From NCBI RefSeq assembly GCF_030116705.1, contig NZ_JAOTIK010000001.1:7406501-7470500 (forward strand): a stretch of 64,000 bases of DNA, given 5' to 3'. The DNA is from Streptomyces sp. ML-6. GTDB lineage: Bacteria; Actinomycetota; Actinomycetes; Streptomycetales; Streptomycetaceae. Below the pieces are notes generated by a model that saw nothing but the letters and a program-made list of their open reading frames with translations, did no database searches and had not been told where the DNA came from. A program made the translations under genes and the position numbers. Positions 1-64,000 of this stretch are shown one piece after another. Within the stretch, counting starts at the first letter, position 1; each line of letters begins with the position of its first letter.

Positions 1-595
1 GACGGCCGACTTCCCGGCGATCGTCCGCGCCGCCGCCCTCCTCGGCGCACCACGGATACGGGTGTGGGCGGGCGGCACCGGATCGGATGCGACCACCCCG
101 CAGGAACGCCGGGAGACCACGGCCCGTCTGCGGGAGGCGGCCCGGATCGCCGCGGACCACGGACTGGAACTCGGGCTGGAGTTCCACTCGAAGACCCTCA
201 CCGACACCGTCGCCTCGACGATCCGGCTGCTGGACGAGGTGGGCGCGGACAACCTCCGCACCTACTGGCAGCCCCCGCTCGACGCCCCCGACGACGAGGC
301 ACTGGCCGGACTCGCCGCACTCGCCGACCGGGTCTGCACGGTGCACGTCTTCTCGTGGTGGCCGGGCAACCACCGGCTGGAGCTGGCCGAGCGCGAGGAC
401 CTGTGGACCGGGGTCTTCGACCTGCTGCACCGGCGGGGCGTACGGCCACCGGCGCTCCTGGAGTTCGTGCCCGGCGGCGACCCCGCCGTACTGGCGCGCG
501 AGACCACCACACTGCGACGCGTGGCGGCCCCCCGGCCCGGGGCCGCGGCACGGACGAATATCTCCCACCCCCTCACCCCGACGCCAGGACGGTAG
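1..595 (+). CDS. Sugar phosphate isomerase/epimerase-like TIM-barrel protein (5'-truncated)
   Basis: The reading frame is open from base 2, so the gene begins before the window. About 197 C-terminal residues remain. They read as a xylose-isomerase-like TIM barrel (AP endonuclease 2 superfamily): a strand with RVWAGG, a helix, then a strand with LGLEFHSKTLTDT holding the conserved metal-ligand Glu, a YWQPPLD strand, and a VHVFSWW strand near the C-terminus. Such proteins isomerise or epimerise sugars or inositol derivatives in the cytosol. The SGNH esterase gene begins 9 nt after the stop, so the two are probably co-transcribed and may act on one carbohydrate. The family call is reasonably safe; the substrate cannot be read. 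Confidence 0.75.
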   Translation, partial: TADFPAIVRAAALLGAPRIRVWAGGTGSDATTPQERRETTARLREAARIAADHGLELGLEFHSKTLTDTVASTIRLLDEVGADNLRTYWQPPLDAPDDEALAGLAALADRVCTVHVFSWWPGNHRLELAEREDLWTGVFDLLHRRGVRPPALLEFVPGGDPAVLARETTTLRRVAAPRPGAAARTNISHPLTPTPGR

Positions 596-604
596 ACGAC
601 AGAC

Positions 605-1246
605 ATGCGCATCACGGAGAAGGACACACTCCTGTTCATCGGTGACTCCATCACCGACTCGGGCCGCGACCGCACGGACCCGGCGTCGCTCGGCGACGGA
701 TACGTCCGGGGGATCGCGCGGACCCTGCGCGACCGGGCGGGCACCGGCCCGGCCCCCACCGTCATCAACCGGGGCATCAGCGGCCACCGGGTGTACGACC
801 TCGAACCCCGCTGGACCACCGACGTCATCGACCACCGGCCCACCGTGGTCACGGTCAAGATCGGCATCAACGACACCTGGCGCCGCTACGACCAGGAACT
901 CCTCAGCCCGGTCGACGAGTTCGAGGCATGCCTCGACCGGCTGCTCACGGAAACGGAACGCAGGCTGTCCGCACGGCTGGTTGTCATCACCCCCTTCCTG
1001 CTCCCCGTGACCCCGGGGCAGGAGGACTGGTTCGAGGACCTGTCACCCCGCACCGACGCCGTCCTGCGCACCGCGCGCGCCCACGACGCCCTGGTGGTCC
1101 GCGCGGACCTCGTGCTGTCCCGCGCCGCCGAGGACAAGGGCGCGGCGGAACTGGCCCCGGACGGGGTCCACCCGACCCCCCTCGGCCACCGGCTGATCGC
1201 CGACGCCTGGTTCGCCGAGGTCGACTCCGCCCCGTCCCGCCCCTGA
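605..1246 (+). CDS. SGNH/GDSL-family hydrolase
   Basis: A 213-residue esterase of the SGNH fold. The four family blocks are present: block I with FIGDSITDSG (nucleophile Ser), block II with NRGISGHR (oxyanion Gly), block III with KIGINDTW (Asn), and block V with DGVHPT (catalytic Asp/His). There is no signal peptide, so the protein should be cytosolic; members of this subfamily are rhamnogalacturonan-acetylesterase or lysophospholipase-like. The ATG lies 9 nt after the preceding isomerase stop, with only a weak ribosome site, suggesting translational coupling. Removal of acyl groups from a sugar handled by the neighbouring isomerase is an inference. Confidence 0.85.
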   Translation: MRITEKDTLLFIGDSITDSGRDRTDPASLGDGYVRGIARTLRDRAGTGPAPTVINRGISGHRVYDLEPRWTTDVIDHRPTVVTVKIGINDTWRRYDQELLSPVDEFEACLDRLLTETERRLSARLVVITPFLLPVTPGQEDWFEDLSPRTDAVLRTARAHDALVVRADLVLSRAAEDKGAAELAPDGVHPTPLGHRLIADAWFAEVDSAPSRP

Positions 1247-1255
1247 CGCCGGCCC

Positions 1256-1294
1256 GGCACGAGGAGCGCCGCGGCACATGACGCTCCTCGTGCC
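1256..1294. terminator. Bidirectional hairpin terminator
   Basis: A perfect 13-bp inverted repeat (GGCACGAGGAGCG and its complement) with a 13-nt loop sits between the convergent SGNH hydrolase and metallophosphoesterase genes. There is no T-tract, as is usual in Streptomyces. Confidence 0.75.
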
Positions 1295-1344
1295 GTGGCG
1301 CTCCTCGCGACGGGGCCGCCCGGCGGGCGACGCCCGGCGCCGGG

Positions 1345-2379
1345 TCAGGAACCGTTGTGCAGCGGCACCGTCAGCTGCTTGAGCCAGGTGCCCGTGGTGA
1401 AGTCACGGGCCTTGATGACGACGGAGCGCGCACCGACCTCGACCTGGAGGCCCTGGTTGAAGGCACCGCCGAGGGAGACCTCGCCGCCCTTGCCGTCGTC
1501 CATCCAACCGACCTGCACGGCCGAGGTGTTCACGACGGTGAAGCCCTCCAGGTTGCCGGTGCCGGGGACGACGCGGCGCACCACCCAGTCGGACAGGTCG
1601 AGGTCCCAGTGGGTGTGTCCCGAGAAGAGGAACACGTCCTTGTGCCGTCCGAGGACCGACAGCAGCCGGTCGGGCTGGAGGTAGTCGTTGAGGTAGAGCT
1701 TGTTGTGGGTGCCCGACACCGTGTTGGGCAGCGGGTGGTGGGTCAGCACCATCACGGGCCTGCGGCGACGGGCCCAGTACCCGAGACGGTCCTCCAGCCA
1801 GGCGAACTGTGCGTCGCTGATCCACACTTCGTCCCACAGCTTCGCGTCGTGGTAGTGGGAGTAGCGCTCGGTTCCCAGGCTGAGCACGGGCACACCGCCG
1901 AACGACGTCTCCGAGTAGACCTTGTTGCGGCCCGCGAAGTTGTAGAAGCTGCGGAAGAGGGAGTCCTCCGTCGTGCCGTTGGGCCAGGTGGCCTCCGCGA
2001 GCGTGTTGGGGTCGCTGTACTTCGGCACGTAGAACTCGTGGTTGCCGATGGCCCACGCCACGTTCCTGGGATGCGGGTGGCGCTCCAGGGTCTGCCGGAC
2101 CGCCGCGTACTCGAAGTCGTAGCCGCGCGGGGTGATGTCACCGGCGATGCCGAGACCGGCACTGCCGGGGTTGATGCGGTGCAGATCGTCCAGGGCCCTG
2201 CCGAAGTCGGCCAGATCGCCCTGGATGTCACTGATGATGTTGAACCGGACGGTCCGGCCCCGGTCGGGCCGGTGCGGCGCGGCCTCGGCCGCGGGGGCCG
2301 CGAGCCCGGCACCGGCGGCGAGAGCCCCGCCCACCAGCGACGCGCTGCCCGTCGTGGCCATGAACGATCTGCGATCCAT
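1345..2379 (-). CDS. Tat-exported metallophosphoesterase (calcineurin-like)
   Basis: A 344-residue protein starting with a twin-arginine signal (MDRRSFMATTG, hydrophobic Ala/Gly core, cleavage near AEA around residue 33), so it is probably secreted. The mature part carries calcineurin-like metal-binding blocks: SDIQGD, AGDIT, GNHE, THHPLP and GHTHWD. The first block has Gln where DxH is usual. The family hydrolyses phosphomonoesters or diesters. The ATG at 2379 is preferred over an upstream in-frame start because it follows a GAAGGAAG ribosome site and gives a correct Tat n-region. It is divergent from the STAND ATPase across 384 bp. The substrate is unknown. Confidence 0.88.
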   Translation of the reverse strand: MDRRSFMATTGSASLVGGALAAGAGLAAPAAEAAPHRPDRGRTVRFNIISDIQGDLADFGRALDDLHRINPGSAGLGIAGDITPRGYDFEYAAVRQTLERHPHPRNVAWAIGNHEFYVPKYSDPNTLAEATWPNGTTEDSLFRSFYNFAGRNKVYSETSFGGVPVLSLGTERYSHYHDAKLWDEVWISDAQFAWLEDRLGYWARRRRPVMVLTHHPLPNTVSGTHNKLYLNDYLQPDRLLSVLGRHKDVFLFSGHTHWDLDLSDWVVRRVVPGTGNLEGFTVVNTSAVQVGWMDDGKGGEVSLGGAFNQGLQVEVGARSVVIKARDFTTGTWLKQLTVPLHNGS

Positions 2380-2501
2380 CGGTACTTCCTTCGTCTGCGC
2401 ACCCCCGTCGGATGGGACGCGGCGAGTGTCGCCCCCCGGGGTTTCCCCTCGACGTACCGTGGATGTCCGTGGCCTGAACTGCACGGTCCGATGGCCGGCC
2501 C

Positions 2502-2545
2502 GACTCCGGGCTGACTCCGGGCTGACTCCGGGCTGACTCCGGGCT
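2502..2545. repeat. Four tandem copies of an 11-bp unit
   Basis: GACTCCGGGCT is repeated four times without interruption, with a period close to one helical turn. It lies in the 384-bp divergent intergenic region (2380-2763) upstream of both the phosphoesterase and the STAND ATPase. The rest of that region shows no gene. The repeat could be a cooperative protein-binding array or a simple slippage product. Confidence 0.85.
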
Positions 2546-2763
2546 CATTGCCGGGGGAGGGCCGGGGCGGGACCGTCCCGAGCGCCCGGCCACCCCACGT
2601 GATGGGGAGGGGTGGCACGCCGCCCCGGTGAAAGCGTCGGCCGGGTGCGTGGAACCCTCTAGAGTGCGAGGTCCAGGGAACGGCAGGTCTCCGGACACCA
2701 GCTGGGTTCGAGCAGGTGTCCCGGCCCGACCGAGCCGGGTACGGACAGGGGAGCGGAGCCTGA

Positions 2764-4773
2764 ATGAGGGTGGAACTGCCGCCGGAGCCAATGCACTTCG
2801 TCAACCGGGAGGAGGAGAAGGAACGAGCCTTCCGCGCGGTGGAGGAGTGGCGGGGCCGGTCCAGGCCGTTGGTGCTGTCGCTGAGCGGACCGGGAGGCCT
2901 GGGCAAGACGGAGCTGGCCTATCTGATCGCCCGGAAACTGAGCGACCGCTTCCCGGACGGTGTGCTGTCGGTCGACCTGGACGACTTCCGGGTGGGCGGC
3001 GAGCTGGACCCCGGTGACGCGCTCGCGCAGCTGCTGGATTCCCTCGGGGTGGAACCGGACTCGCTGGCACGCCAGTTCAAGGCACGGTGCAGGCAGTACT
3101 GGAACAAGACCTTCGACGGCCGGCTGCTGATCGTCGTGGACAACGCGCGGTACGCCTCGGAGGTCGTCCCCCTGCTTCCGTCGTCGGGCGACAGCGTGGT
3201 GATCGTGGCGAGCCACGGCCCGCTGTACGACCTGGCGGACGGCGCCGCCGTCGATCTGGTGCTGCCGCCGCTGAAGGACCCGGCGGCGATGGAACTGCTC
3301 GAACTGATCGTCCGGGACCGTCGGCTGGCCACCGACCCGGAGGCGGCGCGGACGGTGGTGCGGCTGTGCGACGGCCTGCCCGCCGCCCTGCACATCGCGG
3401 GCCGCTGGCTGCGCGCACACCCGTTGCGACCGCTTCCCCGGCTCCTCGAGGAACTGCGGGCCGAACTGGACGAGAAGGGGGTCTCCGGGGTGGAGGACAT
3501 CTGGGACACGACCTACCGGAGCCTCTCCCCGTCGGCGGCCCTGCTCTACCGGCTGCTGCCGCTCCACCCCGGCACGACGTTCACCCGGGAGTCCGCCACC
3601 GCACTGTCGGGGCTGGGCCCGGAGCCGTGCCAGGACGCGCTGGAGGAGCTGGCCGCGGCCGGGTTACTGGAACTGCGGGCGGTACGGCCGGAGGAGGAGG
3701 GCCGGATGCGGCTGCCGGGCCCGCTGCACGCGCATGCCCGGCGCCGGGCCCGCGAGCACGGGACCGAGGGCGAGGCGGCCGGGGCACAGGTACGGGTGCT
3801 GCGCTGGTTCGTACGGCAGGCCCAGCGGGCCGACAGGTTCGCGGCGGGCCCGCGCCTGATCGTCGCGGACGTCCACGGCCCCGTTCCCGGCGCCCCGGAC
3901 GTCCCGCTGGAGGACCCGGCGGGGACCGAGGACAGCGAGGTCCGCACCGAGCGGTCCGAGCGCGCGGCACGCTGGTTGCGCACGGAACGGCACGCGTTGT
4001 TCGCGTGCGTGCGACTGGCCCACGCGCGGGGACTGGACGCGGAGGCGGTGGCCCTGTGCGAGCCCGTGTGGACGTACGCGATGGACCACCCCCACCGGAC
4101 CGACGTGTCCGAGGTCTTCCGGCTCGGGGCGAACTCCGCTGCCCGGTCGGGGAACGCGGCCTGGCTGGTCCGCATGCGGTGCCAACTCGCCCGCTCCCTC
4201 TGGGAATCGGGGCGGCCGGACGACGCCGGGCGCGAACTCGACAGCGCGTTCGCCGCCCTCGACCTGCTGGGGGACGACAAGACGGACTCCAAACTCCGTG
4301 CCTCGACGATGGAGTTCCGCGGCACGCTCAGCTCCGTGCGGGGCGACTGGACGGCCGCGGTGGCCGACTTCGCCCGCTCCCGCGAGGTGCATCTGTCGAT
4401 CGACAACCCCTACGGAGCCATGCTCCAGACCTACCGGATGGGCGAGGCCCACGCCGCGCTCGGCGACCTGGAGCCGGCGGCCCGCCTGCTGTCCGAGGCG
4501 TACACCGGCGCCACCGAGCAGAACCGCGCCAGGCTGATCGCCCGCACCGGATTCGCGCTCGGCGGCGTCCTGCTCCGCCTCGGCCGTGCCGAGGAAGCCC
4601 GCCCGCTGTACGAGCAGGCGCTGGAGGGGGCACGCCGCCGGGGTTCCGGCTCCGAGCAGGTCCGCGTCCTCGAAGCGCTTGCCGGACTGGCCGACGCGGA
4701 AGGCCGCACCGGGGCGGCCGATGGATACCGCACGGAGGCGGAAACCATCCGGCGGCACAACGGACTGGACTAG
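2764..4773 (+). CDS. STAND-type NB-ARC/TPR regulatory ATPase with a TTA codon
   Basis: A 669-residue cytosolic signalling ATPase. An NB-ARC module has P-loop GPGGLGKT (residues 42-49), a Walker B-like LLIVVDNAR (about 120-130), a GLPAALHIAGRWL helical block, and a winged-helix/ARC region to about 330. The C-terminal half (about 440-660) is made of TPR-like helical pairs. No DNA-binding domain precedes the NB-ARC, unlike SARP or AfsR proteins, so it probably works through a partner. Codon 301 (3664-3666) is TTA, the rare leucine codon decoded only by the bldA tRNA in Streptomyces, implying developmental control of its translation. The methyltransferase gene begins 130 bp downstream on the same strand. 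Confidence 0.85.
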   Translation: MRVELPPEPMHFVNREEEKERAFRAVEEWRGRSRPLVLSLSGPGGLGKTELAYLIARKLSDRFPDGVLSVDLDDFRVGGELDPGDALAQLLDSLGVEPDSLARQFKARCRQYWNKTFDGRLLIVVDNARYASEVVPLLPSSGDSVVIVASHGPLYDLADGAAVDLVLPPLKDPAAMELLELIVRDRRLATDPEAARTVVRLCDGLPAALHIAGRWLRAHPLRPLPRLLEELRAELDEKGVSGVEDIWDTTYRSLSPSAALLYRLLPLHPGTTFTRESATALSGLGPEPCQDALEELAAAGLLELRAVRPEEEGRMRLPGPLHAHARRRAREHGTEGEAAGAQVRVLRWFVRQAQRADRFAAGPRLIVADVHGPVPGAPDVPLEDPAGTEDSEVRTERSERAARWLRTERHALFACVRLAHARGLDAEAVALCEPVWTYAMDHPHRTDVSEVFRLGANSAARSGNAAWLVRMRCQLARSLWESGRPDDAGRELDSAFAALDLLGDDKTDSKLRASTMEFRGTLSSVRGDWTAAVADFARSREVHLSIDNPYGAMLQTYRMGEAHAALGDLEPAARLLSEAYTGATEQNRARLIARTGFALGGVLLRLGRAEEARPLYEQALEGARRRGSGSEQVRVLEALAGLADAEGRTGAADGYRTEAETIRRHNGLD

Positions 4774-4853
4774 AAGGAGGGCCGCCCCTGCGACACCTGG
4801 TGAGGACCGGTACGACGGCTCGGCCGGGGAAAATCCCGCCGAGCCCGTGCCGC

Positions 4854-4898
4854 GCAGGAGGCGCAGGAGGCGCAGGAGGCGCAGGAGGCGCAGGAGGA
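4854..4898 (+). promoter_or_regulatory. Five tandem Shine-Dalgarno sequences (9-bp repeat)
   Basis: The 9-mer GCAGGAGGC occurs five times head to tail, the last copy ending in A. Each copy contains AGGAGG, a perfect complement to the 3' end of 16S rRNA. The last AGGAGG ends six bases before the methyltransferase ATG, so it is the working ribosome site; the other four lie 9, 18, 27 and 36 nt further upstream. The array may act as a ribosome standby platform or may simply have expanded by slippage. Confidence 0.9.
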
Positions 4899-4903
4899 GA
4901 GGC

Positions 4904-5620
4904 ATGACGCAGACAACGGATCCACAGTCCTTCGACCGGTTCGCCCTCGACTACGACCGCTTCGTGAGCCTGCTCCCGGGACGGAACACCGCCTGGCTGC
5001 GCGGGCTCGGCCCGGCGGGCGGGCGCGCCCTGGACGCGGGCTGCGGTTCGGGGCACGCGGTCGAGTTCCTGGCAGGCAGCTTCGAGGAAGTCGTCGGCCT
5101 GGACCTGAGCCGCCCCCTGATCGAGATCGCCCGGGCCAGGAGGGCCCGGCCCAACGCGCGCTACGTGGTGAAGGACCTGCTGGACCTGGAGGACGAGGAG
5201 GGCTTCGACCTGGTCTACAGCCACACCATGTTCCACCATCTGGAGGACTGCCGCGCGGGCCTGGAGCATGTGAGGGGACTCGTGCGGCCCGGCGGTACCG
5301 TCGCACTGATCGACAACGTGTGCGACCGGTACCCGACACCACCGCGCCAGGCGTACACCTGGCCCGCGCTGTGGAACTTCCCCGGCGAGATCCGTCGCGT
5401 GGGGCTGCGCGACGCATGGTTCCAACTGCGCTTCTGGCACAGCCGTCCGTGGCTGGCGCACCTCCTCAGCGACCGCTACCTGTCGCGCGAGCAGTTCCGC
5501 GAGCTGTACGGGAGCGTCTTCCCCGGGGCCCGGTTCGACGACCTCGGCTTCGCCCTGGCCATGGTCTGGACGGCCCCACCGGGAGGAGGCGACGGGGCCC
5601 GCACACCGAGCACACCCTAG
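4904..5620 (+). CDS. Class I SAM-dependent methyltransferase
   Basis: A 238-residue Rossmann-fold methyltransferase. Motif I is LDAGCGSGHA (about residues 45-54), motif II contains VVGLDLS, and the catalytic-loop region is DLVYSHTMFHHLED, as in the UbiE/Methyltransf_11 group. The frame is open much further upstream, but the ATG at 4904 is chosen because it follows the AGGAGG array at the correct spacing and starts directly before the conserved FDRFALDYDRF. The substrate is unknown. Its stop overlaps the stop of the convergent gene in a shared CTAG (5617-5620). Confidence 0.85.
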   Translation: MTQTTDPQSFDRFALDYDRFVSLLPGRNTAWLRGLGPAGGRALDAGCGSGHAVEFLAGSFEEVVGLDLSRPLIEIARARRARPNARYVVKDLLDLEDEEGFDLVYSHTMFHHLEDCRAGLEHVRGLVRPGGTVALIDNVCDRYPTPPRQAYTWPALWNFPGEIRRVGLRDAWFQLRFWHSRPWLAHLLSDRYLSREQFRELYGSVFPGARFDDLGFALAMVWTAPPGGGDGARTPSTP

Positions 5621-7377
5621 AGCGCTTGCCCGGCTTCCTCGTCCGTGGCCGGGAAGAGGCTGATGCGATGGGCGCGGTCGCCGATGACGCAGGTCAGGAC
5701 GGCCGGGGCGAGGAGTCCGCCCGGCCGGGCGGACCGCCACGCGTGGACGGCGGACAGTGCGGCGGCCGGGTCGACGCGGATGATGCGGCCGTCCGCGCGC
5801 CGGGGCTCGAGGCGGACGGCGTGGACGCGTTCGTCGCCGCGGACCGCGAGCACGCACAGCTCCGGGGAGACGACGGCCGCGGCCGAGCGGCAGCCGGGGT
5901 ACTCGGAGAGGGCGTGCCGGGCCCAGCCGGCGGCGCTCCACGTCATGTCCTGCGGGGCCGAGGACGGCGGGCCCGGACGGCGGTAGAGCAGACCGGCCGA
6001 GCGGGCGAACCGCTCACCGGCGGCGCCGTGTTCCACCGCCAGGTGGTGGCCGGGCAGGCCGGTACCGGCGGGACGCCGATCGATCCGGACGCTGTCCGCC
6101 GAGACCTCGGCACGCACGTCGAACGCCGCGGGTGTGCGGGAGGCGGGTGTCGGGGACGGCAGTAGCCGGGGCGGTACGCAGTGGTCCGGCGGCGTGAGAC
6201 CGAGGAGCGCGTACAACTCGGTCCGCAGGAGCCCCAACGCCTCTCCCCGGCCGGCGAAGGCGGCTCGGGCGGCCCTGCTCCCGGTGCCCGGCTGGTACGC
6301 GTCCAGCGACTCCCGCACCGTTTCCGCAGGTCCCAACTCCGGCACCCCGCACAGGAGTTCCTCCATCGGGCTGCCGGGGATCAGTTCGGTGCCGCCTCGG
6401 TGGACGCTGACCACCGGGCGGTCGTGGGCCGCGCAGAAGTACAGCGCCGTCGAGCCGTGGTCGGTGACGAGGGCGTCGGCGGCGATCAGCACGGAGGCCC
6501 ATTCCTCGTGCGGTTTCGCGAGCACCATGCCCGCGTCGAGGGCCGGTGACAGCCGTTCGGCCAGTTCGTAGTCGCCGAGGAGGCTGTGCTCGTTGGGGTG
6601 CACGATCAGCGCCAACTGGTATTCGTCGTGCGGCAGATGGGCGGCCAGTTCGGCCGGGAGCCCGGGGCGCCGGCGCAGCAGGGACTCCGGGCCCCAGGTC
6701 GAGGTGAGGGCGATCAGTGTGCGGGCCCCGGTGCCGAGTGCCGCCCGGTAGCGGTCGCGGAGGGACAGCGAGGCGAGGACGCGCTCCAGGGTGGGGTCGC
6801 CGACGACCTTCGCCCGGTCCGCGGCCCGTGGGCTCGCCGCGGCCAGCCGGGCGACCTGGTCGGGGTGGGCGAGGGCGTGCAGCGCGGTCGGCGGGGCGTT
6901 GTCGGCCGGCATCAGGAACTTTGGGTCCAGCCCGGATGCCGAATCGGCCGAACCCTCGGTCGGAATCGACTTGTTGAACCCGGCGCCGTGCGGGAGCAGT
7001 ACGTGGCTGCCGCGCAGCAGACCCAGCTCTCCTTTGGGACTCGCGGCGAGAACCAGGTCGTACGTGCGTCGGCACGCCTCGTCCCAGGGGATCGTCCGCC
7101 CACCGACGGCGTCGATCACGGACAGCGCGTCGACGTCGAATTCGGAACCGGGCACCAGGGTGAAGAGGCGGGTGATGCGGTCATCCCCGGCGAGGGCCGG
7201 AAGCGCGTCGAGGAGACGGTACAGGGCCACCGCGGACCGGGCCGCGAGAAGCACGACCCGTCGCCCGTCGCCCGTCGCCCGTCGCCCGTCGCCCGTCGCC
7301 CGTCGCCCGTCGCCCGTCGCCCGTCGCCCGTCGCCCGTCGCCCCAAGTGTCCATCGTAGTGGGGAGTTGCTGGTCAT
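5617..7377 (-). CDS. GT-B-like glycerophosphotransferase/glycosyltransferase-like protein with repeat-encoded N-terminus
   Basis: A 586-residue protein that I place only at fold level. Residues about 40-360 resemble CDP-glycerol glycerophosphotransferase or GT-B enzymes: an N-terminal Rossmann part with VLLPHGAGFNKS, and a nucleotide-binding half with ALIVHPNE and ADALVTDHGSTALYFCA. The last 180 residues are a separate unrecognised domain. Just after the start, residues 13-40 are four copies of a GDGRRAT heptapeptide encoded by a 12-copy 7-bp DNA repeat. The ATG at 7377 has a weak ribosome site; an in-frame GTG at 7254, just inside the repeat, would skip it and begin at the conserved VVLLAARSAV. 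The true start decides whether repeat number matters. Confidence 0.6.
   Translation of the reverse strand: MTSNSPLRWTLGATGDGRRATGDGRRATGDGRRATGDGRRVVLLAARSAVALYRLLDALPALAGDDRITRLFTLVPGSEFDVDALSVIDAVGGRTIPWDEACRRTYDLVLAASPKGELGLLRGSHVLLPHGAGFNKSIPTEGSADSASGLDPKFLMPADNAPPTALHALAHPDQVARLAAASPRAADRAKVVGDPTLERVLASLSLRDRYRAALGTGARTLIALTSTWGPESLLRRRPGLPAELAAHLPHDEYQLALIVHPNEHSLLGDYELAERLSPALDAGMVLAKPHEEWASVLIAADALVTDHGSTALYFCAAHDRPVVSVHRGGTELIPGSPMEELLCGVPELGPAETVRESLDAYQPGTGSRAARAAFAGRGEALGLLRTELYALLGLTPPDHCVPPRLLPSPTPASRTPAAFDVRAEVSADSVRIDRRPAGTGLPGHHLAVEHGAAGERFARSAGLLYRRPGPPSSAPQDMTWSAAGWARHALSEYPGCRSAAAVVSPELCVLAVRGDERVHAVRLEPRRADGRIIRVDPAAALSAVHAWRSARPGGLLAPAVLTCVIGDRAHRISLFPATDEEAGQAL
7258..7341. 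repeat. 12-copy perfect heptanucleotide microsatellite
   Basis: CCGTCGC is repeated 12 times without error (84 bp). It lies within the 5' part of the minus-strand GT-B-like gene. Since 7 is not a multiple of 3, gain or loss of one or two units shifts the frame from the upstream ATG; 12 units (28 codons) keep it open. This is the form of a contingency repeat. Confidence 0.95.
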
Positions 7378-7533
7378 ATCCGGGGTTTCCGCAGATCGTG
7401 GGTGGTTGCTCCACGCCGTCCGGCGACGCGTTCCGATCGTACCGCGTCACCGGGCAGGGGCTCCGGACGTGATCCGTGACGCACATTCGGCAACCCGGTG
7501 CGGACACCGGTGGACGACGGGGAGGATGGCGGG

Positions 7534-8001
7534 ATGAGCGAATGGGGAATCGCGCTGATCGCCGCGGGGTCCGCGATCACGGGGGGTGTCGCCACCGGCT
7601 GGTTCACCCGTAGCGCGGGATTCCGGCAGGCCGAAGCCGCGCGTCGGGCCGGTGACCGGCAGGCCGACGCGTTGCTCGAAACGGTGCGGATGACGCTCCG
7701 GGAGCAGGCGGCCGTCCGGCTGTCGGACATTCGGCGCCAGACCTATGTGCGCTTCCTCGGGGCGGCGGAGGCGAGGATCCGGGCCGAGCGGACCGGGAGG
7801 GGCAGGAGTGACGACGACGCCCTTCTGGAAAGCGCCCTGGGCGAGGTCGTCCTGGAGGGGCCGGCGGAGGTCGCCGCCGCCGCGCAGGAGGTCGTCGACC
7901 GTCTGCGCCGCCACGAGCCGCCGGACAGCCTCCTGAGCGCGAAGGCGGCTTTCGTCACTGCCGCGCGGCAGGTCCTGAGCGAGCCGTCCCCGATTCGGTA
8001 G
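7534..8001 (+). CDS. Small membrane-anchored coiled-coil protein, unknown function
   Basis: A 155-residue protein with one N-terminal membrane segment (about residues 5-25, IALIAAGSAITGGVATG) followed by a charged helical, probably coiled-coil region rich in Ala, Arg and Glu. The ATG at 7534 follows GGAGG at the right distance; an in-frame ATG 36 nt upstream lacks one. Proteins of this shape are common in Streptomyces, but I do not recognise a defined family. It is divergent from the GT-B-like gene. A membrane-tethered scaffold role would be speculation. Confidence 0.75.
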   Translation: MSEWGIALIAAGSAITGGVATGWFTRSAGFRQAEAARRAGDRQADALLETVRMTLREQAAVRLSDIRRQTYVRFLGAAEARIRAERTGRGRSDDDALLESALGEVVLEGPAEVAAAAQEVVDRLRRHEPPDSLLSAKAAFVTAARQVLSEPSPIR

Positions 8002-8115
8002 CGACCCGCGGCGGTCGCCGCCGCCGCGACGTGAGGAATCCGGGCCGCACCGGAGGGGGCCCCACGTCCCCGGTGGGCGGCTCGGTGCCGCCGGCCGGGG
8101 ACGGGCCCTGTTCCG

Positions 8116-8271
8116 TCAGCTCTTCTCGTCCTCCGCCTGGCGCTCGCCCTCCGCCTGGGACGGCTGGGTGCGGGTGGTGGCGGGGTGCCGTTCCTCCGCC
8201 GGATCCCTGTCCTCGTCCAGCCGTTCGCCCTCGGCCTGCGAGGGGGTCGAGTACTCGACATCCTTGATCAT
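8116..8271 (-). CDS. 51-residue acidic small protein with internal duplication
   Basis: ATG at 8271 follows GGAGG (about 8 nt spacing) and the frame encodes 51 residues ending at TGA (8116-8118). The peptide is strongly acidic and hydrophilic with no Cys or membrane segment. It contains an exact duplicated octapeptide, PSQAEGER, at residues 10-17 and 37-44, each followed by a short Glu/Asp tract. Codon positions fit coding DNA. It stands alone between a membrane protein and the large hairpin. It looks intrinsically disordered; its function is unknown. Confidence 0.65.
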   Translation of the reverse strand: MIKDVEYSTPSQAEGERLDEDRDPAEERHPATTRTQPSQAEGERQAEDEKS

Positions 8272-8415
8272 TGTGGCCGCCTCCGAGATCGGGACGCGTG
8301 TCTGTACGGCGCGTGGTGCCTACAGATCGAGCGTATCGCTTCGCCCGACAGGGGGAGCGGTGGGTGGTGAGCGGCGGGCGGCGGCCGGTCCTGCGTTCGG
8401 GGCCGCCGCCTGCCG

Positions 8416-8471
8416 CCCGTCGCCCGTCGCCCCGGGCCCGCGTGCTGCGGGCCGGGGCGACGGGCGACGGG
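8416..8471. terminator. Very long GC hairpin built from the CGTCGCC heptamer
   Basis: Two perfect 20-bp arms (8416-8435 and 8452-8471) flank a 16-nt loop, and a second 6-bp stem (8436-8441 with 8447-8452) is possible inside. The left arm contains two copies of the heptamer that forms the microsatellite 1.1 kb away. It lies 45 bp beyond the polyprenyl synthetase stop and is most simply its terminator. Confidence 0.75.
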
Positions 8472-8516
8472 ACCGGGTGGGATCCGAGGGGTACTACGCG
8501 GAGTGTGGCGCCCTGG

Positions 8517-9569
8517 TCACCCGGTGCGGTCGACGACGAAGGGGAGCAGCCCGAGGATCTCACCGAGCGCGACCGGAGCGAGCGGAACGCTCTCCAGGCT
8601 CCGGCGGGCCTGCTCCAGCTGCTGTTGGGCCTCGGTCAGCACGGCGCGGCGGCCGCCCGCCTCCTCGACGAGTTCGGCCGCTCGCCGGGCGGTGGCGTCG
8701 TCGAGCGGGATTCCGGTGCCGAGCAGGGCCTCGAGCCGCCGGGCGGCGGGGTGGTCCGTGGCCAGGGCCGCGAGGACGGGGTAGGTCTTCTTCAGCCGTC
8801 GCAGATCGTTGTGCACGGGCTTGCCCGTGACCTCGGGGTCCCCCCAGGTCCCGAGGAGGTCGTCCACCGCCTGGAACGCCACCCCGAGATGCCGTCCCGT
8901 GCGGGTGAGCGCCTCCACGGTCGTGGTGGGGGCTCCGGCGAGCACGGCGCCCACCCCCGCCGCGCAACCGAGCAGCGCCCCCGTCTTGTGCTCGGCCATC
9001 CACCGGTACTCGTGCGGCCGCACCGCCTCCGGCCCGGTCCAGGGCCGGGACTCGAAGAGCAGGTCCTCGGCCTGGCCGTGCACCAGGTCGGTCAGGGTTC
9101 CGGCCAGCAGCCGCACCGCCGCCGCACCGTGCGGCCCGGGCGCCTCGGCCAGGGTCTGCACCGCCGCGGCGAAGAGCGCGTCGCCCGCGAGGACCGCCGG
9201 GCCCGTCCCGTACGCCTTCCACGCGGTGGCCCGCTGCCTGCGGGTCTCGTCGCCGTCCATGATGTCGTCGTGGATGAGGGAGAAGACGTGGATCAGCTCC
9301 ACGGCCACGGCGCCGACGACCCCTTCCCGCGCCGGTGCCCCGGCCGCCTCGGCGCCGAGCAGTGCGAGGGCCTGGCGCAGGCCCTTGCCCTGCGAGCCCG
9401 GTACGGGGGTGCCGTCCACCACATTCCAGCCGAGGGAGAAGGCGGCCATCTCGGCGTGCCAGGGGTGCAGGTGCCGCACCGCCCGGGCGAGCGCCGGGCG
9501 CACGAGGTCGCGGCAGCGGGCGAGCACCTCGGGCGGGGTGGCCCGCTGGGTCACTGGCGAGGGCGTCAT
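8517..9569 (-). CDS. Polyprenyl (trans-isoprenyl) diphosphate synthase
   Basis: A 350-residue soluble all-helical prenyltransferase that condenses isopentenyl diphosphate with an allylic diphosphate. The first Asp-rich motif is DDIMD (residues 101-105) inside LIHDDIMDGDETRR. The second region reads VAFQAVDDLLGTWGDP, giving DDLLG instead of the canonical DDxxD, a form I associate with an actinobacterial subfamily that includes encapsulin-linked enzymes; no encapsulin gene is in the window. Its start overlaps the stop of the upstream TPR gene by 4 nt, so the two are coupled. Product chain length cannot be read. Confidence 0.88.
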   Translation of the reverse strand: MTPSPVTQRATPPEVLARCRDLVRPALARAVRHLHPWHAEMAAFSLGWNVVDGTPVPGSQGKGLRQALALLGAEAAGAPAREGVVGAVAVELIHVFSLIHDDIMDGDETRRQRATAWKAYGTGPAVLAGDALFAAAVQTLAEAPGPHGAAAVRLLAGTLTDLVHGQAEDLLFESRPWTGPEAVRPHEYRWMAEHKTGALLGCAAGVGAVLAGAPTTTVEALTRTGRHLGVAFQAVDDLLGTWGDPEVTGKPVHNDLRRLKKTYPVLAALATDHPAARRLEALLGTGIPLDDATARRAAELVEEAGGRRAVLTEAQQQLEQARRSLESVPLAPVALGEILGLLPFVVDRTG

Positions 9570-10627
9570 CGGCGTCCGCTCTCCCCGTCCGTGCCGTCAC
9601 CGGCCGGTGCCACTCCGAGTTCGGCGTACGCCTTGTCCACCATCTCCCGGGCGTTGAGCAGGCCTATCCGGTCCAGGGTGCGGCGCAACCCGTCCAGGTC
9701 CTGCGCGGTGGCGTCGCGGTCCCGGCCCAGCCGCGCGAGCGACTTGACCAGGCCGAGCCGGGCCAGGGCCTCGCCCCGGGGCTCGGTCATGTCGCGGAAC
9801 TCCGTGAGCGCCTCCTCGTACATCGCGCGCGCCTCCTCGTACCGGCGGGCACGGAAGAGGACGTTGGCGCGCATCTTGTGGTTGTAGGCGAGGGCGCTGG
9901 ACAACTTCATCTCCCGGCACGTGAGTTCGGCCTCCGCGAGCAGGGTCAGCGCACGCTCCGGATCGTCCCGCAGGGAGACGATGTCGGCGATGCCGCGCAA
10001 CGCCCATGCCCGGCCGCGCCGGTCGTCGGCGTTGCCCGCGAGTTCGGCCGCCTCCTCGAACATGGCCAGGGCGGTGTCGAGCGAGCCGGTGTTGCGGTGG
10101 ATCTGCGCGATGCCCTCCAGGGCCCACACGGTGTGGCGCGCCTCGCCGCGTGCGCGCGCCTCCGCCAGCAGTTGCTCGTGCAGGGCGGCGACGGTCCGGT
10201 AGTCGCCCTGGATCCGCCCGGTCTCCGCGAGGCCCGCGAGCGAGTAGCCGCGGGCGACGATGTCCCCACCCCGCTTGCCCATGTCGGCCGCGAGCCCCAA
10301 CAGCCGGAAGGCCAGCCTGAGTTCCCCGCGCTGGCGGGCCAGCGTCCCACCGCTCCACAATGCCCAGGCCATCGCCCCGAGGTCCTCGACCGAGCGTGCG
10401 GCCCGGTAACTGGCCTTCCACGCCAGGTCGGCCTCCGCCACATTGCCGAGCCTGCGGTGCGCCTCGGCCACGGCGAGATTGCACCGGGCCACTTCCCCGC
10501 CGGACCCGGAGCGTTCGGCCTCCTCCAAGTGCCGTACGCCTTCAGCCAGTACGTCCGTGAGGGAGGAGTTCACCGACATCTTCGTGAGGGCGCCTTGGTA
10601 CTCGGGCGCCAGTGCCTTGCTGTGCAT
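9566..10627 (-). CDS. TPR-repeat protein co-expressed with polyprenyl synthetase
   Basis: A 353-residue protein formed almost wholly of tetratricopeptide-like helical pairs (about residues 40-330; for example GNVAEADLAWKASYRAA, GSLDTALAMFEEAAELA and RRYEEARAMYEEALTEF). No ATPase or DNA-binding domain is visible. The gene precedes and overlaps the polyprenyl synthetase gene, so it is probably a scaffold or partner in the same process. The ATG at 10627 lies 36 nt from a strong palindromic operator. A later in-frame ATG (MSVNSS, residue 17) is a possible alternative start. Confidence 0.8.
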   Translation of the reverse strand: MHSKALAPEYQGALTKMSVNSSLTDVLAEGVRHLEEAERSGSGGEVARCNLAVAEAHRRLGNVAEADLAWKASYRAARSVEDLGAMAWALWSGGTLARQRGELRLAFRLLGLAADMGKRGGDIVARGYSLAGLAETGRIQGDYRTVAALHEQLLAEARARGEARHTVWALEGIAQIHRNTGSLDTALAMFEEAAELAGNADDRRGRAWALRGIADIVSLRDDPERALTLLAEAELTCREMKLSSALAYNHKMRANVLFRARRYEEARAMYEEALTEFRDMTEPRGEALARLGLVKSLARLGRDRDATAQDLDGLRRTLDRIGLLNAREMVDKAYAELGVAPAGDGTDGESGRR

Positions 10628-10662
10628 GGGAGCCTTTCGCGTGTGGCCGGGGCGGGACCGGA

Positions 10663-10702
10663 ACAGCTATACGCGATATGTATACATTCGGTGTATAGCT
10701 GT
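10663..10702 (-). promoter_or_regulatory. Nested palindromic operator upstream of the TPR/polyprenyl synthetase operon
   Basis: Perfect outer arms ACAGCTATAC and GTATAGCTGT flank a 20-bp spacer whose centre is the perfect palindrome ATGTATACAT (10678-10687). Both palindromes share the same centre. The tract is AT-rich in a GC-rich genome and lies 36-75 nt upstream of the start codon, where it would cover the promoter. The size suits two dimers of a GntR-, PadR- or TetR-type repressor; no regulator gene adjoins it. Confidence 0.7.
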
Positions 10703-10800
10703 CGGGTGTGCTGACCCGGGCACTCGTGGGGTTTGACGTGACCTGTTCACTCGCGGCGAACCGCCTTGCTGTGGATCAAGACGACGTACGCGGGCCCCGG

Positions 10801-10817
10801 GTTGCTCGGTGAGCAAC
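10801..10817. promoter_or_regulatory. 17-bp perfect dyad, possible operator
   Basis: GTTGCTCGGTGAGCAAC has 7-bp arms around a 3-nt spacer. It lies 178 bp upstream of the DoxX-like gene in a 367-bp gene-free region (10628-10994). Nothing else in that region, apart from the nested operator, is recognised. Confidence 0.4.
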
Positions 10818-10994
10818 AGAAGTCGACATCACCGGTACGGGAGGGCGACGGCCCGGCGTTCCGACGGGGTTCGGTGCGCCGCGCGGCCGGACGGCGGGTG
10901 CGCCCGCCGGGGTCGGGAGCTTCTCGCGGAGCGCCGATCGCACCCACTGGATAAGCTCGACGAGGGGCCCGGTACCAGAGGGACGGAGGCTCCC

Positions 10995-11453
10995 ATGACG
11001 ACGATCGAACCCCGTGACGTGCCCCCTCGCCTCGCCATCGGCGCGTTCGTCCTCAACTCCGGCCTGGGCAAACTGAAGGCCGACGCGGAGATGGCGCAGA
11101 GCCTGCACGGCATGGCCTGTGTCGCCTACCCGTTCCTGCAGCGGATCGAGTCCGGGCGGTTCACCCGGTTGCTCGCCTGGTCGGAGATCGCGCTCGGTGG
11201 CACCCTGCTCGCCCCCTGCGTGCCGACCCGGCTGGCGGGGCTGGCGCTGACGGGGTTCGCCGGGGGCCTGGTCGGGCTGTACCTGCGGGTCCCCGGAATG
11301 CATGAACCGGGCAGTCTGCGGCCCACCCAGAACGGCACTCCCCTGGCCAAGGACTTCTGGATGCTGGGCATCGGGCTCGGCTTCCTGGGCGCGAACGCCC
11401 GTTCCACGGCCCCGGGCGTTTCCCGGTGCTGTCGGCACCGGCGCCGGGGCTGA
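10995..11453 (+). CDS. DoxX-like membrane protein
   Basis: A 152-residue integral membrane protein with about four hydrophobic segments. The motif LAIGAFVLNSGLGKL near the N-terminus resembles the first helix of DoxX family proteins, and FTRLLAWSEIALGGTLL the second. The ATG at 10995 follows GGAGG and is preferred to upstream in-frame starts. DoxX proteins are linked to thiol/redox or quinone systems, but no specific role can be given here. A DUF6381 gene follows 23 bp downstream. Confidence 0.7.
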   Translation: MTTIEPRDVPPRLAIGAFVLNSGLGKLKADAEMAQSLHGMACVAYPFLQRIESGRFTRLLAWSEIALGGTLLAPCVPTRLAGLALTGFAGGLVGLYLRVPGMHEPGSLRPTQNGTPLAKDFWMLGIGLGFLGANARSTAPGVSRCCRHRRRG

Positions 11454-11476
11454 GGAGAACCACCCAAGGAGTGATC

Positions 11477-11668
11477 ATGAGCGAGTCGGACGAACTCCGC
11501 GGTCGTGTACGGCAACTGCGTGCCAAGGCGAAGGACCTGAAGGGCGAGGCCGAGCGGGCCACCGACCCGAAGGAACGCCGACGCCTGGAGGACAAGGCCC
11601 GCAGGCTCGAATCGGAGAGCGAGCAGGTGAGCGGCATGGCGAGCGGGGACATCTATCCCATGGAATGA
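11477..11668 (+). CDS. DUF6381 family small protein
   Basis: A 63-residue, charged, helix-forming protein. It begins MSESDELRGRVRQLRAK, continues with a Glu/Arg-rich helix, and ends SGMASGDIYPME; this SGDIYPME tail is the hallmark I know from the DUF6381 family of Streptomyces. It probably forms a coiled coil. The ATG follows AAGGAG. There is no known function. It lies between the DoxX-like and LLM oxidoreductase genes on the same strand. Confidence 0.75.
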   Translation: MSESDELRGRVRQLRAKAKDLKGEAERATDPKERRRLEDKARRLESESEQVSGMASGDIYPME

Positions 11669-11815
11669 ATGGAACGAGGCCGGGCGGAGCGGCTCCGGAG
11701 CCGAAGGCCCCGGCGAAGGGCAGGAAAGGCGGAAGCCGGGGAGAGCGGAAGACGGGAGAAGCCGGGGCCGGGGAATCCTGGCGGCGCGCGGGTGTTGCAC
11801 AAGGGTGTGAGTTCC

Positions 11816-12844
11816 GTGATCGCATCCACCCGGTTTTCCGTGCTCGACCGCTCCCGCACCCGTGAGGGGCACGACGGCCCCGAGGCACTGCGCGACACCG
11901 TGCACCTCGCCGAGGAGGCCGAGGCGCTCGGCTATTACCGGTTCTGGGTGTCCGAGCACCACAGCGTGCCGGGCGTCGCCGGTTCCGCGCCGACCGTGCT
12001 GGCCGCGGCCGTCGCGGCGGCGACCTCCGCCATCCGGGTCGGGACGGGCGGGGTGATGCTGCCCAACCACCGGCCCGTGGTGGTGGCCGAGCAGTTCGGC
12101 GTACTGGAATCCCTGTTCCCCGGCCGGATCGACATGGGCATCGGCCGCTCGGTCGGCTTCACCGACGGCATCCGCAGGGCGCTGGGCGGCGACCGGCCGG
12201 CCGCCGACGACTTCGCGGCGCAGCTGGCCGAACTGCTCGGCTGGCTGGACGGTACGCAACGGGCCCACCCGCAGGTCCACGCCCGCCCTGCCGAGGGGCT
12301 GCGCATCCCCCCGTTCGTGCTGGCCACCGGCGAGGGCGCCGGCATCGCGGCGGCGGCCGGGCTGCCGCTGGTGATCGGCGACCTGCGCGGCCGGGAGAAA
12401 CTGTTGCGCGCCGTCGAACGCTACCGACGGGACTTCCGCCCCTCCGCCCGGGCCGCGGAACCGTACGTGGTCGTCGCGGGCACCATCGCGGTCGCCGGAA
12501 GCACGCGGGAGGCCCGGCGGCTGCTGATGCCGGAAGCGTGGTCCATGGCGCACTCCCGTACCCACGGCGTCTTCCCGCCGCTTGCTCCGCCCGACCGGAT
12601 CGGGGCGAGGACCATGACGGAGAAGGAGCGCCGCTTCTACGAGGACGGGCTGAGCGGACACCTCCATGGCACGGAGGACGAGGTCGCCGCCGGTCTCGAA
12701 ACGGCCATCGAGGAGACCGGCGCCGACGAGGTGCTCGTCACGACCAGTACGTACGACCGGGCGGCCCTGGTGGACTCGCTGCGTCGCCTGGCCCGGATCG
12801 CGCGACTGACCCCGCACGGGGCGGTGCCGGCCGCACTGTCCTGA
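11816..12844 (+). CDS. LLM-class flavin-dependent oxidoreductase (MsnO8-like)
   Basis: A luciferase-like monooxygenase of about 342 residues using reduced flavin. Diagnostic blocks are SVLDRSRTREG at the N-terminus, RFWVSEHHSVPGVAGSAPTVL, and VGTGGVMLPNHRPVVVAEQFGVLE. The frame is open further upstream through a purine-rich leader; the GTG at 11816 is chosen since AAGGG lies 10 nt before it and the conserved fold starts four residues later. GTG 11807 is an alternative. Members are often annotated as alkanal-monooxygenase-like; the substrate is unknown. Confidence 0.85.
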   Translation: MIASTRFSVLDRSRTREGHDGPEALRDTVHLAEEAEALGYYRFWVSEHHSVPGVAGSAPTVLAAAVAAATSAIRVGTGGVMLPNHRPVVVAEQFGVLESLFPGRIDMGIGRSVGFTDGIRRALGGDRPAADDFAAQLAELLGWLDGTQRAHPQVHARPAEGLRIPPFVLATGEGAGIAAAAGLPLVIGDLRGREKLLRAVERYRRDFRPSARAAEPYVVVAGTIAVAGSTREARRLLMPEAWSMAHSRTHGVFPPLAPPDRIGARTMTEKERRFYEDGLSGHLHGTEDEVAAGLETAIEETGADEVLVTTSTYDRAALVDSLRRLARIARLTPHGAVPAALS

Positions 12845-13008
12845 CGGCGCCGGGCGGCCGGGTGGCCGCGGGCGAAGGACGTGTGCACCGCGCGGCCGGG
12901 TCCTCCGGGCCGACGGCCCCCGTGGTGTCCTGGGGGCGGGGACGGTGCTCACCGAACCGGCGCGAATGCGAAGAGGGACCACCCCCGCGGCCCGACGCCC
13001 GAGGCATG

Positions 13009-13953
13009 TCAGTGTTTTTGTGCCGACCGGTCCAACAGGCCCGTGGCGATGGCCACCTGGGCCGGGTCCAGAGCGGTTTTACCGTCCTCGATGTCCCACA
13101 ACGCGTTCTGCAGGACCCGGCCCAGCGTCCAGCCGACCGCCCGTTCCCGGTCCAGTCCGAGCGCCTCGGTCAGCAGGTCGAAGCGGTGGAACACCGCGCG
13201 TGTCACGTCGCCGGCCGCCACCACTTCTGCCCAGCGGTTGGTCAGCGCGGGCAACAGCTCGAAACCGGGATCGCCGGCCAGGGGCTCGGGATCGATGGCC
13301 AGCCAGGGCTCCCGCTCGGCGGCGAGGACGTTGTCGTAGTGCAGGTCCCAGTGCAGCAGACGGTCACCGGACTCGCCGACGAGTTCGGCCACCGCGGACG
13401 CGCACGTGCGCACCAGCCGTTGCTCGGCCGGGTCACTCAGTGCGGGCACCGCGCGGGGCGTCTCGTCCAGCATGGCCGCGGCGACATCGGTCAGCCGCCG
13501 GATGTCCGGCGGCGCGGGCACCGCGACCAGCCGGGCCAGCAGATCGGCCAGGATGCGGATGGCGGCCGTGTCGTCGGCCACCGACGACAGCGGCCGGCTC
13601 GCGTCCAGCCGTTCCAGCAGCATGGTGCCGCTGTCCGCGTCGTGGTCGAGCAGGCGCACCACCCCGTCGCCGTTCCACACGCGCAGACCCGACGCGGCAC
13701 CGGCGTTGTCCTCGGTGACCTGCTGGAGCTTCAGCACCGCGGGCGTACCGTCCGCACGGGCCACCGGCAGGACGAGGGAGGCCATGCCGTGGTCCGGGGG
13801 GCCGTCCGGCTGCAGCGACCAACGGTCCAGGAACTCCCCGGCCAGGCCGGGCAGGGCGGCGATCCAGGCCCGGCCCGAGGCGCCGCTGTGCCGGGCGTAG
13901 CACGCGGCGAAGGCGTCGGGCACACGGAGGGGACCGGAGGTGTTCGTGCTCAT
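13009..13953 (-). CDS. APH(6)-like aminoglycoside O-phosphotransferase
   Basis: A 314-residue kinase of the aminoglycoside/hydroxyurea phosphotransferase family (APH_6_hur). The catalytic loop is LLHWDLHYDNVLAAEREPW, followed by the metal-binding AIDPEPLAGDPGFELL, matching streptomycin 6-phosphotransferases, except that Trp stands where HGD is usual (HWD). The N-lobe includes VLKLQQV, with the ATP-anchoring Lys. The ATG at 13953 has a good GAAGGAG site. No aminoglycoside biosynthesis genes are nearby, so it is probably an intrinsic resistance gene or a kinase for another hydroxylated compound. Confidence 0.85.
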   Translation of the reverse strand: MSTNTSGPLRVPDAFAACYARHSGASGRAWIAALPGLAGEFLDRWSLQPDGPPDHGMASLVLPVARADGTPAVLKLQQVTEDNAGAASGLRVWNGDGVVRLLDHDADSGTMLLERLDASRPLSSVADDTAAIRILADLLARLVAVPAPPDIRRLTDVAAAMLDETPRAVPALSDPAEQRLVRTCASAVAELVGESGDRLLHWDLHYDNVLAAEREPWLAIDPEPLAGDPGFELLPALTNRWAEVVAAGDVTRAVFHRFDLLTEALGLDRERAVGWTLGRVLQNALWDIEDGKTALDPAQVAIATGLLDRSAQKH

Positions 13954-14109
13954 GATGGTTTCTCCTTCGTCCGGTTCGGATGGTGTGACCACGGGTGCGG
14001 GAGCCGCCGTACGGGCCGGGGCCCCGTCCGGTTACGGCCCCGGTCCATGATCGGTAGGTTGTTCCGTACGGCCCGGGCGGGCCAGGTGTTGTGTTCTGGG
14101 GGAGTACAC

Positions 14110-14562
14110 ATGGGAAATGACATGAGATCACGCGTTTCGGCCTATGCGGTGGCCGTCATGGAGGACCGGCTGCTGTTGACACAACTCTCGGACACCTCCC
14201 CGGTGTTCCTGCCCGGGCTGTGGCATCTGCCGGGCGGCGGGATCGACCCGGGCGAGCAGCCGGAGCAGGCACTGGCACGTGAGCTGTACGAGGAGACCGG
14301 CCTCGAACTGCGGGAGGCCCGGCTGGTGGACGCCCGGTCCTACACCGCCCACCGGCTCGGAGTGCACTGGCACCTCGTGGGGCTCTTCTACCGGGTCGAA
14401 CTCGCACCCGGCGCGCTCGCGGTCACCAAGTCCGACGACTCCACCTCCGCCGTCGCCTGGCTGCCGCTGGCGGACCTGGCGCGCTCGCAGCTGTCGCCCG
14501 CGGCGATCGACGGACTGGGCATGATCGGCACGCAAGGGGTGCAGAAAACACAAGGGACGTAA
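14110..14562 (+). CDS. NUDIX hydrolase
   Basis: A 150-residue protein with a complete Nudix box, GGGIDPGEQPEQALARELYE followed by ETGLEL (about residues 42-68). It hydrolyses a nucleoside diphosphate linked to another moiety. The ATG at 14110 follows GGGGGAG; a second ATG four codons later is an alternative. It is divergent from the APH(6)-like gene across 156 bp, and the phosphotransferase gene follows on the same strand. Confidence 0.88.
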   Translation: MGNDMRSRVSAYAVAVMEDRLLLTQLSDTSPVFLPGLWHLPGGGIDPGEQPEQALARELYEETGLELREARLVDARSYTAHRLGVHWHLVGLFYRVELAPGALAVTKSDDSTSAVAWLPLADLARSQLSPAAIDGLGMIGTQGVQKTQGT

Positions 14563-14733
14563 GAAAGGCCGGGGAGGCGAGAAGGGCCGGAGGCGTGCGG
14601 GAGTCACGGCGCACCGCCCACCGGCCGCAGCGGGCGGCTGCCACCGCGCCCGAGCCCCGGGGCGCACGTGCCGCAGTGCACCGGGCCGGAAAACCGGATG
14701 AGGAACCGGGGGCCGGAGCGGTGGGATGGGGCG

Positions 14734-15747
14734 ATGGACAGTGACGAGCAGATGGCCGTGGACCGGGGACAGTACCCGGACGCGGTGACGCCCTGGGAAC
14801 GCAAGACGTGGCGGGAGGCGGCCCTGGACTGGGCCGGGCAGGGGCTCGCCGCGCACGGGCTGCGCCGGGCAGGCCCGTGGAAGGTGCGGCTGCGGCCGTG
14901 GTCCGTGCTGGTACGGATGCCCCTCGCGGACGGCGGCACCGTCTGGTTCAAGGCCAACCCGCCCGCCAGTTCCTTCGAGGCCGGGCTGACCGAAGCGCTG
15001 TCCCGCTGGGTGCCCGAGCACGTGCTGCGGCCGCTCGCCGTCGACGCGGACCGGGGCTGGTCCCTGCTCCCGGACGGCGGCACGCTCTTCCGTGACGCGC
15101 TCGACGCGGCCCGCCCCGCCGCCGACCCGCGCGCCTGGGAGGAGCCGCTGCGCCAGTACGCCACGATGCAGCGCGCGCTGCTCCCGTACACCGGGGAGAT
15201 CGAACGGCTCGGCGTCCCCGCCGCGCACACGGCCGAACTCCCCGGCCTCTTCGACCGGACCGTCGAGGAGAACACCGCGCTCGACCCCGCCGACCGCGGG
15301 AAACTGCGTGGGCTGCGGCCCCGGTTGGTGGAGTGGTGCGAGGAGCTCGCGGACACGGGCATCGCCGACACGCTCGACCACTGCGACCTCCACGACGGTC
15401 AGTTCTTCGTCGCCGGGACCGGCCGCCACACCTTCTTCGACTGGGGCGACGCGGCCGTCGGCCACCCCTTCTGCAGCTTCCTGGTGCCCACCGGGGCGGC
15501 TCGCGAGCGATTCGGCCCCGAGGTGCTGCCCCGGCTGCGGGACGCCTATCTGGAGCCGTGGACGGGCGAAGGCCGCACCACGGCCGGGCTGCGACGTGCG
15601 GCGGCTCTGGCGTGGCGGCTCGGGGCGATCGGCCGGGCCCGTTCCTGGGGACGTCTCTTCCCCGGCGCCGGCGACGGCCTCGGCACCACGGGCGACACGG
15701 AAGGGGCGCGTCAGCTGATGAGGCTCTTCACCGAACCGCCGTGGTGA
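14734..15747 (+). CDS. Aminoglycoside/choline-kinase-like phosphotransferase
   Basis: A 337-residue protein-kinase-like phosphotransferase. The catalytic segment is DHCDLHDGQFF (Brenner-type HxDxxxxN loop with Cys and Gln variations) followed by FFDWGDAAVGHPF, equivalent to the DFG magnesium site. The start at 14734 is chosen for GGATGGGG upstream; ATG 14698 is also in frame. The substrate is unknown, and genes of this type are common and diverse in Streptomyces. It is the second phosphotransferase within 2 kb but is not closely related to the APH(6)-like protein. Confidence 0.75.
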   Translation: MDSDEQMAVDRGQYPDAVTPWERKTWREAALDWAGQGLAAHGLRRAGPWKVRLRPWSVLVRMPLADGGTVWFKANPPASSFEAGLTEALSRWVPEHVLRPLAVDADRGWSLLPDGGTLFRDALDAARPAADPRAWEEPLRQYATMQRALLPYTGEIERLGVPAAHTAELPGLFDRTVEENTALDPADRGKLRGLRPRLVEWCEELADTGIADTLDHCDLHDGQFFVAGTGRHTFFDWGDAAVGHPFCSFLVPTGAARERFGPEVLPRLRDAYLEPWTGEGRTTAGLRRAAALAWRLGAIGRARSWGRLFPGAGDGLGTTGDTEGARQLMRLFTEPPW

Positions 15748-15764
15748 CCCTTCGTCGAACCACT

Positions 15765-15794
15765 GCACGGGCGACCCTCCCGGGCGCCCCGTGC
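15765..15794. terminator. Hairpin between convergent genes
   Basis: GCACGGGCG and CGCCCCGTGC form a GC stem with one bulge around an 11-nt loop, between the phosphotransferase and DUF4291 stops. Confidence 0.55.
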
Positions 15795-15803
15795 GGCGGG
15801 TGG

Positions 15804-16370
15804 TCAGGCATCGATGCACAGGGACTTCGCGAGGGCCGGGGGCACCGGGTAGACCCGCTCGGGAGGCAGCAGCCGCGCGGCCTGCGTCGCCCGGCCGCCC
15901 TGGCTGAGCTTCGCGATCCTGCGGACCAGGGGAGTCACGTCGGTGAGACCGACGACCCATTCCTCGGCGAACGTACGGATCAGCCCGCGCCCCACCCCGA
16001 CCTGGATGCTGTAGTGGTTCAGGGCGGCTCCCCGCAGCGAACGCTCGGGATCCCACTGGACGTGCACGGGAGCCCGGGAGACCGCGGCGGGATCGGACGT
16101 CGTCAGCACGGCACGGGACAGGGCCTCCTCCCACCCCTCCCGGGTGATCCGCACCGCGAGGACGCGTTCCTGGCCCGGCTTCTGCGCCCAGTTGCTGCGG
16201 TGCATGAGCCACAGGAACGACGGCTTGATCCAGGTCATCCGGTTGAACGAGAACGGCGCCACGAACCGGTTCGCCCGCAGGGCCGGATCGGCCACCGCCG
16301 ATGAGTACGCCTGGTAGACGACGATCGTCCGGGCGTCGTAGTCGGCCCGTATCCGGTGCTGAGCAGTCAT
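15804..16370 (-). CDS. DUF4291 family protein
   Basis: A 188-residue protein with the DUF4291 signature: [17 protein letters not shown] near the N-terminus, then [20 protein letters not shown], and [19 protein letters not shown]. It is soluble and of unknown function, though widespread in bacteria and fungi. ATG 16370 is taken as the start; an in-frame GTG three codons upstream is possible. Neither has a strong ribosome site. The divergent M20 peptidase gene starts 210 bp away. Confidence 0.85.
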
Positions 16371-16580
16371 GAATTCCACGCTTTCAGCAGGTGCGAGCGG
16401 TCCGCAAAAGGTTTTCCGGCCCGGCCGGACGAACCTCCGTGCCCGCGTATCCGCCGTACGTCTTCGGCGCGGCGCACCAACGAAGGGCCGGATTTTCGTG
16501 CGCCGCCACCAACCGGGCCCGCCCCGTGCCGTCTACCGTCCTCCTGGTGGCGGCGGAGTGCCGCTCCTTCGGAGGTGACC

Positions 16581-17756
16581 ATGGCGAGTACGACAGACCC
16601 GACGGCTCCGGCGGCGAGAATCCTCACCGCTCTGGAGGCCGGGCTGCCGCAGATGCTGGACGACATCGGGCAACTGGTGCGCACCGAGTCGCCCAGCGAC
16701 GACCTGGCCGCGGTCGCCGGCTGCGCGAGGGTCGTCGCCGGGCTCGGCACCCGGCTGACCGGCGCGGCGCCGGAATGGGTCGACGGCTCGGGACGGCCCG
16801 CCCTGCGCTGGCGGTTCGGCTCCGGCGACCGGGTCCTGCTGCTCGGTCACTTCGACACGGTGTGGCCGGTGGGCTCGTTGTCCACCCACCCCTTCGAGGT
16901 GACCGGGGGCCGGCTGACCGGGCCCGGCTGCTTCGACATGAAGGCGGGCGTGGCACAGCTGTTCCACGCCCTGTCCGTCCTCGACGACCTGGACGGGGTG
17001 TCGGTGCTGCTCACCGGGGACGAGGAGATCGGCGCCCCGACCTCGCGCGCCCTGATCGAGGCCGAGGCCCGCCGCACCCGGGCCGTGCTCGTCCTGGAGG
17101 CGAGCGAGAACGGCGCGCTGAAGACGGTCCGCAAGGGCGTGTCGAGCTACGGGCTGGGCATCGCCGGACGCGCGGCGCACGCCGGTCTCGAACCCCATCG
17201 CGGCATCAACGCGACCACCGAACTGGCCCACCAGATCCTCGCGTTGTCCGCGCTCGCCGATCCGGCGGCCGGCACCACGGTGACCCCGACCGTCGCCTCG
17301 TCGGGCACCACCCGCAACACCGTGCCCGACGCGGCCCGGCTGATGGTCGACGTACGGGTGGAGACGGCCGCGGAGCAGGACCGGGTGGACCGTGCCGTGC
17401 GGGCCCTGCGGCCGGTGACCGAAGGCGCCTCGCTCACCTTCACCGGCGGCCCGGACCGGCCGCCCCTGTCGGCCGACGCCTCGGCCGGACTGTTCGAACT
17501 CGCCCGGGAACAGGGCATGGAACTGGGACTCGGAACCCTGCGCGGGGTGGCGGTCGGCGGCGCGTCCGACGGCAACCTCACCGCCGGGGCGGGCACCCCC
17601 ACGCTCGACGGGCTCGGGGCCGTGGGCGGCGGGGCGCACGCCGACGACGAGCACGTGGTCGTCGCCGAACTGCCCCGCCGCACGGCCCTGGTGGCCCGCC
17701 TGGTGGCGGCACTGCTGCACGAATCGCCGACCGGACCCGGCGGAGCGGCCGGGTGA
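16581..17756 (+). CDS. M20 family metallopeptidase, probable N-succinylamino acid desuccinylase
   Basis: A 391-residue two-zinc hydrolase of the ArgE/DapE/carboxypeptidase G2 type. Ligand motifs are LLLGHFDTVWP, GPGCFDMKAG, TGDEEIGAPTS (catalytic and ligand Glu) and GGGAHADDEHV at the C-terminus. The ATG follows GGAGGTGACC exactly. Its stop overlaps the GTG of the GNAT gene (GTGA), which in turn overlaps the racemase gene. In Geobacillus kaustophilus an M20 desuccinylase, a GNAT succinyltransferase and N-succinylamino acid racemase form one pathway turning D- into L-amino acids; the same trio here suggests this enzyme releases the L-amino acid. The fold is certain, the substrate inferred. Confidence 0.85.
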   Translation: MASTTDPTAPAARILTALEAGLPQMLDDIGQLVRTESPSDDLAAVAGCARVVAGLGTRLTGAAPEWVDGSGRPALRWRFGSGDRVLLLGHFDTVWPVGSLSTHPFEVTGGRLTGPGCFDMKAGVAQLFHALSVLDDLDGVSVLLTGDEEIGAPTSRALIEAEARRTRAVLVLEASENGALKTVRKGVSSYGLGIAGRAAHAGLEPHRGINATTELAHQILALSALADPAAGTTVTPTVASSGTTRNTVPDAARLMVDVRVETAAEQDRVDRAVRALRPVTEGASLTFTGGPDRPPLSADASAGLFELAREQGMELGLGTLRGVAVGGASDGNLTAGAGTPTLDGLGAVGGGAHADDEHVVVAELPRRTALVARLVAALLHESPTGPGGAAG

Positions 17757-18604
17757 ACGGGACACGAGCGGCGGCGGACGCCGCGGACCTGGCGGCGCGC
17801 CGGGCGGGCGTGACCGTGTCGGAGCTGCACCGGCCGGAGGAGATGCACGAGGCGTGCCGGGTGCTGGACCGGATCTGGCGGCCCGCTTCCGGCAGCCCGT
17901 TGATCCCGCCGGAGCTGCTCCGGGTCTTCGCGCACTCCGGCAGCTATGTCGCGGGCGTCCACCGGGACGGCCGGATGGTCGGGTTCTGCCTGGGCTTCCT
18001 GGCCACCGAGGGGCTGCACTCGCACGTGGCCGGGGTCGACGACGGACTCCGGGGCCGCAACGTCGGCTTCGCCGTCAAACAGCACCAGCGGGCCTGGGCC
18101 CTGGCCCGCGGCATCACCACGATCACCTGGACCTTCGACCCGTTGATCAGCCGCAACGCCTACTTCAACCTGGCCAAACTGGGCGCGGAACCCAGCGAGT
18201 ACCTGCCCGACTTCTACGGCAGCATGCAGGACGAGGTCAACGCGGGGACCGAGACGGACCGGCTGATGGTCCGCTGGGAGCTGACCGGCCCGCGTGCCGT
18301 CGCGTCCGCGACGGGCACCCCCGCTCCCGCCACGGCCGGTGCGGCGGGCGGACCCACCGCGGTCGGGCTGGAGGCCGGACCCGACGGCCGCCCCGTCGTC
18401 GGGGACCTGAAGGGCGACACCGTCCTGGTCCGGGTCCCGGCGGAGGCGGAGGCGATGCGCCGGGAGGCCCCGTCCCTGGCCCGTGAGTGGCGCCGTGCGC
18501 TGCGCGACGTGCTCGGCGGGCTGATGGCCGAGGGACACGCCGTCACCGGATTCACCCGGGACGGCCGGTATGTGATCGAAAGACGTCAGGAGAACCGGAC
18601 ATGA
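17753..18604 (+). CDS. COG3375-type GNAT acyltransferase, probable D-amino acid N-succinyltransferase
   Basis: A 283-residue protein with a GNAT domain in its first 190 residues: ELHRPEEMHEACRVLDRIW, GRMVGFCLGF (strand 4), then an acyl-CoA-binding loop region GLRGRNVGFAVK followed by WTFDPLISRNAYFNLAKLGA, hallmarks of the COG3375 branch. The last 90 residues are Ala/Pro-linked and end in a small domain. Start GTG 17753 overlaps the peptidase stop, and its own stop overlaps the racemase ATG. By analogy with the G. kaustophilus operon it may N-succinylate D-amino acids using succinyl-CoA. That activity is inferred from context. Confidence 0.75.
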   Translation: MNGTRAAADAADLAARRAGVTVSELHRPEEMHEACRVLDRIWRPASGSPLIPPELLRVFAHSGSYVAGVHRDGRMVGFCLGFLATEGLHSHVAGVDDGLRGRNVGFAVKQHQRAWALARGITTITWTFDPLISRNAYFNLAKLGAEPSEYLPDFYGSMQDEVNAGTETDRLMVRWELTGPRAVASATGTPAPATAGAAGGPTAVGLEAGPDGRPVVGDLKGDTVLVRVPAEAEAMRREAPSLAREWRRALRDVLGGLMAEGHAVTGFTRDGRYVIERRQENRT

Positions 18605-19710
18605 AACTCGTCGGTGTGGAACTGCGCCGGATCGCGATGCCGCTGGTCGCCCCCTTCCGGACCTCGTTCGCCACCCTGGACACGCGGGAGATCCTGCTGG
18701 TCAGGGTCGAGACCGGGGACCAGGAGGGCTACGGCGAATGCGTCACCATGGCCGACCCGCTGTACTCCTCGGAGTACACGGCGGGCGCCGCGGACGTGCT
18801 GCGCCGCCACCTCGTGCCCGCCCTCACCGCCCTGCCGGACCTCGACCCGTGGGCGGTCGCGCCCGCGCTCGCCGCGTTCAAGGGACACCGGATGGCCAAG
18901 GCCGCCCTGGAGACCGCGGTACTGGACGCCTGGCTGCGCACCCACGGGATCTCGATGGGCCAGTGGCTGGGAGCGACGGCCGCACGGGTGCCGGCCGGGG
19001 TGTCGGTCGGCATCATGGACTCGGTCCCCGCCCTCCTCGACGCCGTCGACGGCTATCTCGCCGAGGGCTACCGGCGGATCAAGCTGAAGATCGAACCCGG
19101 CTGGGACGTGGCACCGGTGCGCGCGGTCCGGGAACGCTTCGGCGACGACGTGCTGCTCCAGGTGGACGCCAACACCGCCTACACCCTGGCCGACGCCGCG
19201 CAACTGGCCCGGCTCGACCCGTACGGGCTGCTGCTGATCGAACAGCCCCTGGACGAGGAGGACCTCAGGGGCCACGCGGAACTCGCCCGGCGGGTGCGCA
19301 CCCCCATCTGCCTGGACGAGTCCGTCGTCTCGGCCCGTTCGGCGGCCGACGCGATCGCGATGGGTGCCTGCTCGGTCGTCAACATCAAACCGGGCCGGGT
19401 CGGCGGCTACCTGGAGGCCCGGCGGATCCACGACGTGTGCGCCGCCAACGGCGTCCCCGTCTGGTGCGGAGGAATGCTGGAGACCGGCCTCGGCCGCGCC
19501 GCCAACGTCGCGCTCGCCGCACTGCCCGGCTTCACCCTGCCCGGCGACACCTCCGCGTCCGACCGGTACTACCGGACCGACATCACGGAGCCGTTCGTGC
19601 TGGAGGACGGCCACCTCGCCGTGCCCCGCGGACCCGGCATCGGAATCTCCCCGGTCCCGGAGAAACTGGCCGAGGTCACCACCGGGGCCCCGGAGTGGAT
19701 CGGCCGGTGA
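18601..19710 (+). CDS. N-succinylamino acid racemase / o-succinylbenzoate synthase-family enolase
   Basis: A 369-residue muconate-lactonizing-type enolase, practically collinear with Amycolatopsis N-acyl/N-succinylamino acid racemase as I recall it. Catalytic residues are all present: K161 and K163 in IKLKIE, metal ligands D189 (QVDAN), E214 (IEQP) and D239 (CLDES), and K263 in NIKPG. It abstracts the alpha proton of an N-succinylamino acid through the two opposed lysines. OSBS activity in menaquinone synthesis is an alternative, but no men genes adjoin it, whereas the coupled GNAT and M20 genes match the D-to-L conversion pathway. A strong hairpin follows. Confidence 0.88.
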   Translation: MKLVGVELRRIAMPLVAPFRTSFATLDTREILLVRVETGDQEGYGECVTMADPLYSSEYTAGAADVLRRHLVPALTALPDLDPWAVAPALAAFKGHRMAKAALETAVLDAWLRTHGISMGQWLGATAARVPAGVSVGIMDSVPALLDAVDGYLAEGYRRIKLKIEPGWDVAPVRAVRERFGDDVLLQVDANTAYTLADAAQLARLDPYGLLLIEQPLDEEDLRGHAELARRVRTPICLDESVVSARSAADAIAMGACSVVNIKPGRVGGYLEARRIHDVCAANGVPVWCGGMLETGLGRAANVALAALPGFTLPGDTSASDRYYRTDITEPFVLEDGHLAVPRGPGIGISPVPEKLAEVTTGAPEWIGR

Positions 19711-19760
19711 CGGGCCGGCCGTCGTATCCGGACGCGGTGGCGGCGGGACGGCGCGTCCGG

Positions 19761-19800
19761 GCCCTCGGCCCCGGGTCGTCGCGGCCCGGGGGCCGAGGGC
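19761..19800 (+). terminator. Terminator after the racemase operon
   Basis: GCCCTCGGCCCCGGG and its near-complement (15 bp, one extra G in the right arm) enclose a 9-nt loop, between the racemase stop and the PucR gene. Confidence 0.75.
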
Positions 19801-19822
19801 CCCGGTCGATTACGTTGTGACG

Positions 19823-21421
19823 ATGACGGAGCAGCCCCGGGCCGTGCTCGGCCGGATCATCGACGACCTCGGATCGACCCTGATCGAGGTGGCGGCCGGC
19901 GAGGCCGACCCGGCCCGCGCCATCGGAGGAGTGCTGATCCAGGACCCGTTGGACGAACCGGCGGGCCTGCCCGGCGCGGTGGTGCTCGGCGTCGGCGTGT
20001 ACGGGGCCGGGCCCGTCGCCGCCCTGGTCGACCGCGCGCACGGGCTCGGCGCGGCGGCCGTCGTGGTCCGCGCCCCGGTCCCGGTGGACGGTCCCGTGTC
20101 CGAGGCCGCCGCGCGCACCGGAGTGACCGTGCTGGGCCTGACCCCCGGCGCGTCCTGGGCCCAGGTGGCCGCCCTGCTGCGGTCGCTGCTCGCCGTCGAC
20201 GAACTGGGCACGGTGGGCGGCCCCGGCGACCCCGACGGCGCCGAACCGCTGGCCGGGGACCTGTTCGCCCTGGCCAACGCCACGGCCGGACTGCTGGACG
20301 GCCCGGTCACCGTGGAGGACCGGAGCGGGCGGGTGCTGGCCTTCTCCAGCAGACAGGAAGAGGGCGACGACGACCGGATCGCGACCGTCCTCGACCGGCA
20401 GGTGCCCGCCGGGAAGCTGCGTGCCCTGGAGGCGGTCGGAGCCTTCCAGGCCCTCTACGGCAAGGAGGAACCCGTCTACGTGGACGGGCTGTCGGACAGG
20501 CCCCGGGCCGCGATCGCGATCCGGGCCGGCGGCGAGATCCTCGGGTCGATCTGGGTCGTCGTCGACGCCCCGCTGAGCGAGGACCGCAGCCGGGCGCTCC
20601 AGGAGGCGGCGAAGGTGGCCGCCCTGCACCTGCTGCGCCGCCGCACCGGCGAGGACGCGGAGCGGCGGCTGCGCGCGGACCTGCTCGCCACGGTCCTGGA
20701 CGGCGGCGAGCACGCGCCGCAGGCCGCCGCCCGGCTCGGCCTGGCCGCGCAGCCGGCCTGCGTGCTCGCCCTCACGGTGACCGGCGAGCCGTCCGCGCCC
20801 GACCGGGTCGCCGCGGGCCACCGCGCCGCCGAGGCCCTCGCCCTGCACCTGGTCGCGATCCACCCCCGGACCGCCACGGCCACCCTCGGGGGCGTCACCT
20901 ACGCGGTCCTGCCCACGGCATCGGACGAGCAGGGGCTGCGGGTGGCCGAGGCGTTCCTCGGCCGGGTCGGGGACCGGTTCCCCGCCGTCATCGGCGTCGG
21001 CCGGCTCGCCGCCCGCCCGGCCGAACTGCGCCGCTCCCGCGCCGACGCGGACCGCACGCTGCGGGTCCTCGGCTCCGGCCGCACCCGGCGCCGGGCCGCC
21101 CGGCTGTCGGACGTCTACGCCGCCGCGCTGCTGGAGGAACTGACGGACCGGATCGCCGCCGAGTACGACCTGCCGGACGGCCCGGTCGTACGGCTGCTCG
21201 CCCACGACGAACAGCACGGCACCGCCCTCACGGACACCCTGGACGCCTGGCTGAACACCTTCGGCGACGTCCCCGCCGCCGCGGCCGCCGTGCACGTCCA
21301 CCCCAACACCTTCCGCTACCGGCTCAAACGGCTGGCCGCGGTCGCGGACCTCGACCTCGCCGACCCGGAGGCCCGGTTCGAGGCGATGCTGCAACTGCGC
21401 CTGCGACCGCCGCGCCCCTGA
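19823..21421 (+). CDS. PucR family transcriptional regulator
   Basis: A 532-residue regulator. An N-terminal PucR-like ligand domain (about 1-125) is followed by a GAF-like region (about 150-280, with GPVTVEDRSGRVLAFSS), a GGDEF-like CdaR region, and a C-terminal PucR helix-turn-helix, AAAAVHVHPNTFRYRLKRLA (about 500-520). Such proteins activate amino acid, purine or sugar-acid catabolism genes. It follows the racemase operon on the same strand after a terminator, so it may sense its substrate or product, but that is inference. The ATG at 19823 lacks a clear ribosome site. Its last 106 bp overlap the 3' end of the convergent MFS gene. Confidence 0.88.
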   Translation: MTEQPRAVLGRIIDDLGSTLIEVAAGEADPARAIGGVLIQDPLDEPAGLPGAVVLGVGVYGAGPVAALVDRAHGLGAAAVVVRAPVPVDGPVSEAAARTGVTVLGLTPGASWAQVAALLRSLLAVDELGTVGGPGDPDGAEPLAGDLFALANATAGLLDGPVTVEDRSGRVLAFSSRQEEGDDDRIATVLDRQVPAGKLRALEAVGAFQALYGKEEPVYVDGLSDRPRAAIAIRAGGEILGSIWVVVDAPLSEDRSRALQEAAKVAALHLLRRRTGEDAERRLRADLLATVLDGGEHAPQAAARLGLAAQPACVLALTVTGEPSAPDRVAAGHRAAEALALHLVAIHPRTATATLGGVTYAVLPTASDEQGLRVAEAFLGRVGDRFPAVIGVGRLAARPAELRRSRADADRTLRVLGSGRTRRRAARLSDVYAAALLEELTDRIAAEYDLPDGPVVRLLAHDEQHGTALTDTLDAWLNTFGDVPAAAAAVHVHPNTFRYRLKRLAAVADLDLADPEARFEAMLQLRLRPPRP

Positions 21422-22623
21422 TCCACCGTCCACACGAGGAGCGCGAGCGCGCTGATCGCGGCGCCGAGCAGACACACCGCGCCCCACCCGGCCCGCGCGT
21501 GGACGGCCGTCGAGGCGAGGGCGCCGGTGGCGCTGCCGATCGAGTAGAAGACCATGTAGCCGCCGATCAGACGGCTCCCGGCCTCGGGGCGGACCGCGTA
21601 GATCAGGCTCTGGTTGGTGACGTGGACGGCCTGCACGGCCAGATCGAGGACGAGCGCGCCGATCACCAGCGCCCACAGCGACTGCCGGGTGAGGGAGAGC
21701 GGGAGCCACGACATGGTGAGCAGGACCAGCGCGATACCGGTCGTCCACCCGGCGAGCCCCCGGTCGTGCAGCCGCCCGGCCGGCGCGGCCGCCAGCGCGC
21801 CCGCGGCTCCCACCAGCCCGAACGCCCCGATCGCGGTGTGTGACAGGGACAGCGGGGGCTCGCTCAGCGGGAGGGCGACACAGCTCCACAGGGTGCTGAA
21901 GGCGGCGAAGACGAGCAGGGCGAGCAGGGCGCGGACCCGCAGCACGCGTTCCTCGGCGAACAGCGCGAGCGTCGAACGCAGCAGCCGCACGTACCGCATG
22001 GAGGCCGGTGGCGTCGTCCGGCGCGGCAGTACGCGGGCGAGGGCCAGGGCGAGCACCAGGGTCAGCGCGGCCGAGGCGAGGTAGACCGCCCGCCAGCCCG
22101 CGAGGTCGGCCAGCGCGCCGGAGACCGTGCGGGCGAGCAGGATCCCGATGACGATTCCGCTGGTGACCAGGCCGACCGCGCGGCCGCGCCGGTCCGGGGC
22201 GGACAGCGACGCCGCGAAGGCCACGAGCGTCTGGGTCACCACGGCGAGGAAGCCCACGGCGGCCAGGGCGGTCAGCAGGACCGGCGCGGCGACCGCCGTG
22301 CCGGTGGCCGCGAGCGCCACCGCGAGCAGCGCCAGCTGGGCCACGACGAGGGTCCGCCGGTCGACCAGGTCACCCAGCGGCACCAGCAGGAACAGCCCGA
22401 GGCCGTAGCCGATCTGGGTGAGGGTCACCACGATGCCGACGGACGCCGTACCGATCCCGAACTCCCGGCCCAGGGTGACCAGGAGGGGTTGCGCGAAGTA
22501 GACGTTGGCCACCGCCGCCCCGGAGGCGACCGCGAAGAGCAGCAGGGTGCGTCCGGAGAGGGCGGGCCCGGGTGTTCCACCGGCCGTGTCCACGGTCCTG
22601 GTCGTTCTCTCGCTGTCGGTCAC
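21316..22623 (-). CDS. MFS transporter
   Basis: A 435-residue major facilitator with about 12 membrane segments, starting at GTG 22623 behind GAGGGG. Segment 1 reads LLLFAVASGAAVANVYFAQP, and the A-motif-like loop PLGDLVDRRTLVVAQ follows segments 2-3. It resembles the arabinose-efflux/drug-exporter branch. The gene is divergent from the HxlR regulator with a shared dyad operator, so it is probably repressed by it. The C-terminal 35 residues (Arg/Ser-rich) are encoded antisense to the last 106 bp of the PucR gene, an unusual tail likely extended by loss of an earlier stop. Confidence 0.88.
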   Translation of the reverse strand: MTDSERTTRTVDTAGGTPGPALSGRTLLLFAVASGAAVANVYFAQPLLVTLGREFGIGTASVGIVVTLTQIGYGLGLFLLVPLGDLVDRRTLVVAQLALLAVALAATGTAVAAPVLLTALAAVGFLAVVTQTLVAFAASLSAPDRRGRAVGLVTSGIVIGILLARTVSGALADLAGWRAVYLASAALTLVLALALARVLPRRTTPPASMRYVRLLRSTLALFAEERVLRVRALLALLVFAAFSTLWSCVALPLSEPPLSLSHTAIGAFGLVGAAGALAAAPAGRLHDRGLAGWTTGIALVLLTMSWLPLSLTRQSLWALVIGALVLDLAVQAVHVTNQSLIYAVRPEAGSRLIGGYMVFYSIGSATGALASTAVHARAGWGAVCLLGAAISALALLVWTVDQGRGGRRRSCSIASNRASGSARSRSATAASRLSR

Positions 22624-22642
22624 GGGCACCCCTCGGCTTTTT

Positions 22643-22697
22643 GGTTGCAAGTTGCTACCTGATGGACGCTAGTGCCGACTGGTAGCATGTTGCAACC
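22643..22697. promoter_or_regulatory. HxlR-type operator in the MFS/HxlR divergent promoter
   Basis: A 17-bp half (22643-22659, GGTTGCAAGTTGCTACC) and its inverted partner (22681-22697) match at 15 of 17 positions around a 21-bp spacer. It lies 20 nt from the MFS start and 22 nt from the HxlR start, covering both promoters. The obvious ligand is the neighbouring HxlR protein. Confidence 0.75.
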
Positions 22698-22718
22698 GAT
22701 GGGATGGAGCGAAGCGGC

Positions 22719-23189
22719 ATGGTGAAGCGGACGCGCCTCGACGGCAGCAACTGCCCGGTGGCCCGGTCGGTCGACGCGATCGGCGACTGGTGGGCGCTCC
22801 TGATCGTCCGCGACGCGTTCGACGGCAGCCGCCGCTTCGGCGAGTTCCAGCGCAGCCTGGGCATCGCGAAGAACATCCTCGCCACGCGGCTGCGCGAACT
22901 GGTCGGCAGCGGAATCCTCGACCTGGTTCCGGCGGCCGACGGCGGCGCCCGCCACGAGTACGTGCTGACGGCCAAGGGCAGGGACCTCTTCCCGGTCGTC
23001 GTGGCGCTGCGGCAGTGGGGCGAGGCGCACTTCTTCGACCCCGGCGAACCCCACTCGGAGATGGTCGACCTGCGCCACGGCCGTACCCCGCGGCCCCTGG
23101 AGGTCCGGGCGGCCGACGGACGCCTGCTCGGACCGGACGACGTCACGGTGCGAAAGGTCGAACGGTCCGGGGCGCCGGAACCCGTGTGA
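22719..23189 (+). CDS. HxlR family winged-helix transcriptional regulator
   Basis: A 156-residue regulator with the HxlR pattern: an N-terminal Cys (NCPVARSVDAIGDWWALLIV), the recognition region RFGEFQRSLGIAKNILATRL, and the wing GGARHEYVLTAKGRDLFPV. Members often sense electrophiles or oxidants through the N-terminal Cys, here residue 12. ATG 22719 with GGAG nine bases upstream is preferred to ATG 22704. It is divergent from an MFS exporter, with a long dyad between them, the usual arrangement for a self-regulated efflux pair. Confidence 0.9.
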   Translation: MVKRTRLDGSNCPVARSVDAIGDWWALLIVRDAFDGSRRFGEFQRSLGIAKNILATRLRELVGSGILDLVPAADGGARHEYVLTAKGRDLFPVVVALRQWGEAHFFDPGEPHSEMVDLRHGRTPRPLEVRAADGRLLGPDDVTVRKVERSGAPEPV

Positions 23190-23269
23190 CGGGCCGGGAA
23201 CCCGCCCCGTACCCCCGGACAGCCGATCAGGACGCGCACCCGCCCGCACCCCCGCGCTCCAATGGACGG

Positions 23270-23947
23270 GTGACCGCGCCCCCCGACGACTGCCTCGCGC
23301 GCAACGAGTGGCTCTGCGGGGCCTACCTCTCCAGTCGGCGCGAGATCCTCTGGGACGCCGTCGTCCAGCACGTCCAGCTCACCACGGCCTCCGTGCTCAT
23401 CGGGCTGCTCCTCGCCGTTCCGCTCGCCCTCGCGGCACGGCACCGGCGCTGGGCGGCGGGCCCCGTGCTCGGCGTGACGACCGCCCTGTACACCATCCCC
23501 TCGCTCGCCATGTTCTCGCTGCTGCTCCCGGTGTACGGACTCTCGGCCTCGCTCGTCGTCGCCGGACTCGTCCTGTACTCGCTCACCCTCCTCGTCCGCA
23601 ACCTCCTCGCCGGACTGCGCGCCGTGCCCGAGGAGACCCGACAGGCCGCGCGCGGCATGGGATACGGCCCGCTGCGCCTGCTGCTCACCGTCGAACTGCC
23701 CCTCGCCCTGCCCGCCGCCATGGCCGGACTGCGGATCGCGACCGTCTCCGCGGTCTCCCTGGTCACGGTCGGCGCGATCGTCGGCCACGGCGGACTCGGC
23801 AACCTCATCTACTCCGGCATGAACACCTACTTCAAGGCCCAGGTGCTCACCGCCTCCGTCCTCTGCGTGCTCATCGCCGTCGCCGCCGACCTGCTGCTCC
23901 TGCTCGCCCAGCGGTTCCTGACCCCGTGGACCCGGAGGCGGGCGTGA
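23270..23947 (+). CDS. Osmoprotectant ABC transporter permease (OpuB/ProW-like), first subunit
   Basis: A 225-residue inner-membrane permease with about six segments and the ProW/OpuBB signature: YTIPSLAMFSLLLPV, then an EAA-type loop RAVPEETRQAARGMGYGPLR that contacts the ATPase, and VGAIVGHGGLGNLI near the end. Start GTG 23270 follows no strong ribosome site. Its stop overlaps the next permease start (GTGA). It should import glycine betaine or a similar quaternary amine with the second permease, the lipoprotein, and probably the CBS-domain ATPase 8 kb away. Confidence 0.88.
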   Translation: MTAPPDDCLARNEWLCGAYLSSRREILWDAVVQHVQLTTASVLIGLLLAVPLALAARHRRWAAGPVLGVTTALYTIPSLAMFSLLLPVYGLSASLVVAGLVLYSLTLLVRNLLAGLRAVPEETRQAARGMGYGPLRLLLTVELPLALPAAMAGLRIATVSAVSLVTVGAIVGHGGLGNLIYSGMNTYFKAQVLTASVLCVLIAVAADLLLLLAQRFLTPWTRRRA

Positions 23948-24621
23948 ACATCCTCGCCGAGGCCTGGTCCTGGCTCACCACCGCCACGAACTGGACCGGC
24001 GAGGGCGGCATCCGGGACCGCCTCGTCCAGCACCTCTTCCTCACCGTCGTCTGCCTGCTGATCAGCTGTCTGATCGCGCTGCCCGTCGCCGTGCTCCTCG
24101 GCCACCTCGGCAGGGGCGGCGCACTCGCCGTCAACATCTCCAACATCGGCCGGGCCGTTCCCACCTTCGCCGTGCTGGTGCTGCTCCTCCTCACTCCGAT
24201 CGGCGGCCACGGCGAGTGGCCGACCGTCATCGCCCTCGTGCTCTTCGCCGTACCGCCGCTGCTCACCAACGCCTACGTCGGCATGCGGGAGGTCGACCGG
24301 GAAGTGGTGCGCGCCGCCCGGGGAATGGGCATGACGGGCCGGCAGCTGATGCTGGGCGTCGAGGTGCCCCTCGCCCTGCCCCTGATCCTCACCGGCGTAC
24401 GGATCGCCGCCGTCCAGCTCGTCGCGACCGCCACCCTCGCGGCCCTGGCGGGCGGCGGCGGACTCGGCCGCATCATCACCGCGGGCTTCAACCTCGCCTC
24501 CACCCCGCAGGTGGTCGCCGGAGCGGTCCTGGTGACTGCCTTCGCCCTGATCGTCGAAGGGCTCTTCGAAGCGGCGCAACGACTCCTCCCCGCCCGGCTC
24601 CGCGGCGCGGCGACCCGATGA
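23944..24621 (+). CDS. Osmoprotectant ABC transporter permease, second subunit
   Basis: A 225-residue paralogue of the preceding permease. It has IGRAVPTFAVLVLLLL in place of the IPSLA motif, the EAA loop MREVDREVVRAARGMGMTGRQ, and ALAGGGGLGRIITAGF. GTG 23944 overlaps the previous stop, and its own stop overlaps the binding-protein ATG, so all three are translationally coupled. Two different permeases suggest a heterodimeric membrane channel, as in OpuB/OpuC and OsmWY systems. Confidence 0.88.
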   Translation: MNILAEAWSWLTTATNWTGEGGIRDRLVQHLFLTVVCLLISCLIALPVAVLLGHLGRGGALAVNISNIGRAVPTFAVLVLLLLTPIGGHGEWPTVIALVLFAVPPLLTNAYVGMREVDREVVRAARGMGMTGRQLMLGVEVPLALPLILTGVRIAAVQLVATATLAALAGGGGLGRIITAGFNLASTPQVVAGAVLVTAFALIVEGLFEAAQRLLPARLRGAATR

Positions 24622-25571
24622 GACCGCGCGGAGCGTTCCCGCTGCTGACGGCGCTGCTGCTGGCGGCGACCGCCTGCGCCACCGGCCCCTCCCTGGAGAG
24701 CCGGGGCGAAGTCACCGCGCCGCCCGGCGACAGCGAGCACCTCACCATCGGCTCCGCCGGATTCACCGAGAGCGAGCTGCTCGCCCGGATGTACGCCCTG
24801 CTGCTGGACCGGGCCGGCTACACCACAAAAATCATCACCGTCACCAACCGGGAGATCTACGAACCCGCACTGGAGAACGGCCAGATCGACATCGTGCCGG
24901 AGTACGCCGCCACCTTCGCCGACTGGCTGAACGCCAAGGAGAACGGCGCCGACGCCGCCCCCGTCGGCTCGCCCGACATCGCCACCACCATGAAGGCCCT
25001 GCGCGCGCTGGCCGCCCCCCGCGGCCTCACCGTCCTCGACCCCGGACGCGCCGTCGACCAGAACGCCTTCGCCGTCACCGCCGCGTACGCGGCCGAACAC
25101 CGCCTCAGGACCCTCAGCGACCTGGGCGCGTCCGGCCTGCCCGTACGGCTGGCGGCCGGTGACGAATGCGTACGGCGCCCCTACTGCGCGCCCGGACTGA
25201 AGAAGACGTACGGCATCCGCGTCACGGCCGTGGACCCCAAGGGCGTCGGTACCACCCAGGCCAAACAGGCCGTCCGCGACGGTCAGGACCAGATGGTCCT
25301 GACCACCACCACCGACGCCACGCTCGACACCTTCGGCCTCGTCCTGCTCGCCGACGACAAGCACCTCCAGAACGCCGACCACCTCGTGCCGGTCGTCAAC
25401 CGCTCCCGGGCGGGCGGCGAGGGCGTGCGCCGGGCACTGGGCAGGCTCGGCACCGTACTGACCACCGCCGACCTGGCCCGGCTCGACGAGCAGGTCGACA
25501 GCCGGCGACGGTTGCCCGAGGACGTGGCGCGCGCCTACCTGGAGTCCCGGCACCTCCTCCCGCCCGGCTGA
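24618..25571 (+). CDS. Osmoprotectant-binding lipoprotein (OpuAC/OsmF type)
   Basis: A 317-residue substrate-binding protein. A lipoprotein signal with LLLAATAC (Cys around residue 18) precedes a Thr/Gly linker. The mature part starts with LTIGSAGFTESELLARMYAL and includes ENGQIDIVPEYAATFADWL, typical of the OpuAC/ProX fold that cages quaternary ammonium compounds with aromatic residues. It is coupled to the two permeases by an ATGA overlap. The operon ends here; the ATPase is not adjacent, which is unusual. Confidence 0.88.
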   Translation: MRPRGAFPLLTALLLAATACATGPSLESRGEVTAPPGDSEHLTIGSAGFTESELLARMYALLLDRAGYTTKIITVTNREIYEPALENGQIDIVPEYAATFADWLNAKENGADAAPVGSPDIATTMKALRALAAPRGLTVLDPGRAVDQNAFAVTAAYAAEHRLRTLSDLGASGLPVRLAAGDECVRRPYCAPGLKKTYGIRVTAVDPKGVGTTQAKQAVRDGQDQMVLTTTTDATLDTFGLVLLADDKHLQNADHLVPVVNRSRAGGEGVRRALGRLGTVLTTADLARLDEQVDSRRRLPEDVARAYLESRHLLPPG

Positions 25572-25587
25572 CGGCCGCCCCGGAGGG

Positions 25588-26562
25588 TCAGGCCCCCAGC
25601 TTCCCCGGCAGCCAGCCCAGCTGCACGGCCTCCTGGAACGGCCCGCCGCCCTCGTGGTCGTTGAAGTCGTACACCTCGATGGTCTTGTCCGGGTGGGCGT
25701 AGGCGTTGAACGCGGCGAAGACCGTCGAGGGCGGGCAGGTCATGTCCTCCAGGGCGGTCGAGAACAGCGCCGGAGCCCGCCCGCGGGCGGCGAAGTGCAC
25801 CCCGTCGAAGTAGGCCAGCGTCGCCCTCGCCCGGTCGGACCGGCCGCGGTGCGTCTTGAGGTAGTTGCCGATCTCGCGGTACGGGTTGCGGTCGGTGACG
25901 GTCAGGGCGCGCGGGAAGTCGCACAGGAACGGGACGTCCGGCGCGATCGCCGCGAGATCCGGTATCAGCCCGCCGACGGCGAGCGTGATGCCCCCGCCCT
26001 GGCTCTCGCCGATGACCGCGGTCCGCGCCGCGTCGGCCAGCGGGTGCGAGCGCGCCGCCTCCACCGCACGCACCGCGTCGGTGAACACCCGCCGGTAGTA
26101 GTACGCGTACGGGTCCTCGATGCCACGGGTCATGAAACCGGGGAACGCGGGACCACTGCCCACCGGGTCCGGGGTGTCGCCGACCCGCCACCCGCTGCCC
26201 TGGCCCCGGGTGTCCATCACGAAGTGGGCGAAACCCGCCGAGGCCCAGAGCAGATGGGTGTGCGCCAGACCCCGCCCGCCGCCGTAGCCGATGAACTCGA
26301 CGACCAGCGGCAGCGGCTCCGCGGCCCCCGCCGGGACGACGAACCAGCCCTTGACCGGATGACCGCCGAAGCCCGCGAACGTCACGTCGTACACGTCCAC
26401 GGTCGCCAGACCCGTACCGGCGCGCCGCTCGAACCGGGCGTCGAGCTCGTGGGACCTGGCCTCGTCGAGCGTCTTCGTCCAGAACGCGTCGAAGTCCTCC
26501 GGCTCCACCGACGCGCTGCGGTGCTCGCGCAGCCGGTCGAGCGGCAGATCGAACAGGGACAT
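25588..26562 (-). CDS. Acetylxylan esterase / cephalosporin C deacetylase family hydrolase
   Basis: A 324-residue alpha/beta hydrolase of carbohydrate esterase family 7. The nucleophile is in VIGESQGGGITLA, the RGQGSG motif typical of CE7 is present (DTRGQGSGWRVGD), and NDHEGGG near the C-terminus supplies the His. No signal peptide is present, so it probably acts on imported acetylated xylo-oligosaccharides or related esters. ATG 26562 is chosen at the conserved MSLFDLPLDRLREH; the frame is open further upstream. It is divergent from a LacI regulator, which may control it. Confidence 0.88.
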   Translation of the reverse strand: MSLFDLPLDRLREHRSASVEPEDFDAFWTKTLDEARSHELDARFERRAGTGLATVDVYDVTFAGFGGHPVKGWFVVPAGAAEPLPLVVEFIGYGGGRGLAHTHLLWASAGFAHFVMDTRGQGSGWRVGDTPDPVGSGPAFPGFMTRGIEDPYAYYYRRVFTDAVRAVEAARSHPLADAARTAVIGESQGGGITLAVGGLIPDLAAIAPDVPFLCDFPRALTVTDRNPYREIGNYLKTHRGRSDRARATLAYFDGVHFAARGRAPALFSTALEDMTCPPSTVFAAFNAYAHPDKTIEVYDFNDHEGGGPFQEAVQLGWLPGKLGA

Positions 26563-26773
26563 ACGGGACCGCCTTCTTCGCAGGGTGGGTGATCGCCCAC
26601 GGGGATGCCGATCACACCGTACGGCGGTGGCCCGCGCCGGAACGAGCCCGTCCGGTGCGGGAAAGAACACGGTGAAGAAGTTGTGTCCACCCCCTTGACC
26701 GAGGGTGGTTCGGCCCTCACAGTACTCGTCAACACACATGAGTAATACGCATTAATGAAATTGAGGAGCACAG
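26563..26773. promoter_or_regulatory. Divergent esterase/LacI promoter region
   Basis: This 211-bp region includes TTGACC (26695-26700), a possible -35 element toward the LacI gene, and an AT-rich tract at 26737-26760 with TAAT-ACGC-ATTA symmetry just before the ribosome site. The symmetry is short and may be a half-formed LacI operator. Confidence 0.35.
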
Positions 26774-27880
26774 GTGGAGGAACCCGGGAAGCGGGCCAGG
26801 CCCGGTCGCGCGCCCGCACCGGCGGGCCGCACGGGCCGGCCGCGCCAGGCCGAGGTCGCCCGGCTCGCCGGGGTCTCGCAGGCCACGGTCTCGCTGGTGC
26901 TCGCGGACAAGAGGCAGGGGCCCGCGATCTCCGAGGAGACCCGGCAGAAGGTGCTGGAGGCGGCCCGCAGCCTCGGCTACGTCCCCGACCCGGCGGCCCG
27001 CAGACTCGCGGCGGCGCGCAACGACCTGCTGGGCGTCTTCAGCTTCACCGCGACCTTTCCGACCGATGTGCGGCACTCGTACTACCCGTTCCTGGTGGGC
27101 GTGGAGCAGGAGGCTGCGGAACGCGGCTACGACCTGGTGCTGTTCACCGGTTCGAGCACCGGGGGCGCGGGGGCCGGCGCCCCCGACACCCTGGGCCGGG
27201 TCCGCCTCGCCGACGGCTGTCTGTTCCTCGGCCGCCACCCACCGGTCCAGGAGCTGCGACGGCTGGTCGCCGACGGCTTTCCCATGGTCCACCTCGGCCG
27301 CCGGGACGAGCCGGAGGGGCTGCACTGGGTCGGCGCCGACTACGTGAGCGCCGCCCGCGAAGTCGTCGACCACCTGACCTCGCTCGGACACCGCCGGATG
27401 GTCCTGGTCCGTGAGGACGACGAGGCACCCGCTTCCACCGACCGCGAACTCGGCTTCCGCCGGGGGCTGGAGGCCGTCGGCCCGAGCAACGGCCCCGGGG
27501 CCGTCTTCCGTTCCGCAGACCCGGAGCGTGACCTCACCCCGGAGCGGCTGCGGGGCTGGCTCGCCGACGGCGTCACCGCGTTCGTCGCCGAGGAGACCGA
27601 CACCGGGGACGCCTGGCGGGCCCTGCGCCGGGCCGTCGGCGAGGCCGGGATCGACTGCCCGCGCGACGCCTCGCTGGCGCTGCTCGGCAGCCCGCCCGCC
27701 GACCTCGCGGACGGCCCCGAACCCACCGGCTTCGACATCCCCCGCACCCGGCTCGGCGCGGCCGCCGTCCGGATGCTCGCCGCACTGGTCGCGGGGGAGG
27801 AAGCCACCGAACCCCTGGTCGCCTGCACCTTCCGGCCCGGTGCCACGTCGGGCCCACCGCCCGCCGCCGAGGATCACTGA
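26774..27880 (+). CDS. LacI family transcriptional regulator
   Basis: A 368-residue repressor. The helix-turn-helix is AEVARLAGVSQATVSLVLAD (about residues 26-45), followed by the hinge region YVPDPAARRLAAARND and a periplasmic-binding-protein-like sugar domain with LLGVFSF and VGADYVSAAREVVDHL. It starts at GTG 26774 behind GAGGAG. It probably controls the divergent esterase and the downstream FAD oxidoreductase in response to a sugar. The N-terminal 20 residues are an extra Pro/Arg/Gly-rich extension. Confidence 0.9.
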   Translation: MEEPGKRARPGRAPAPAGRTGRPRQAEVARLAGVSQATVSLVLADKRQGPAISEETRQKVLEAARSLGYVPDPAARRLAAARNDLLGVFSFTATFPTDVRHSYYPFLVGVEQEAAERGYDLVLFTGSSTGGAGAGAPDTLGRVRLADGCLFLGRHPPVQELRRLVADGFPMVHLGRRDEPEGLHWVGADYVSAAREVVDHLTSLGHRRMVLVREDDEAPASTDRELGFRRGLEAVGPSNGPGAVFRSADPERDLTPERLRGWLADGVTAFVAEETDTGDAWRALRRAVGEAGIDCPRDASLALLGSPPADLADGPEPTGFDIPRTRLGAAAVRMLAALVAGEEATEPLVACTFRPGATSGPPPAAEDH

Positions 27881-27918
27881 CCGACCGCACCACCCGCACG
27901 CACAGCAGAAGGAGACCC

Positions 27919-29529
27919 GTGACACCCGAACCGGACATCCTCGTCGTGGGCGCCGGACTCGGCGGCATCGCCGCCGCGCTCGCCGCCTGCCGCGCCGGAC
28001 GCACCGTCGTCCTCACCGAGGAGACCGACTGGATCGGCGGCCAGCTCACCTCCCAGGCCGTCCCCCCGGACGAGCACCCGTGGGTGGAGCAGTTCGGCAC
28101 CACCGCCTCGTACCGCACACTGCGCGAGGGCATCCGGGCGTACTACCGCCAGTGGTACCCGATGCGCTCCGAGGCCCTCGCCCGCACCGACCTCAACCCG
28201 GGCGCCGGACGCGTCAGCAAGCTCTGCCACGAACCGCGCGTCGCGCTCGCCGTGCTGGAGGCGATGCTCGCGCCGCACCGGGCGGCGGGCCGCCTCACCC
28301 TGCTCACCCGGCACCGGGCCGTGGCCGTCGAATCGGACAACGATGTCATCCAGGCAGTCGCCCTGGAGGACCTCCGGACCGGCGACCGCACCACCCGCAC
28401 CGCCCGCTACGTCATCGACGCCACCGAGACCGGCGAACTCCTCGAACTCGGCGGCGTCGAGCACGCCGTCGGCGCCGAGGCGCGCGACGAGTTCGACGAA
28501 CCGCACGCCCCCGAGGAGGCCCAGCCGCTCAACCAGCAGGGCATCACGGTGTGCTTCGCGCTCTCCCACCACGAGGGCGAGGACCACACCGTCGACCGGC
28601 CCGCCGACTACGACTTCTGGCGCTCCCACCGCCCCGACTTCTGGCCCGGTCCGCTCCTCGGGTTCCAGGCGCCCGACCCGCGCTCCCTGGAACCCGTACC
28701 GCGCACCTTCGTCCCCAACCCGGACGTCGACCCGCTCGCCGTCGGTGCCGACCAGAGCGCCGACGCGGGCGACAAGGAACTGTGGGGCTTCCGCCGCATC
28801 CTCGCCCGCGGCATGCACCGCCCCGGCGCCTTCGACTCCGACATCACGCTCGTCAACTGGCCGCTCAACGACTACTGGCTCAAGCCCCTGATCGGAGCCG
28901 GCGACGAGGTGACCGCTCAAGCGGTCGCCGAGGCCCGGCAGCTGTCGCTCTCGCTGCTGTACTGGCTGCAGACCGAGGCCCCCCGCCAGGACGGCGGCAC
29001 CGGCTTCCCCGGACTGCGGATCCGCCCCGACGTCACCGGCACCGACGACGGACTCGCCAAGGCCCCGTACGTACGGGAGTCCCGCCGGATCAAGGCCGTC
29101 ACCACCGTCACCGAGCACGACGTGTCGATCGACCTCGTCGGCCCGCACGGCGGAACGCGCCACCGGGACGCGGTCGGTGTCGGCAGTTACCGCATCGACC
29201 TGCACCCCTCCACCGGGGGCGACAACTACATCGACGTCGGCTCGGTGCCGTTCGAGATCCCGCTCGGCGCCCTCGTGCCGCGCCGCGTCCGCAACCTGCT
29301 GCCCGCCGGCAAGAACATCGGCACCACCCACATCACCAACGGCTGCTACCGGCTCCACCCGGTGGAATGGAACATCGGCGAGGTCGCCGGTGCCCTGGCC
29401 GCCCACTGTCTGGCCGAAGGCGTCGAACCGGCACAGGTCCAGTCGAGGGACGAGCGGTACGAGGCCTTCGCGCGACTGCTCGACCGCGACGGGGTCCAGC
29501 GCCACTGGCCCGACGTACGCGGCTACTGA
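27919..29529 (+). CDS. FAD-dependent oxidoreductase (FAD_oxidored family)
   Basis: A 536-residue flavoprotein. The N-terminal dinucleotide-binding motif is ILVVGAGLGGIAAALAACRAG, followed 19 residues later by TEETDWIGGQLTSQ. A second conserved block is RYVIDATETGELLELGG, and the C-terminus has NLLPAGKNIGTTHITNGCYR, typical of the PF12831 family linked to carbohydrate clusters. GTG 27919 is preceded by AAGGAG. It is downstream of the LacI regulator and intact, unlike the following genes. The substrate is unknown; a sugar-derived alcohol or acid is likely from context. Confidence 0.85.
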   Translation: MTPEPDILVVGAGLGGIAAALAACRAGRTVVLTEETDWIGGQLTSQAVPPDEHPWVEQFGTTASYRTLREGIRAYYRQWYPMRSEALARTDLNPGAGRVSKLCHEPRVALAVLEAMLAPHRAAGRLTLLTRHRAVAVESDNDVIQAVALEDLRTGDRTTRTARYVIDATETGELLELGGVEHAVGAEARDEFDEPHAPEEAQPLNQQGITVCFALSHHEGEDHTVDRPADYDFWRSHRPDFWPGPLLGFQAPDPRSLEPVPRTFVPNPDVDPLAVGADQSADAGDKELWGFRRILARGMHRPGAFDSDITLVNWPLNDYWLKPLIGAGDEVTAQAVAEARQLSLSLLYWLQTEAPRQDGGTGFPGLRIRPDVTGTDDGLAKAPYVRESRRIKAVTTVTEHDVSIDLVGPHGGTRHRDAVGVGSYRIDLHPSTGGDNYIDVGSVPFEIPLGALVPRRVRNLLPAGKNIGTTHITNGCYRLHPVEWNIGEVAGALAAHCLAEGVEPAQVQSRDERYEAFARLLDRDGVQRHWPDVRGY

Positions 29530-29629
29530 CCACGGACGCCGGAACCGTGAGACGCCGGGTGGGACAGCTCCACCTGTCCCACCCGGCCCGCCCGCGCATC
29601 AACCCACCCGCACAAGGAGGTGCCCAGCC

Positions 29630-30600
29630 ATGACCACCCACCGCATCCGCGTCGGCATCGACGTGGGCGGAACCTTCATCGACGCCGTGGCCGTCGACGC
29701 CACGACCCTCGAACTGCTGGGTCAGGTGAAGGTTCCCACCAGCCACCACCACGAGGACGGCGTCGCCCACGGCATCGTCGAGGCACTCGACCGGCTGCCG
29801 GAACAGACCGGCCGCGCCGCCGAGGACGTCGCTTTCCTGGCACACGGCACGACACAGGCTCCCAACGCCCTGCTGGAGGGCGATGTCGCCACCGTCGGGC
29901 CGATCGGCATCGGAACGGGCCCGGTGCCCTGCTCACCCGCCGGCTCGCCTCGCTCGGCAGACTCGAACTCGCCCCGGGCAAGCGGCTCCCGCTCTCCTAC
30001 GTCCATGTGGCCGACCCCGAGGACGCGGACGAGGTGCGCGCCGCCGTCGACGCCGTCACCCGGGAAGGCGCCCAAGTCCTCGTCGCCAGCGAGCCGTTCG
30101 GCGTCGACCGGCCGGAGGGCGAGCGGGCGGTCCTCGAAACGGCCCGCCCGCACGGCCTGCCGATGACCGCCGCGCACGAGATCACCTTCCTGTACGGGCT
30201 CGCCAAGCGGACCCGCACCGCCGTAGTCAACGCCGCGATCCTGCCGCGCATGCCGGCCACCGCCGACCTCGTCGACGCCTCCATCACCAGGGCCGGGGTG
30301 AACGCGGCCCTGATGGTGATGCGGTGCGACGGCGGTGTGATGTCACTCGACGAGATGCGCAGACGCCCGCTGCTGACCGTGCTCTCCGGCCCCGCCGCGG
30401 GGTCGCGGGCGCGTTGATGCGGGAACGGATCAGCGAGGGCCTCTTCCTGGAGACCGGCGGCACCTCCACCGACATCAGCGTCGTGTGCCGGGGCAAGGCC
30501 GCCGTCCGGCACGCCACCATCCTCGGCAGGGCCTCGTACCTCTCCGCGCTCGACGTGCGGACGGTCGGCGGCGGCGGGATCGTCGGCGTCGGGCCCCTGG
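29630..30600 (+). pseudogene. Hydantoinase/oxoprolinase (HyuA-like) N-terminal part, frameshifted
   Basis: The ATG at 29630 follows AAGGAGG and opens MTTHRIRVGIDVGGTFIDAV, the ASKHA fold start of hydantoinase/oxoprolinase proteins, with AHGTTQAPNALLEG. Homology leaves this frame near 29920 (one G missing in a GGCCCGG run) and continues as LLTRRLASLGRLELAPG, then as a TVLSGPAAG block that breaks near 30405 (one G missing in GCGGGG). It then continues in the third frame with GALMRERISEGLFLETGGTS. After VRTVGGGGIVGVGPL the family sequence stops, so the C-terminal part is missing too. Sequencing error could explain the single-base losses but not the truncation. Confidence 0.7.
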
Positions 30601-30635
30601 CGGCCACGCCCACGCACGAAGGACGCGACCGCGGG

Positions 30636-31035
30636 TTGCTGCTCCACTGGGCCACCGTGGCAACGGCGTTCGGCGCCGGACTCGCCCCCGCCCCGTCCCG
30701 GGCCCGCGTCGTCGAACGCGACGGCGGGCTGGAACACGGCCTCCTCGCCCGCTCCACCTCGCGCCCCGTGACCGTCGAGCTGTACACCGACACCCTCGCC
30801 CGCGCGGAGGCCCTGGTGGACGAGCTCGGCCGGCGCCACTGGTACCCGACGGGCTCCGTGCGTGCCGCGGCCCTCGCGCACGAGGCCGTCCACGAACTGC
30901 TCCATCACGGCCCGGTCAAAGCCGCGCTGAAACAGGCGCTCGGTCATGTCGTGCTGCGCGCCGGACGCCTGCGCCTGTACGGCCATGTCGCCGGGGCCGA
31001 GGAGATCGCCGCCCACGCCCACGCCCGGCACCGCG
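30636..31035 (+). pseudogene. Fragment of an unrecognised protein with an HExxH motif
   Basis: In the frame running on from the hydantoinase remnant, about 130 residues of a clearly different protein appear: LLLHWATVATAFGAG at the start, then RPVTVELYTDTLARAEALVD, YPTGSVRAAALAHEAVHELL and LGHVVLRAGRLRLYGHVAG. HEAVH (codons from 30879) fits a zinc-protease or ImmA-like HExxH motif, but the family is not recognised. It has no start codon or ribosome site of its own and runs out of frame near 31035, so it looks like an internal piece fused to other remnants by deletion. Confidence 0.5.
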
Positions 31036-31053
31036 GCCGCCGCGCCCGCCGGC

Positions 31054-32015
31054 TTCCCCGACTACCGGTACGTCAGGACGCTGCTCGAACCCTCGCGGCT
31101 GAAGTACAACCCCACCGGCGAGATCATCTTCCCCTGCATCAGGAGAGCGGCGGGCCGGGTGCCGAAGCCGCTGGGCCGCTACTACCTCTACTACGCCCCC
31201 GGCGGCATCTGCCTCGCCCACGGCGACAGCATCGAGGGCCCCTTCACCGAGTGCCCCGCCAACCCGATCGTGTCCGACGACCGGCAGCCGCACTACGAGG
31301 TCAGCCACGTCTCGTCCCCGCACGTCCTGTGGAACGAGGACGCGCACGAGATGTGGCTCTACTTCCACGGCGAGAACACCACGACCCGCCTCGCCCGCTC
31401 GAAGGACGGCATCCACTTCACGTACGACAAGGTGGTACTGACCACGGCGATGCTTCCGGCCGGGACGACGGAGACGTCCTAAGCCCGGGTCTTCCGGCAC
31501 GACCTGCCCTCGCGCGGCGCCCGCTACGTGATGCTGTTCATGCGGAACGACACCACCGACCACCGGGACATCGGCTGGGGCTGGTCCGCCGACGGCCGCA
31601 AGTGGACCTTCGACCCGAAGCCCCTGATCAGCCATGCCGACGTCGGTGCCGTGAACATTGGAGGCCCGCACCTGCTCACCCGGAACGGCAGCGCGTACGT
31701 CGTCTACAACACCGACCGGGGGAGCGGCGGAAACCTCCTGATCACCGAGGTCGGCAACGCTTCGGCCGCCGCGTCCACCCGGGTCTCCTCCACGACTCGC
31801 TCCCCGGGGCCCCGGACAACGGCCGCAGCGCGGCGCCCAGTTTCGGTACGCAGGACGGGGCGGCGTACATGGTCTACGAGGCGGGACCGGACCTGCACCG
31901 AGCGCGAGGTCAACGAGGCACTGCTCACGGTGCACGAGGACTGCGCCGCTACCTGGTCGTCGCCGGTCTGCTGGCCCGTTCCAGGGACGGCGGCAGCTAC
32001 CGGCGCGGGCGGTAG
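31054..32015 (+). pseudogene. GH43-like beta-propeller protein, interrupted by a stop and frameshifts
   Basis: A five-bladed-propeller glycosidase-like sequence begins FPDYRYVRTLLEPSRLKYNP and continues through GRYYLYYAPGGICLAHGDS and LARSKDGIHFTYDKVV. It meets an in-frame TAA at 31480-31482, where a sense codon such as TAC is expected between ETS and ARVFRHD. The same frame then resumes with DIGWGWSADGRKWTFDP. Near 31750 it shifts frame into HPGLLHDSLPGAPDNGRSAA, and near 31895 it shifts again. It has no start codon. Family members act on arabinan, xylan or related glycans, in keeping with the upstream esterase. This is a gene in decay. Confidence 0.65.
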
Positions 32016-32043
32016 CGCGAACCGGGCCGGTACGCGGCGCGCC

Positions 32044-33207
32044 CTACGCGTCCGTGATCGAGTCGAACCGCACCTCGTCCCGGCCCACGCCCCGCACGTC
32101 CGCGTCCACCGAGCGGCGCAGCGCCTCGTGGAGCCGGGCCGGGGTCAGCACACCGAGGAACCGCGGCCCGTCCAGCACCGCGACCCACCCGGCGTCGTGC
32201 TGGAGCATCTCGCTGAACGCCTGTTTCAGCGGGGCGCCGACCGGTACCCAGGCATCCATCCGGCGGGCCAGGGCGCCGACGGTGTCGTGCCCGCCCGCGG
32301 CCCGCAACGAGTCCGCCGACACCCAGCCGTGCAGCTCGCCCCCGCCGTTCAGCACCACCGCCCAGCGGGCCCCCGCCCCGTCCAGCCGGGCCGCCGCCGA
32401 ACCGGCCGGCTCGTCGAACCGGGCCACCGGCGGCTCCTCCAGGTCGTCCGGCTCGACCGCCGTGACCGAGAGCCGCTTCAGGCCCCGGTCGGCGCCCACG
32501 AACCGGGCCACGTACGGGGTCGCGGGAGTCCCCAGCACGGCCCCCGGGCTGTCGAACTGCTCGATGCGCCCCGCCCCGTACACCGCGATCCGGTCACCCA
32601 TCCGGACCGCCTCCTCGATGTCGTGGGTGACCATCAGGACCGTCTTCCTGACCGCGGCCTGCAACCCGAGGAACTCGTTCTGCAGCCGCTCGCGCACCAC
32701 CGGATCGACCGCGCCGAACGGCTCGTCCATCAGCAGCACCGGCGGATCGGCGGCCAACGCCCGGGCCACGCCCACCCGCTGCCGCTGCCCGCCGGAGAGC
32801 TGCGCGGGGTAGCGCGAGCCGTACGTCTTCGGGTCGAGCCCCACCAGATCCAGCAGCTCGGCCGCCCGCTCCCGGGCCCTGGCCCGTTTCCAGCCGATCA
32901 GCGCGGGCACGGTCGCGGTGTTGTCGAGGACCGTGCGGTGCGGGAAGAGCCCCACCTGCTGGATGACGTAGCCGATCCGGCGGCGGAGCCTCACCGGGTC
33001 GACCCCGGAGATGTCCTCGCCGTCCACCAGGATCCGGCCCGACGACGGCTCGATCAGCCGGTTCACCATCATCATCGTGGTGGTCTTGCCGCAGCCGGAC
33101 GGTCCGACCAGGGTGACCAGCTCCCCCTCGGCGACCTCGAAGGACAGGCCGTCCACCGCGGTCGTGCCGTCCGGATACACCTTGCCGACCTGCTCGAACC
33201 GGATCAT
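32044..33207 (-). CDS. Osmoprotectant ABC transporter ATP-binding protein with CBS domains
   Basis: A 387-residue ATPase of the ProV/OpuA type. The nucleotide-binding domain has Walker A GPSGCGKTTT, signature LSGGQRQRVGVARAL, Walker B LLMDEPFGAVD and switch His in VTHDIEEA. Residues about 255-385 are a tandem CBS pair, which in OpuA senses ionic strength. It lacks adjacent permeases; the only matching permeases and binding protein in the window are 6.5 kb away on the opposite strand, separated by sugar-type genes. It begins at ATG 33207 (MIRFEQVGKVYPDG), with a weak ribosome site. Confidence 0.88.
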   Translation of the reverse strand: MIRFEQVGKVYPDGTTAVDGLSFEVAEGELVTLVGPSGCGKTTTMMMVNRLIEPSSGRILVDGEDISGVDPVRLRRRIGYVIQQVGLFPHRTVLDNTATVPALIGWKRARARERAAELLDLVGLDPKTYGSRYPAQLSGGQRQRVGVARALAADPPVLLMDEPFGAVDPVVRERLQNEFLGLQAAVRKTVLMVTHDIEEAVRMGDRIAVYGAGRIEQFDSPGAVLGTPATPYVARFVGADRGLKRLSVTAVEPDDLEEPPVARFDEPAGSAAARLDGAGARWAVVLNGGGELHGWVSADSLRAAGGHDTVGALARRMDAWVPVGAPLKQAFSEMLQHDAGWVAVLDGPRFLGVLTPARLHEALRRSVDADVRGVGRDEVRFDSITDA

Positions 33208-33326
33208 GCCTGCACGGTAGGAGCCGCCCGGGCGCCGCGCACACGGGCCGCGACCGTCCGTGTCACGGCCGTGTGCTGAACTGTCCTGAACTGTCCGAAG
33301 CACATCTGACGATTCAGGAGCATTTT

Positions 33327-34622
33327 GTGAGCAGCTACCGGCACCCCGGCATCGTCTTCACCGACCGCTGCTTCACGGTCCCGCTCGACCACGACGACCC
33401 GGACGGCGAGCAGATCGAGGTCTTCGGCAGGGAGGCCGTGGCGAGCGGCCGGGCCGATGAGGAGCTGCCGTGGCTGCTCTATCTGGAGGGCGGTCCCGGC
33501 TTCGGCGCCCGGCGCTTCGTGGGTACGGAGGCATGGCTGGGGCGGGCCGTGCGGGAGTTCCGGGTGCTGCTGCTCGACCAGCGCGGCACCGGCCTCTCCA
33601 CCCCGGCCAACCGGCAGACCCTGCCGCTGCGCGGCGGTCCGCGCGAGCAGGCCGACTACCTGGCCCGCTTCCGCTCCGACAACATCGTGCGCGACTGCGA
33701 GCTGATCCGCCCGCAGCTGACCGGCGGCGAGCCGTGGACGGTCCTCGGCCAGTCCTTCGGCGGCTTCTGCGCCGTCCGCTACCTGTCGGCCGCTCCCGAG
33801 GGACTCAGGGCCGTCCTGATCACCGGCGGACTGCCCTCGCTCGACGCACACGCCGACGACGTCTACCGGGCCGCCTACCCGCGCGTCGAGCGCAAGGTCG
33901 CCGCGCACTACGCCCGCTATCCGCAGGACGTCGAACGCGCCCGGCAGATCACCGCCCACCTGCTGGAACACCCCACCGACAGCGCCGGGCACCTGCTGAC
34001 GCCCGAGGGATTCCAGTCCCTGGGCATCATGCTGGGCGGCGGCAGCGGCAGCCACCAGCTGCACTACCTGCTGGAGAACGCGTTCGTCCGCACCCCGCAC
34101 GGCACCGAGCTCTCCGACACCTTCCAGGAAGCCGTGCGCACGGCCAACTCGTTCGCCGGACACCCGCTGTACGCGCTGATGCACGAGGCGATCTACGGCC
34201 AGGACGACCGGCCCACCGCCTGGTCCGCCGAGCGGGTCCGCGCCGAGTTCCCGCAGTTCGACGCGGCCGGGGCGCTCAAGGGCGAGGGGCCGGTGCTCTT
34301 CACCGGCGAGACCATCCACCCCTGGCACTTCGAGGTGGACCCGGCGCTGCGCCCGCTGCGCGAGACCGCCGAACTGCTGGCCGCCCGCACCGACTGGGCG
34401 CCGCTGTACGACGCCGAGCGCCTGGCGGCCAACCAGGTGCCGGTCGTCGCCGCCGTCTACCACGACGACATGTACGTCGACACCGGGCACTCGCTGCGCA
34501 CGGCGGCGTCGATCCGCGGGCTGCGCACCTGGGTGACCAACGAGTACGAGCACGACGGGCTGCGCGCGGGCGGCCCGCGGGTGCTGGACCGGCTGCTCGC
34601 CATGGTCCGGGGCGAGGCCTGA
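33327..34622 (+). CDS. Alpha/beta hydrolase, prolyl aminopeptidase-like (S33)
   Basis: A 431-residue hydrolase. The oxyanion region is LLYLEGGPGFGARRF, the nucleophile elbow GQSFGGFCA, and LLLDQRGTGLS is the usual proline-iminopeptidase motif. The C-terminal part supplies HDDMYVDTGHS with the catalytic His. There is no signal peptide, so it is cytosolic. GTG 33327 is placed six bases after CAGGAG. It would release N-terminal proline or another residue from small peptides. It is divergent from the CBS ATPase with 119 bp between. Confidence 0.85.
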   Translation: MSSYRHPGIVFTDRCFTVPLDHDDPDGEQIEVFGREAVASGRADEELPWLLYLEGGPGFGARRFVGTEAWLGRAVREFRVLLLDQRGTGLSTPANRQTLPLRGGPREQADYLARFRSDNIVRDCELIRPQLTGGEPWTVLGQSFGGFCAVRYLSAAPEGLRAVLITGGLPSLDAHADDVYRAAYPRVERKVAAHYARYPQDVERARQITAHLLEHPTDSAGHLLTPEGFQSLGIMLGGGSGSHQLHYLLENAFVRTPHGTELSDTFQEAVRTANSFAGHPLYALMHEAIYGQDDRPTAWSAERVRAEFPQFDAAGALKGEGPVLFTGETIHPWHFEVDPALRPLRETAELLAARTDWAPLYDAERLAANQVPVVAAVYHDDMYVDTGHSLRTAASIRGLRTWVTNEYEHDGLRAGGPRVLDRLLAMVRGEA

Positions 34623-34738
34623 CCGGCAACGGGAAAGAGCCGACGGCGGGAACGGGCCGGGGCGACGCACGGGTCGGGGCGACGCACGGGTGGCTCGGGG
34701 GACAGCGCCCCGGGCGGTGCCCGGTCAGGGCGGCGGAG

Positions 34739-34786
34739 AACGGTGGGGCCGGTCACGCGGTGCGCGTGACCGGCCCCTCCACCGTT
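34739..34786. terminator. Strong hairpin between convergent genes
   Basis: A 20-bp GC stem (AACGGTGG plus GGCCGGTCACGC on the left) with a 3-nt bulge and a 5-nt loop, between the alpha/beta hydrolase and the rhodanese gene. Confidence 0.8.
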
Positions 34787-34822
34787 CCGGGCGTGTCGCC
34801 GCAGTCCCCGGCGCGCCGGGGT

Positions 34823-35771
<949 letters not shown>

Positions 35772-35821
35772 GCGGGCTCGGGCAGCCCCGAGCGGTCCCG
35801 GGCCGAGCCCGCCCGGGACCG
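35772..35821. terminator. Interlocked inverted repeats at the cstR/tauE 3' junction
   Basis: Two 10-bp stems are arranged in A-B-A'-B' order: GCGGGCTCGG (35772-35781) with 35803-35812, and CGGTCCCGGG (35793-35802) with 35812-35821. They are mutually exclusive, or form a pseudoknot. The remaining bases to 35913 are further GGCCGG-rich repeats. Position suggests termination. Confidence 0.55.
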
Positions 35822-35913
35822 AGTGTTCGGGCCGATTGGTCCTGAGCCGGCCCGGCCGGCCCCGGGACCGACCGGGCCGGTCGCGGTGCGGCCGGGCCGA
35901 CCGGGGGCGCGGG

Positions 35914-36672
35914 TCATGCCACGGAGTCGATGAGCATGAACACGGCCACGGCCAGCAGCACCGCGCCGAAGATCCGTTGCAGGGCGGCCGTGGACACCTT
36001 CGCGGCGAGCCGCTTCCCGTCCCAGGCGCCGAGCACCGCCGCCGCCGTGAAGGGGGCGATCGTCGCCCAGTCCAGCGCGGTGGGCGTGGCGAGGCGGGTG
36101 GCCAGCGCGGCCACGGAGTTCACCGTGATGACCAGCAGGCTGGTGCCGACTGCCGAGGTCATCGGGACGGCGACCACGGCGACCAGTGCGGGCACCACGA
36201 GGAACCCGCCGCCCACACCGAGGAAGCCGGTCACCGCGCCGAGCCCGGCCCCCGTCCGCGCGACCCGGCCGGCCGGCGCGGGGGCCGCGCCCTCCCCGGC
36301 CTTTGCCGGTTCGGCGCGGGGGCGGAGCATCCGCGTCGCGGCGACCACCGCGAGCACGGCGAACCCTGCCGTCAGCACCCCGGACGGGATCCGCATCGAC
36401 AGGGCTCCGGTGACCGCGGCCGGAACGATCCCGGCCGCCGCGAAGAGCCCTCCCGTGCGCCAGCGGACCCGGCCCTCCCGGGCGTGGGCGACCAGTGCGG
36501 TGAGGGAGGTCACGATAACGATGAGCAGTCCGGCGGTGGTGGCCTCGGCCGGGGTGAAGCCGAGCAGGTAGATCAACGCGGGAACGGCGAGCACGCTCCC
36601 GCCGCCGCCCAGCCCGCCGAGCGCCAGACCGACCACCGTACCGGCGACCAGGGCCACTATCAGCGCGGTCAT
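35914..36672 (-). CDS. TauE/SafE family sulfite/anion exporter
   Basis: A 252-residue inner-membrane protein with about eight hydrophobic segments. Two TauE repeats start with GLALGGLGGGGSVLAVPALI and GAVTGFLGVGGGFLVVPALV, the Gly-rich family hallmark. It would export sulfite formed when persulfides are oxidised. The ATG at 36672 overlaps the stop of a small upstream frame (ATGA). That frame and this gene lie downstream of two tandem CstR-like operators, so it should be part of the cstR regulon. Confidence 0.88.
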   Translation of the reverse strand: MTALIVALVAGTVVGLALGGLGGGGSVLAVPALIYLLGFTPAEATTAGLLIVIVTSLTALVAHAREGRVRWRTGGLFAAAGIVPAAVTGALSMRIPSGVLTAGFAVLAVVAATRMLRPRAEPAKAGEGAAPAPAGRVARTGAGLGAVTGFLGVGGGFLVVPALVAVVAVPMTSAVGTSLLVITVNSVAALATRLATPTALDWATIAPFTAAAVLGAWDGKRLAAKVSTAALQRIFGAVLLAVAVFMLIDSVA

Positions 36673-36857
36673 GAGACGCGGCCCGCAGCCCCGCACCGGT
36701 CGCGCGCGGACGGGTTCCCGCCGGAGCGGGAGCCGGCGGCGCCGACGCCCCGGCCGGCGGGTGCGCGGAAGACCTGCCGGGCCCCCTCGGCCCGCTGCCC
36801 GCCGGCCGGATGGCGGGCAGCGGGGCCCGCTGTCTCGACGGGGTCGACGAAGAACAC
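36669..36857 (-). pseudogene. Probable 5' remnant of an MBL-fold persulfide dioxygenase gene
   Basis: A 62-codon frame starts at GTG 36857 behind a strong AAGGAG and directly after two CstR-type operators, and overlaps the tauE ATG. Its first 11 residues, VFFVDPVETAG, match the usual N-terminus of the MBL-fold persulfide dioxygenase/rhodanese proteins found in this operon type (typically followed by GLGNRSYLAGG). The rest is low-complexity Gly/Ala/Arg without the metal-binding HxHxDH motif. I infer that the dioxygenase was lost by internal deletion while the promoter, ribosome site and coupling to tauE were kept. It may still serve as a leader peptide. Confidence 0.5.
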
Positions 36858-36880
36858 GACACGGCTCCTTCTGTGGTGCT

Positions 36881-36896
36881 TTACCCCGGGGGGTAT
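36881..36896 (-). promoter_or_regulatory. CstR-type operator, promoter-proximal copy
   Basis: TTACCCCGGGGGGTAT: one mismatch in the outermost position from the ATACCCC/GGGGTAT dyad. It lies 24 bp before the GTG of the remnant frame that leads into tauE. Confidence 0.75.
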
Positions 36897-36917
36897 CTCC
36901 GGTCCAGATTAGCATCA

Positions 36918-36933
36918 ATACCCCGGGGGGTAT
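36918..36933 (-). promoter_or_regulatory. CstR-type operator, distal copy
   Basis: ATACCCCGGGGGGTAT, with perfect 7-bp arms. Its centre is 37 bp (about 3.5 helical turns) from the proximal copy, a spacing that would put two repressor tetramers on opposite faces. Confidence 0.8.
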
Positions 36934-37054
36934 TCAGGTCCCCGGTGAGACGTGCGCTACGCCGAGGGGCGTCGAGGGAACGCGGCGCGGCGCCGGGGGG
37001 CACGTGGGGTCGGAGTGGTCGGGAGCGGATCCGGCAGGTTGTTCCCACGGAGGC

Positions 37055-37066
37055 AAGCGACCGCTT
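37055..37066 (+). promoter_or_regulatory. TetR-like operator upstream of the oxidoreductase/acyl-CoA dehydrogenase operon
   Basis: AAGCGACCGCTT is an imperfect 12-bp dyad within CAAGCGACCGCTTAGTATG, 50 bp upstream of the quinone oxidoreductase ATG. I recall similar sites before acyl-CoA dehydrogenase operons in actinomycetes, where TetR-type repressors bind; no such regulator is in the window. Confidence 0.5.
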
Positions 37067-37115
37067 AGTATGCGCCGGAGCAGTGGTAATGCCGACAGTG
37101 TTGTGGAGGCCCCTC

Positions 37116-38084
37116 ATGCAGGCATGGCGAGTGCACCGGAACGGCGAGCCGAGCGAGGTGATGAGACTGGAGGAGGCCGACCGGCCCACGCCCGGCGACG
37201 GCCAGGTGCTCCTCGAGGTGCTCGCGGCGAACGTCAACTTCCCCGACGCGCTGCTCTGCCGCGGCCAGTACCAGGTGCGTCCGCCGCTGCCCTTCACCCC
37301 CGGCGTGGAGGTCTGCGGCAGGACGCCGGACGGGCGCCGGGTGCTCGCCACCCCCGCCCTGCCGAACGGCGGGTTCGCCGAGTACGTCGTCGCGGACGAG
37401 GCGGCCCTGCTGCCCGTGCCCGAGGCCCTGGACGACGCCGAGGCCGCCGCCCTGCACATCGGCTACCAGACCGGCTGGTTCGGCCTGCACCGCAGGGCGA
37501 ACCTCCGGGCCGGCGAGACCCTCCTCGTCCACGCGGCGGCCGGCGGCGTCGGCAGCGCGGCCGTCCAGCTCGGCAAGGCCGCGGGCGCCACCGTCATCGG
37601 CGTCGTCGGCGGCGCCGAAAAGGCGAGGACCGCCGCGGACCTCGGCTGCGACCTGGTCGTCGACCGGCACACCCAGGACATCGTCGCCGCCGTCAAGGAG
37701 GCCACCGGCGGACGCGGCGCCGACGTGGTGTACGACCCGGTCGGCGGCGACGCCTACGCCAAGTCCGTCAAGTGCGTCGCCTTCGAGGGCCGGGTGGTCG
37801 TCGTCGGCTTCGCGAGCGGCGTCATCCCCACCCCGGCGCTGAACCACGCCCTGGTCAAGAACTACTCGATCCTCGGCCTCCACTGGGGCCTGTACAACAC
37901 CGAGGACCCGGCCGCGGTCCGCGCCTGCCACGACGAGCTGACCCGGCTCGCGGCACAGGGCACCGTCAAACCGCTGGTCAGCGAGCGGGTCACGCTCGCC
38001 GGGGCCGCGAAGGCCGTCCAGCGCGTCGCCGACGGCACCAGCACCGGCCGGATCGTCGTCCTCCCGGCGGGAGCCGCCCGATGA
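37116..38084 (+). CDS. NADPH:quinone oxidoreductase-family zinc-independent dehydrogenase
   Basis: A 322-residue MDR-superfamily enzyme. The GroES-like N-domain has NFPDALLCRGQYQVRPPLPF and PGVEVCG, and the cofactor domain has LLVHAAAGGVGSAAVQLGKA. The structural and catalytic zinc ligands are absent, as in quinone oxidoreductase and enoyl reductases of this type. ATG 37116 follows GGAGG. Its stop overlaps the first acyl-CoA dehydrogenase start. The context suggests reduction of an enone or enoyl intermediate in acyl-CoA catabolism. Confidence 0.88.
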   Translation: MQAWRVHRNGEPSEVMRLEEADRPTPGDGQVLLEVLAANVNFPDALLCRGQYQVRPPLPFTPGVEVCGRTPDGRRVLATPALPNGGFAEYVVADEAALLPVPEALDDAEAAALHIGYQTGWFGLHRRANLRAGETLLVHAAAGGVGSAAVQLGKAAGATVIGVVGGAEKARTAADLGCDLVVDRHTQDIVAAVKEATGGRGADVVYDPVGGDAYAKSVKCVAFEGRVVVVGFASGVIPTPALNHALVKNYSILGLHWGLYNTEDPAAVRACHDELTRLAAQGTVKPLVSERVTLAGAAKAVQRVADGTSTGRIVVLPAGAAR

Positions 38085-39268
38085 CCGCCCCCGACGCGGC
38101 CGGACTGCGCCGCCGCACCCGGGACCTGCTCGCCGCACACCCCCCGGCCACCACCGACCGCACCGACTTCCTCAGGGCCCGCTTCGACGCCGGACTCGCC
38201 TGGGTGCACTACCCGGTGGGCCTCGGCGGCCTCGACGCGCCACGCTCCCTGCAGTCCGTCGTGGACGCCGAACTCGCCGCCGCGGGCGCCCCCGACAACG
38301 ACCCGCGCCGGATCGGCATCGGCCTCGGCATGGCCGCCCCCACCCTCCTCCGCTACGGCACCGAGGAGCAGAAGCGGCGCTTCCTGCGCCCGCTGTGGGT
38401 CGGCGAGGAGGTCTGGTGCCAGCTCTTCAGCGAACCGGGCGCGGGCTCCGACCTCGCGGCACTGGCCACCCGCGCCGTCCGCGACGGCGATGACTGGGTG
38501 GTCGACGGACAGAAGGTCTGGACGTCCAGCGCCCACCTGGCCCGCTGGGCGATCCTCATCGCCCGCACCGACCCGGACCTGCCCAAGCACCGCGGCATCA
38601 GTTACTTCATCTGCGACATGACCGACCCCGGCGTCGAGGTCAGGCCGCTGCGCCAGATCACCGGCGAGGCCGAGTTCAACGAGGTCTTCCTGACCGGCGT
38701 GCGCATCCCGGACAGCAGGCGCCTGGGCCCCGTCGGAGAGGGCTGGAAGGTCGCGCAGACCACGCTGATGAACGAGCGGGTCTCCATCGGCGGCGCCGCC
38801 GTCCCGCGCGAGGGCGGCATGATCGGCACGGTCGCCCGCACCTGGCGCGAACGCCCCGAACTGCGCACCCACGACCTCCACCAGCGGCTGCTGACCCTCT
38901 GGGTCGAGGCCGAGGTGGCCAGGTTCACCGGTCTCCGGCTGCGCCAGCAGCTCGTCGCCGGACAGCCCGGCCCCGAGGGCTCCGGCATGAAGCTCTCCTT
39001 CGCCCGGCTCAACCAGGAGATCAGCGGGCTGGAGGTCGAACTCCTGGGCGACGAGGGGCTGCTGTACGAGGACTGGACCATGCGCCGCCCGGAACTGGTC
39101 GACTTCACCGGACGCGACGCCGGTTACCGCTACCTCCGTTCCAAGGGCAACTCCATCGAGGGAGGCACCAGCGAGGTGCTGCTCAACATCGTCGCCGAGC
39201 GCGTCCTCGGCCTGCCCGCCGAGCCGCGCAACGACAAGGACGTCGCCTGGAAGGACCTGGCCCGATGA
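38081..39268 (+). CDS. Acyl-CoA dehydrogenase (first of a pair)
   Basis: A 395-residue FAD-dependent dehydrogenase. The flavin-binding segments are WCQLFSEPGAGSDLAALATR and VDGQKVWTSSAHLARW, and the C-terminus has SKGNSIEGGTSEVLLNIVAE followed by RVLGLP. It introduces an alpha-beta double bond in an acyl-CoA and passes electrons to ETF. It is coupled on both sides by 4-nt ATGA overlaps. Pairs of unlike acyl-CoA dehydrogenases encoded in tandem in actinobacteria (FadE pairs) often form alpha2beta2 complexes acting on bulky substrates; this may be one. Confidence 0.9.
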   Translation: MTAPDAAGLRRRTRDLLAAHPPATTDRTDFLRARFDAGLAWVHYPVGLGGLDAPRSLQSVVDAELAAAGAPDNDPRRIGIGLGMAAPTLLRYGTEEQKRRFLRPLWVGEEVWCQLFSEPGAGSDLAALATRAVRDGDDWVVDGQKVWTSSAHLARWAILIARTDPDLPKHRGISYFICDMTDPGVEVRPLRQITGEAEFNEVFLTGVRIPDSRRLGPVGEGWKVAQTTLMNERVSIGGAAVPREGGMIGTVARTWRERPELRTHDLHQRLLTLWVEAEVARFTGLRLRQQLVAGQPGPEGSGMKLSFARLNQEISGLEVELLGDEGLLYEDWTMRRPELVDFTGRDAGYRYLRSKGNSIEGGTSEVLLNIVAERVLGLPAEPRNDKDVAWKDLAR

Positions 39269-40398
39269 CCGCGGCACCGACCGAAGAGACCCCCGTACCC
39301 GACCTGCTGTACTCCGAGACCGAGGACGACCTGCGGGCGGCGGTGCGCGCACTGCTCGCCGACCGGTGCGACGCGCCGACGGTCCTCGGCCGCATCGAGT
39401 CCGACACACCGTACGATCCACGGCTCTGGCAGGGCCTCGCCGCCGACATCGGCACCGCCGGGCTGCTGGTGCCGGAACGGCTGGGCGGCCAGGGCGCGAC
39501 GCATCGCGAGGCCGCGGTGGTGCTGGAGGAACTGGGCCGCAGCGTCGCCCCCGTGCCGTACCTGACCAGCGCGGTCGTGGCCACCGAGACCCTCCTCGCG
39601 CTGGACGCCCAGGGCGGGCCCGTCGTCGAGCTCCTGGGCGACCTCGCCGCGGGCCGCAGGGCCGCGGTCCTCGTCGTGCCGTTCTCCGCCGCGCGACCCG
39701 GCGCCGTGCGACCGGTCGGCGTGACGGGCGACACGCTGGAGGGCACGGTGACCGGCGTCGCCGACGCGCCCGCCGCCGACGTGCTGCTGGTGCCCGCCAC
39801 CGACGGCCTGTACGCGGTGGAGACCGGCGCCGAGGGAGTCGCGGTCGAGCCGCTCGTACCGCTCGACCTCACCCGCCCGCTCGCCACCGTGACCCTCGCT
39901 CCGGCGGCCGGGACCCGCCTGGCCGACGGCGCGTCCGCGGTACGGGCCGTGGAGCGGGGGCTGCTGGCGGGTGCCGGACTGCTCGCCTCCGAACAGCTCG
40001 GACTCGCCGAGTGGTGCCTGACCGAGACGGTTCGGCACACCCGTGAACGGCACCAGTTCAACCGGCCCGTCGGCTCGTTCCAGGCCCTCAAGCACCGCAT
40101 GGCGCAGCTCTGGCTGGAGATCGTGTCGGCCCGCGCCGCCGCGCGCAACGCCGCGGACGCCCTCGCGACCGCGAGCCCCGACACGCCGCTGGCGGTGGCC
40201 GTCGCGCAGGCGTACTGCTCGAAGGTCGCCGTGCACGCCGCGGAGGAGTGCGTCCAGCTGCACGGCGGCATCGGCATGACCTGGGAACACCCGGCGCACC
40301 TCTACCTCAAGCGCGCCAAGGCCGACTCGATCGCGTACGGCAGCGCCGGACACCACCGGGAAACTGTTGCCGAACTCATGGAACTGCCCGCGCCGTAA
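39265..40398 (+). CDS. Acyl-CoA dehydrogenase (second of a pair)
   Basis: A 377-residue paralogue. It has LLVPERLGGQGATHREAAVV in the N-domain, RHQFNRPVGSFQALKHRMAQ in the helix pair, and the FadE-like C-terminal VQLHGGIGMTWEHPAHLYLK. The mid beta-domain is short and lacks the LTEPxAGSD flavin motif, as is common for the subunit that partners a full-length FadE. Start overlaps the previous stop. A hairpin terminator follows 38 bp downstream. Confidence 0.88.
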   Translation: MTAAPTEETPVPDLLYSETEDDLRAAVRALLADRCDAPTVLGRIESDTPYDPRLWQGLAADIGTAGLLVPERLGGQGATHREAAVVLEELGRSVAPVPYLTSAVVATETLLALDAQGGPVVELLGDLAAGRRAAVLVVPFSAARPGAVRPVGVTGDTLEGTVTGVADAPAADVLLVPATDGLYAVETGAEGVAVEPLVPLDLTRPLATVTLAPAAGTRLADGASAVRAVERGLLAGAGLLASEQLGLAEWCLTETVRHTRERHQFNRPVGSFQALKHRMAQLWLEIVSARAAARNAADALATASPDTPLAVAVAQAYCSKVAVHAAEECVQLHGGIGMTWEHPAHLYLKRAKADSIAYGSAGHHRETVAELMELPAP

Positions 40399-40436
40399 CG
40401 GAGGAGGAAGGAACGGCTCACCGGGGCAAGGGACTT

Positions 40437-40470
40437 GGAGCGGAGGCGCGTGAAGACGCGCCTCCGCTTC
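40437..40470 (+). terminator. Hairpin terminator of the acyl-CoA dehydrogenase operon
   Basis: A 12-bp perfect stem GCGGAGGCGCGT/ACGCGCCTCCGC with loop GAAG, extendable by about 3 bp and followed by CTTGTT. Confidence 0.88.
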
Positions 40471-40520
40471 CTTGTTCCGCCGCCCCGCGGGGGTACCGAG
40501 CACCCCTTACCTGCTGTTTA

Positions 40521-40539
40521 ATTGCGAAAGGTTCGCAAT
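40521..40539 (+). promoter_or_regulatory. Nur-like (nickel) box upstream of the nik-type operon
   Basis: ATTGCGAAAGGTTCGCAAT has perfect 8-bp arms around AGG. Read as TTGCGA-N5-TCGCAA it fits the published Nur box pattern tTGCaa-N5-ttGCAA of Streptomyces with one symmetrical change. It lies in an AT-rich promoter 32 bp before the binding-protein start. Confidence 0.65.
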
Positions 40540-40570
40540 AATATTCGATCTTCAATAAGGAGTGCAGGGT

Positions 40571-42175
40571 ATGACGGCCCGATCGATACGGGGAGCGGCC
40601 GCCGCGGCACTGGCGACGGTACTGCTGGCGACCGCGACGGCCTGCTCGCAACCGGGAGGCCCGGACGGCGGCGGCTCCGGATCGGGCGCGGGGGACTCGG
40701 CGGTGGTCGGCATCGCCTACGAACCCGACAGCCTCAGCCCGCTGCTCGGCTACGGCAAGGACGGCAACTCCAAGATCTTCGACGGGCTGCTCACCCTCGA
40801 CGCCGACATGAAGCTGCGGCCCGCGCTCGCCACCGCCCTGCCCGAGGTGAGCGACGACGGACTGACGTACACGTACCGCCTCCGCAAGGGCGTGAAGTTC
40901 AGCGACGGCAAGCCGTTCGGCGCGAAGGACGTGGTCTTCACCTACCGGACCATCCTCGACGAGAAGACCAACAACGCCTCCCGCACCGAACTCGACGCGG
41001 TGAAGAGCGTCGAGGCGACCGGCGACGACACCGTCGTCTTCACCCTCAAATACCCCTACGCGCCCTTCGCCCAGCGCACCGTCCTGCCCATCGCACCCGA
41101 ACACGTCGCGGGCAAGCAGGACGTCAACACCGGCCCCTTCACCACCCACCCCATAGGCACCGGACCGTACCTGCTCACCAAGTGGTCCAAGGGCGAGAAG
41201 ATCGCCTTCAGGGCCAACCCCCACTACTGGGGCGGCGCGCCGAAGGTGAAGAAGTTCACCATGGCGATCATCAAGGACGACGACGTACGCGCCACCCGGC
41301 TGCGCTCCGGCGAACTCGACGGCGCGATCCTGCCGCCCAACCTGGCCAAGGGCTTCGCCCGCGACAGCGGCACCCGGACGTACGCCGCCACGACGTACGA
41401 CTACCGCACCGTGACCCTGCCCACCCACAACGAGGTCACCGGCGACATCGCCGTCCGGCGCGCCCTCGACATCGCCGTCGACCGGAAGGCCATGGTCGAC
41501 TCCCTCCTCAACGGCGAGGGCAGGCCCGCCTACGGACCCGTGCCCACCGACAGCGCATGGTTCACCAAGGGCACCGAACGCCCCCACGACCTCGCCGCCG
41601 CGAAGAAGATCCTCGACGAGGCCGGATGGAAGCCCGGCAAGGACGGCATCCGCACCAGGAACGGCGTACGCGCCGCCTTCCCGCTCTGGTACCTCACCGG
41701 TGACAAGCTGCGCCAGGACCACGCGCTCGCCTACGCCTCCGACGCCAAGAAGGCCGGCATCGACATCACCACCCAGGCCGGGACCTGGGAGGTCATCGAG
41801 CCCCGGATGAAGCAGGACGCCGTCCTCGCGGGCGGCGGATCGCCCGCCGACCCCGACTTCGACCAGTACACGCTGCTGAAGTCCTCGCTCGCGGGCGACG
41901 GCTTCAACAACATGGCGTGGTACGACAACAAGACCGTGGACCGGGCCCTCGAAGCGGGCCGCAGAAGCGGTGACGAAGCCGAACGCAAGGCCGCCTACGA
42001 CACCGTTCAGCGCGAACTGGTGAAGAACCCCGGCTACACCTTCCTCACCCACATCGACCACCTCTACGTCGTGAAGGACCGCTTCGGCCCCCTCACCACC
42101 CAGGTCGAACCGCACGACCACGGACTGGCATCCGGCCCGTGGTGGAACGTCGAGGACTGGACGCCGAAGAAGTGA
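40571..42175 (+). CDS. nikA: Nickel/peptide ABC transporter substrate-binding lipoprotein (NikA/DppA family)
   Basis: A 534-residue family 5 binding protein. It has a lipoprotein signal with VLLATATAC (Cys about residue 25), a Gly/Ser linker, then VVGIAYEPDSLSPLLGYGKD, LRKGVKFSDGKPFGAKDVVF (family motif) and HPIGTGPYLLTKWSKGE. ATG 40571 lies nine bases after AAGGAG. It heads a five-gene operon in which each gene overlaps the next or nearly so. Nickel is proposed as the substrate because of the Nur-like box; peptides remain possible. The gene is anchored outside the membrane. Confidence 0.75.
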   Translation: MTARSIRGAAAAALATVLLATATACSQPGGPDGGGSGSGAGDSAVVGIAYEPDSLSPLLGYGKDGNSKIFDGLLTLDADMKLRPALATALPEVSDDGLTYTYRLRKGVKFSDGKPFGAKDVVFTYRTILDEKTNNASRTELDAVKSVEATGDDTVVFTLKYPYAPFAQRTVLPIAPEHVAGKQDVNTGPFTTHPIGTGPYLLTKWSKGEKIAFRANPHYWGGAPKVKKFTMAIIKDDDVRATRLRSGELDGAILPPNLAKGFARDSGTRTYAATTYDYRTVTLPTHNEVTGDIAVRRALDIAVDRKAMVDSLLNGEGRPAYGPVPTDSAWFTKGTERPHDLAAAKKILDEAGWKPGKDGIRTRNGVRAAFPLWYLTGDKLRQDHALAYASDAKKAGIDITTQAGTWEVIEPRMKQDAVLAGGGSPADPDFDQYTLLKSSLAGDGFNNMAWYDNKTVDRALEAGRRSGDEAERKAAYDTVQRELVKNPGYTFLTHIDHLYVVKDRFGPLTTQVEPHDHGLASGPWWNVEDWTPKK

Positions 42176-43164
42176 ACCACCGCCTCCCCTGGGGGCCGAT
42201 GGGCAGGATGGCGGGACGGCGGGCCCTGCTCGCCGTCCCCGTCCTGGTCGCCGTGACGTTCGGCGTCTTCGCCGTCGCCGCCGCCTCCCCCTTCGACCCG
42301 GTCAAGGCATACGCCGGCACGGCCGGCCTCACCGCCTCGCAGGAGAACCTCGACCAGCTGCGGGCCAACCTCGGCGTCGACCAGCCGCTCGTGAGCCGCT
42401 GGTGGAACTGGCTGACCTCCGCGCTCGGCGGCGACCTCGGCGAATCCGCCGTGATGCGCCAGCCGGTCGCCGACGTCATCGGTGAACGCCTGGGCTGGTC
42501 CGTACTGCTCGCCGCGACCGCCTTCACCATCGCCGTGGTCCTCGGCACGGCCCTCGGCGTGCTGGCCGCACGCAGGCCCGGCCGCCTGCTCGACCGGTGC
42601 GTCAGCTCCGCCGCGTACACTCTCGAGGCCGCCCCGGCCTTCTGGCTCGGACTGCTCGCCATCTGGCTCTTCGCCCTGGAACTCGACGTGCTTCCGGCCG
42701 GCGGCCTCACCGACGCGGCCAGCGACACCGTCACCGCCGGGCAGGTCGCCACTCATCTGGTGCTCCCCGCGGCCGTGCTCGGCATCTCCCAGCTGCCGTG
42801 GTTCTTCCTCTACGTGCGGCAGGGCGTCGCGGACGCGCTCGACGAGGATCCGGTGCGCGGCGCCCGCGCCCGCGGACTGCGCGAACGCACCGTACTGCTC
42901 GGCCACGCCCTGCGGTCCGGAATGCTGCCGATGCTCACCCTCATCGGCTCCCGCGTCCCCGAACTCATCACCGGCGCCCTGCTCGTCGAGACGGTCTTCA
43001 GCTGGCCGGGCATCGCCGCCGCCACCGTGCAGGCCGCCACCTCCGTCGACTTCCCGCTGCTCGCCGCGCTCACGGTGCTCGCCACCGCGGCCGTCGTGCT
43101 CGGCAACCTCCTCTCCGATCTGCTGTACGCGATCGCCGACCCGAGGGTGGGCTTCGATGGCTGA
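42172..43164 (+). CDS. nikB: Nickel/peptide ABC permease, NikB/DppB type
   Basis: A 330-residue permease with about six membrane segments, starting at GTG 42172 overlapping the nikA stop. Family features are NLGVDQPLVSRWWNWLTSAL near the N-terminus and the EAA-type loop DEDPVRGARARGLRERTVLL. A periplasmic domain lies between segments 1 and 2. It forms the channel with NikC. The last 8 nt overlap nikC. Confidence 0.8.
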   Translation: MNHRLPWGPMGRMAGRRALLAVPVLVAVTFGVFAVAAASPFDPVKAYAGTAGLTASQENLDQLRANLGVDQPLVSRWWNWLTSALGGDLGESAVMRQPVADVIGERLGWSVLLAATAFTIAVVLGTALGVLAARRPGRLLDRCVSSAAYTLEAAPAFWLGLLAIWLFALELDVLPAGGLTDAASDTVTAGQVATHLVLPAAVLGISQLPWFFLYVRQGVADALDEDPVRGARARGLRERTVLLGHALRSGMLPMLTLIGSRVPELITGALLVETVFSWPGIAAATVQAATSVDFPLLAALTVLATAAVVLGNLLSDLLYAIADPRVGFDG

Positions 43165-44014
43165 CACCGCCCCGGCCTCCGCACGCCGGACCACCCGCCG
43201 CGTCCGAGTGGCCGCCTCCGCCGGGATCGTCGGCGCGGTACTGCTCGCGGTCCTCCTGGTGCCGCCCCTGGTCCAGCTCGACCAGCAGGCCGTGGACCTC
43301 ACCGCCAAGCTCCGGCCACCGTCCTGGGAGCACCCGTTCGGCACCGACGACGTCGGGCGCGACCTGCTGCTGCGCTGCGTCTACGGGCTCCGGGTCTCGC
43401 TGCTCGTCGGGGTCGTCGCGGGACTCACCGCCACCGTCATCGGGACCGCGGTCGGCGCGCTGGCAGCGGCGTTCGGCGGCTGGACCGACCGCGTCGTCAT
43501 GCGGCTCGTGGACACCTTCTCGTCCGTGCCGCACCTGCTGCTGGGCATCTTCATCGTCGCGATGTTCCGGCCCGGCGTCGGCCCGGTGATCGTGTCCGTC
43601 GCCCTCACCCACTGGCTCTCGACCGCCAGGATCGTCCGCGCCGAGGTGCTGTCGCTGCGCTCCCGCCCGTTCATCGACGCGGCGATCTCCGGCGGCGCCT
43701 CGCGCGGCCGGGTCGTCGTCCGCCATCTGCTGCCCGCCGTGCTCCCGCAGGCCGGCCTCGCCGCGGTGCTCATGGTGCCGCACGCCATGTGGCACGAGTC
43801 GGCCCTGTCCTTCCTGGGACTCGGACTGCCCACCCACCAGGCGAGCCTGGGCAACCTCGTGCAGACGGCCCGCGGTTCGCTGCTCGCGGGGGACTGGTGG
43901 CCGACGCTCTTCCCCGGCCTGTTCCTGATCGTTCCGACCCTCGCGCTGGCGGGCCTCGCCGGGGCCTGGCGGGAGCGGATCAACCCGCGTCGCCGATCGG
44001 AGCTGATGCTGTGA
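43157..44014 (+). CDS. nikC: Nickel/peptide ABC permease, NikC/DppC type
   Basis: A 285-residue permease. An N-terminal segment is followed by HPFGTDDVGRDLLLRCVYGL, the hallmark of DppC/NikC proteins, and the EAA-like loop RPFIDAAISGGASRGRVVVR. It overlaps nikB by 8 nt and nikD by 4 nt (GTGA), which indicates tight coupling. Confidence 0.8.
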   Translation: MADTAPASARRTTRRVRVAASAGIVGAVLLAVLLVPPLVQLDQQAVDLTAKLRPPSWEHPFGTDDVGRDLLLRCVYGLRVSLLVGVVAGLTATVIGTAVGALAAAFGGWTDRVVMRLVDTFSSVPHLLLGIFIVAMFRPGVGPVIVSVALTHWLSTARIVRAEVLSLRSRPFIDAAISGGASRGRVVVRHLLPAVLPQAGLAAVLMVPHAMWHESALSFLGLGLPTHQASLGNLVQTARGSLLAGDWWPTLFPGLFLIVPTLALAGLAGAWRERINPRRRSELML

Positions 44015-44994
44015 CGACCCCCTCGGGACCGAAGACACCGGTGCTCTCCGTCCGCGGCCTCTCCGTGCGCTTCCGGATGCGCGGCGGTCGGCACATCGCC
44101 GCCGTCGACGACGCGCGCTTCGACCTCGCGGCGGGGGAGTGCCTGGCCCTGGTCGGCGAGAGCGGCTGCGGCAAGTCCGTGCTGGCCTCCGCACTGCTGG
44201 GACTGCTCCCCGGCAACGCCCGGACCTCGGGATCGGCGCTGCTCGGCGACGGCACCGACCTCATCGCCGCCGACGAACGGACCCTCGCCCGCACGGTACG
44301 GGGCCGCCGCATCGGCCTCGTACCGCAGAGCCCCGCCGCCCACCTCACCCCGGTCCGCACCGTGCGCGCCCAGATCGAGGAGACCCTGCGCGAACTGACC
44401 GGCACCCGCGGGCCCGGCCTGCGCCCGGCCGCCGAACGGGCCGCCGCCCGTGCCTCGTTCCCGGCCGGGCACCTCGACCGGTATCCGCACGAACTCTCCG
44501 GCGGCCTCGCCCAGCGGGCCGCGACCGCGCTCGCCCTGATCGGCGACGCGCCCCTGCTCCTCGCCGACGAACCCACCACCGGCCTCGACCGCGACCTCGT
44601 CGAGCGGACCGTCGACGAACTGCGCCGACACATCGACGGCGGCCGGGCGCTTCTGCTCATCACCCACGACCTCGCCGCGGCCGAGCGGATCGCCGACCGG
44701 GTCGCCGTGATGTACGCGGGCCGCATCGTCGAACTCGCCGACGCCGCCCGGTTCTTCGGCGGGCCGGGACCGCGCCACCCGTACGCGCGCGGCCTCCTGG
44801 ACGCCCTGCCGGAGCGTGCCTTCGAACCGATCCCCGGCATGCCGCCGGAGCTCGGGGCGCTTCCCGAGGGGTGCGCGTTCGCGGCCCGCTGCGGGCGTGC
44901 CGACGACCGGTGTGCCGTACTGCCCCCGTTCGACGGCGCTCTGGCCTGCCACCACGGTGTGCGGGCGGACGAGAAGGAGCCGGACCGTGCTTGA
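44011..44994 (+). CDS. nikD: Nickel/peptide ABC ATPase, NikD/DppD type
   Basis: A 327-residue ATPase with Walker A VGESGCGKSVLA, Q-loop VPQSPAAHLTPV, signature ELSGGLAQRAATALAL, Walker B LLLADEPTTGLD and switch His in LITHDLAAA. The C-terminal oligopeptide-transporter extension is present, with Cys residues in CAFAARCGRADDRC that in related ATPases bind a metal cluster. It pairs with NikE. Confidence 0.82.
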   Translation: MTTPSGPKTPVLSVRGLSVRFRMRGGRHIAAVDDARFDLAAGECLALVGESGCGKSVLASALLGLLPGNARTSGSALLGDGTDLIAADERTLARTVRGRRIGLVPQSPAAHLTPVRTVRAQIEETLRELTGTRGPGLRPAAERAAARASFPAGHLDRYPHELSGGLAQRAATALALIGDAPLLLADEPTTGLDRDLVERTVDELRRHIDGGRALLLITHDLAAAERIADRVAVMYAGRIVELADAARFFGGPGPRHPYARGLLDALPERAFEPIPGMPPELGALPEGCAFAARCGRADDRCAVLPPFDGALACHHGVRADEKEPDRA

Positions 44995-45679
44995 ACTCAC
45001 CCGTGTCACCGCCGGATACGCCCCCCGCGACCCCGTCGTCCGCGAGGCGTCGCTGAGCATCGCGGCGGGGGAGTCGGTCGGACTGCTGGGCCCGAGCGGC
45101 TGCGGCAAGTCCACCCTGGCGAGGGTCGCCGCACTGCTGCACCGCCCCTACGCGGGCACGGTCGTGCTCGACGGCGAACCGGTACGCGGCTGGCGGCACG
45201 CCGCCCCGCGTGCGCAGCGCACCGCCGTCGGCGTCGTCTTCCAGCAGCCCCGGCTCGCCGCCGACCCCCGGCTCACCCTGCGCGAGATCATCGCCCAGCC
45301 GCTGCGGGCCACCGGCCGTCGCGCGCAGGTGCCGGACCGGGTGGCCGAACTGGCACCCGCCGTCGGTCTCACGGCCGAACTGCTCGGCCGCCGCCCGCAC
45401 GAGGTGAGCGACGGGCAGTTGCAGCGCGCCTGCCTGGCGAGGGCGCTGGTGCTGCGGCCGCGCTGGCTGATCTGCGACGAGATGACCGCGATGCTCGACG
45501 CGTCGACGACCGCCGCGCTGGTGTCGGTCGTCGAGTCCTACCGGAAGGAGTCCGGGGCCGGACTGCTGGCCGTCGGCCACGACCGGATGCTGCTGGAACG
45601 CTGGTGCGACCGTACGGTCGGCTGGCGGGAGTGCTTCGGGCCGGGCGCACCGCAGGAGTCCGTGGGCCCCACCGGGTGA
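44987..45679 (+). CDS. nikE: Nickel/peptide ABC ATPase, NikE/DppF type (short)
   Basis: A 230-residue ATPase. Walker A is LLGPSGCGKSTLA, the signature is the variant EVSDGQLQRACLARAL (Asp for Gly after Ser) and Walker B is WLICDEMTAMLD, with Met where Pro is usual; the switch His is in AVGHDRMLL. It lacks the C-terminal oligopeptide domain, as do some nickel-type NikE proteins. GTG 44987 lies eight bases after AAGGAG and overlaps the nikD end. Confidence 0.8.
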   Translation: MLELTRVTAGYAPRDPVVREASLSIAAGESVGLLGPSGCGKSTLARVAALLHRPYAGTVVLDGEPVRGWRHAAPRAQRTAVGVVFQQPRLAADPRLTLREIIAQPLRATGRRAQVPDRVAELAPAVGLTAELLGRRPHEVSDGQLQRACLARALVLRPRWLICDEMTAMLDASTTAALVSVVESYRKESGAGLLAVGHDRMLLERWCDRTVGWRECFGPGAPQESVGPTG

Positions 45680-45859
45680 CTCCGCGCCCCGCACCGGGGG
45701 GCCGGGCCCGGAGACCGCGTCGATCGGCGACGGCAGAGGGGCGGCGCCAGAGGAGCGGCGCCAGACAGGCCGCGCCGGGCGGGCCGCGCCAAGACGGGCT
45801 GCGGTCGTCGGGCGGGCCCTTTCCCCGCGGCCGCACGGAACAAACCGCCCCCACCCGTC

Positions 45860-46084
45860 GCCACGACCTGCCGCGACGGCCGACGCGTCCGCCTCCGGGC
45901 CGTTCCCGACACGCCGGGAGCGGCGCGGGAGGCGGCCCGGACGGAGCCGCCGGCCGCCGGGGTCGACCGCCTCAACACCGATGATCCGACCGGCCCGGAG
46001 CGTTTCCTGCGCACCCGCGACCGGAACGGTCGGACCAGGGCTGCCTGCTTTGGCGGCACACCGGACGCACCGCCCCGGACGTGA
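45860..46084 (+). pseudogene. C-terminal relic resembling a PI-PLC/GDPD-type phosphodiesterase
   Basis: In a 514-bp region without an intact gene (45680-46193), one frame reads DGRRVRLRAVPDTPGAAREA and then AAGVDRLNTDDPTGPERFLR before stopping at TGA 46082-46084. This strongly resembles the last strands of Streptomyces PI-PLC-like phosphodiesterases (RVRFWATPD...AGVDHINTDDL). No N-terminal part or start codon is present. The preceding stretch (45730-45800) has imperfect GGCGCCAG-type repeats. The assignment rests on memory of the family pattern. Confidence 0.45.
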
Positions 46085-46193
46085 CGGTCAGTCAACACCC
46101 GGATGGCGGACACGCCGGTGGTCCGGAGGGCTCCTCCGCTGCGCCACACTGGCGGCCGAATGCCGCATTCCGGCGCGGCGGAGGAGGTTGGCC

Positions 46194-46388
46194 ATGGCCA
46201 TTTCGATCTCACTGGTGCTGCTACTGCTGATCCTCGCGGTGATCTTTCTCCGCAACGGCGGATTGAAGATCTCGCATGCGCTGGTCTGCGCCCTGCTCGG
46301 GTTCTTCCTCGCGAGCACGAGCATGGCGCCGGCCATCCAGGACAGCCTGGCGGCCACGGCCGACGTCGTCGGCAGTCTCAAACCCTGA
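46194..46388 (+). CDS. 64-residue small membrane protein
   Basis: ATG 46194 follows GGAGGAGG at a good distance. The protein has two membrane segments: ISISLVLLLLILAVIFL at the N-terminus and SHALVCALLGFFLAST in the middle, joined by a short RNGGLKI loop; the tail is polar. Short proteins of this pattern recur in Streptomyces chromosomes and mobile elements, but I know no function. It lies between two gene relics, so this may be a small island of foreign or decaying DNA. Confidence 0.65.
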   Translation: MAISISLVLLLLILAVIFLRNGGLKISHALVCALLGFFLASTSMAPAIQDSLAATADVVGSLKP

Positions 46389-46439
46389 GCGACGCCGGCT
46401 CCGGGCCGTGCGGTGACCGGGGCCCGGCCGGTACGGCCG

Positions 46440-47005
46440 CGGGGCACCACACGAGCCGGCCCCCTCACCGCCTCCGGCGTACCGCGCGCGGCCGCCCGGC
46501 TCTTCGCCGAGGGGGATCCGCGCAGGGTGAGACGGATGCCATCGCCCGGGAGGCCGGTGCGGGGCGGGGCACGCTCTACCGGCGGTACCCCGACATCCCG
46601 TCCATCGCCACGGCGCTCCTCGACGAGCACGAGCGATCGCTCCAGGAGAAGTTGCTGGGCGGTCGGCCGCCCCTGGGACCGGGGCCCCACCCCCGCAGCG
46701 GCTGGCCGCTTTCTACGCGGCGATGACCGACCTGCTGGAGCAGCACGTCCATCTCACCCTGGGCGCCGAGTCCGGTTCCGCCCGGTTCGCCACCGGGGCG
46801 TACGGCTTCTGGCACGCGCATGTCCGCATGCTCGTCAAGGAGGCGGGGGTGCCGGGCCCCGACGCGCTCGTCGACATCCTGCTGGCTCCCCTGGCGCCCG
46901 AGCTCTTCGCGTACCAGCGGGGCCGGGGCGTGGAGGAGATCAAGTCGGCCCTGCGCACACTCGCGGAGAGGACGCTCGCAGGGTGGACGGGGCGGGTGCG
47001 GCCGG
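46440..47005 (+). pseudogene. TetR family regulator, broken by two frameshifts
   Basis: Three successive frames together spell a TetR protein. The first gives RAAARLFAEG (helix 1). The second gives DAIAREAGAGRGTLYRRYPD (the helix-turn-helix). The third, after a shift near 46685, gives PPPQRLAAFYAAMTDLLEQH and a ligand domain to LRTLAERTLAGW. The shift between the first and second parts lies near 46515. No clear start remains. The expected stop is missing, and the frame runs on into the antisense of the convergent deacetylase gene. It could be revived only by several changes, so it is a pseudogene unless the sequence is wrong. Confidence 0.7.
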
Positions 47006-47034
47006 GCGCGAGCACGCCCGGCCGCACCCCTCGG

Positions 47035-48336
47035 TCACTGCTTCCAGCTCGCGGGCTGGCCGGGGTCGAGCGTCCGCCAGTGGGCGAGGACCTCGGGGTC
47101 CTGGGCGTCGAGCCAGTCGGTCAGCTCGCGGAAGGAGACGCAGCGGACTTCCTTGCGGGGGCAGATCTCGCGCATCGTGTCCTCGACGGCGTCCATGTAG
47201 ATCCCCCCGTTCCAGTCCTCGAAGTGGTTCCCGATGAACATCGGCGCGCGGCTCCCGTGGAACACCCGCTCGAAGCCCGCGAGGTACGAGTCACGGGCCT
47301 CCTTGCGCCATTGCTGGTACTTCGCCGGATCGCCCTCGGTGCTGCCCTTCGACTGGTTGTAGAGGAAGTTGAAGTCCATGGACAGCACCTGGAAGTCCTT
47401 GCCGGGGAACGGCAGCATCTGCAGCGGCAGGTCCCAGATGCCGTTCTTCTTCGAGGGCCAGATCTGGAAGTCCCCCGGGGAGCTCGCGTCGTAGCGCCAG
47501 CCGAAGGGCTTGAGGGCGGACAACAGGGTCTTCTGGCCCTCCAGGCAGGGGGCCCGGCCGCCGACGACCTCACGGGTGGGGTCGAACGGCAGCGGATCGA
47601 GGTCGGTGAAGCCGGTGTTCGTCTTCCAGTTCTGGACGAAGGAGTAGAACTGGCTGATCTCGCTGGTCCATTCGTTCTTGTTCCATTCCCCGCCGCCCTT
47701 CTTCTCGCAGAAGTGGCCGTTGAAATGGGACCCGATCTCGTGTCCCTCCCGCCAGGCGCCGCCGAGCTGCTCCAGTGTCGTGCGGATGTGCTCGCGCGTC
47801 GGGTAGGAGATCGCGGCGGCCCCGGTCTCGTGCCGGGGCGGCCGGTAGAGGTTCCGCTTCTCCTTCGGGAGCAGGTAGATGCCGGTGAGGAAGAACGTCA
47901 TGTGCGCGTTGCTCTCCTTCGCCACGCGGCGGAAGCGCGAGAACATCCGGTCGTCGCCCTCCAGCGCGCCGTCCCAGGAGAACACCACGAACTGGGGCGG
48001 CCGTTCACCCGGCTTCAGGCGCTTCGCCTTCGGCCGGCCCGGCTGCGGTCCGGTGTAGGACGTGGAGCCGTCCCCCAGGATCCTGACCTTGCCGTCCCAC
48101 TTCTCCTCCTGCTCCTCCTTCTTGGCGTCGCGGACGTCCTGGCTGGTGGGGGTCGGCGCGGCGACGGTGCGGGTGGGCCGTTCCGGGTTCCGGTCGTCCC
48201 CGTCGTCGTCGGACAGCAGCGGGACGGCGGCCGCGGAACCCGCCACCACGAGGCACGCGGCGATTCCCAGGGCGACCCGGGGGGTGAGGCGGTCCCGTTT
48301 GCGGCGGGACGCGGATTTCGCTCTGGCTCTTGTCAC
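47035..48336 (-). CDS. Exported polysaccharide deacetylase-like protein
   Basis: A 433-residue protein. An N-terminal basic region and one membrane/signal segment (RVALGIAACLVVAGSAAAVP) are followed by a Glu/Lys-rich linker and a NodB-like barrel: FVVFSWDGALEGDD, EGHEIGSHFNGHFCEKKG (the HxxxH zinc-type motif), and FIGNHFEDWNGG. The first motif has SWDGA rather than the canonical TFDDG, as in a Streptomyces-specific branch. It probably acts on peptidoglycan or another wall glycan outside the cell. GTG 48336 overlaps the stop of the penicillin-binding protein, so the two are coupled. Confidence 0.82.
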   Translation of the reverse strand: MTRARAKSASRRKRDRLTPRVALGIAACLVVAGSAAAVPLLSDDDGDDRNPERPTRTVAAPTPTSQDVRDAKKEEQEEKWDGKVRILGDGSTSYTGPQPGRPKAKRLKPGERPPQFVVFSWDGALEGDDRMFSRFRRVAKESNAHMTFFLTGIYLLPKEKRNLYRPPRHETGAAAISYPTREHIRTTLEQLGGAWREGHEIGSHFNGHFCEKKGGGEWNKNEWTSEISQFYSFVQNWKTNTGFTDLDPLPFDPTREVVGGRAPCLEGQKTLLSALKPFGWRYDASSPGDFQIWPSKKNGIWDLPLQMLPFPGKDFQVLSMDFNFLYNQSKGSTEGDPAKYQQWRKEARDSYLAGFERVFHGSRAPMFIGNHFEDWNGGIYMDAVEDTMREICPRKEVRCVSFRELTDWLDAQDPEVLAHWRTLDPGQPASWKQ

Positions 48337-50366
48337 TTCGTCACGGCTTCCGTGTAGGTTTTCCAGATCCGGGCCGGGAAGTCCCGGTCGCCCGCCGAGG
48401 CACCGCCCAGCCCCTTGAGCGGCAGGGGCGCGAGGCTCCGGTTCAGGTCCATGCGGTACACGACGACGGCGGTGGACACGGCAGGGGTGTACCCGACGCG
48501 CCAGCGCGCGGTGTCGTCCGCGGTGGTGCCGTTCTTGACCGCGACCGGTGCGGTGACGACACCGTTCTTCCCGTTCCCGGCCCGGGTGAGTGCCGCGGTC
48601 ACCTCGTCGGCGACGTCGGACCGGACGGCGCGCCTGGGCCGGGGCAGGTCGAGCCGGACCCGGGTGCCGTTGCGGGTGACCCTGCTGACCGAGTACGGGT
48701 CCGTGTGCAGGCCGTGGGCCGCGAACGTGCCGTACGCGTCGGCCATGCGGATGGCGCTGGGCCTCGAGTTGCCCATCGCGAACGCCGGAACGGGCGGGCC
48801 GAAGCTCGACGGGAGCAGCCCCGACGCCTCCGCGGTGCTGCGGACCTGCTTCAGGCCCGTGTCCATGCCGAGCTGGAGGAAGGGGGAGTTGACGGACTTG
48901 ACCATGGCGTCGTGCAGGCTGATGCGGCCGTAGGAGCGGTCGCCGTCGTTTTCGCCCTTGACCGTCTTCCCGCTGCGGTCCCAGTAGGGGCCCTCGGGGG
49001 TCATGACCGGGATGCCGTCGTCGCCGTCGTACACCGTCGACGGGGTGATGGGGACGCGCGGACCGTTGCGTTCGCGCGTGATTCCGTGCTGGAGACCGGC
49101 GGCGTAGACGAACGGGGTGAACGCCGAACCGGCCGGGACGGTGCTCGCGTTGGACTCGTTGAAGGCCTGGCGCTCGAAGTCGGGGCCGCCGTACACGGCG
49201 AGGATGCGGCCGTCCGGGGCGACGGACGCGGCCCCGAACCGTACGTGCCGGTCCTCCTTGCGCCGCTTCGGGTCGAGCGCGTCGCGCGCCTCGCGCACCG
49301 CCCGGGCCAGCGCGGTCGTCCGGGGCTTCTCGAACGTCGTGTAGATCTGGTAGCCGCCGAGGTCGAAGCGCGCGTCGGAGATGTGCCCGGCCCGTTTGGC
49401 GTAGGACTCGGCGAGCTGGACGAGATAACCGTTCTGCCCGCTCGTGCCGCTGAGTCCGTGCGGCGGCTTCGGGTCGGGGAAGGTGGTGTACTTCGCACGT
49501 TCGGCCCGGCTCAGCCTGCCGATCTGCACCATGCGGTCCAGGGTCCATTCCCACCGCTCGACGGCCCGCGCCCGGTTGCGGGGGTTGACCGCCGGATCGT
49601 AGAGCGAGGCCCCCTTGAGCAGGGAGGCGAGGAATGCGCCCTCGCTGGCGTCGAGTTCGGTGACCTCCTTGCCGTAGTACGCCTGCGCGGCCCGCTGGAG
49701 ACCGTAGGTGCCGCGGCCGAACCAGCTGGTGTTCAGGTACTCCTGGAGGATCTTGTCCTTGGTCATGTTGCGGTCCAGCTTGACCGCCAGCAGCATCTCG
49801 GTGAACTTCCGCGAGAAGGAGCGGTCCTGCGTCAGATAGACGTTCTTGACGTACTGCTGGGTGATGGTGGAGCCGCCCTGGGTGTCCCCGTCACTGAGCG
49901 TGCGCCACAGCGCGCGGGTGAGTCCTTGGGCCGATATGCCGTGGTCGGAGTAGAAGTCCGCGTTCTCCGCCGCGAGCACGGCCCACCGCACGTGGTCGGG
50001 GATCTTCGACAGGGGCATCTCCTGGCGGCTCACCCAGCCGGTGCGGGCCATGGGGGTGCCGTCGGCCCAGTAGTAGACGGTGTCCTGCTGGGTGGCGAAC
50101 GCGTTGAGGTCCTCGGGGATCTCCGTACGCGCGTAGGCGATGCCCACCACGGCCGCCAGCGTCGCGGCGAACGTCAGGAACGAACCCAGGACCAGCCGCC
50201 ACGAGGGCACCCAGCGCCGCCAGCCCTGACGGCCCGCACGTGGGTAGTCCGGCCTGCGCAGCCGGCGGCCGCGCGCACGTCTCGCCTGCTTGCGGCGCCC
50301 CGTTCCCTGGGTCAGTGCCGCCCGGGCGGCCCGTCTCGTCCTGCCCCGCATGTTCTGCTGCGTCAT
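48333..50366 (-). CDS. Class A penicillin-binding protein with altered transpeptidase SxxK motif
   Basis: A 677-residue bifunctional-type wall synthase. A basic cytoplasmic tail and a membrane anchor (about 50-75) precede a GT51 domain with AAENADFYSDHGIS, GGSTITQQYVKN and a RKFTEMLLA helix. The transpeptidase domain has the SxN motif (SVNSPFLQLG) and KNGTT in place of KTGTT, but its SxxK reads S414-A-F-T417: the general-base lysine is Thr. The glycosyltransferase should work, while beta-lactam binding and transpeptidation are doubtful. ATG 50366 is chosen over upstream starts to begin at the conserved basic tail. Confidence 0.85.
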   Translation of the reverse strand: MTQQNMRGRTRRAARAALTQGTGRRKQARRARGRRLRRPDYPRAGRQGWRRWVPSWRLVLGSFLTFAATLAAVVGIAYARTEIPEDLNAFATQQDTVYYWADGTPMARTGWVSRQEMPLSKIPDHVRWAVLAAENADFYSDHGISAQGLTRALWRTLSDGDTQGGSTITQQYVKNVYLTQDRSFSRKFTEMLLAVKLDRNMTKDKILQEYLNTSWFGRGTYGLQRAAQAYYGKEVTELDASEGAFLASLLKGASLYDPAVNPRNRARAVERWEWTLDRMVQIGRLSRAERAKYTTFPDPKPPHGLSGTSGQNGYLVQLAESYAKRAGHISDARFDLGGYQIYTTFEKPRTTALARAVREARDALDPKRRKEDRHVRFGAASVAPDGRILAVYGGPDFERQAFNESNASTVPAGSAFTPFVYAAGLQHGITRERNGPRVPITPSTVYDGDDGIPVMTPEGPYWDRSGKTVKGENDGDRSYGRISLHDAMVKSVNSPFLQLGMDTGLKQVRSTAEASGLLPSSFGPPVPAFAMGNSRPSAIRMADAYGTFAAHGLHTDPYSVSRVTRNGTRVRLDLPRPRRAVRSDVADEVTAALTRAGNGKNGVVTAPVAVKNGTTADDTARWRVGYTPAVSTAVVVYRMDLNRSLAPLPLKGLGGASAGDRDFPARIWKTYTEAVTK

Positions 50367-50874
50367 TCCGTCCAGCCATGGCAGTCCAGGTCCGTCGCGC
50401 ATCGCGACGGCGCCTGTGCACGTGCAGTGGTCGGGTGTTTCACCCCGTGACTCCGCCGCAGCAAAGGCCAAAGCATGACCGAGAGTTGCGGCGCGAAGTC
50501 ACGCAAAGATAACAGGCCCTCGGGAGAGGGGGCGTACGGCTCCGCGTCTCCTCCGCCGGCGAGGGGTGCCGCACGGCCGCCGCGCGCAGGCGGATCCACG
50601 GGACGCCAAGGCGCTCGAACCGGCCAATTCGCTGGCCCCGCCCCGGCTCCGGCCGGGGGGCAACCGCCCGGCGCCGACGTCCGCTCCGGGGGCTGTAACA
50701 CTCCGGTAATTCTTGTTGATGGAGCGTCAAGTCAGCTTTTCGCCAAGAGTATTGATGAGTACGGACGGTGCCGTGGTGACATCGGGAACCTCGCGCATAA
50801 GGTCTGGAACGCGCAGTGAGCCCGGCCGGCCGGTCCCTCGGAATGGTCAACGACGCCCCGTACAGGGAGAAGCA
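50367..50874. other. 508-bp divergent intergenic region before the NRPS cluster
   Basis: This region separates the PBP gene from the NRPS cluster. Bases 50690-50820 are clearly poorer in GC than the surroundings (for example AATTCTTGTTGATGG and GCTTTTCGCCAAGAGTATTGATGAG), as expected of a promoter. One frame through it ends VWNAQ at 50819, but its low-GC codons do not look like host coding DNA. No iron box, TTA-containing regulator or clear dyad was found. Confidence 0.5.
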
Positions 50875-51909
50875 GTGTCACGTGTCGAACCCGTCCTGGC
50901 GCGGGCCCTTTTCCGGACCCCCTTACTCCGCCTGGACGTCGCCCACCGGGGCCGTGTGCGACGTCTGGGACTGAAACTCGAATCGCGCGGCCCCACCGGA
51001 TCGGTGAAGGACCGCAGCGCCGTCGGACTGCTGCGGGCGCTGCACGACGAACGACCGCTCACCCCGGGCACGGTGGTGGTGGAATCCACCTCCGGCAACC
51101 TCGGCCTGGCCCTGGCCCGGATGCTGCCCGCCCTCGGCTGCGACTTCCTCGCGGTGGTCGACCCGAAGACCCCGCACGCCACCCGCCGCATGCTCACCGA
51201 CCGGGGCGCCCGGGTCCTCGTCGTCGACGAACCCGACGGCCGGGGCGGCTACCTGCTCAGCCGGCTGCGCCGGGTGCGCGAACTGTGCGCGGAACACCCC
51301 GGATACCGCTGGCCCGACCAGTACGAGAACTGGGCCGCCCCCGAGATCCACCGCCGCGTCACGGGCCCCGAGCTCACCGGACAGGCCGGAGCGGACCTCC
51401 ACGCCGTCTACGTACCGGTCTCCACCGGCGGCACCCTCGCCGGCATCGGCGCGCACCTGCGCGAGCACCGGCCCGACGTCGCCGCGGTCGCCGTGGACGT
51501 ACGCGGCTCACTGGCCGTCGCGGGCAGCGCGGGACGCCGCCTCATACCGGGCATCGGGGCCAGCCGGCCGTCCACCTTCCTGACGGCGCCGCACAGCTAC
51601 GACCGCGCCGTGCACGTCGACGACATCGAGGCCATCGCCGTCTGCCGGATCCTCGTCGAGGACGTGGGACTCGCCCTCGGCGGCTCCAGCGGCTGCGCCG
51701 TGCGCGCCATGCTGGCCGACCGGGAGGACGACGGCCCCGACGACCGGCTCTCGGTGTGCCTGGCCGCCGACGGCGGCGGCAAGTACCGCGACACCCTCTA
51801 CTCCGACGACTGGGCGACAGAACAGGGCGTGGCCAAGGAGATCACCGCCGCTGTGGAACACCTGCGCAGTGAAGGTCTCTTCTTCGACCGAAAGCACCAG
51901 GAGCACTGA
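50875..51909 (+). CDS. sbnA: SbnA-like PLP enzyme for 2,3-diaminopropionate synthesis
   Basis: A 344-residue member of the cysteine synthase family. The PLP lysine is in GPTGSVKDRSAVG, the asparagine loop is ESTSGNLGLAL, and the phosphate-binding Gly loop is VSTGGTLAGIG. SbnA couples O-phosphoserine and glutamate to give N-(2-amino-2-carboxyethyl)-L-glutamate, the precursor of L-2,3-diaminopropionate. Cysteine synthase itself is the alternative, but the SbnB-like gene two places downstream supports the Dap role. GTG 50875 follows GGGAGA. It is the first gene of the NRPS operon. Confidence 0.85.
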   Translation: MSRVEPVLARALFRTPLLRLDVAHRGRVRRLGLKLESRGPTGSVKDRSAVGLLRALHDERPLTPGTVVVESTSGNLGLALARMLPALGCDFLAVVDPKTPHATRRMLTDRGARVLVVDEPDGRGGYLLSRLRRVRELCAEHPGYRWPDQYENWAAPEIHRRVTGPELTGQAGADLHAVYVPVSTGGTLAGIGAHLREHRPDVAAVAVDVRGSLAVAGSAGRRLIPGIGASRPSTFLTAPHSYDRAVHVDDIEAIAVCRILVEDVGLALGGSSGCAVRAMLADREDDGPDDRLSVCLAADGGGKYRDTLYSDDWATEQGVAKEITAAVEHLRSEGLFFDRKHQEH

Positions 51910-51911
51910 AC

Positions 51912-53135
51912 ATGGGCACCACCACCCTCGACCCACGGCGGACGGACCGCGGCCACCGGCAGTACCTGCCGCTGGTGCAGGGCGCCACGCTGATCGAGTG
52001 GACCGGAACGGGACTGTTCCTCGCCGTCTCGACCATCTACTTCGTCAAGGTCGCCCACCTCAGCACCTCGGCCGTCGGCACCGGCCTCACCATCGGCGGC
52101 GCCGTGGCCGTCGCCACCGCCGTGCCCGTCGCCCGGCTGGCCGGCCGTTTCGGACCGAAGCCGGTGCTGATCGGCGTGATGCTGCTGCGCGCCCTGGCCA
52201 CCGCCGGCTACCTGTGGGTCGACGGCTGGTGGAGCTTCCTCCTCGTGGTCGCCCTCGTCGCCGTCACCGAACAGTCCTCGCCCCCGCTGGTCCAGGCGTA
52301 CGTCGGCGCTCGCACCCCGCAGAGCCTGCGCGCGAAGGTGATGGCCGTCCAGCGCACCGTCGTCAACCTGGGCATCAGCCTGGGCGGACTCATCGCCGGG
52401 GTCGCCCTGGGCTCCGGCGCTCCGGGAGCCTTCCGGCCGCTGCTGATCGGCGGCGCCCTCGCCTACGTACTGGTGGCCGCGGTGTACGCCACCGCACGGC
52501 GCGAGGAGGTCGGGGAGGTCACCCGCAGCACCGGCGTGGCGGCGCTGCTGAAGGACCGCCGCCTGCTGGGCTTCACCGCGTACAACGCGCTGGTGTCGCT
52601 CTGGATGCCGGTGCTCAACGTGGCCTTCCCGCTGTGGCTCGTCACCAGGACGGACGTGCCGGAGCGCTACGTCGGCATCCTCTACGCCGTCAACACCGTG
52701 CTGTGCATCGCCCTCCAGTACCCGCTCAACCGCTGCTACGGCACCCCGCGCCGGGCCTGGCTCTCCTATGCGACCGCGGCACTGCTGCTCGCCGGCGGCG
52801 CCCTGGCCTTCGCCGCCGCGCCCGGCCTCGCGACCCGGGAGGCGCTGCTGGTGCTCGCCGCCGCCGTCGTCCTGCTGACGTTCGCCGAACTGCTCCAGGT
52901 CGGCGCCTCGTGGACCCTCTCCTTCGACCTGGCGCCGGAAGGGGCGCGCAGCGCGTACCTGGTGCTGTTCAACACCAGCCGCACCGTGGCCAACCGGGTC
53001 GCGGGACCGGTGCTGATGACCGGGGTCGTCCTCGCCCTGGGCACGGCCGGCTGGATCGCGCTCGCCCTGGTGCTGCTGCTCGGCGCGCTCGTCCCCTTCG
53101 TGATGATCCGGGAGCCGCACGGCACCGGCCACTGA
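51912..53135 (+). CDS. MFS transporter in the NRPS operon
   Basis: A 407-residue major facilitator with about 12 segments. The loop after segment 2 reads GRFGPKPVLIGVMLLRALAT, and EQSSPPLVQAYVGARTPQSL follows in the next loop. It begins 2 nt after the sbnA stop, so it is coupled. In this setting it probably exports the peptide product or its precursor, or confers self-resistance. Confidence 0.85.
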   Translation: MGTTTLDPRRTDRGHRQYLPLVQGATLIEWTGTGLFLAVSTIYFVKVAHLSTSAVGTGLTIGGAVAVATAVPVARLAGRFGPKPVLIGVMLLRALATAGYLWVDGWWSFLLVVALVAVTEQSSPPLVQAYVGARTPQSLRAKVMAVQRTVVNLGISLGGLIAGVALGSGAPGAFRPLLIGGALAYVLVAAVYATARREEVGEVTRSTGVAALLKDRRLLGFTAYNALVSLWMPVLNVAFPLWLVTRTDVPERYVGILYAVNTVLCIALQYPLNRCYGTPRRAWLSYATAALLLAGGALAFAAAPGLATREALLVLAAAVVLLTFAELLQVGASWTLSFDLAPEGARSAYLVLFNTSRTVANRVAGPVLMTGVVLALGTAGWIALALVLLLGALVPFVMIREPHGTGH

Positions 53136-53186
53136 CCACCCCCGCACCACCCCGACCGCCCCTCTCGCCAAGGAGTTCCGCCCGCC

Positions 53187-54260
53187 ATGGACTTCGAGCA
53201 CTACCCCGACAGCCACTTCCGCTACCTGACCCGCGCGGACGTCATCGAGGCCGCCCGCGACGTGGACATCGTGGAGGCGGTGGCCCAGGCGCTCCGGCTG
53301 CACGCCGCCGGACAGTCGGTCCTCCCCGAGGAGGCGTACCTCGGCTGGACCACCCCGCAGGGCGACTCGGCCAGACTGCTGGCCATGCCCGGCGCCCTGA
53401 CCAGGGACGGGCGGCCCCCGGTCATCGGGATGAAGACGATCAACGCCTCGATCGGCAACCCGGAACGCGGAATGCCCCGCTCCCAGGGCTTCACCCTGCT
53501 CCTCGACCCCGAGACCGCCCGCCCCCTCGCCCTGATGGAGGCCGCCTACATCAGCGCGATGCGCACCGCCGCGGTCACCGCGCTCGCCGTGCGCCACCTC
53601 GCGGTGGAAAACCCGCGGCGACTGGCGCTCCTCGGCTGCGGCGCGCTCGCCCAGGCCCACGCGGCGCTGCTGCTGCGCACCGTGCCCACCCTGGGCCGCA
53701 TCACGCTGTACGACGTGGCGCCCGACCGCGCGAAGTCCGCCGCCCACCGCATCGCCTCGCTGCCCGGCGCGGCGGACGTCGAGACGGTGGTCGCCGACGG
53801 CCCGCGGGAGGCGGTACGGGACGCCGAGGTCGTCGTACCCGTCACCACCGTGACCCGGGGCTACATCGAACCGGACTGGCTGCGCCCCGGCACGCTCGTC
53901 TGCCACGTCTCGCTGGACGACCTCACCGAGGCGGCGGTGCTCGCCGCCGGCACGGTGCTCGTCGACGACTGGAGCCTGGTCCGGGACGACCCGCGCCGGC
54001 TGCTCGGCCGGATGCACCGGGCGGGCACCCTGCTCGGCCCCGACGGCACCCCCAGGGAAGGAGTCACCGCCCGCCCCGGGGCCCGCCGCGTCGACGGAAC
54101 GCTCGGCGACGTGCTCACCGGAGGGCACCCGGGCCGCCGCGACCCGGACGAGATCGTGATCAGCAACCCGTTCGGGATGTCGATCCTGGACGTCGCCGTG
54201 GCCGACCGCATCCACGCCCACGCCGAGGCCGCCGGTCTCGGCGCCCGGCTCACGCTCTGA
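53187..54260 (+). CDS. sbnB: SbnB-like dehydrogenase for 2,3-diaminopropionate synthesis
   Basis: A 357-residue protein of the ornithine cyclodeaminase/mu-crystallin family. The Rossmann motif is LALLGCGALAQAHAALLL (about 149-166), with GMKTINASIGNPERGMPRSQ before it and DEIVISNPFGMSILDVAVAD at the end. SbnB oxidatively cleaves the SbnA product with NAD to L-2,3-diaminopropionate, 2-oxoglutarate and ammonia. Together with SbnA it defines a Dap supply for the NRPS. ATG 53187 follows AAGGAG. Confidence 0.88.
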   Translation: MDFEHYPDSHFRYLTRADVIEAARDVDIVEAVAQALRLHAAGQSVLPEEAYLGWTTPQGDSARLLAMPGALTRDGRPPVIGMKTINASIGNPERGMPRSQGFTLLLDPETARPLALMEAAYISAMRTAAVTALAVRHLAVENPRRLALLGCGALAQAHAALLLRTVPTLGRITLYDVAPDRAKSAAHRIASLPGAADVETVVADGPREAVRDAEVVVPVTTVTRGYIEPDWLRPGTLVCHVSLDDLTEAAVLAAGTVLVDDWSLVRDDPRRLLGRMHRAGTLLGPDGTPREGVTARPGARRVDGTLGDVLTGGHPGRRDPDEIVISNPFGMSILDVAVADRIHAHAEAAGLGARLTL

Positions 54261-54269
54261 GGGGGAACC

Positions 54270-55085
54270 GTGACGATCGATCCGAACATCCAGGAGATCA
54301 ACCGCACCATGTGGTCGTACGGCGAGTACCGGCACGTCGCCGACCTGCTGCGGCCCGGCGCCGTCGAACTGGTCGAGCGGCTCGCCCCCGCCCCGGGCAC
54401 CGCCCACCTCGACGTCGCCACCGGAAACGGCAACGTCGCGCTGCTGTCCGCCCTGTGCGGCTCCGTGGTCACCGGGCTGGACCTCACCGACGAGTTCTTC
54501 CCCGACGCCCGCGAACGGTTCGCGCAGGCCGGCGTCCAGGTGGACCTGCACCGCGGCGACGCCCAGGAACTCCCCTTCGCCGACGCCTCGTTCGACCTGG
54601 TGACCTCCACCTACGGCATCCAGTTCGCCCCCGACCACACCGCGGCGGCCGGCGAGATGGCCCGGGTGCTGCGGCCCGGCGGCCGGATCGGCATGTGCAA
54701 CTGGACGGCCCGCAGCTGGACCGCGCACTTCCAGGCGATCCTCTCCGCCTACTTCGCCTCGCCCAACGGACACCAGGGACAGCCCATGCTGTGGGGGTCG
54801 CCGGACTACCTCGGAGAACTCCTCGGCCCCGGCTTCACCGTCACGGCCGAACGCCGCGAACTCTTCTACCCGTTCGGCACGGCCGACGACCTGGTCACCT
54901 TCTTCGAGAACTGCTTCGGCCCCTGCATCGCGGCACGCAACACCATCTCGCCGCCCTCGCGATGGAAGGAACTGCGGGCGGAGATGACCGAGATGACCGA
55001 GGACTTCCACACCACCGACGAACGGGGCACCGGCGTGCCCGTCGAGTACCTGCTCGTCGTCGCGGAGAAGAAGGAGGACCGGTGA
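54270..55085 (+). CDS. SAM-dependent methyltransferase in the NRPS operon
   Basis: A 271-residue Rossmann-fold methyltransferase. Motif I is LDVATGNGNVALLSA (about 48-62), the acidic loop is TGLDLTDEFF, and post-motif I contains GDAQELPFADASFDLVTSTY. It probably methylates N or O of the peptide or a building block. GTG 54270 is nine bases after the sbnB stop, and its own stop overlaps the first NRPS start (GTGA), so it is co-translated with the assembly line. Confidence 0.85.
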   Translation: MTIDPNIQEINRTMWSYGEYRHVADLLRPGAVELVERLAPAPGTAHLDVATGNGNVALLSALCGSVVTGLDLTDEFFPDARERFAQAGVQVDLHRGDAQELPFADASFDLVTSTYGIQFAPDHTAAAGEMARVLRPGGRIGMCNWTARSWTAHFQAILSAYFASPNGHQGQPMLWGSPDYLGELLGPGFTVTAERRELFYPFGTADDLVTFFENCFGPCIAARNTISPPSRWKELRAEMTEMTEDFHTTDERGTGVPVEYLLVVAEKKEDR

Positions 55086-58000
55086 CCGGAGTGCCCGAGC
55101 GGTACCCGGTGCTCCCCCTGGCGGAAGGCGCCCGCGAACGCGCCCGCGCCACGGCACTGACCCGCAGCGAACCGTACGAACTGGGCGAAGGAGTCCACTT
55201 CCACGTCGAACGGCACGCCGCCGAGCACCCGGCCAGGACCGCGATCGACGACGGACGGACGGCCGTCGGATACGCCGAGCTGGCGGACCGCGCGCGCCGC
55301 ACCGCCACGCGGCTGGCGGCCGAGGGCGTCTCGCCGGGGCGGATCGTCGCCGTCGGCGGACGGCGCGGCATCGACGTCGTCACGGCCTTCCTCGCGCTGG
55401 AACTGCTCGGCGCCGTCTATCTGCCGGTCGACGCGGGCTGGCCCGCCGCCCGCGTCGAGTCCCTGCTCACCGACAGCGGCGCGGTCCTCGCCCTGGTCAC
55501 CGGCGGGCCGGCGGACACCGGGGAACTCGTCAAGGGCGCCCGCGCGGCCGGAGTACCCGTCACGGCACCGGAACCGGCGGACCTCCCGTACACCCGCACG
55601 ACCCCCATGGCCCCCGACGAGATCCGCTACGTCCTCTACACCTCGGGCTCGACCGGCCGCCCCAAGGCCGCGGTCATCGAGCACCGGGGCATGCTCAACC
55701 ACCTGTGGGCCAAGGTCGACGACCTCGGGCTGACCGCGGACGACCGACTGGCCCAGACCGCACCGCTGGGCTTCGACATCTCCGTCTGGCAGATGCTCGC
55801 CCCGCTGCTCGTCGGCGGCCGGGTGCAGATCTTCGACGACGAACGGGCCCAGGACGGCGCCCTGTTGCTGGCGGAACTGCGCGACCGCGGCACCACGGTG
55901 CTGGAGACCGTGCCCACCCTGATCCGCTTCCTCCTCGACGCGCGGGAGAGCACGGGCCCCGGACCCGGCGCACTGCGCTGGATGATCGCCACCGGCGAGG
56001 AACTGCCGCCCGCCCTGGCCCGGCGCTGGCACGACACCCTGCCGGACATCCGGCTGCTCAACGCGTACGGCCCCACCGAGTGCTCGGACGACGTCACCCA
56101 CGCCGTGCTCGGCCCGCCCGCCGACGGAGTGCGCCACCTGCCGATCGGATCACCCGTAGGGAACGCCGAACTCCACGTGCTGCGCGAGGAGGACGGGCGG
56201 TGGCACGCCTGCGAGCACGGGGAGGCGGGCGAACTGTTCGTCGGGGGGATCGTCGTGGGCCGCGGCTACCTGGGCGACCCGGCCCGCACCGCCCGGGCCT
56301 TCTTCACCGACCCCTTCGGCGACGGCGTCGGACGCCTCTACCGCACCGGCGACGCCGTACGCGTGCTGCCGGACGGCCAGCTGGAGTACCTGGGCCGGGT
56401 CGACCGGCAGGTCAAGCTCGGCGGCGTACGCATGGAACTCGCCGAGATCGAGGCGGTGCTCGGCACCCACCCCGCCGTCGCCGCCTGCGCCGTCACCGTC
56501 CACACCCCCGACGACGCCGGTGCCCTGGTCGCCCGGGAGAGCGCCCACACCCCGGCGGCCGCACGACCGCCGAGGCTGGTCGCCTACGTCACCCCCGCCG
56601 ACGAGGAGGTGCCGCAGGAGACGCTCCGCGCCCACCTCGCCGAGCGGCTCCCCGCACCGATGGTGCCCCGCACCTTCGTCGTCCTGCCCCGCATCCCGCT
56701 CACCCGCAACGGCAAGACGGACTACCGGGCCCTGCCCGCGCCGCCGCGCCGCGACCGCCCCGGGACCCGGCCGTACACCCCGCCGCGCGACGCGGCGGAG
56801 AGCGCCGTCGCGGACCTCGTCGCCGAACTCCTGGGCACCGGACGGGTCGGCCGGGACGACAGGTTCCTGGAACTGGGCGGCGACTCGCTGCTGGCCATGC
56901 GCCTGGTCGCGGCGCTGCGCCGGACGGGGTCGGCCGCGAGCCTGCGCGACGTGCTGCGCGACGGCAGCCCCGCCGCGCTCGCCGCCCTCGGCCACGAGGA
57001 GCGGCGACCGGCCCCCGCCCCCGCCGAACCGCCCCGGGACCGGCCGCGGACCCGCCCGCTCACCCCCCAGCAGGCCGGGGTCTACTTCCACTGGCGGCTC
57101 GACCCGCTCAGCCCCTACTACAGCTACCAGGGATCCCTGGAACTCGACGGCCCCCTCGACACGGCACGGCTGGCCCGGGCCTGGCACCTGCTGCTCGGCG
57201 AGAACCCGCTGCTGCTCGCCCGGTTCCACGAGACCGACGGGACGGACGGGCAGGAAGTGGTGCACCACTACCCGCACTGGGAGGTGCCGCTGCCCGACCG
57301 CGCCCGGGATGTCACCGCGGACGAGTTCCGCGCCGAGGCCGCCCGGGAGGCGGCCAGACCCTTCGACCTCCTCACCGGACCGGCCCTGCGGACCGAACTG
57401 TTCCGCCTGCCCGACGGACAGCACCGGCTCCTGGTCACCATGCACGAACTGCTCCTCGACGGCTGGGGCGCCACCGTGCTCTTCCAACGCCTCGCCGAGC
57501 TGTACGAACGGCCTCCCGCCGGCCCCGACCCCGAACGCGCCACCCGGTACGACCGTTACCTGGACCACCTGACGGAGCTGCTGGCCACCGAGGAGGTGAC
57601 CCGGGCGGGGGAGTACTGGCTCGACCGGCTCTCCGGGGACCTCCCGGTGCTGGGGATCGCGCAGAAGCAGCGGCCCGTCGCACCCACCTACCGGGGCGAG
57701 ATCACCGAGGCGGTCCTCGACGAGCACCTGTCCCGGCGGCTGCACGCCACCGCGCTGGCCGCGTCCGCCACCGCGTTCGTACCGCTGCTGGCCGCCTACG
57801 CGCTCGCCCTGAGCTACTACGGCGACACCGACGAGGTGATCGTCGGCGCCCCGATGGCGGGCCGGGAACGGCCGGAGACCGCCGAGGTGCCGGCCTTCGT
57901 GCTCGCCATGCTGCCGCTGCGGCTGCGCATCGACCCGGCCGCGACCCTGGCGGGGTTCACCGCACAGGTGAGGGAGACGGTGTACGAGGCGTACGCCGCG

Positions 58001-58378
58001 GCCGACCACCCCTTCGGCTGGACCCTGCGACGGCTCCCCGCCGCGACGCGCAGCTCGTCGGCGACCCCGGTCTTCCAGACCATGCTCAACATGCTGCCGT
58101 ACCCGGCACGCGCCACCACCGCGGCGGGCGTCACCTTCCGCTTCGTCGAACTCGACACCGGCCACACCAAGTACGACTGCGCCCTCTACGTCCAGCCGCA
58201 CGGCCCGGACCGGCTGCTGTTGCAGTACGCCTACCAGCAGGAACTGCTCGACGCCCCGGCCGCCCGCAACGTACTGCAATCCACCCTGACTGCGCTGCGG
58301 GCCCTCACCGACCCGGAGCACGCGGGGCACACCACCGTCCGTTCCCTCGATCTGCTGCCCGGAGACGATCACCGATGA
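55082..58378 (+). CDS. Nonribosomal peptide synthetase, A-PCP-C
   Basis: A 1098-residue NRPS. The adenylation domain (about 30-545) has YTSGSTGRPKA and NAYGPTE. The pocket read by alignment to PheA is D-I-W-E-I-T-A-D-D-K, starting at D232. Its anchoring Asp is intact, and two acidic residues at positions 330/331 suit an amino side chain such as 2,3-diaminopropionate. The carrier domain holds S602 in LGGDSLLA. The C-terminal condensation domain (about 655-1095) has MHELLLDG (787-794): Met for the first His of HHxxxDG, with the catalytic His and Asp kept. No thioesterase is present. It is coupled to both neighbours by overlaps. Confidence 0.9.
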   Translation: MTGVPERYPVLPLAEGARERARATALTRSEPYELGEGVHFHVERHAAEHPARTAIDDGRTAVGYAELADRARRTATRLAAEGVSPGRIVAVGGRRGIDVVTAFLALELLGAVYLPVDAGWPAARVESLLTDSGAVLALVTGGPADTGELVKGARAAGVPVTAPEPADLPYTRTTPMAPDEIRYVLYTSGSTGRPKAAVIEHRGMLNHLWAKVDDLGLTADDRLAQTAPLGFDISVWQMLAPLLVGGRVQIFDDERAQDGALLLAELRDRGTTVLETVPTLIRFLLDARESTGPGPGALRWMIATGEELPPALARRWHDTLPDIRLLNAYGPTECSDDVTHAVLGPPADGVRHLPIGSPVGNAELHVLREEDGRWHACEHGEAGELFVGGIVVGRGYLGDPARTARAFFTDPFGDGVGRLYRTGDAVRVLPDGQLEYLGRVDRQVKLGGVRMELAEIEAVLGTHPAVAACAVTVHTPDDAGALVARESAHTPAAARPPRLVAYVTPADEEVPQETLRAHLAERLPAPMVPRTFVVLPRIPLTRNGKTDYRALPAPPRRDRPGTRPYTPPRDAAESAVADLVAELLGTGRVGRDDRFLELGGDSLLAMRLVAALRRTGSAASLRDVLRDGSPAALAALGHEERRPAPAPAEPPRDRPRTRPLTPQQAGVYFHWRLDPLSPYYSYQGSLELDGPLDTARLARAWHLLLGENPLLLARFHETDGTDGQEVVHHYPHWEVPLPDRARDVTADEFRAEAAREAARPFDLLTGPALRTELFRLPDGQHRLLVTMHELLLDGWGATVLFQRLAELYERPPAGPDPERATRYDRYLDHLTELLATEEVTRAGEYWLDRLSGDLPVLGIAQKQRPVAPTYRGEITEAVLDEHLSRRLHATALAASATAFVPLLAAYALALSYYGDTDEVIVGAPMAGRERPETAEVPAFVLAMLPLRLRIDPAATLAGFTAQVRETVYEAYAAADHPFGWTLRRLPAATRSSSATPVFQTMLNMLPYPARATTAAGVTFRFVELDTGHTKYDCALYVQPHGPDRLLLQYAYQQELLDAPAARNVLQSTLTALRALTDPEHAGHTTVRSLDLLPGDDHR

Positions 58379-60129
58379 CCCCGCCGACCCTGCTGGAACT
58401 CTTCGCCGAACAGGTCGAGGCCCACCCCGGCGCCGTGGCCCTGCGCCACGCCGGAACCGAGGTCACCTACCGCGAACTCGACGAGTGGAGCGGCCGACTG
58501 GCCGCCCGGCTCGCCGCCAGGGGCACCGGTCCCGGCTCGCTGGTGGCCCTCGCCGCCCAGCGCGGTCCCGCCGCCGTCGCCGGAGTCCTCGCCGTGCTGA
58601 GGACCGGCGCCGCCTACCTCGGGCTGGACCCCGCCACCCCCGTGCGACGACAGCGCCGGATGGTGGAGGAGACCGGACCGCACTGCGTGCTGGCCGAACC
58701 CGGACTCGACCGGTTCCCCACCCTGGACGCCCCCCGCGTCACCCTCGCCCCCCTCACCGAGGGGCCGCTGCACCGGGCCCCCGAGCAGGAGCCCGACGAC
58801 GACGCGCTGTTCCACATCGTCTACACCTCGGGGACCACCGGAAACCCCAAGGGCGTGCGCATCAGCCACCGTTCGGTCCGCGGCCGGCTGGAGTGGATGT
58901 GGCGGGACCACCCCTTCCCCGCGGACGCGGTGCTCGCCGTCCAGAAATCCCTCGCCCTGGTCGCCTCGCCCTGGGAACTGCTGGGCGGACTGCTGAAGGG
59001 CGTCCCGTCCGTGGTGCTCGGCACCGACGAACTCCTCGACCCGGTGCTGTTCGCCGCCGCCGTCGAACAGGAACGGATCACCCACCTCTTCCTGACCCCG
59101 CAACTGATCGCCGGCCTCCTGGAGGAGAGCGCGAAACGCCCCGGCGGACACCAACCCGCCCTGGTCACCAGCGGCGCCGACACCCTGCCCGTGGCCACCG
59201 TCCTGCGCTTCCGCGAGGTCTGGCCCGACACCACCCTGCTCAACCTCTACGGCATGACGGAGACCGCCTCCAACGTCGCCGCCTACGACACCGCCGTACT
59301 GCCGGCCGACGCCGAACGAGTCCCCGTCGGCAGCCCCGTCGCGGGCGCCTCGCTCTCGGTTCGCGACCGGCTCGGCCGACGGCTGCCGCCCGGCGTGACC
59401 GGCGAGGTGTGGGTCTCCGGACCGCCCCTGGCCCTCGGCTACGTCGGCGGCGACGGCGACGGCCGGTTCGTCACGGACGACACCGGGGCGACGCACTACC
59501 GGACCGGCGACCGGGGCCGCCTGCTCCCGGACTCCGCACTGGAGATCACCGGCCGCACCGACAACCAGATCAAGATCCGCGGCTACCGCGTCGAACTGGA
59601 GGAGATCGAGGCCACCCTGCGCAAGGCGCCCGGCGTCACCGACGCGGGCGCATACGCGCAGAGCGAGGACGACGGGACGAGCATCATCGCCTGCCTCACC
59701 TCCGACGAGGAGACCGACCCCGCCGCCCTGCGCGCCTACCTGCGCGACCGGCTGCCCGACTACATGCTGCCCGCCCGCGTCCAGCAGCTCCCGCACCTCC
59801 CGCTGAACACCAACGGCAAACTGGACCGCGCCGCCCTGCGCACGCTCGTGGCGGGCATCGGTCAGGAACGGACCGGCGAATTCACCCCGGCCGACGACAC
59901 CGAGGCCGCCGTCGCCGCCCTCTGGCAGGAACTGCTCGGCGCACCGCCCGCCTCGGCGGACCAGAACTTCTTCGACGCCGGGGGCCACTCCCTGCTCGCC
60001 GTGCGGCTCGCCAACCGGCTCGCGGACACGGCGGGCCGCCGGGTGCCGCTGCGCCGCATCCTCGGCGCGCCCACCGTCACCGCCATCGCCGCCCTGTGCC
60101 GCGAGATCCGACAGGAGGAGCAGATATGA
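58375..60129 (+). CDS. Nonribosomal peptide synthetase, A-PCP, with atypical substrate pocket
   Basis: A 584-residue stand-alone A-PCP module. Core motifs are VYTSGTTGNPKGVRISHRS (from residue 149), LYGMTETASN, and the C-terminal NTNGKLDRAAL with the adenylation Lys. The carrier serine is S539 in AGGHSLLA. At the position equivalent to Asp235 of PheA stands Val196 (LVASPWEL), so the usual clamp for an alpha-amino group is absent; the read code is V-A-W-F-V-S-L-S-N-K. It may activate a beta-amino, hydroxy or plain carboxylic acid. It has no condensation domain and should receive from the C domain of the preceding protein. Confidence 0.88.
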   Translation: MTPPTLLELFAEQVEAHPGAVALRHAGTEVTYRELDEWSGRLAARLAARGTGPGSLVALAAQRGPAAVAGVLAVLRTGAAYLGLDPATPVRRQRRMVEETGPHCVLAEPGLDRFPTLDAPRVTLAPLTEGPLHRAPEQEPDDDALFHIVYTSGTTGNPKGVRISHRSVRGRLEWMWRDHPFPADAVLAVQKSLALVASPWELLGGLLKGVPSVVLGTDELLDPVLFAAAVEQERITHLFLTPQLIAGLLEESAKRPGGHQPALVTSGADTLPVATVLRFREVWPDTTLLNLYGMTETASNVAAYDTAVLPADAERVPVGSPVAGASLSVRDRLGRRLPPGVTGEVWVSGPPLALGYVGGDGDGRFVTDDTGATHYRTGDRGRLLPDSALEITGRTDNQIKIRGYRVELEEIEATLRKAPGVTDAGAYAQSEDDGTSIIACLTSDEETDPAALRAYLRDRLPDYMLPARVQQLPHLPLNTNGKLDRAALRTLVAGIGQERTGEFTPADDTEAAVAALWQELLGAPPASADQNFFDAGGHSLLAVRLANRLADTAGRRVPLRRILGAPTVTAIAALCREIRQEEQI

Positions 60130-62399
60130 ACGGCCCCTGGCTGAGCATGCCGGACGAGCGGTCGAGGTCCACCCCGGCCACCACCCTCGCCGTCTGCTTC
60201 GCACCCACCGGCGCCCACGGTTCCTCGTTCGCGCCATGGCACGGCCGCCTCCCCGAGGACACCGCCCTCGTGCTCGTCACACCACCGGGCCGCGGCAGCC
60301 GCGTCGACGAGGAACCCGTCACCGACATGACGGTCTACGCGGACGCCGTGGCGGCCGGGATCCGCGAACTGCGCGACGGGCGGCGGCTGGTACTGATCGG
60401 CGTCAGCCTCGGGGCCCTGCTGGCGTACGAGACGTGCCGCCGGCTCCTCGACGCCGGGGTGCCGGTCGCACGGCTGTGCGCGGTGGCCGGACAGTGTCCC
60501 GGCGACTTCGACGGCCACGGCAGCGACGTCACCGTCGAGGACGCCCGCGCCTTCGTCGTCGGGACCGGACTGACCGACCCGGAACTGCTGGCGGACCCCG
60601 AGTTCGAGGAGGTGCTGCTGCCGCCCGTGATCGCCGACCTCCGGCTGGCCGCCGGGTACGACGGCCGCCGGGGCCCCCTGCCGCAGGTCGACCTGCGCGC
60701 GGTGTGGGCCACCGAGGACCCGCACGTGCCCGAGGTCACCGTGCGCCGCTGGGCCGAGTGGACCCGCGGCACCTGCACCATGGCGTCCGTCGAGGGCGGC
60801 CACTACACCCACCGGGAGAACCCGGCGGCGGTCGTGTCCGCCTGCCTGGAGGGCCTGCCGGGAAGCGGACCGTCCCGGCGCTCCGTGCTCGGCGCCGGGG
60901 CGACCGCCGTGGCGGGCACCGTGCTGGGAATCGGCGCGGTGGCCTCGACGCCGTCCGGGGCACGGGCCGCCACCGCCACCCCGACGGGCGGCGCATTCTT
61001 CGACGGCGACCCCACCGACCCCGTGGACCTGGCCGTGGCCATGATCCGGCAGAACACCAGCAACCCCGGTGACGGCGCGGTCACCCTGCCGCTCGCCCGG
61101 ATGCTCCAGGACGTCTTCCGGGCCGCCGGCGTCGACACCGAGATCGTGCCCACCCCGAAGGAGGGCAACGTCCACTTCTTCGCCCGCGTGCCCGGCAGCG
61201 GCCCGGCCCGCAAGGACCCGCTGGTCCTGCTCGGCCACTCCGACGTGGTGCCCGCCATCGGCGACACCTGGCGGACCGACCCCTTCGCCGGGGAGATCGA
61301 GGACGGCAAGCTGTACGGCCGCGGCTCGCTCGACATGAAGGGCGTCAACGCCGCCTTCGTCGCCGCCCTGCTGCGCCACGTCCGCGAGGGCACGGCCTTC
61401 GACCGCGACATCGTCCTCTGGTCCGACTGCGACGAGGAACAGGGCCCCTACGGCGTGCGCTGGTTCCTCACCGAACACCCCGGCCGGGTGACGGCGGGCA
61501 CGGTCCTCACCGAGGGCGGCTGGGTGCTCAACCAGCGCGACGGCACGACGCCCATGATCGCCTCGCTCACCTGCAACGACAAACGCTCCCTGCTGCTGCG
61601 CCTGGAAACCTCCTCCTACGCCACCCACACCTCCAAGCCGTTCACCGGCCAGGCGGTGGTCCGACTGGGCGAGGTGCTCGACCTGCTGGGGGAGTGGCGC
61701 GCCCACATCCGCCCCAACGCGCTGTCCCGGCGGTACTTCGCGGAACTGGCCGAGGCCACCACCGACCGGCCCTTCGCCGAGGCGCTGAGGGAGATGCTCG
61801 ACGCCCGCACGGAACAGCAGCGGGACCGGGCGGGCGAGGCGGTGGTGCGGCTCAGCGAGACCCCGGAACTGCACAACGCCATGCTGCGGACCACGCTCGC
61901 CTTCACGGCGGCGCAGTCCGGTTACTACCCGAGCATCGTGCCGGGCACCGCGACCGCGGACTTCCGGGCCGCCTTCCTGCCGGGGGCCGAGGACCCCGGA
62001 CGCACCGTCGCCGAACTGCGTTCGCTGATCGGCAACCGGGCGAAGCTGACCGTCGTCGGGAATCCGGGCGAGAGCGAGCAGCAGGCCCTGGACCGGCTGC
62101 GCGGCTATCTGGCCACGCCCGACTCCGACCACGACACGGACGTCTTCCGCGCCTGGCAGGACGCCGTGGGCCGGACCCATCCCGGAGTACGGGCCACCCC
62201 CTGCCAGTTCGAGGCCGTCACCAGCGCCGTGCCGTTCCGGGAACAGGGGGTGCCGGTGTACGGCATGTACCCGTTCACGGTGAACCGGGACATGCTCAAG
62301 CGCATGCACGGCACCGACGAGCACATCGGGGTCGAGGCGCTGCGGCAGGGCACCGAGACCGTCTACCAGCTCCTGGCCGGACTGCGTACGGGGAGCTGA
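60126..62399 (+). CDS. Type II thioesterase fused to a Tat signal and an M20 metallopeptidase
   Basis: A 757-residue fusion. Residues 1-240 are a type II thioesterase with S94 (GVSLGA), D198 (ATEDPHVP) and H226 (EGGHYTH). Residues 249-281 are a complete twin-arginine signal: SRRSVLGAGA, a hydrophobic Ala/Gly core, and ARA before ATATPT. Residues 298-757 are an M20 peptidase with GHSDVVP, GRGSLDMKG, CDEEQGPYG and GTDEHIGVEA, all ligands present. An in-frame GTG at 60834 (codon 237) would start the peptidase alone with a 14-residue n-region ahead of the RR pair. ATG 60126 overlaps the NRPS stop. Either two genes fused in frame or one frame yields two products. Confidence 0.88.
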   Translation: MNGPWLSMPDERSRSTPATTLAVCFAPTGAHGSSFAPWHGRLPEDTALVLVTPPGRGSRVDEEPVTDMTVYADAVAAGIRELRDGRRLVLIGVSLGALLAYETCRRLLDAGVPVARLCAVAGQCPGDFDGHGSDVTVEDARAFVVGTGLTDPELLADPEFEEVLLPPVIADLRLAAGYDGRRGPLPQVDLRAVWATEDPHVPEVTVRRWAEWTRGTCTMASVEGGHYTHRENPAAVVSACLEGLPGSGPSRRSVLGAGATAVAGTVLGIGAVASTPSGARAATATPTGGAFFDGDPTDPVDLAVAMIRQNTSNPGDGAVTLPLARMLQDVFRAAGVDTEIVPTPKEGNVHFFARVPGSGPARKDPLVLLGHSDVVPAIGDTWRTDPFAGEIEDGKLYGRGSLDMKGVNAAFVAALLRHVREGTAFDRDIVLWSDCDEEQGPYGVRWFLTEHPGRVTAGTVLTEGGWVLNQRDGTTPMIASLTCNDKRSLLLRLETSSYATHTSKPFTGQAVVRLGEVLDLLGEWRAHIRPNALSRRYFAELAEATTDRPFAEALREMLDARTEQQRDRAGEAVVRLSETPELHNAMLRTTLAFTAAQSGYYPSIVPGTATADFRAAFLPGAEDPGRTVAELRSLIGNRAKLTVVGNPGESEQQALDRLRGYLATPDSDHDTDVFRAWQDAVGRTHPGVRATPCQFEAVTSAVPFREQGVPVYGMYPFTVNRDMLKRMHGTDEHIGVEALRQGTETVYQLLAGLRTGS

Positions 62400-62411
62400 G
62401 CCCCGGTGCGT

Positions 62412-62449
62412 GCCGTGCGGGCGTACCCGGCCGGGCCCGCCCGCACGGC
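62412..62449. terminator. Bidirectional hairpin terminator
   Basis: A perfect 12-bp stem, GCCGTGCGGGCG/CGCCCGCACGGC, with a 14-nt loop, between the convergent TE-M20 fusion and glycerol kinase genes. Confidence 0.85.
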
Positions 62450-62461
62450 CCCTCGGACCTG

Positions 62462-63979
62462 TCACCCCACGCTGACCCAGTCGAGGGTCCGCTGCACCGC
62501 CCGCTTCCAGTTCGCGTAGCCCTCCGCCCGCCGCTCCTCGCTCCACTGCGGTTCCCAGCGCTTCGACTCCTGCCAGTGCTCGCGCAACTCGCCCTCGTCC
62601 TCCCAGAACCCGGTGGCCAGCCCGGCCGCGTAGGCGGCACCGAGCGCGGTCGTCTCGGCGACGACCGGACGGCTGACGGGGACGCCGAGGACATCGGCCT
62701 GGATCTGCATGCACAGGTCGTTGGCCGTGACCCCGCCGTCGACCTTGAGCACGTCGAGGTGGACCCCGGAGTCCTGCTCCATCGCCTCCACCACGTCCCG
62801 GCTCTGGTAGCAGATGGCCTCCAGGGTGGCCCGCGCCAGATGGCCGTTGGTGTTGTACCGGGCCAGGCCGACGATGGCGCCCCGCGCGTCGGAGCGCCAG
62901 TACGGGGCGAAGAGGCCGGAGAAGGCCGGTACGAAGTACATCCCGCCGTTGTCCTCGACCGTCCGGGCGAGGTGCTCGCTCTCGCTCGCGTTCGATATGA
63001 TCTTCATCTGGTCCCGCAGCCACTGCACCGCGGAGCCGGTGACCGCGATGGAGCCCTCCAGGGCGTAGACCGCCGGGCTCTTCCCGAACCGGTAGGCGAC
63101 CGTGGTGAGGAGCCCGTGCCGCGACCGGATGAGCTTGGTGCCGGTGTTGAGCACGAGGAAGTTGCCGGTGCCGTAGGTGTTCTTCGCCTCGCCCGGCTCG
63201 AAGCACACCTGCCCCACGGTGGCCGCCTGCTGGTCGCCGAGCACCCCGGTGATCGGGATCGCGGCCCGCAGGGGGCGGGAGGTGCGGGTGCAGCCGTACG
63301 CCTCCCGGTCGGAGGAGGAGTTGATGGCCGGGAGCATCGCGCGGGGGATGCCGAAGACGTCCAGCAGCTCGTCGTCCCAGTCGAGCGTCTCCAGGTTCAT
63401 CAGCATCGTCCGGCTGGCGTTGGTCACGTCGGTGGCGTGGATGCCGCCGTCGGGACCGCCGGTGAGGTTCCACAGCACCCAGCAGTCGGTGTTCCCGAAC
63501 ACCGCGTGCCCCTGCTCCGCCGCCTCGCGGACGCCCTCGACGTTGTCGAGGATCCACTTGATCTTCCCGCCGGAGAAGTACGTGGCCGGGGGGAGCCCCG
63601 CCTTGCGCCGGATGACCTCGCCGTGGCCCTCGTTCTCCAGGGCCTGGGCGATCGCGTCGGTACGGGTGTCCTGCCACACGATGGCGTTGTAGTACGGGCG
63701 GCCGGTGCGCGGGTCCCACACGACGGTCGTCTCGCGCTGGTTGGTGATCCCGATGGCGTCGAGGTCCGTGGCGCTCAGTCCCCCGGTGCGCAGGGCGTTC
63801 TGCATCACCGAGTTGGTGCGTTCCCAGATCTCCACCGGGTCGTGCTCCACCCAGCCGGGGCGGGGCAGGATCTGTTCGTGCTCCAACTGGTGCTTGGCCA
63901 CTTCGTTTCCGTCGTGATCGAAGATCATGAAGCGGCTGCTGGTGGTGCCTTGGTCCACCGCGCCGATGAAGTCCGCCAT
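62462..63979 (-). CDS. glpK: Glycerol kinase
   Basis: A 505-residue full-length FGGY kinase that phosphorylates glycerol to sn-glycerol 3-phosphate. It begins [20 protein letters not shown], the phosphate-1 motif, and has the glycerol-binding [10 protein letters not shown], the FGGY signature region [24 protein letters not shown], and the adenosine motif [14 protein letters not shown]. The ATG at 63979 follows GAGAGGAAG. A glycerol facilitator gene would be expected just beyond the window edge. This is ordinary central metabolism. Confidence 0.95.
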
Positions 63980-64000
63980 GGCGTGCTTCCTCTCCTGGGT

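Follow-up and report, generated by a model that had tools for sequence, protein, structure and literature searches.

The window analyzed here is a stretch of 64,000 nucleotides from Streptomyces sp. ML-6, and it carries an NRPS operon whose last gene encodes a thioesterase (TE), an internal Tat-type signal and an M20 peptidase in one reading frame. The following features were assigned to the locus, in window coordinates:

50713..51909, + strand, SbnA-like PLP enzyme (start uncertain, 50713 or 50956; best match TIGR03945, below cut-off)
51912..53135, + strand, MFS transporter, candidate exporter (PF07690)
53187..54260, + strand, SbnB-like dehydrogenase, possibly for 2,3-diaminopropionate supply (best NCBIfam match TIGR03944, below cut-off)
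54270..55085, + strand, methyltransferase (PF08241)
55091..58378, + strand, NRPS A-T-C protein, 1095 aa (Pfam)
58375..60129, + strand, NRPS A-T protein, 584 aa (Pfam)
60126..62399, + strand, whole fusion gene, thioesterase, Tat-type signal and M20 peptidase (757 aa, single frame)
60183..60860, + strand, TE domain, residues 20-245 (PF00975; Ser94 codon 60405-60407, Asp198, His226)
60834..60836, + strand, GTG codon of Val237, proposed internal start (not conserved)
60873..60893, + strand, twin-arginine motif S-R-R-S-V-L-G, residues 250-256 (conservation in 17 fusions)
60894..60968, + strand, hydrophobic stretch, then c-region bearing the cleavage-like A-R-A, residues 257-281 (cut predicted behind 60968)
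61017..62387, + strand, M20 metallopeptidase domain, residues 298-754 (PF01546, fold matches and stand-alone relatives)

The NRPS operon and its terminal fusion gene

The SbnA/SbnB diaminopropionate cassette provides the best NCBIfam matches of two enzymes of the operon, although both lie under the curated equivalog cut-offs, with 276 against 349.95 bits for the SbnA-like protein (TIGR03945) and 243.7 against 326.9 bits for the SbnB-like protein (TIGR03944); the pair in the window would feed an A-T-C and an A-T NRPS. Reading the first adenylation domain by eye, with an assumed code numbering, gave D-I-W-E-I-T-A-D-D, a code that would fit basic residues, e.g., diaminopropionate. The same reading of the second one, that of the 584-aa A-T protein (58375..60129), placed Val where the amino-binding Asp is expected, and the residue contacting the alpha-amino group appears to be missing from this domain. 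The motif FDISVWQM was present in 11/11 relatives and LALVASPWE in nine of them, the other two being unmatched by the search expression. Our literature search found no paper with such A-domain code strings, and we name no product. The diaminopropionate guess is weakened by one locus (L044) that keeps the NRPS genes and the fusion, while no SbnA/SbnB match was found in the stretch compared.

The ATG of the fusion gene overlaps the stop codon of the preceding NRPS gene (ATGA). Pfam matches above cut-off were obtained for Thioesterase (PF00975, E 1.8e-25, residues 23-240) and Peptidase_M20 (PF01546, E 6.2e-25, residues 368-750), and each of the two families was also detected in 14/14 fusions scanned. 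In the window, the TE matches the type II thioesterase profile and carries the residues that we take to be its catalytic triad, Ser94 (in GVSLG), Asp198 and His226, while the M20 domain matches its own profile and carries His371, Asp373, Asp403, Glu437, Glu438, Glu463 and His728, presumably the metal and catalytic positions. Fold matches of the latter domain include DapE, Sso-CP2 and carnosinase; its best NCBIfam match, PRK09133, is far under the cut-off (218.1 against 349 bits) and assigns no substrate. The AlphaFold model of the fusion is of middling quality (mean pLDDT 73.2, pTM 0.50).

A TE-M20 fusion with an internal export signal is, judging from the sequences, found in some Streptomyces: it was recovered at full length from 17 distinct loci, one of them that of the window, at identities of 58-96%, with the frame open and no missed frameshift, which bears out the initial annotation in its reading of 60126-62399 as one continuous thioesterase, Tat-type signal and M20 frame at the end of an NRPS operon. 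The fusion is the last gene of the same NRPS operon in 15 of these loci, and no match to that operon was found in the stretches compared beside the remaining two, L033 and L034. By informal comparison, the TE and M20 trees of 14 fusions have their main splits in common. All seven M20 positions, together with Asp198 and His226 of the TE, are kept in 17/17 fusions, and Ser94 in 14 of them, including the window; Gly replaces the nucleophile in the other three, where the TE is probably dead, yet signal and peptidase persist. In two such dead-TE copies, those of L033 and L034, the TE frame is still open, with a pairwise dN/dS of 0.43. In genome samples, matches were found only in the genome of the window (1/396) across the phylum at E 1e-90, and in 7/394 genomes each for the class and the family at E 1e-80; as the samples differ in draw and E limit, these counts are not frequencies. 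One further search retrieved 13/13 fusions with patterns built from the fusions' own M20 words, a result uninformative on stand-alone relatives. Targeted literature searches found no paper on this fusion, its mechanism or a Tat/pyoverdine precedent.

The internal twin-arginine signal

The signal of the window (residues 250-281, SRRSVLG...ARA|AT) consists of SRR at 250-252, an uncharged hydrophobic stretch and A-R-A at 279-281, and it resembles the SRRxFLK-type Tat consensus (PMC7317946). Ser250, Arg251, Arg252 and Leu255 are identical in all 17 fusions, whereas the linker around them varies in sequence and length. In a tree of 15 sequences, Arg251 and Arg252 underwent no amino-acid step against at least eight and at least six synonymous codon steps, respectively, while only 1/50 flanking linker and tail columns was unchanged; from these comparisons, the twin arginines are under selection. 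In addition, Ala279 is kept in 15/17, Ala281 in 16/17 and a basic c-region residue in 15/17 fusions. On a crude hydropathy scale, the best 19 residues after the twin arginines score 1.38-1.91 in all 17 fusions and the best 19 ahead of them, which lie near the TE nucleophile (residues 70-99), 1.15-1.67, the former exceeding the latter in 14/17. Residues 247-290 have a pLDDT below 50 in the AlphaFold model.

As a local control, 317 called genes from 20 sources (those without L042-L046) were screened for an internal twin arginine followed by a hydrophobic stretch. The 26 matches comprised 15 fusions, nine copies of the operon's MFS gene and two other hydrophobic stretches. This filter is stricter than real Tat signals, as it passed only two (L037 and L041) of the five stand-alone M20 relatives then included, missing L036 and L038 because an arginine soon follows the twin arginines in their signals. 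Altogether, the conservation of the twin arginines and the local control rule out a chance motif.

The comparison also took in seven M20 relatives that stand alone, at about 42-48% identity. Judged by eye, six of them (L036, L037, L038, L041, L042 and L043) bear an N-terminal twin-arginine signal, and L039 has none; the M20 gene of L041 is interrupted, its second piece being 36.5% identical. The NRPS genes of the window found no match beside the six signal-bearing relatives (E up to 1e-8, in the stretches compared). A weak MFS match lies near L043 and a weak methyltransferase match near L042. Since six of the seven carry the signal at the N-terminus, a whole Tat precursor appears to have been taken up into the fusion, and the best reading of its origin from sequence is that a TE was joined in front of a complete one.

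A proposed single chain with an exported peptidase, and its alternatives

The conflict of compartments pointed out by the initial annotation, between a TE and a peptidase with a Tat signal, is real. Of the two solutions it had offered, a fusion acting as a unit is favoured, while the separate start at GTG 60834 finds no support. An internal Tat signal combined with signal peptidase cleavage, a mechanism it did not name, could place the products of a single translation in two compartments.

We lean towards a single chain, whose TE would stay inside while the Tat-type signal exports the M20 domain, which is probably cut off. Concerning Tat export, cleavage, topology and the target of the peptidase, we infer the following course. 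The N-terminal TE of the one polypeptide would fold in the cytosol and act on the carrier domains of the NRPS whose genes immediately precede its own, by thioester release or clearing. The internal signal would then enter the Tat translocon N-in, and the folded, metal-loaded M20 domain would be carried across the membrane. A cut, probably at ARA|AT, would separate a TE (residues 1-281), tail-anchored at the inner face, from an outer M20 peptidase of 476 residues, and the latter may trim the product that the operon's MFS pump exports, or another substrate. The conservation of the fusion, the constancy of its twin arginines, the lack of a conserved internal start, the N-terminal signals of the stand-alone relatives and the open TE frame of L033 and L034 argue for this course, as do the AxA-like site, the retained basic c-region residue and the internal Tat signals of Rieske and related proteins in actinobacteria (PMC5449189). 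Nevertheless, the internal signals described there follow membrane-inserted helices rather than a soluble domain, and the consensus Phe after SRRx is replaced by Val in 15 and by Leu in two of the 17 fusions. A further step, which we put forward tentatively, is that of a translocation-split polyprotein, in which two enzymes of the same pathway would be delivered to opposite sides of the membrane at a fixed 1:1 ratio, with no transmembrane helix before the signal. Activation of a prodrug outside the cell by the M20 peptidase stays a guess, and two of the 17 fusions (L033 and L034) lack an NRPS operon match in the stretches compared.

It is unlikely, although the best of the alternatives, that one frame yields two proteins, namely a cytosolic full-length or TE-only product and a separately initiated Tat-M20 for export. 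GTG 60834 would give a 14-residue n-region and pairs with the anti-SD at -5.0 kcal/mol; GTG236 of L028 (-7.4) and GTG246 of L034 (-5.7 kcal/mol) are similarly placed, GTGs often occur in the family at residues 193, 201 and 206, and a separate Tat-M20 made from differing internal sites would be under the same selection on the twin arginines. However, the codon at the position of GTG 60834 is GTG in the window only (1/17), the others having ATC (nine), GTC (three), CTG (two) and CTC (two), so that it was rejected as a conserved second start; moreover, GTG valine codons abound in high-GC genes. Four of the 17 fusions (L024, L025, L032 and L033) have no start codon at all within residues 207-250, the starts present between residues 190 and 250 of L033 reach no better than -3.3 kcal/mol, and starts at 193-206 would leave at least 45 residues of the TE core ahead of the signal. 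Across 14 fusions, the anti-SD energy at the real ATG was -10.3 to -11.0 kcal/mol in 13, whereas internal sites ranged from +1.5 to -9.5 kcal/mol with none good throughout, the best-paired GTGs being those at residue 206 of L031 (-9.5) and 236 of L028. At the sequence level, the fusions surveyed thus share no internal start that combines conservation with a ribosome-binding match.

A cytosolic bifunctional enzyme, whose signal would be left over from the fused precursor as a relic, with both domains working inside, e.g., in release followed by peptide trimming, appears improbable. An assembly-line TE and a tailoring peptidase would make a sensible unit, the relative L039 does without a signal, and 250 residues precede the signal here, when Tat signals ordinarily have free N-termini (PMC5449189). 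Yet a relic should decay, and the twin arginines persist in 17/17 fusions through repeated synonymous changes, with the hydrophobic stretch and AxA also kept. Export or outside tethering of the whole chain, TE included, as a folded unit is very improbable: Tat moves folded proteins (PMC7317946) and the three Gly-nucleophile fusions would not need cytosolic TE chemistry, but with the twin arginines placed before the hydrophobic stretch the N-terminal side is expected to remain inside, the triad is intact in 14/17 and 15/17 adjoin NRPS genes. A merger of two neighbouring genes by sequencing error, conceivable given that some M20 genes stand alone and encode twin arginines at the N-terminus, was rejected with near certainty on the open frame in 17 distinct loci.

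Comparison with known systems

The type II thioesterases of NRPS/PKS clusters, such as BorB, RedJ, RifR and YbtT, are separate cytosolic proteins. Here, in contrast, the TE is fused in all 17 loci compared, its C-terminus continues into a signal of the export type followed by a peptidase, and three of the 17 fusions differ further by their Gly nucleophile. The six signal-bearing stand-alone M20 peptidases of actinobacteria are about 45-48% identical in the M20 domain and, by eye, have the same kind of signal, but theirs is N-terminal and has no TE ahead of it, whereas that of the fusion is internal, behind the TE.

According to PMC5449189, the N-terminus of a Tat signal is ordinarily free, unless the signal is read behind helices inserted by Sec. 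The fusion conforms to neither arrangement, as its twin arginines begin at residue 251 behind the TE with no conserved internal start, and no convincing transmembrane helix was detected before them, within the TE part, in the 17 fusions on the crude hydropathy scale. Being natural and conserved, a family in which ~245 residues of folded enzyme precede the signal makes the free-N-terminus rule directly testable, and flags a Streptomyces NRPS operon whose product may be finished outside the cell. If export of a single chain is true, it would represent a new coupling of assembly-line release inside to maturation outside, in which a single gene would supply enzymes of the pathway to the two sides of the membrane. 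The actinobacterial Rieske protein Sco2149 and other dual Sec-Tat membrane proteins (PMC5449189) likewise have an internal twin-arginine motif, an N-in orientation and a globular domain exported by Tat; their motif follows Sec-inserted transmembrane helices, whereas here it follows a soluble enzyme domain, and the fusion would then be their soluble-domain counterpart.

The fused gene and its operon

The gene keeps 757 codons open in frame, starting from an ATG that overlaps the stop codon of the upstream A-T NRPS gene. Pfam places a thioesterase (TE) at residues 23-240 and an M20 peptidase at residues 368-750, both above cut-off, and the region between them reads P-S-R-R-S-V-L-G-A-G, then a charge-free stretch, then A-R-A-A, so that the arrangement described in the initial annotation, TE, twin-arginine signal and M20 in one frame, is borne out. 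The AlphaFold model consists of two domains and a disordered joint (residues 247-290, pLDDT <50), the solved-structure neighbours of the first domain being BorB, RedJ, YbtT and RifR, and those of the second DapE, carboxypeptidase and carnosinase-type M20 enzymes. It is near certain that the fusion and its conservation are real.

Seven-gene run, + strand, in order: SbnA-like PLP enzyme, MFS pump, SbnB-like dehydrogenase, methyltransferase, A-T-C, A-T, TE-Tat-M20
58375-60129: A-T gene of the run, which holds the second adenylation domain
60126-62399, + strand: TE-Tat-M20 fusion, last member of the run
62462-63979, opposite strand, downstream of the fusion: gene which we take to be glycerol-kinase-like

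No thioesterase or reductase domain was found in the two NRPS proteins (Pfam, E 0.001), which makes the fused TE the evident choice for release or editing. The second adenylation domain reads LALVASPWEL at the Asp position, where, by position numbering, we assume that Asp is expected for alpha-amino acids; LALVASPWE is present in 9/11 relatives, the remaining two being unmatched by the search expression.

Relatives and a likely origin of the fusion

A 61-genome search recovered the full fusion in its own genome, with a next best match of 133 bits to one part alone. The search for the full fusion in other Streptomyces, proposed initially as a check, did give new fusions: a genus draw of 392 genomes returned three matches at E 1e-60, own genome among them. 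A contig pattern scan gave 116 matches, of which 13 encode relatives, all 13 full-length fusions (the pattern words came from the fusions' own M20, so the count is silent on stand-alone relatives); two of these lie on the same contigs as the genus draw's two new loci. Class and family draws, of 394 genomes each, gave seven matches apiece, namely two fusions and five genes without TE, and five fusions and two without TE, respectively. After removal of duplicates (loci L021=L027, L022=L031 and L045=L032, own genome counted once), 17 distinct fusions were obtained, window included.

The two NRPS genes lie upstream of the fusion in 15 of the 17 (window, L023-L032, L035, L040, L044 and L046). At L033 and L034 the other operon genes were not matched in the stretches compared (E 1e-20), and the fusions adjoin a common seven-gene set, matched from L033 to L034 by eye:

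L033 11468-19664 and L034 171-8299: seven-gene set, relative orientation differing between the loci
Members, named from L034: 8-amino-7-oxononanoate-synthase-like (PRK07505), SDR, nucleotide-sugar epimerase type, aminotransferase, RarD, nucleotide-sugar dehydrogenase, and a seventh, presumably FAD-type, without match in the NCBIfam search

At L031 (S. minutiscleroticus) an ORF at 5887-7068, presumably transposon-type and TnpB-like, lies between the two NRPS genes. L044 (2990-3136) carries an NRPS and fusion operon with SbnA/SbnB unmatched in the stretch compared, and what we take to be a bacteriocin-export-like set comes next.

Seven stand-alone M20 relatives show 42-48% identity; one, L041, is interrupted, its second piece having 36.5% identity. 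Judged by eye, six of them (L036, L037, L038, L041, L042 and L043) carry an N-terminal twin-arginine signal and L039 does not, and a stricter filter for RR plus hydrophobic stretch passed L037 and L041 alone of five scored. L042 and L043 belong to the window's genus, and the main splits of the TE and M20 trees (14 fusions) agree. The simplest history is that a TE gene became joined to a gene for an entire Tat precursor and that both parts have since descended together. L039 (9094-10455, 42%, without any Tat signal) lies among ORFs that we take to be ketosynthase- and aromatase-like; the stand-alone Tat-M20 genes L036 and L043, which come from two different families, both have presumably urease-type genes nearby.

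The proposed internal start and selection on the signal

An internal GTG at 60834 (codon 237) had been proposed as the start of a separate exported peptidase. Fair internal sites do occur (L031 GTG206, -9.5 kcal/mol; L028 GTG236, -7.4; several GTG206, -6.6). Codon 237 is GTG in the window alone, the other 16 fusions having ATC (9), GTC (3), CTG (2) or CTC (2) in the codon alignment, and residues 207-250 contain no ATG, GTG or TTG in 4/17. Anti-SD pairing at the true ATG is -10.3 to -11.0 kcal/mol in 13 of 14 fusions (for L035, the remaining one, the score was taken at a position other than its start codon) and +1.5 to -9.5 at internal starts, the best in L033 being -3.3; none was well paired throughout the 14. 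The proposed second start was not upheld, and a single chain is likely.

Across a 15-fusion tree, R251 has undergone at least eight codon changes and R252 at least six, with no amino-acid change, whereas of the 50 columns of linker and tail flanking the motif block just one is invariant. The linker averages 2.9 steps and the tail 3.3, vs 1.9 in TE and 1.2 in M20. This constancy amid variable surroundings argues that the twin arginines have a function. The linker ahead of SRR also differs in length, by as many as 15 alignment columns. In 15/17 the c-region keeps a basic residue, and the first 20 residues after RR are charge-free in 13/14 (one charge in L033). The case for selection on the Tat motif is strong.

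Altered thioesterases and a proposed topology

Three of the 17 fusions (L033, L034 and L035) have Gly instead of Ser94 (GVGLG), and their TE is therefore probably inactive, which makes the picture less simple; in them GGHD replaces GGHY, yet the Tat motif is preserved, as are the M20 residues. As they share one side of a supported branch (unrooted tree), on our reading a single change would suffice. In the L033/L034 pair, dN/dS is 0.43 for TE vs 0.26 for M20; with 0.15-0.36 for TE in five other close pairs, constraint on TE appears weaker, yet still present. TE may have a catalysis-independent role in folding, anchoring or carrier docking. L035 (S. uncialis) retains the NRPS genes, and an NRPS-like ORF at 11282-12787, presumably of condensation type, overlaps the end of its fusion gene and might serve in product release.

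As described in PMC7317946, TatC binds twin arginines on its cytosolic face, and the signal is inserted in hairpin form, which is why TE could be inside and M20 outside: the folded TE would stay in the cell while M20 crosses. We infer that M20 is exported and cleaved; a cut at 281 would free an M20 of 476 residues, and prodrug activation is a speculative possibility. In the S. coelicolor Rieske protein, as described in PMC5449189, recognition of the internal Tat signal follows two helices inserted by Sec, and a signal peptidase site was introduced by the authors to free AmiA cargo. In contrast, no membrane helix is apparent ahead of the fusion's signal (crude hydropathy scale), and this is the new point about an internal Tat signal.
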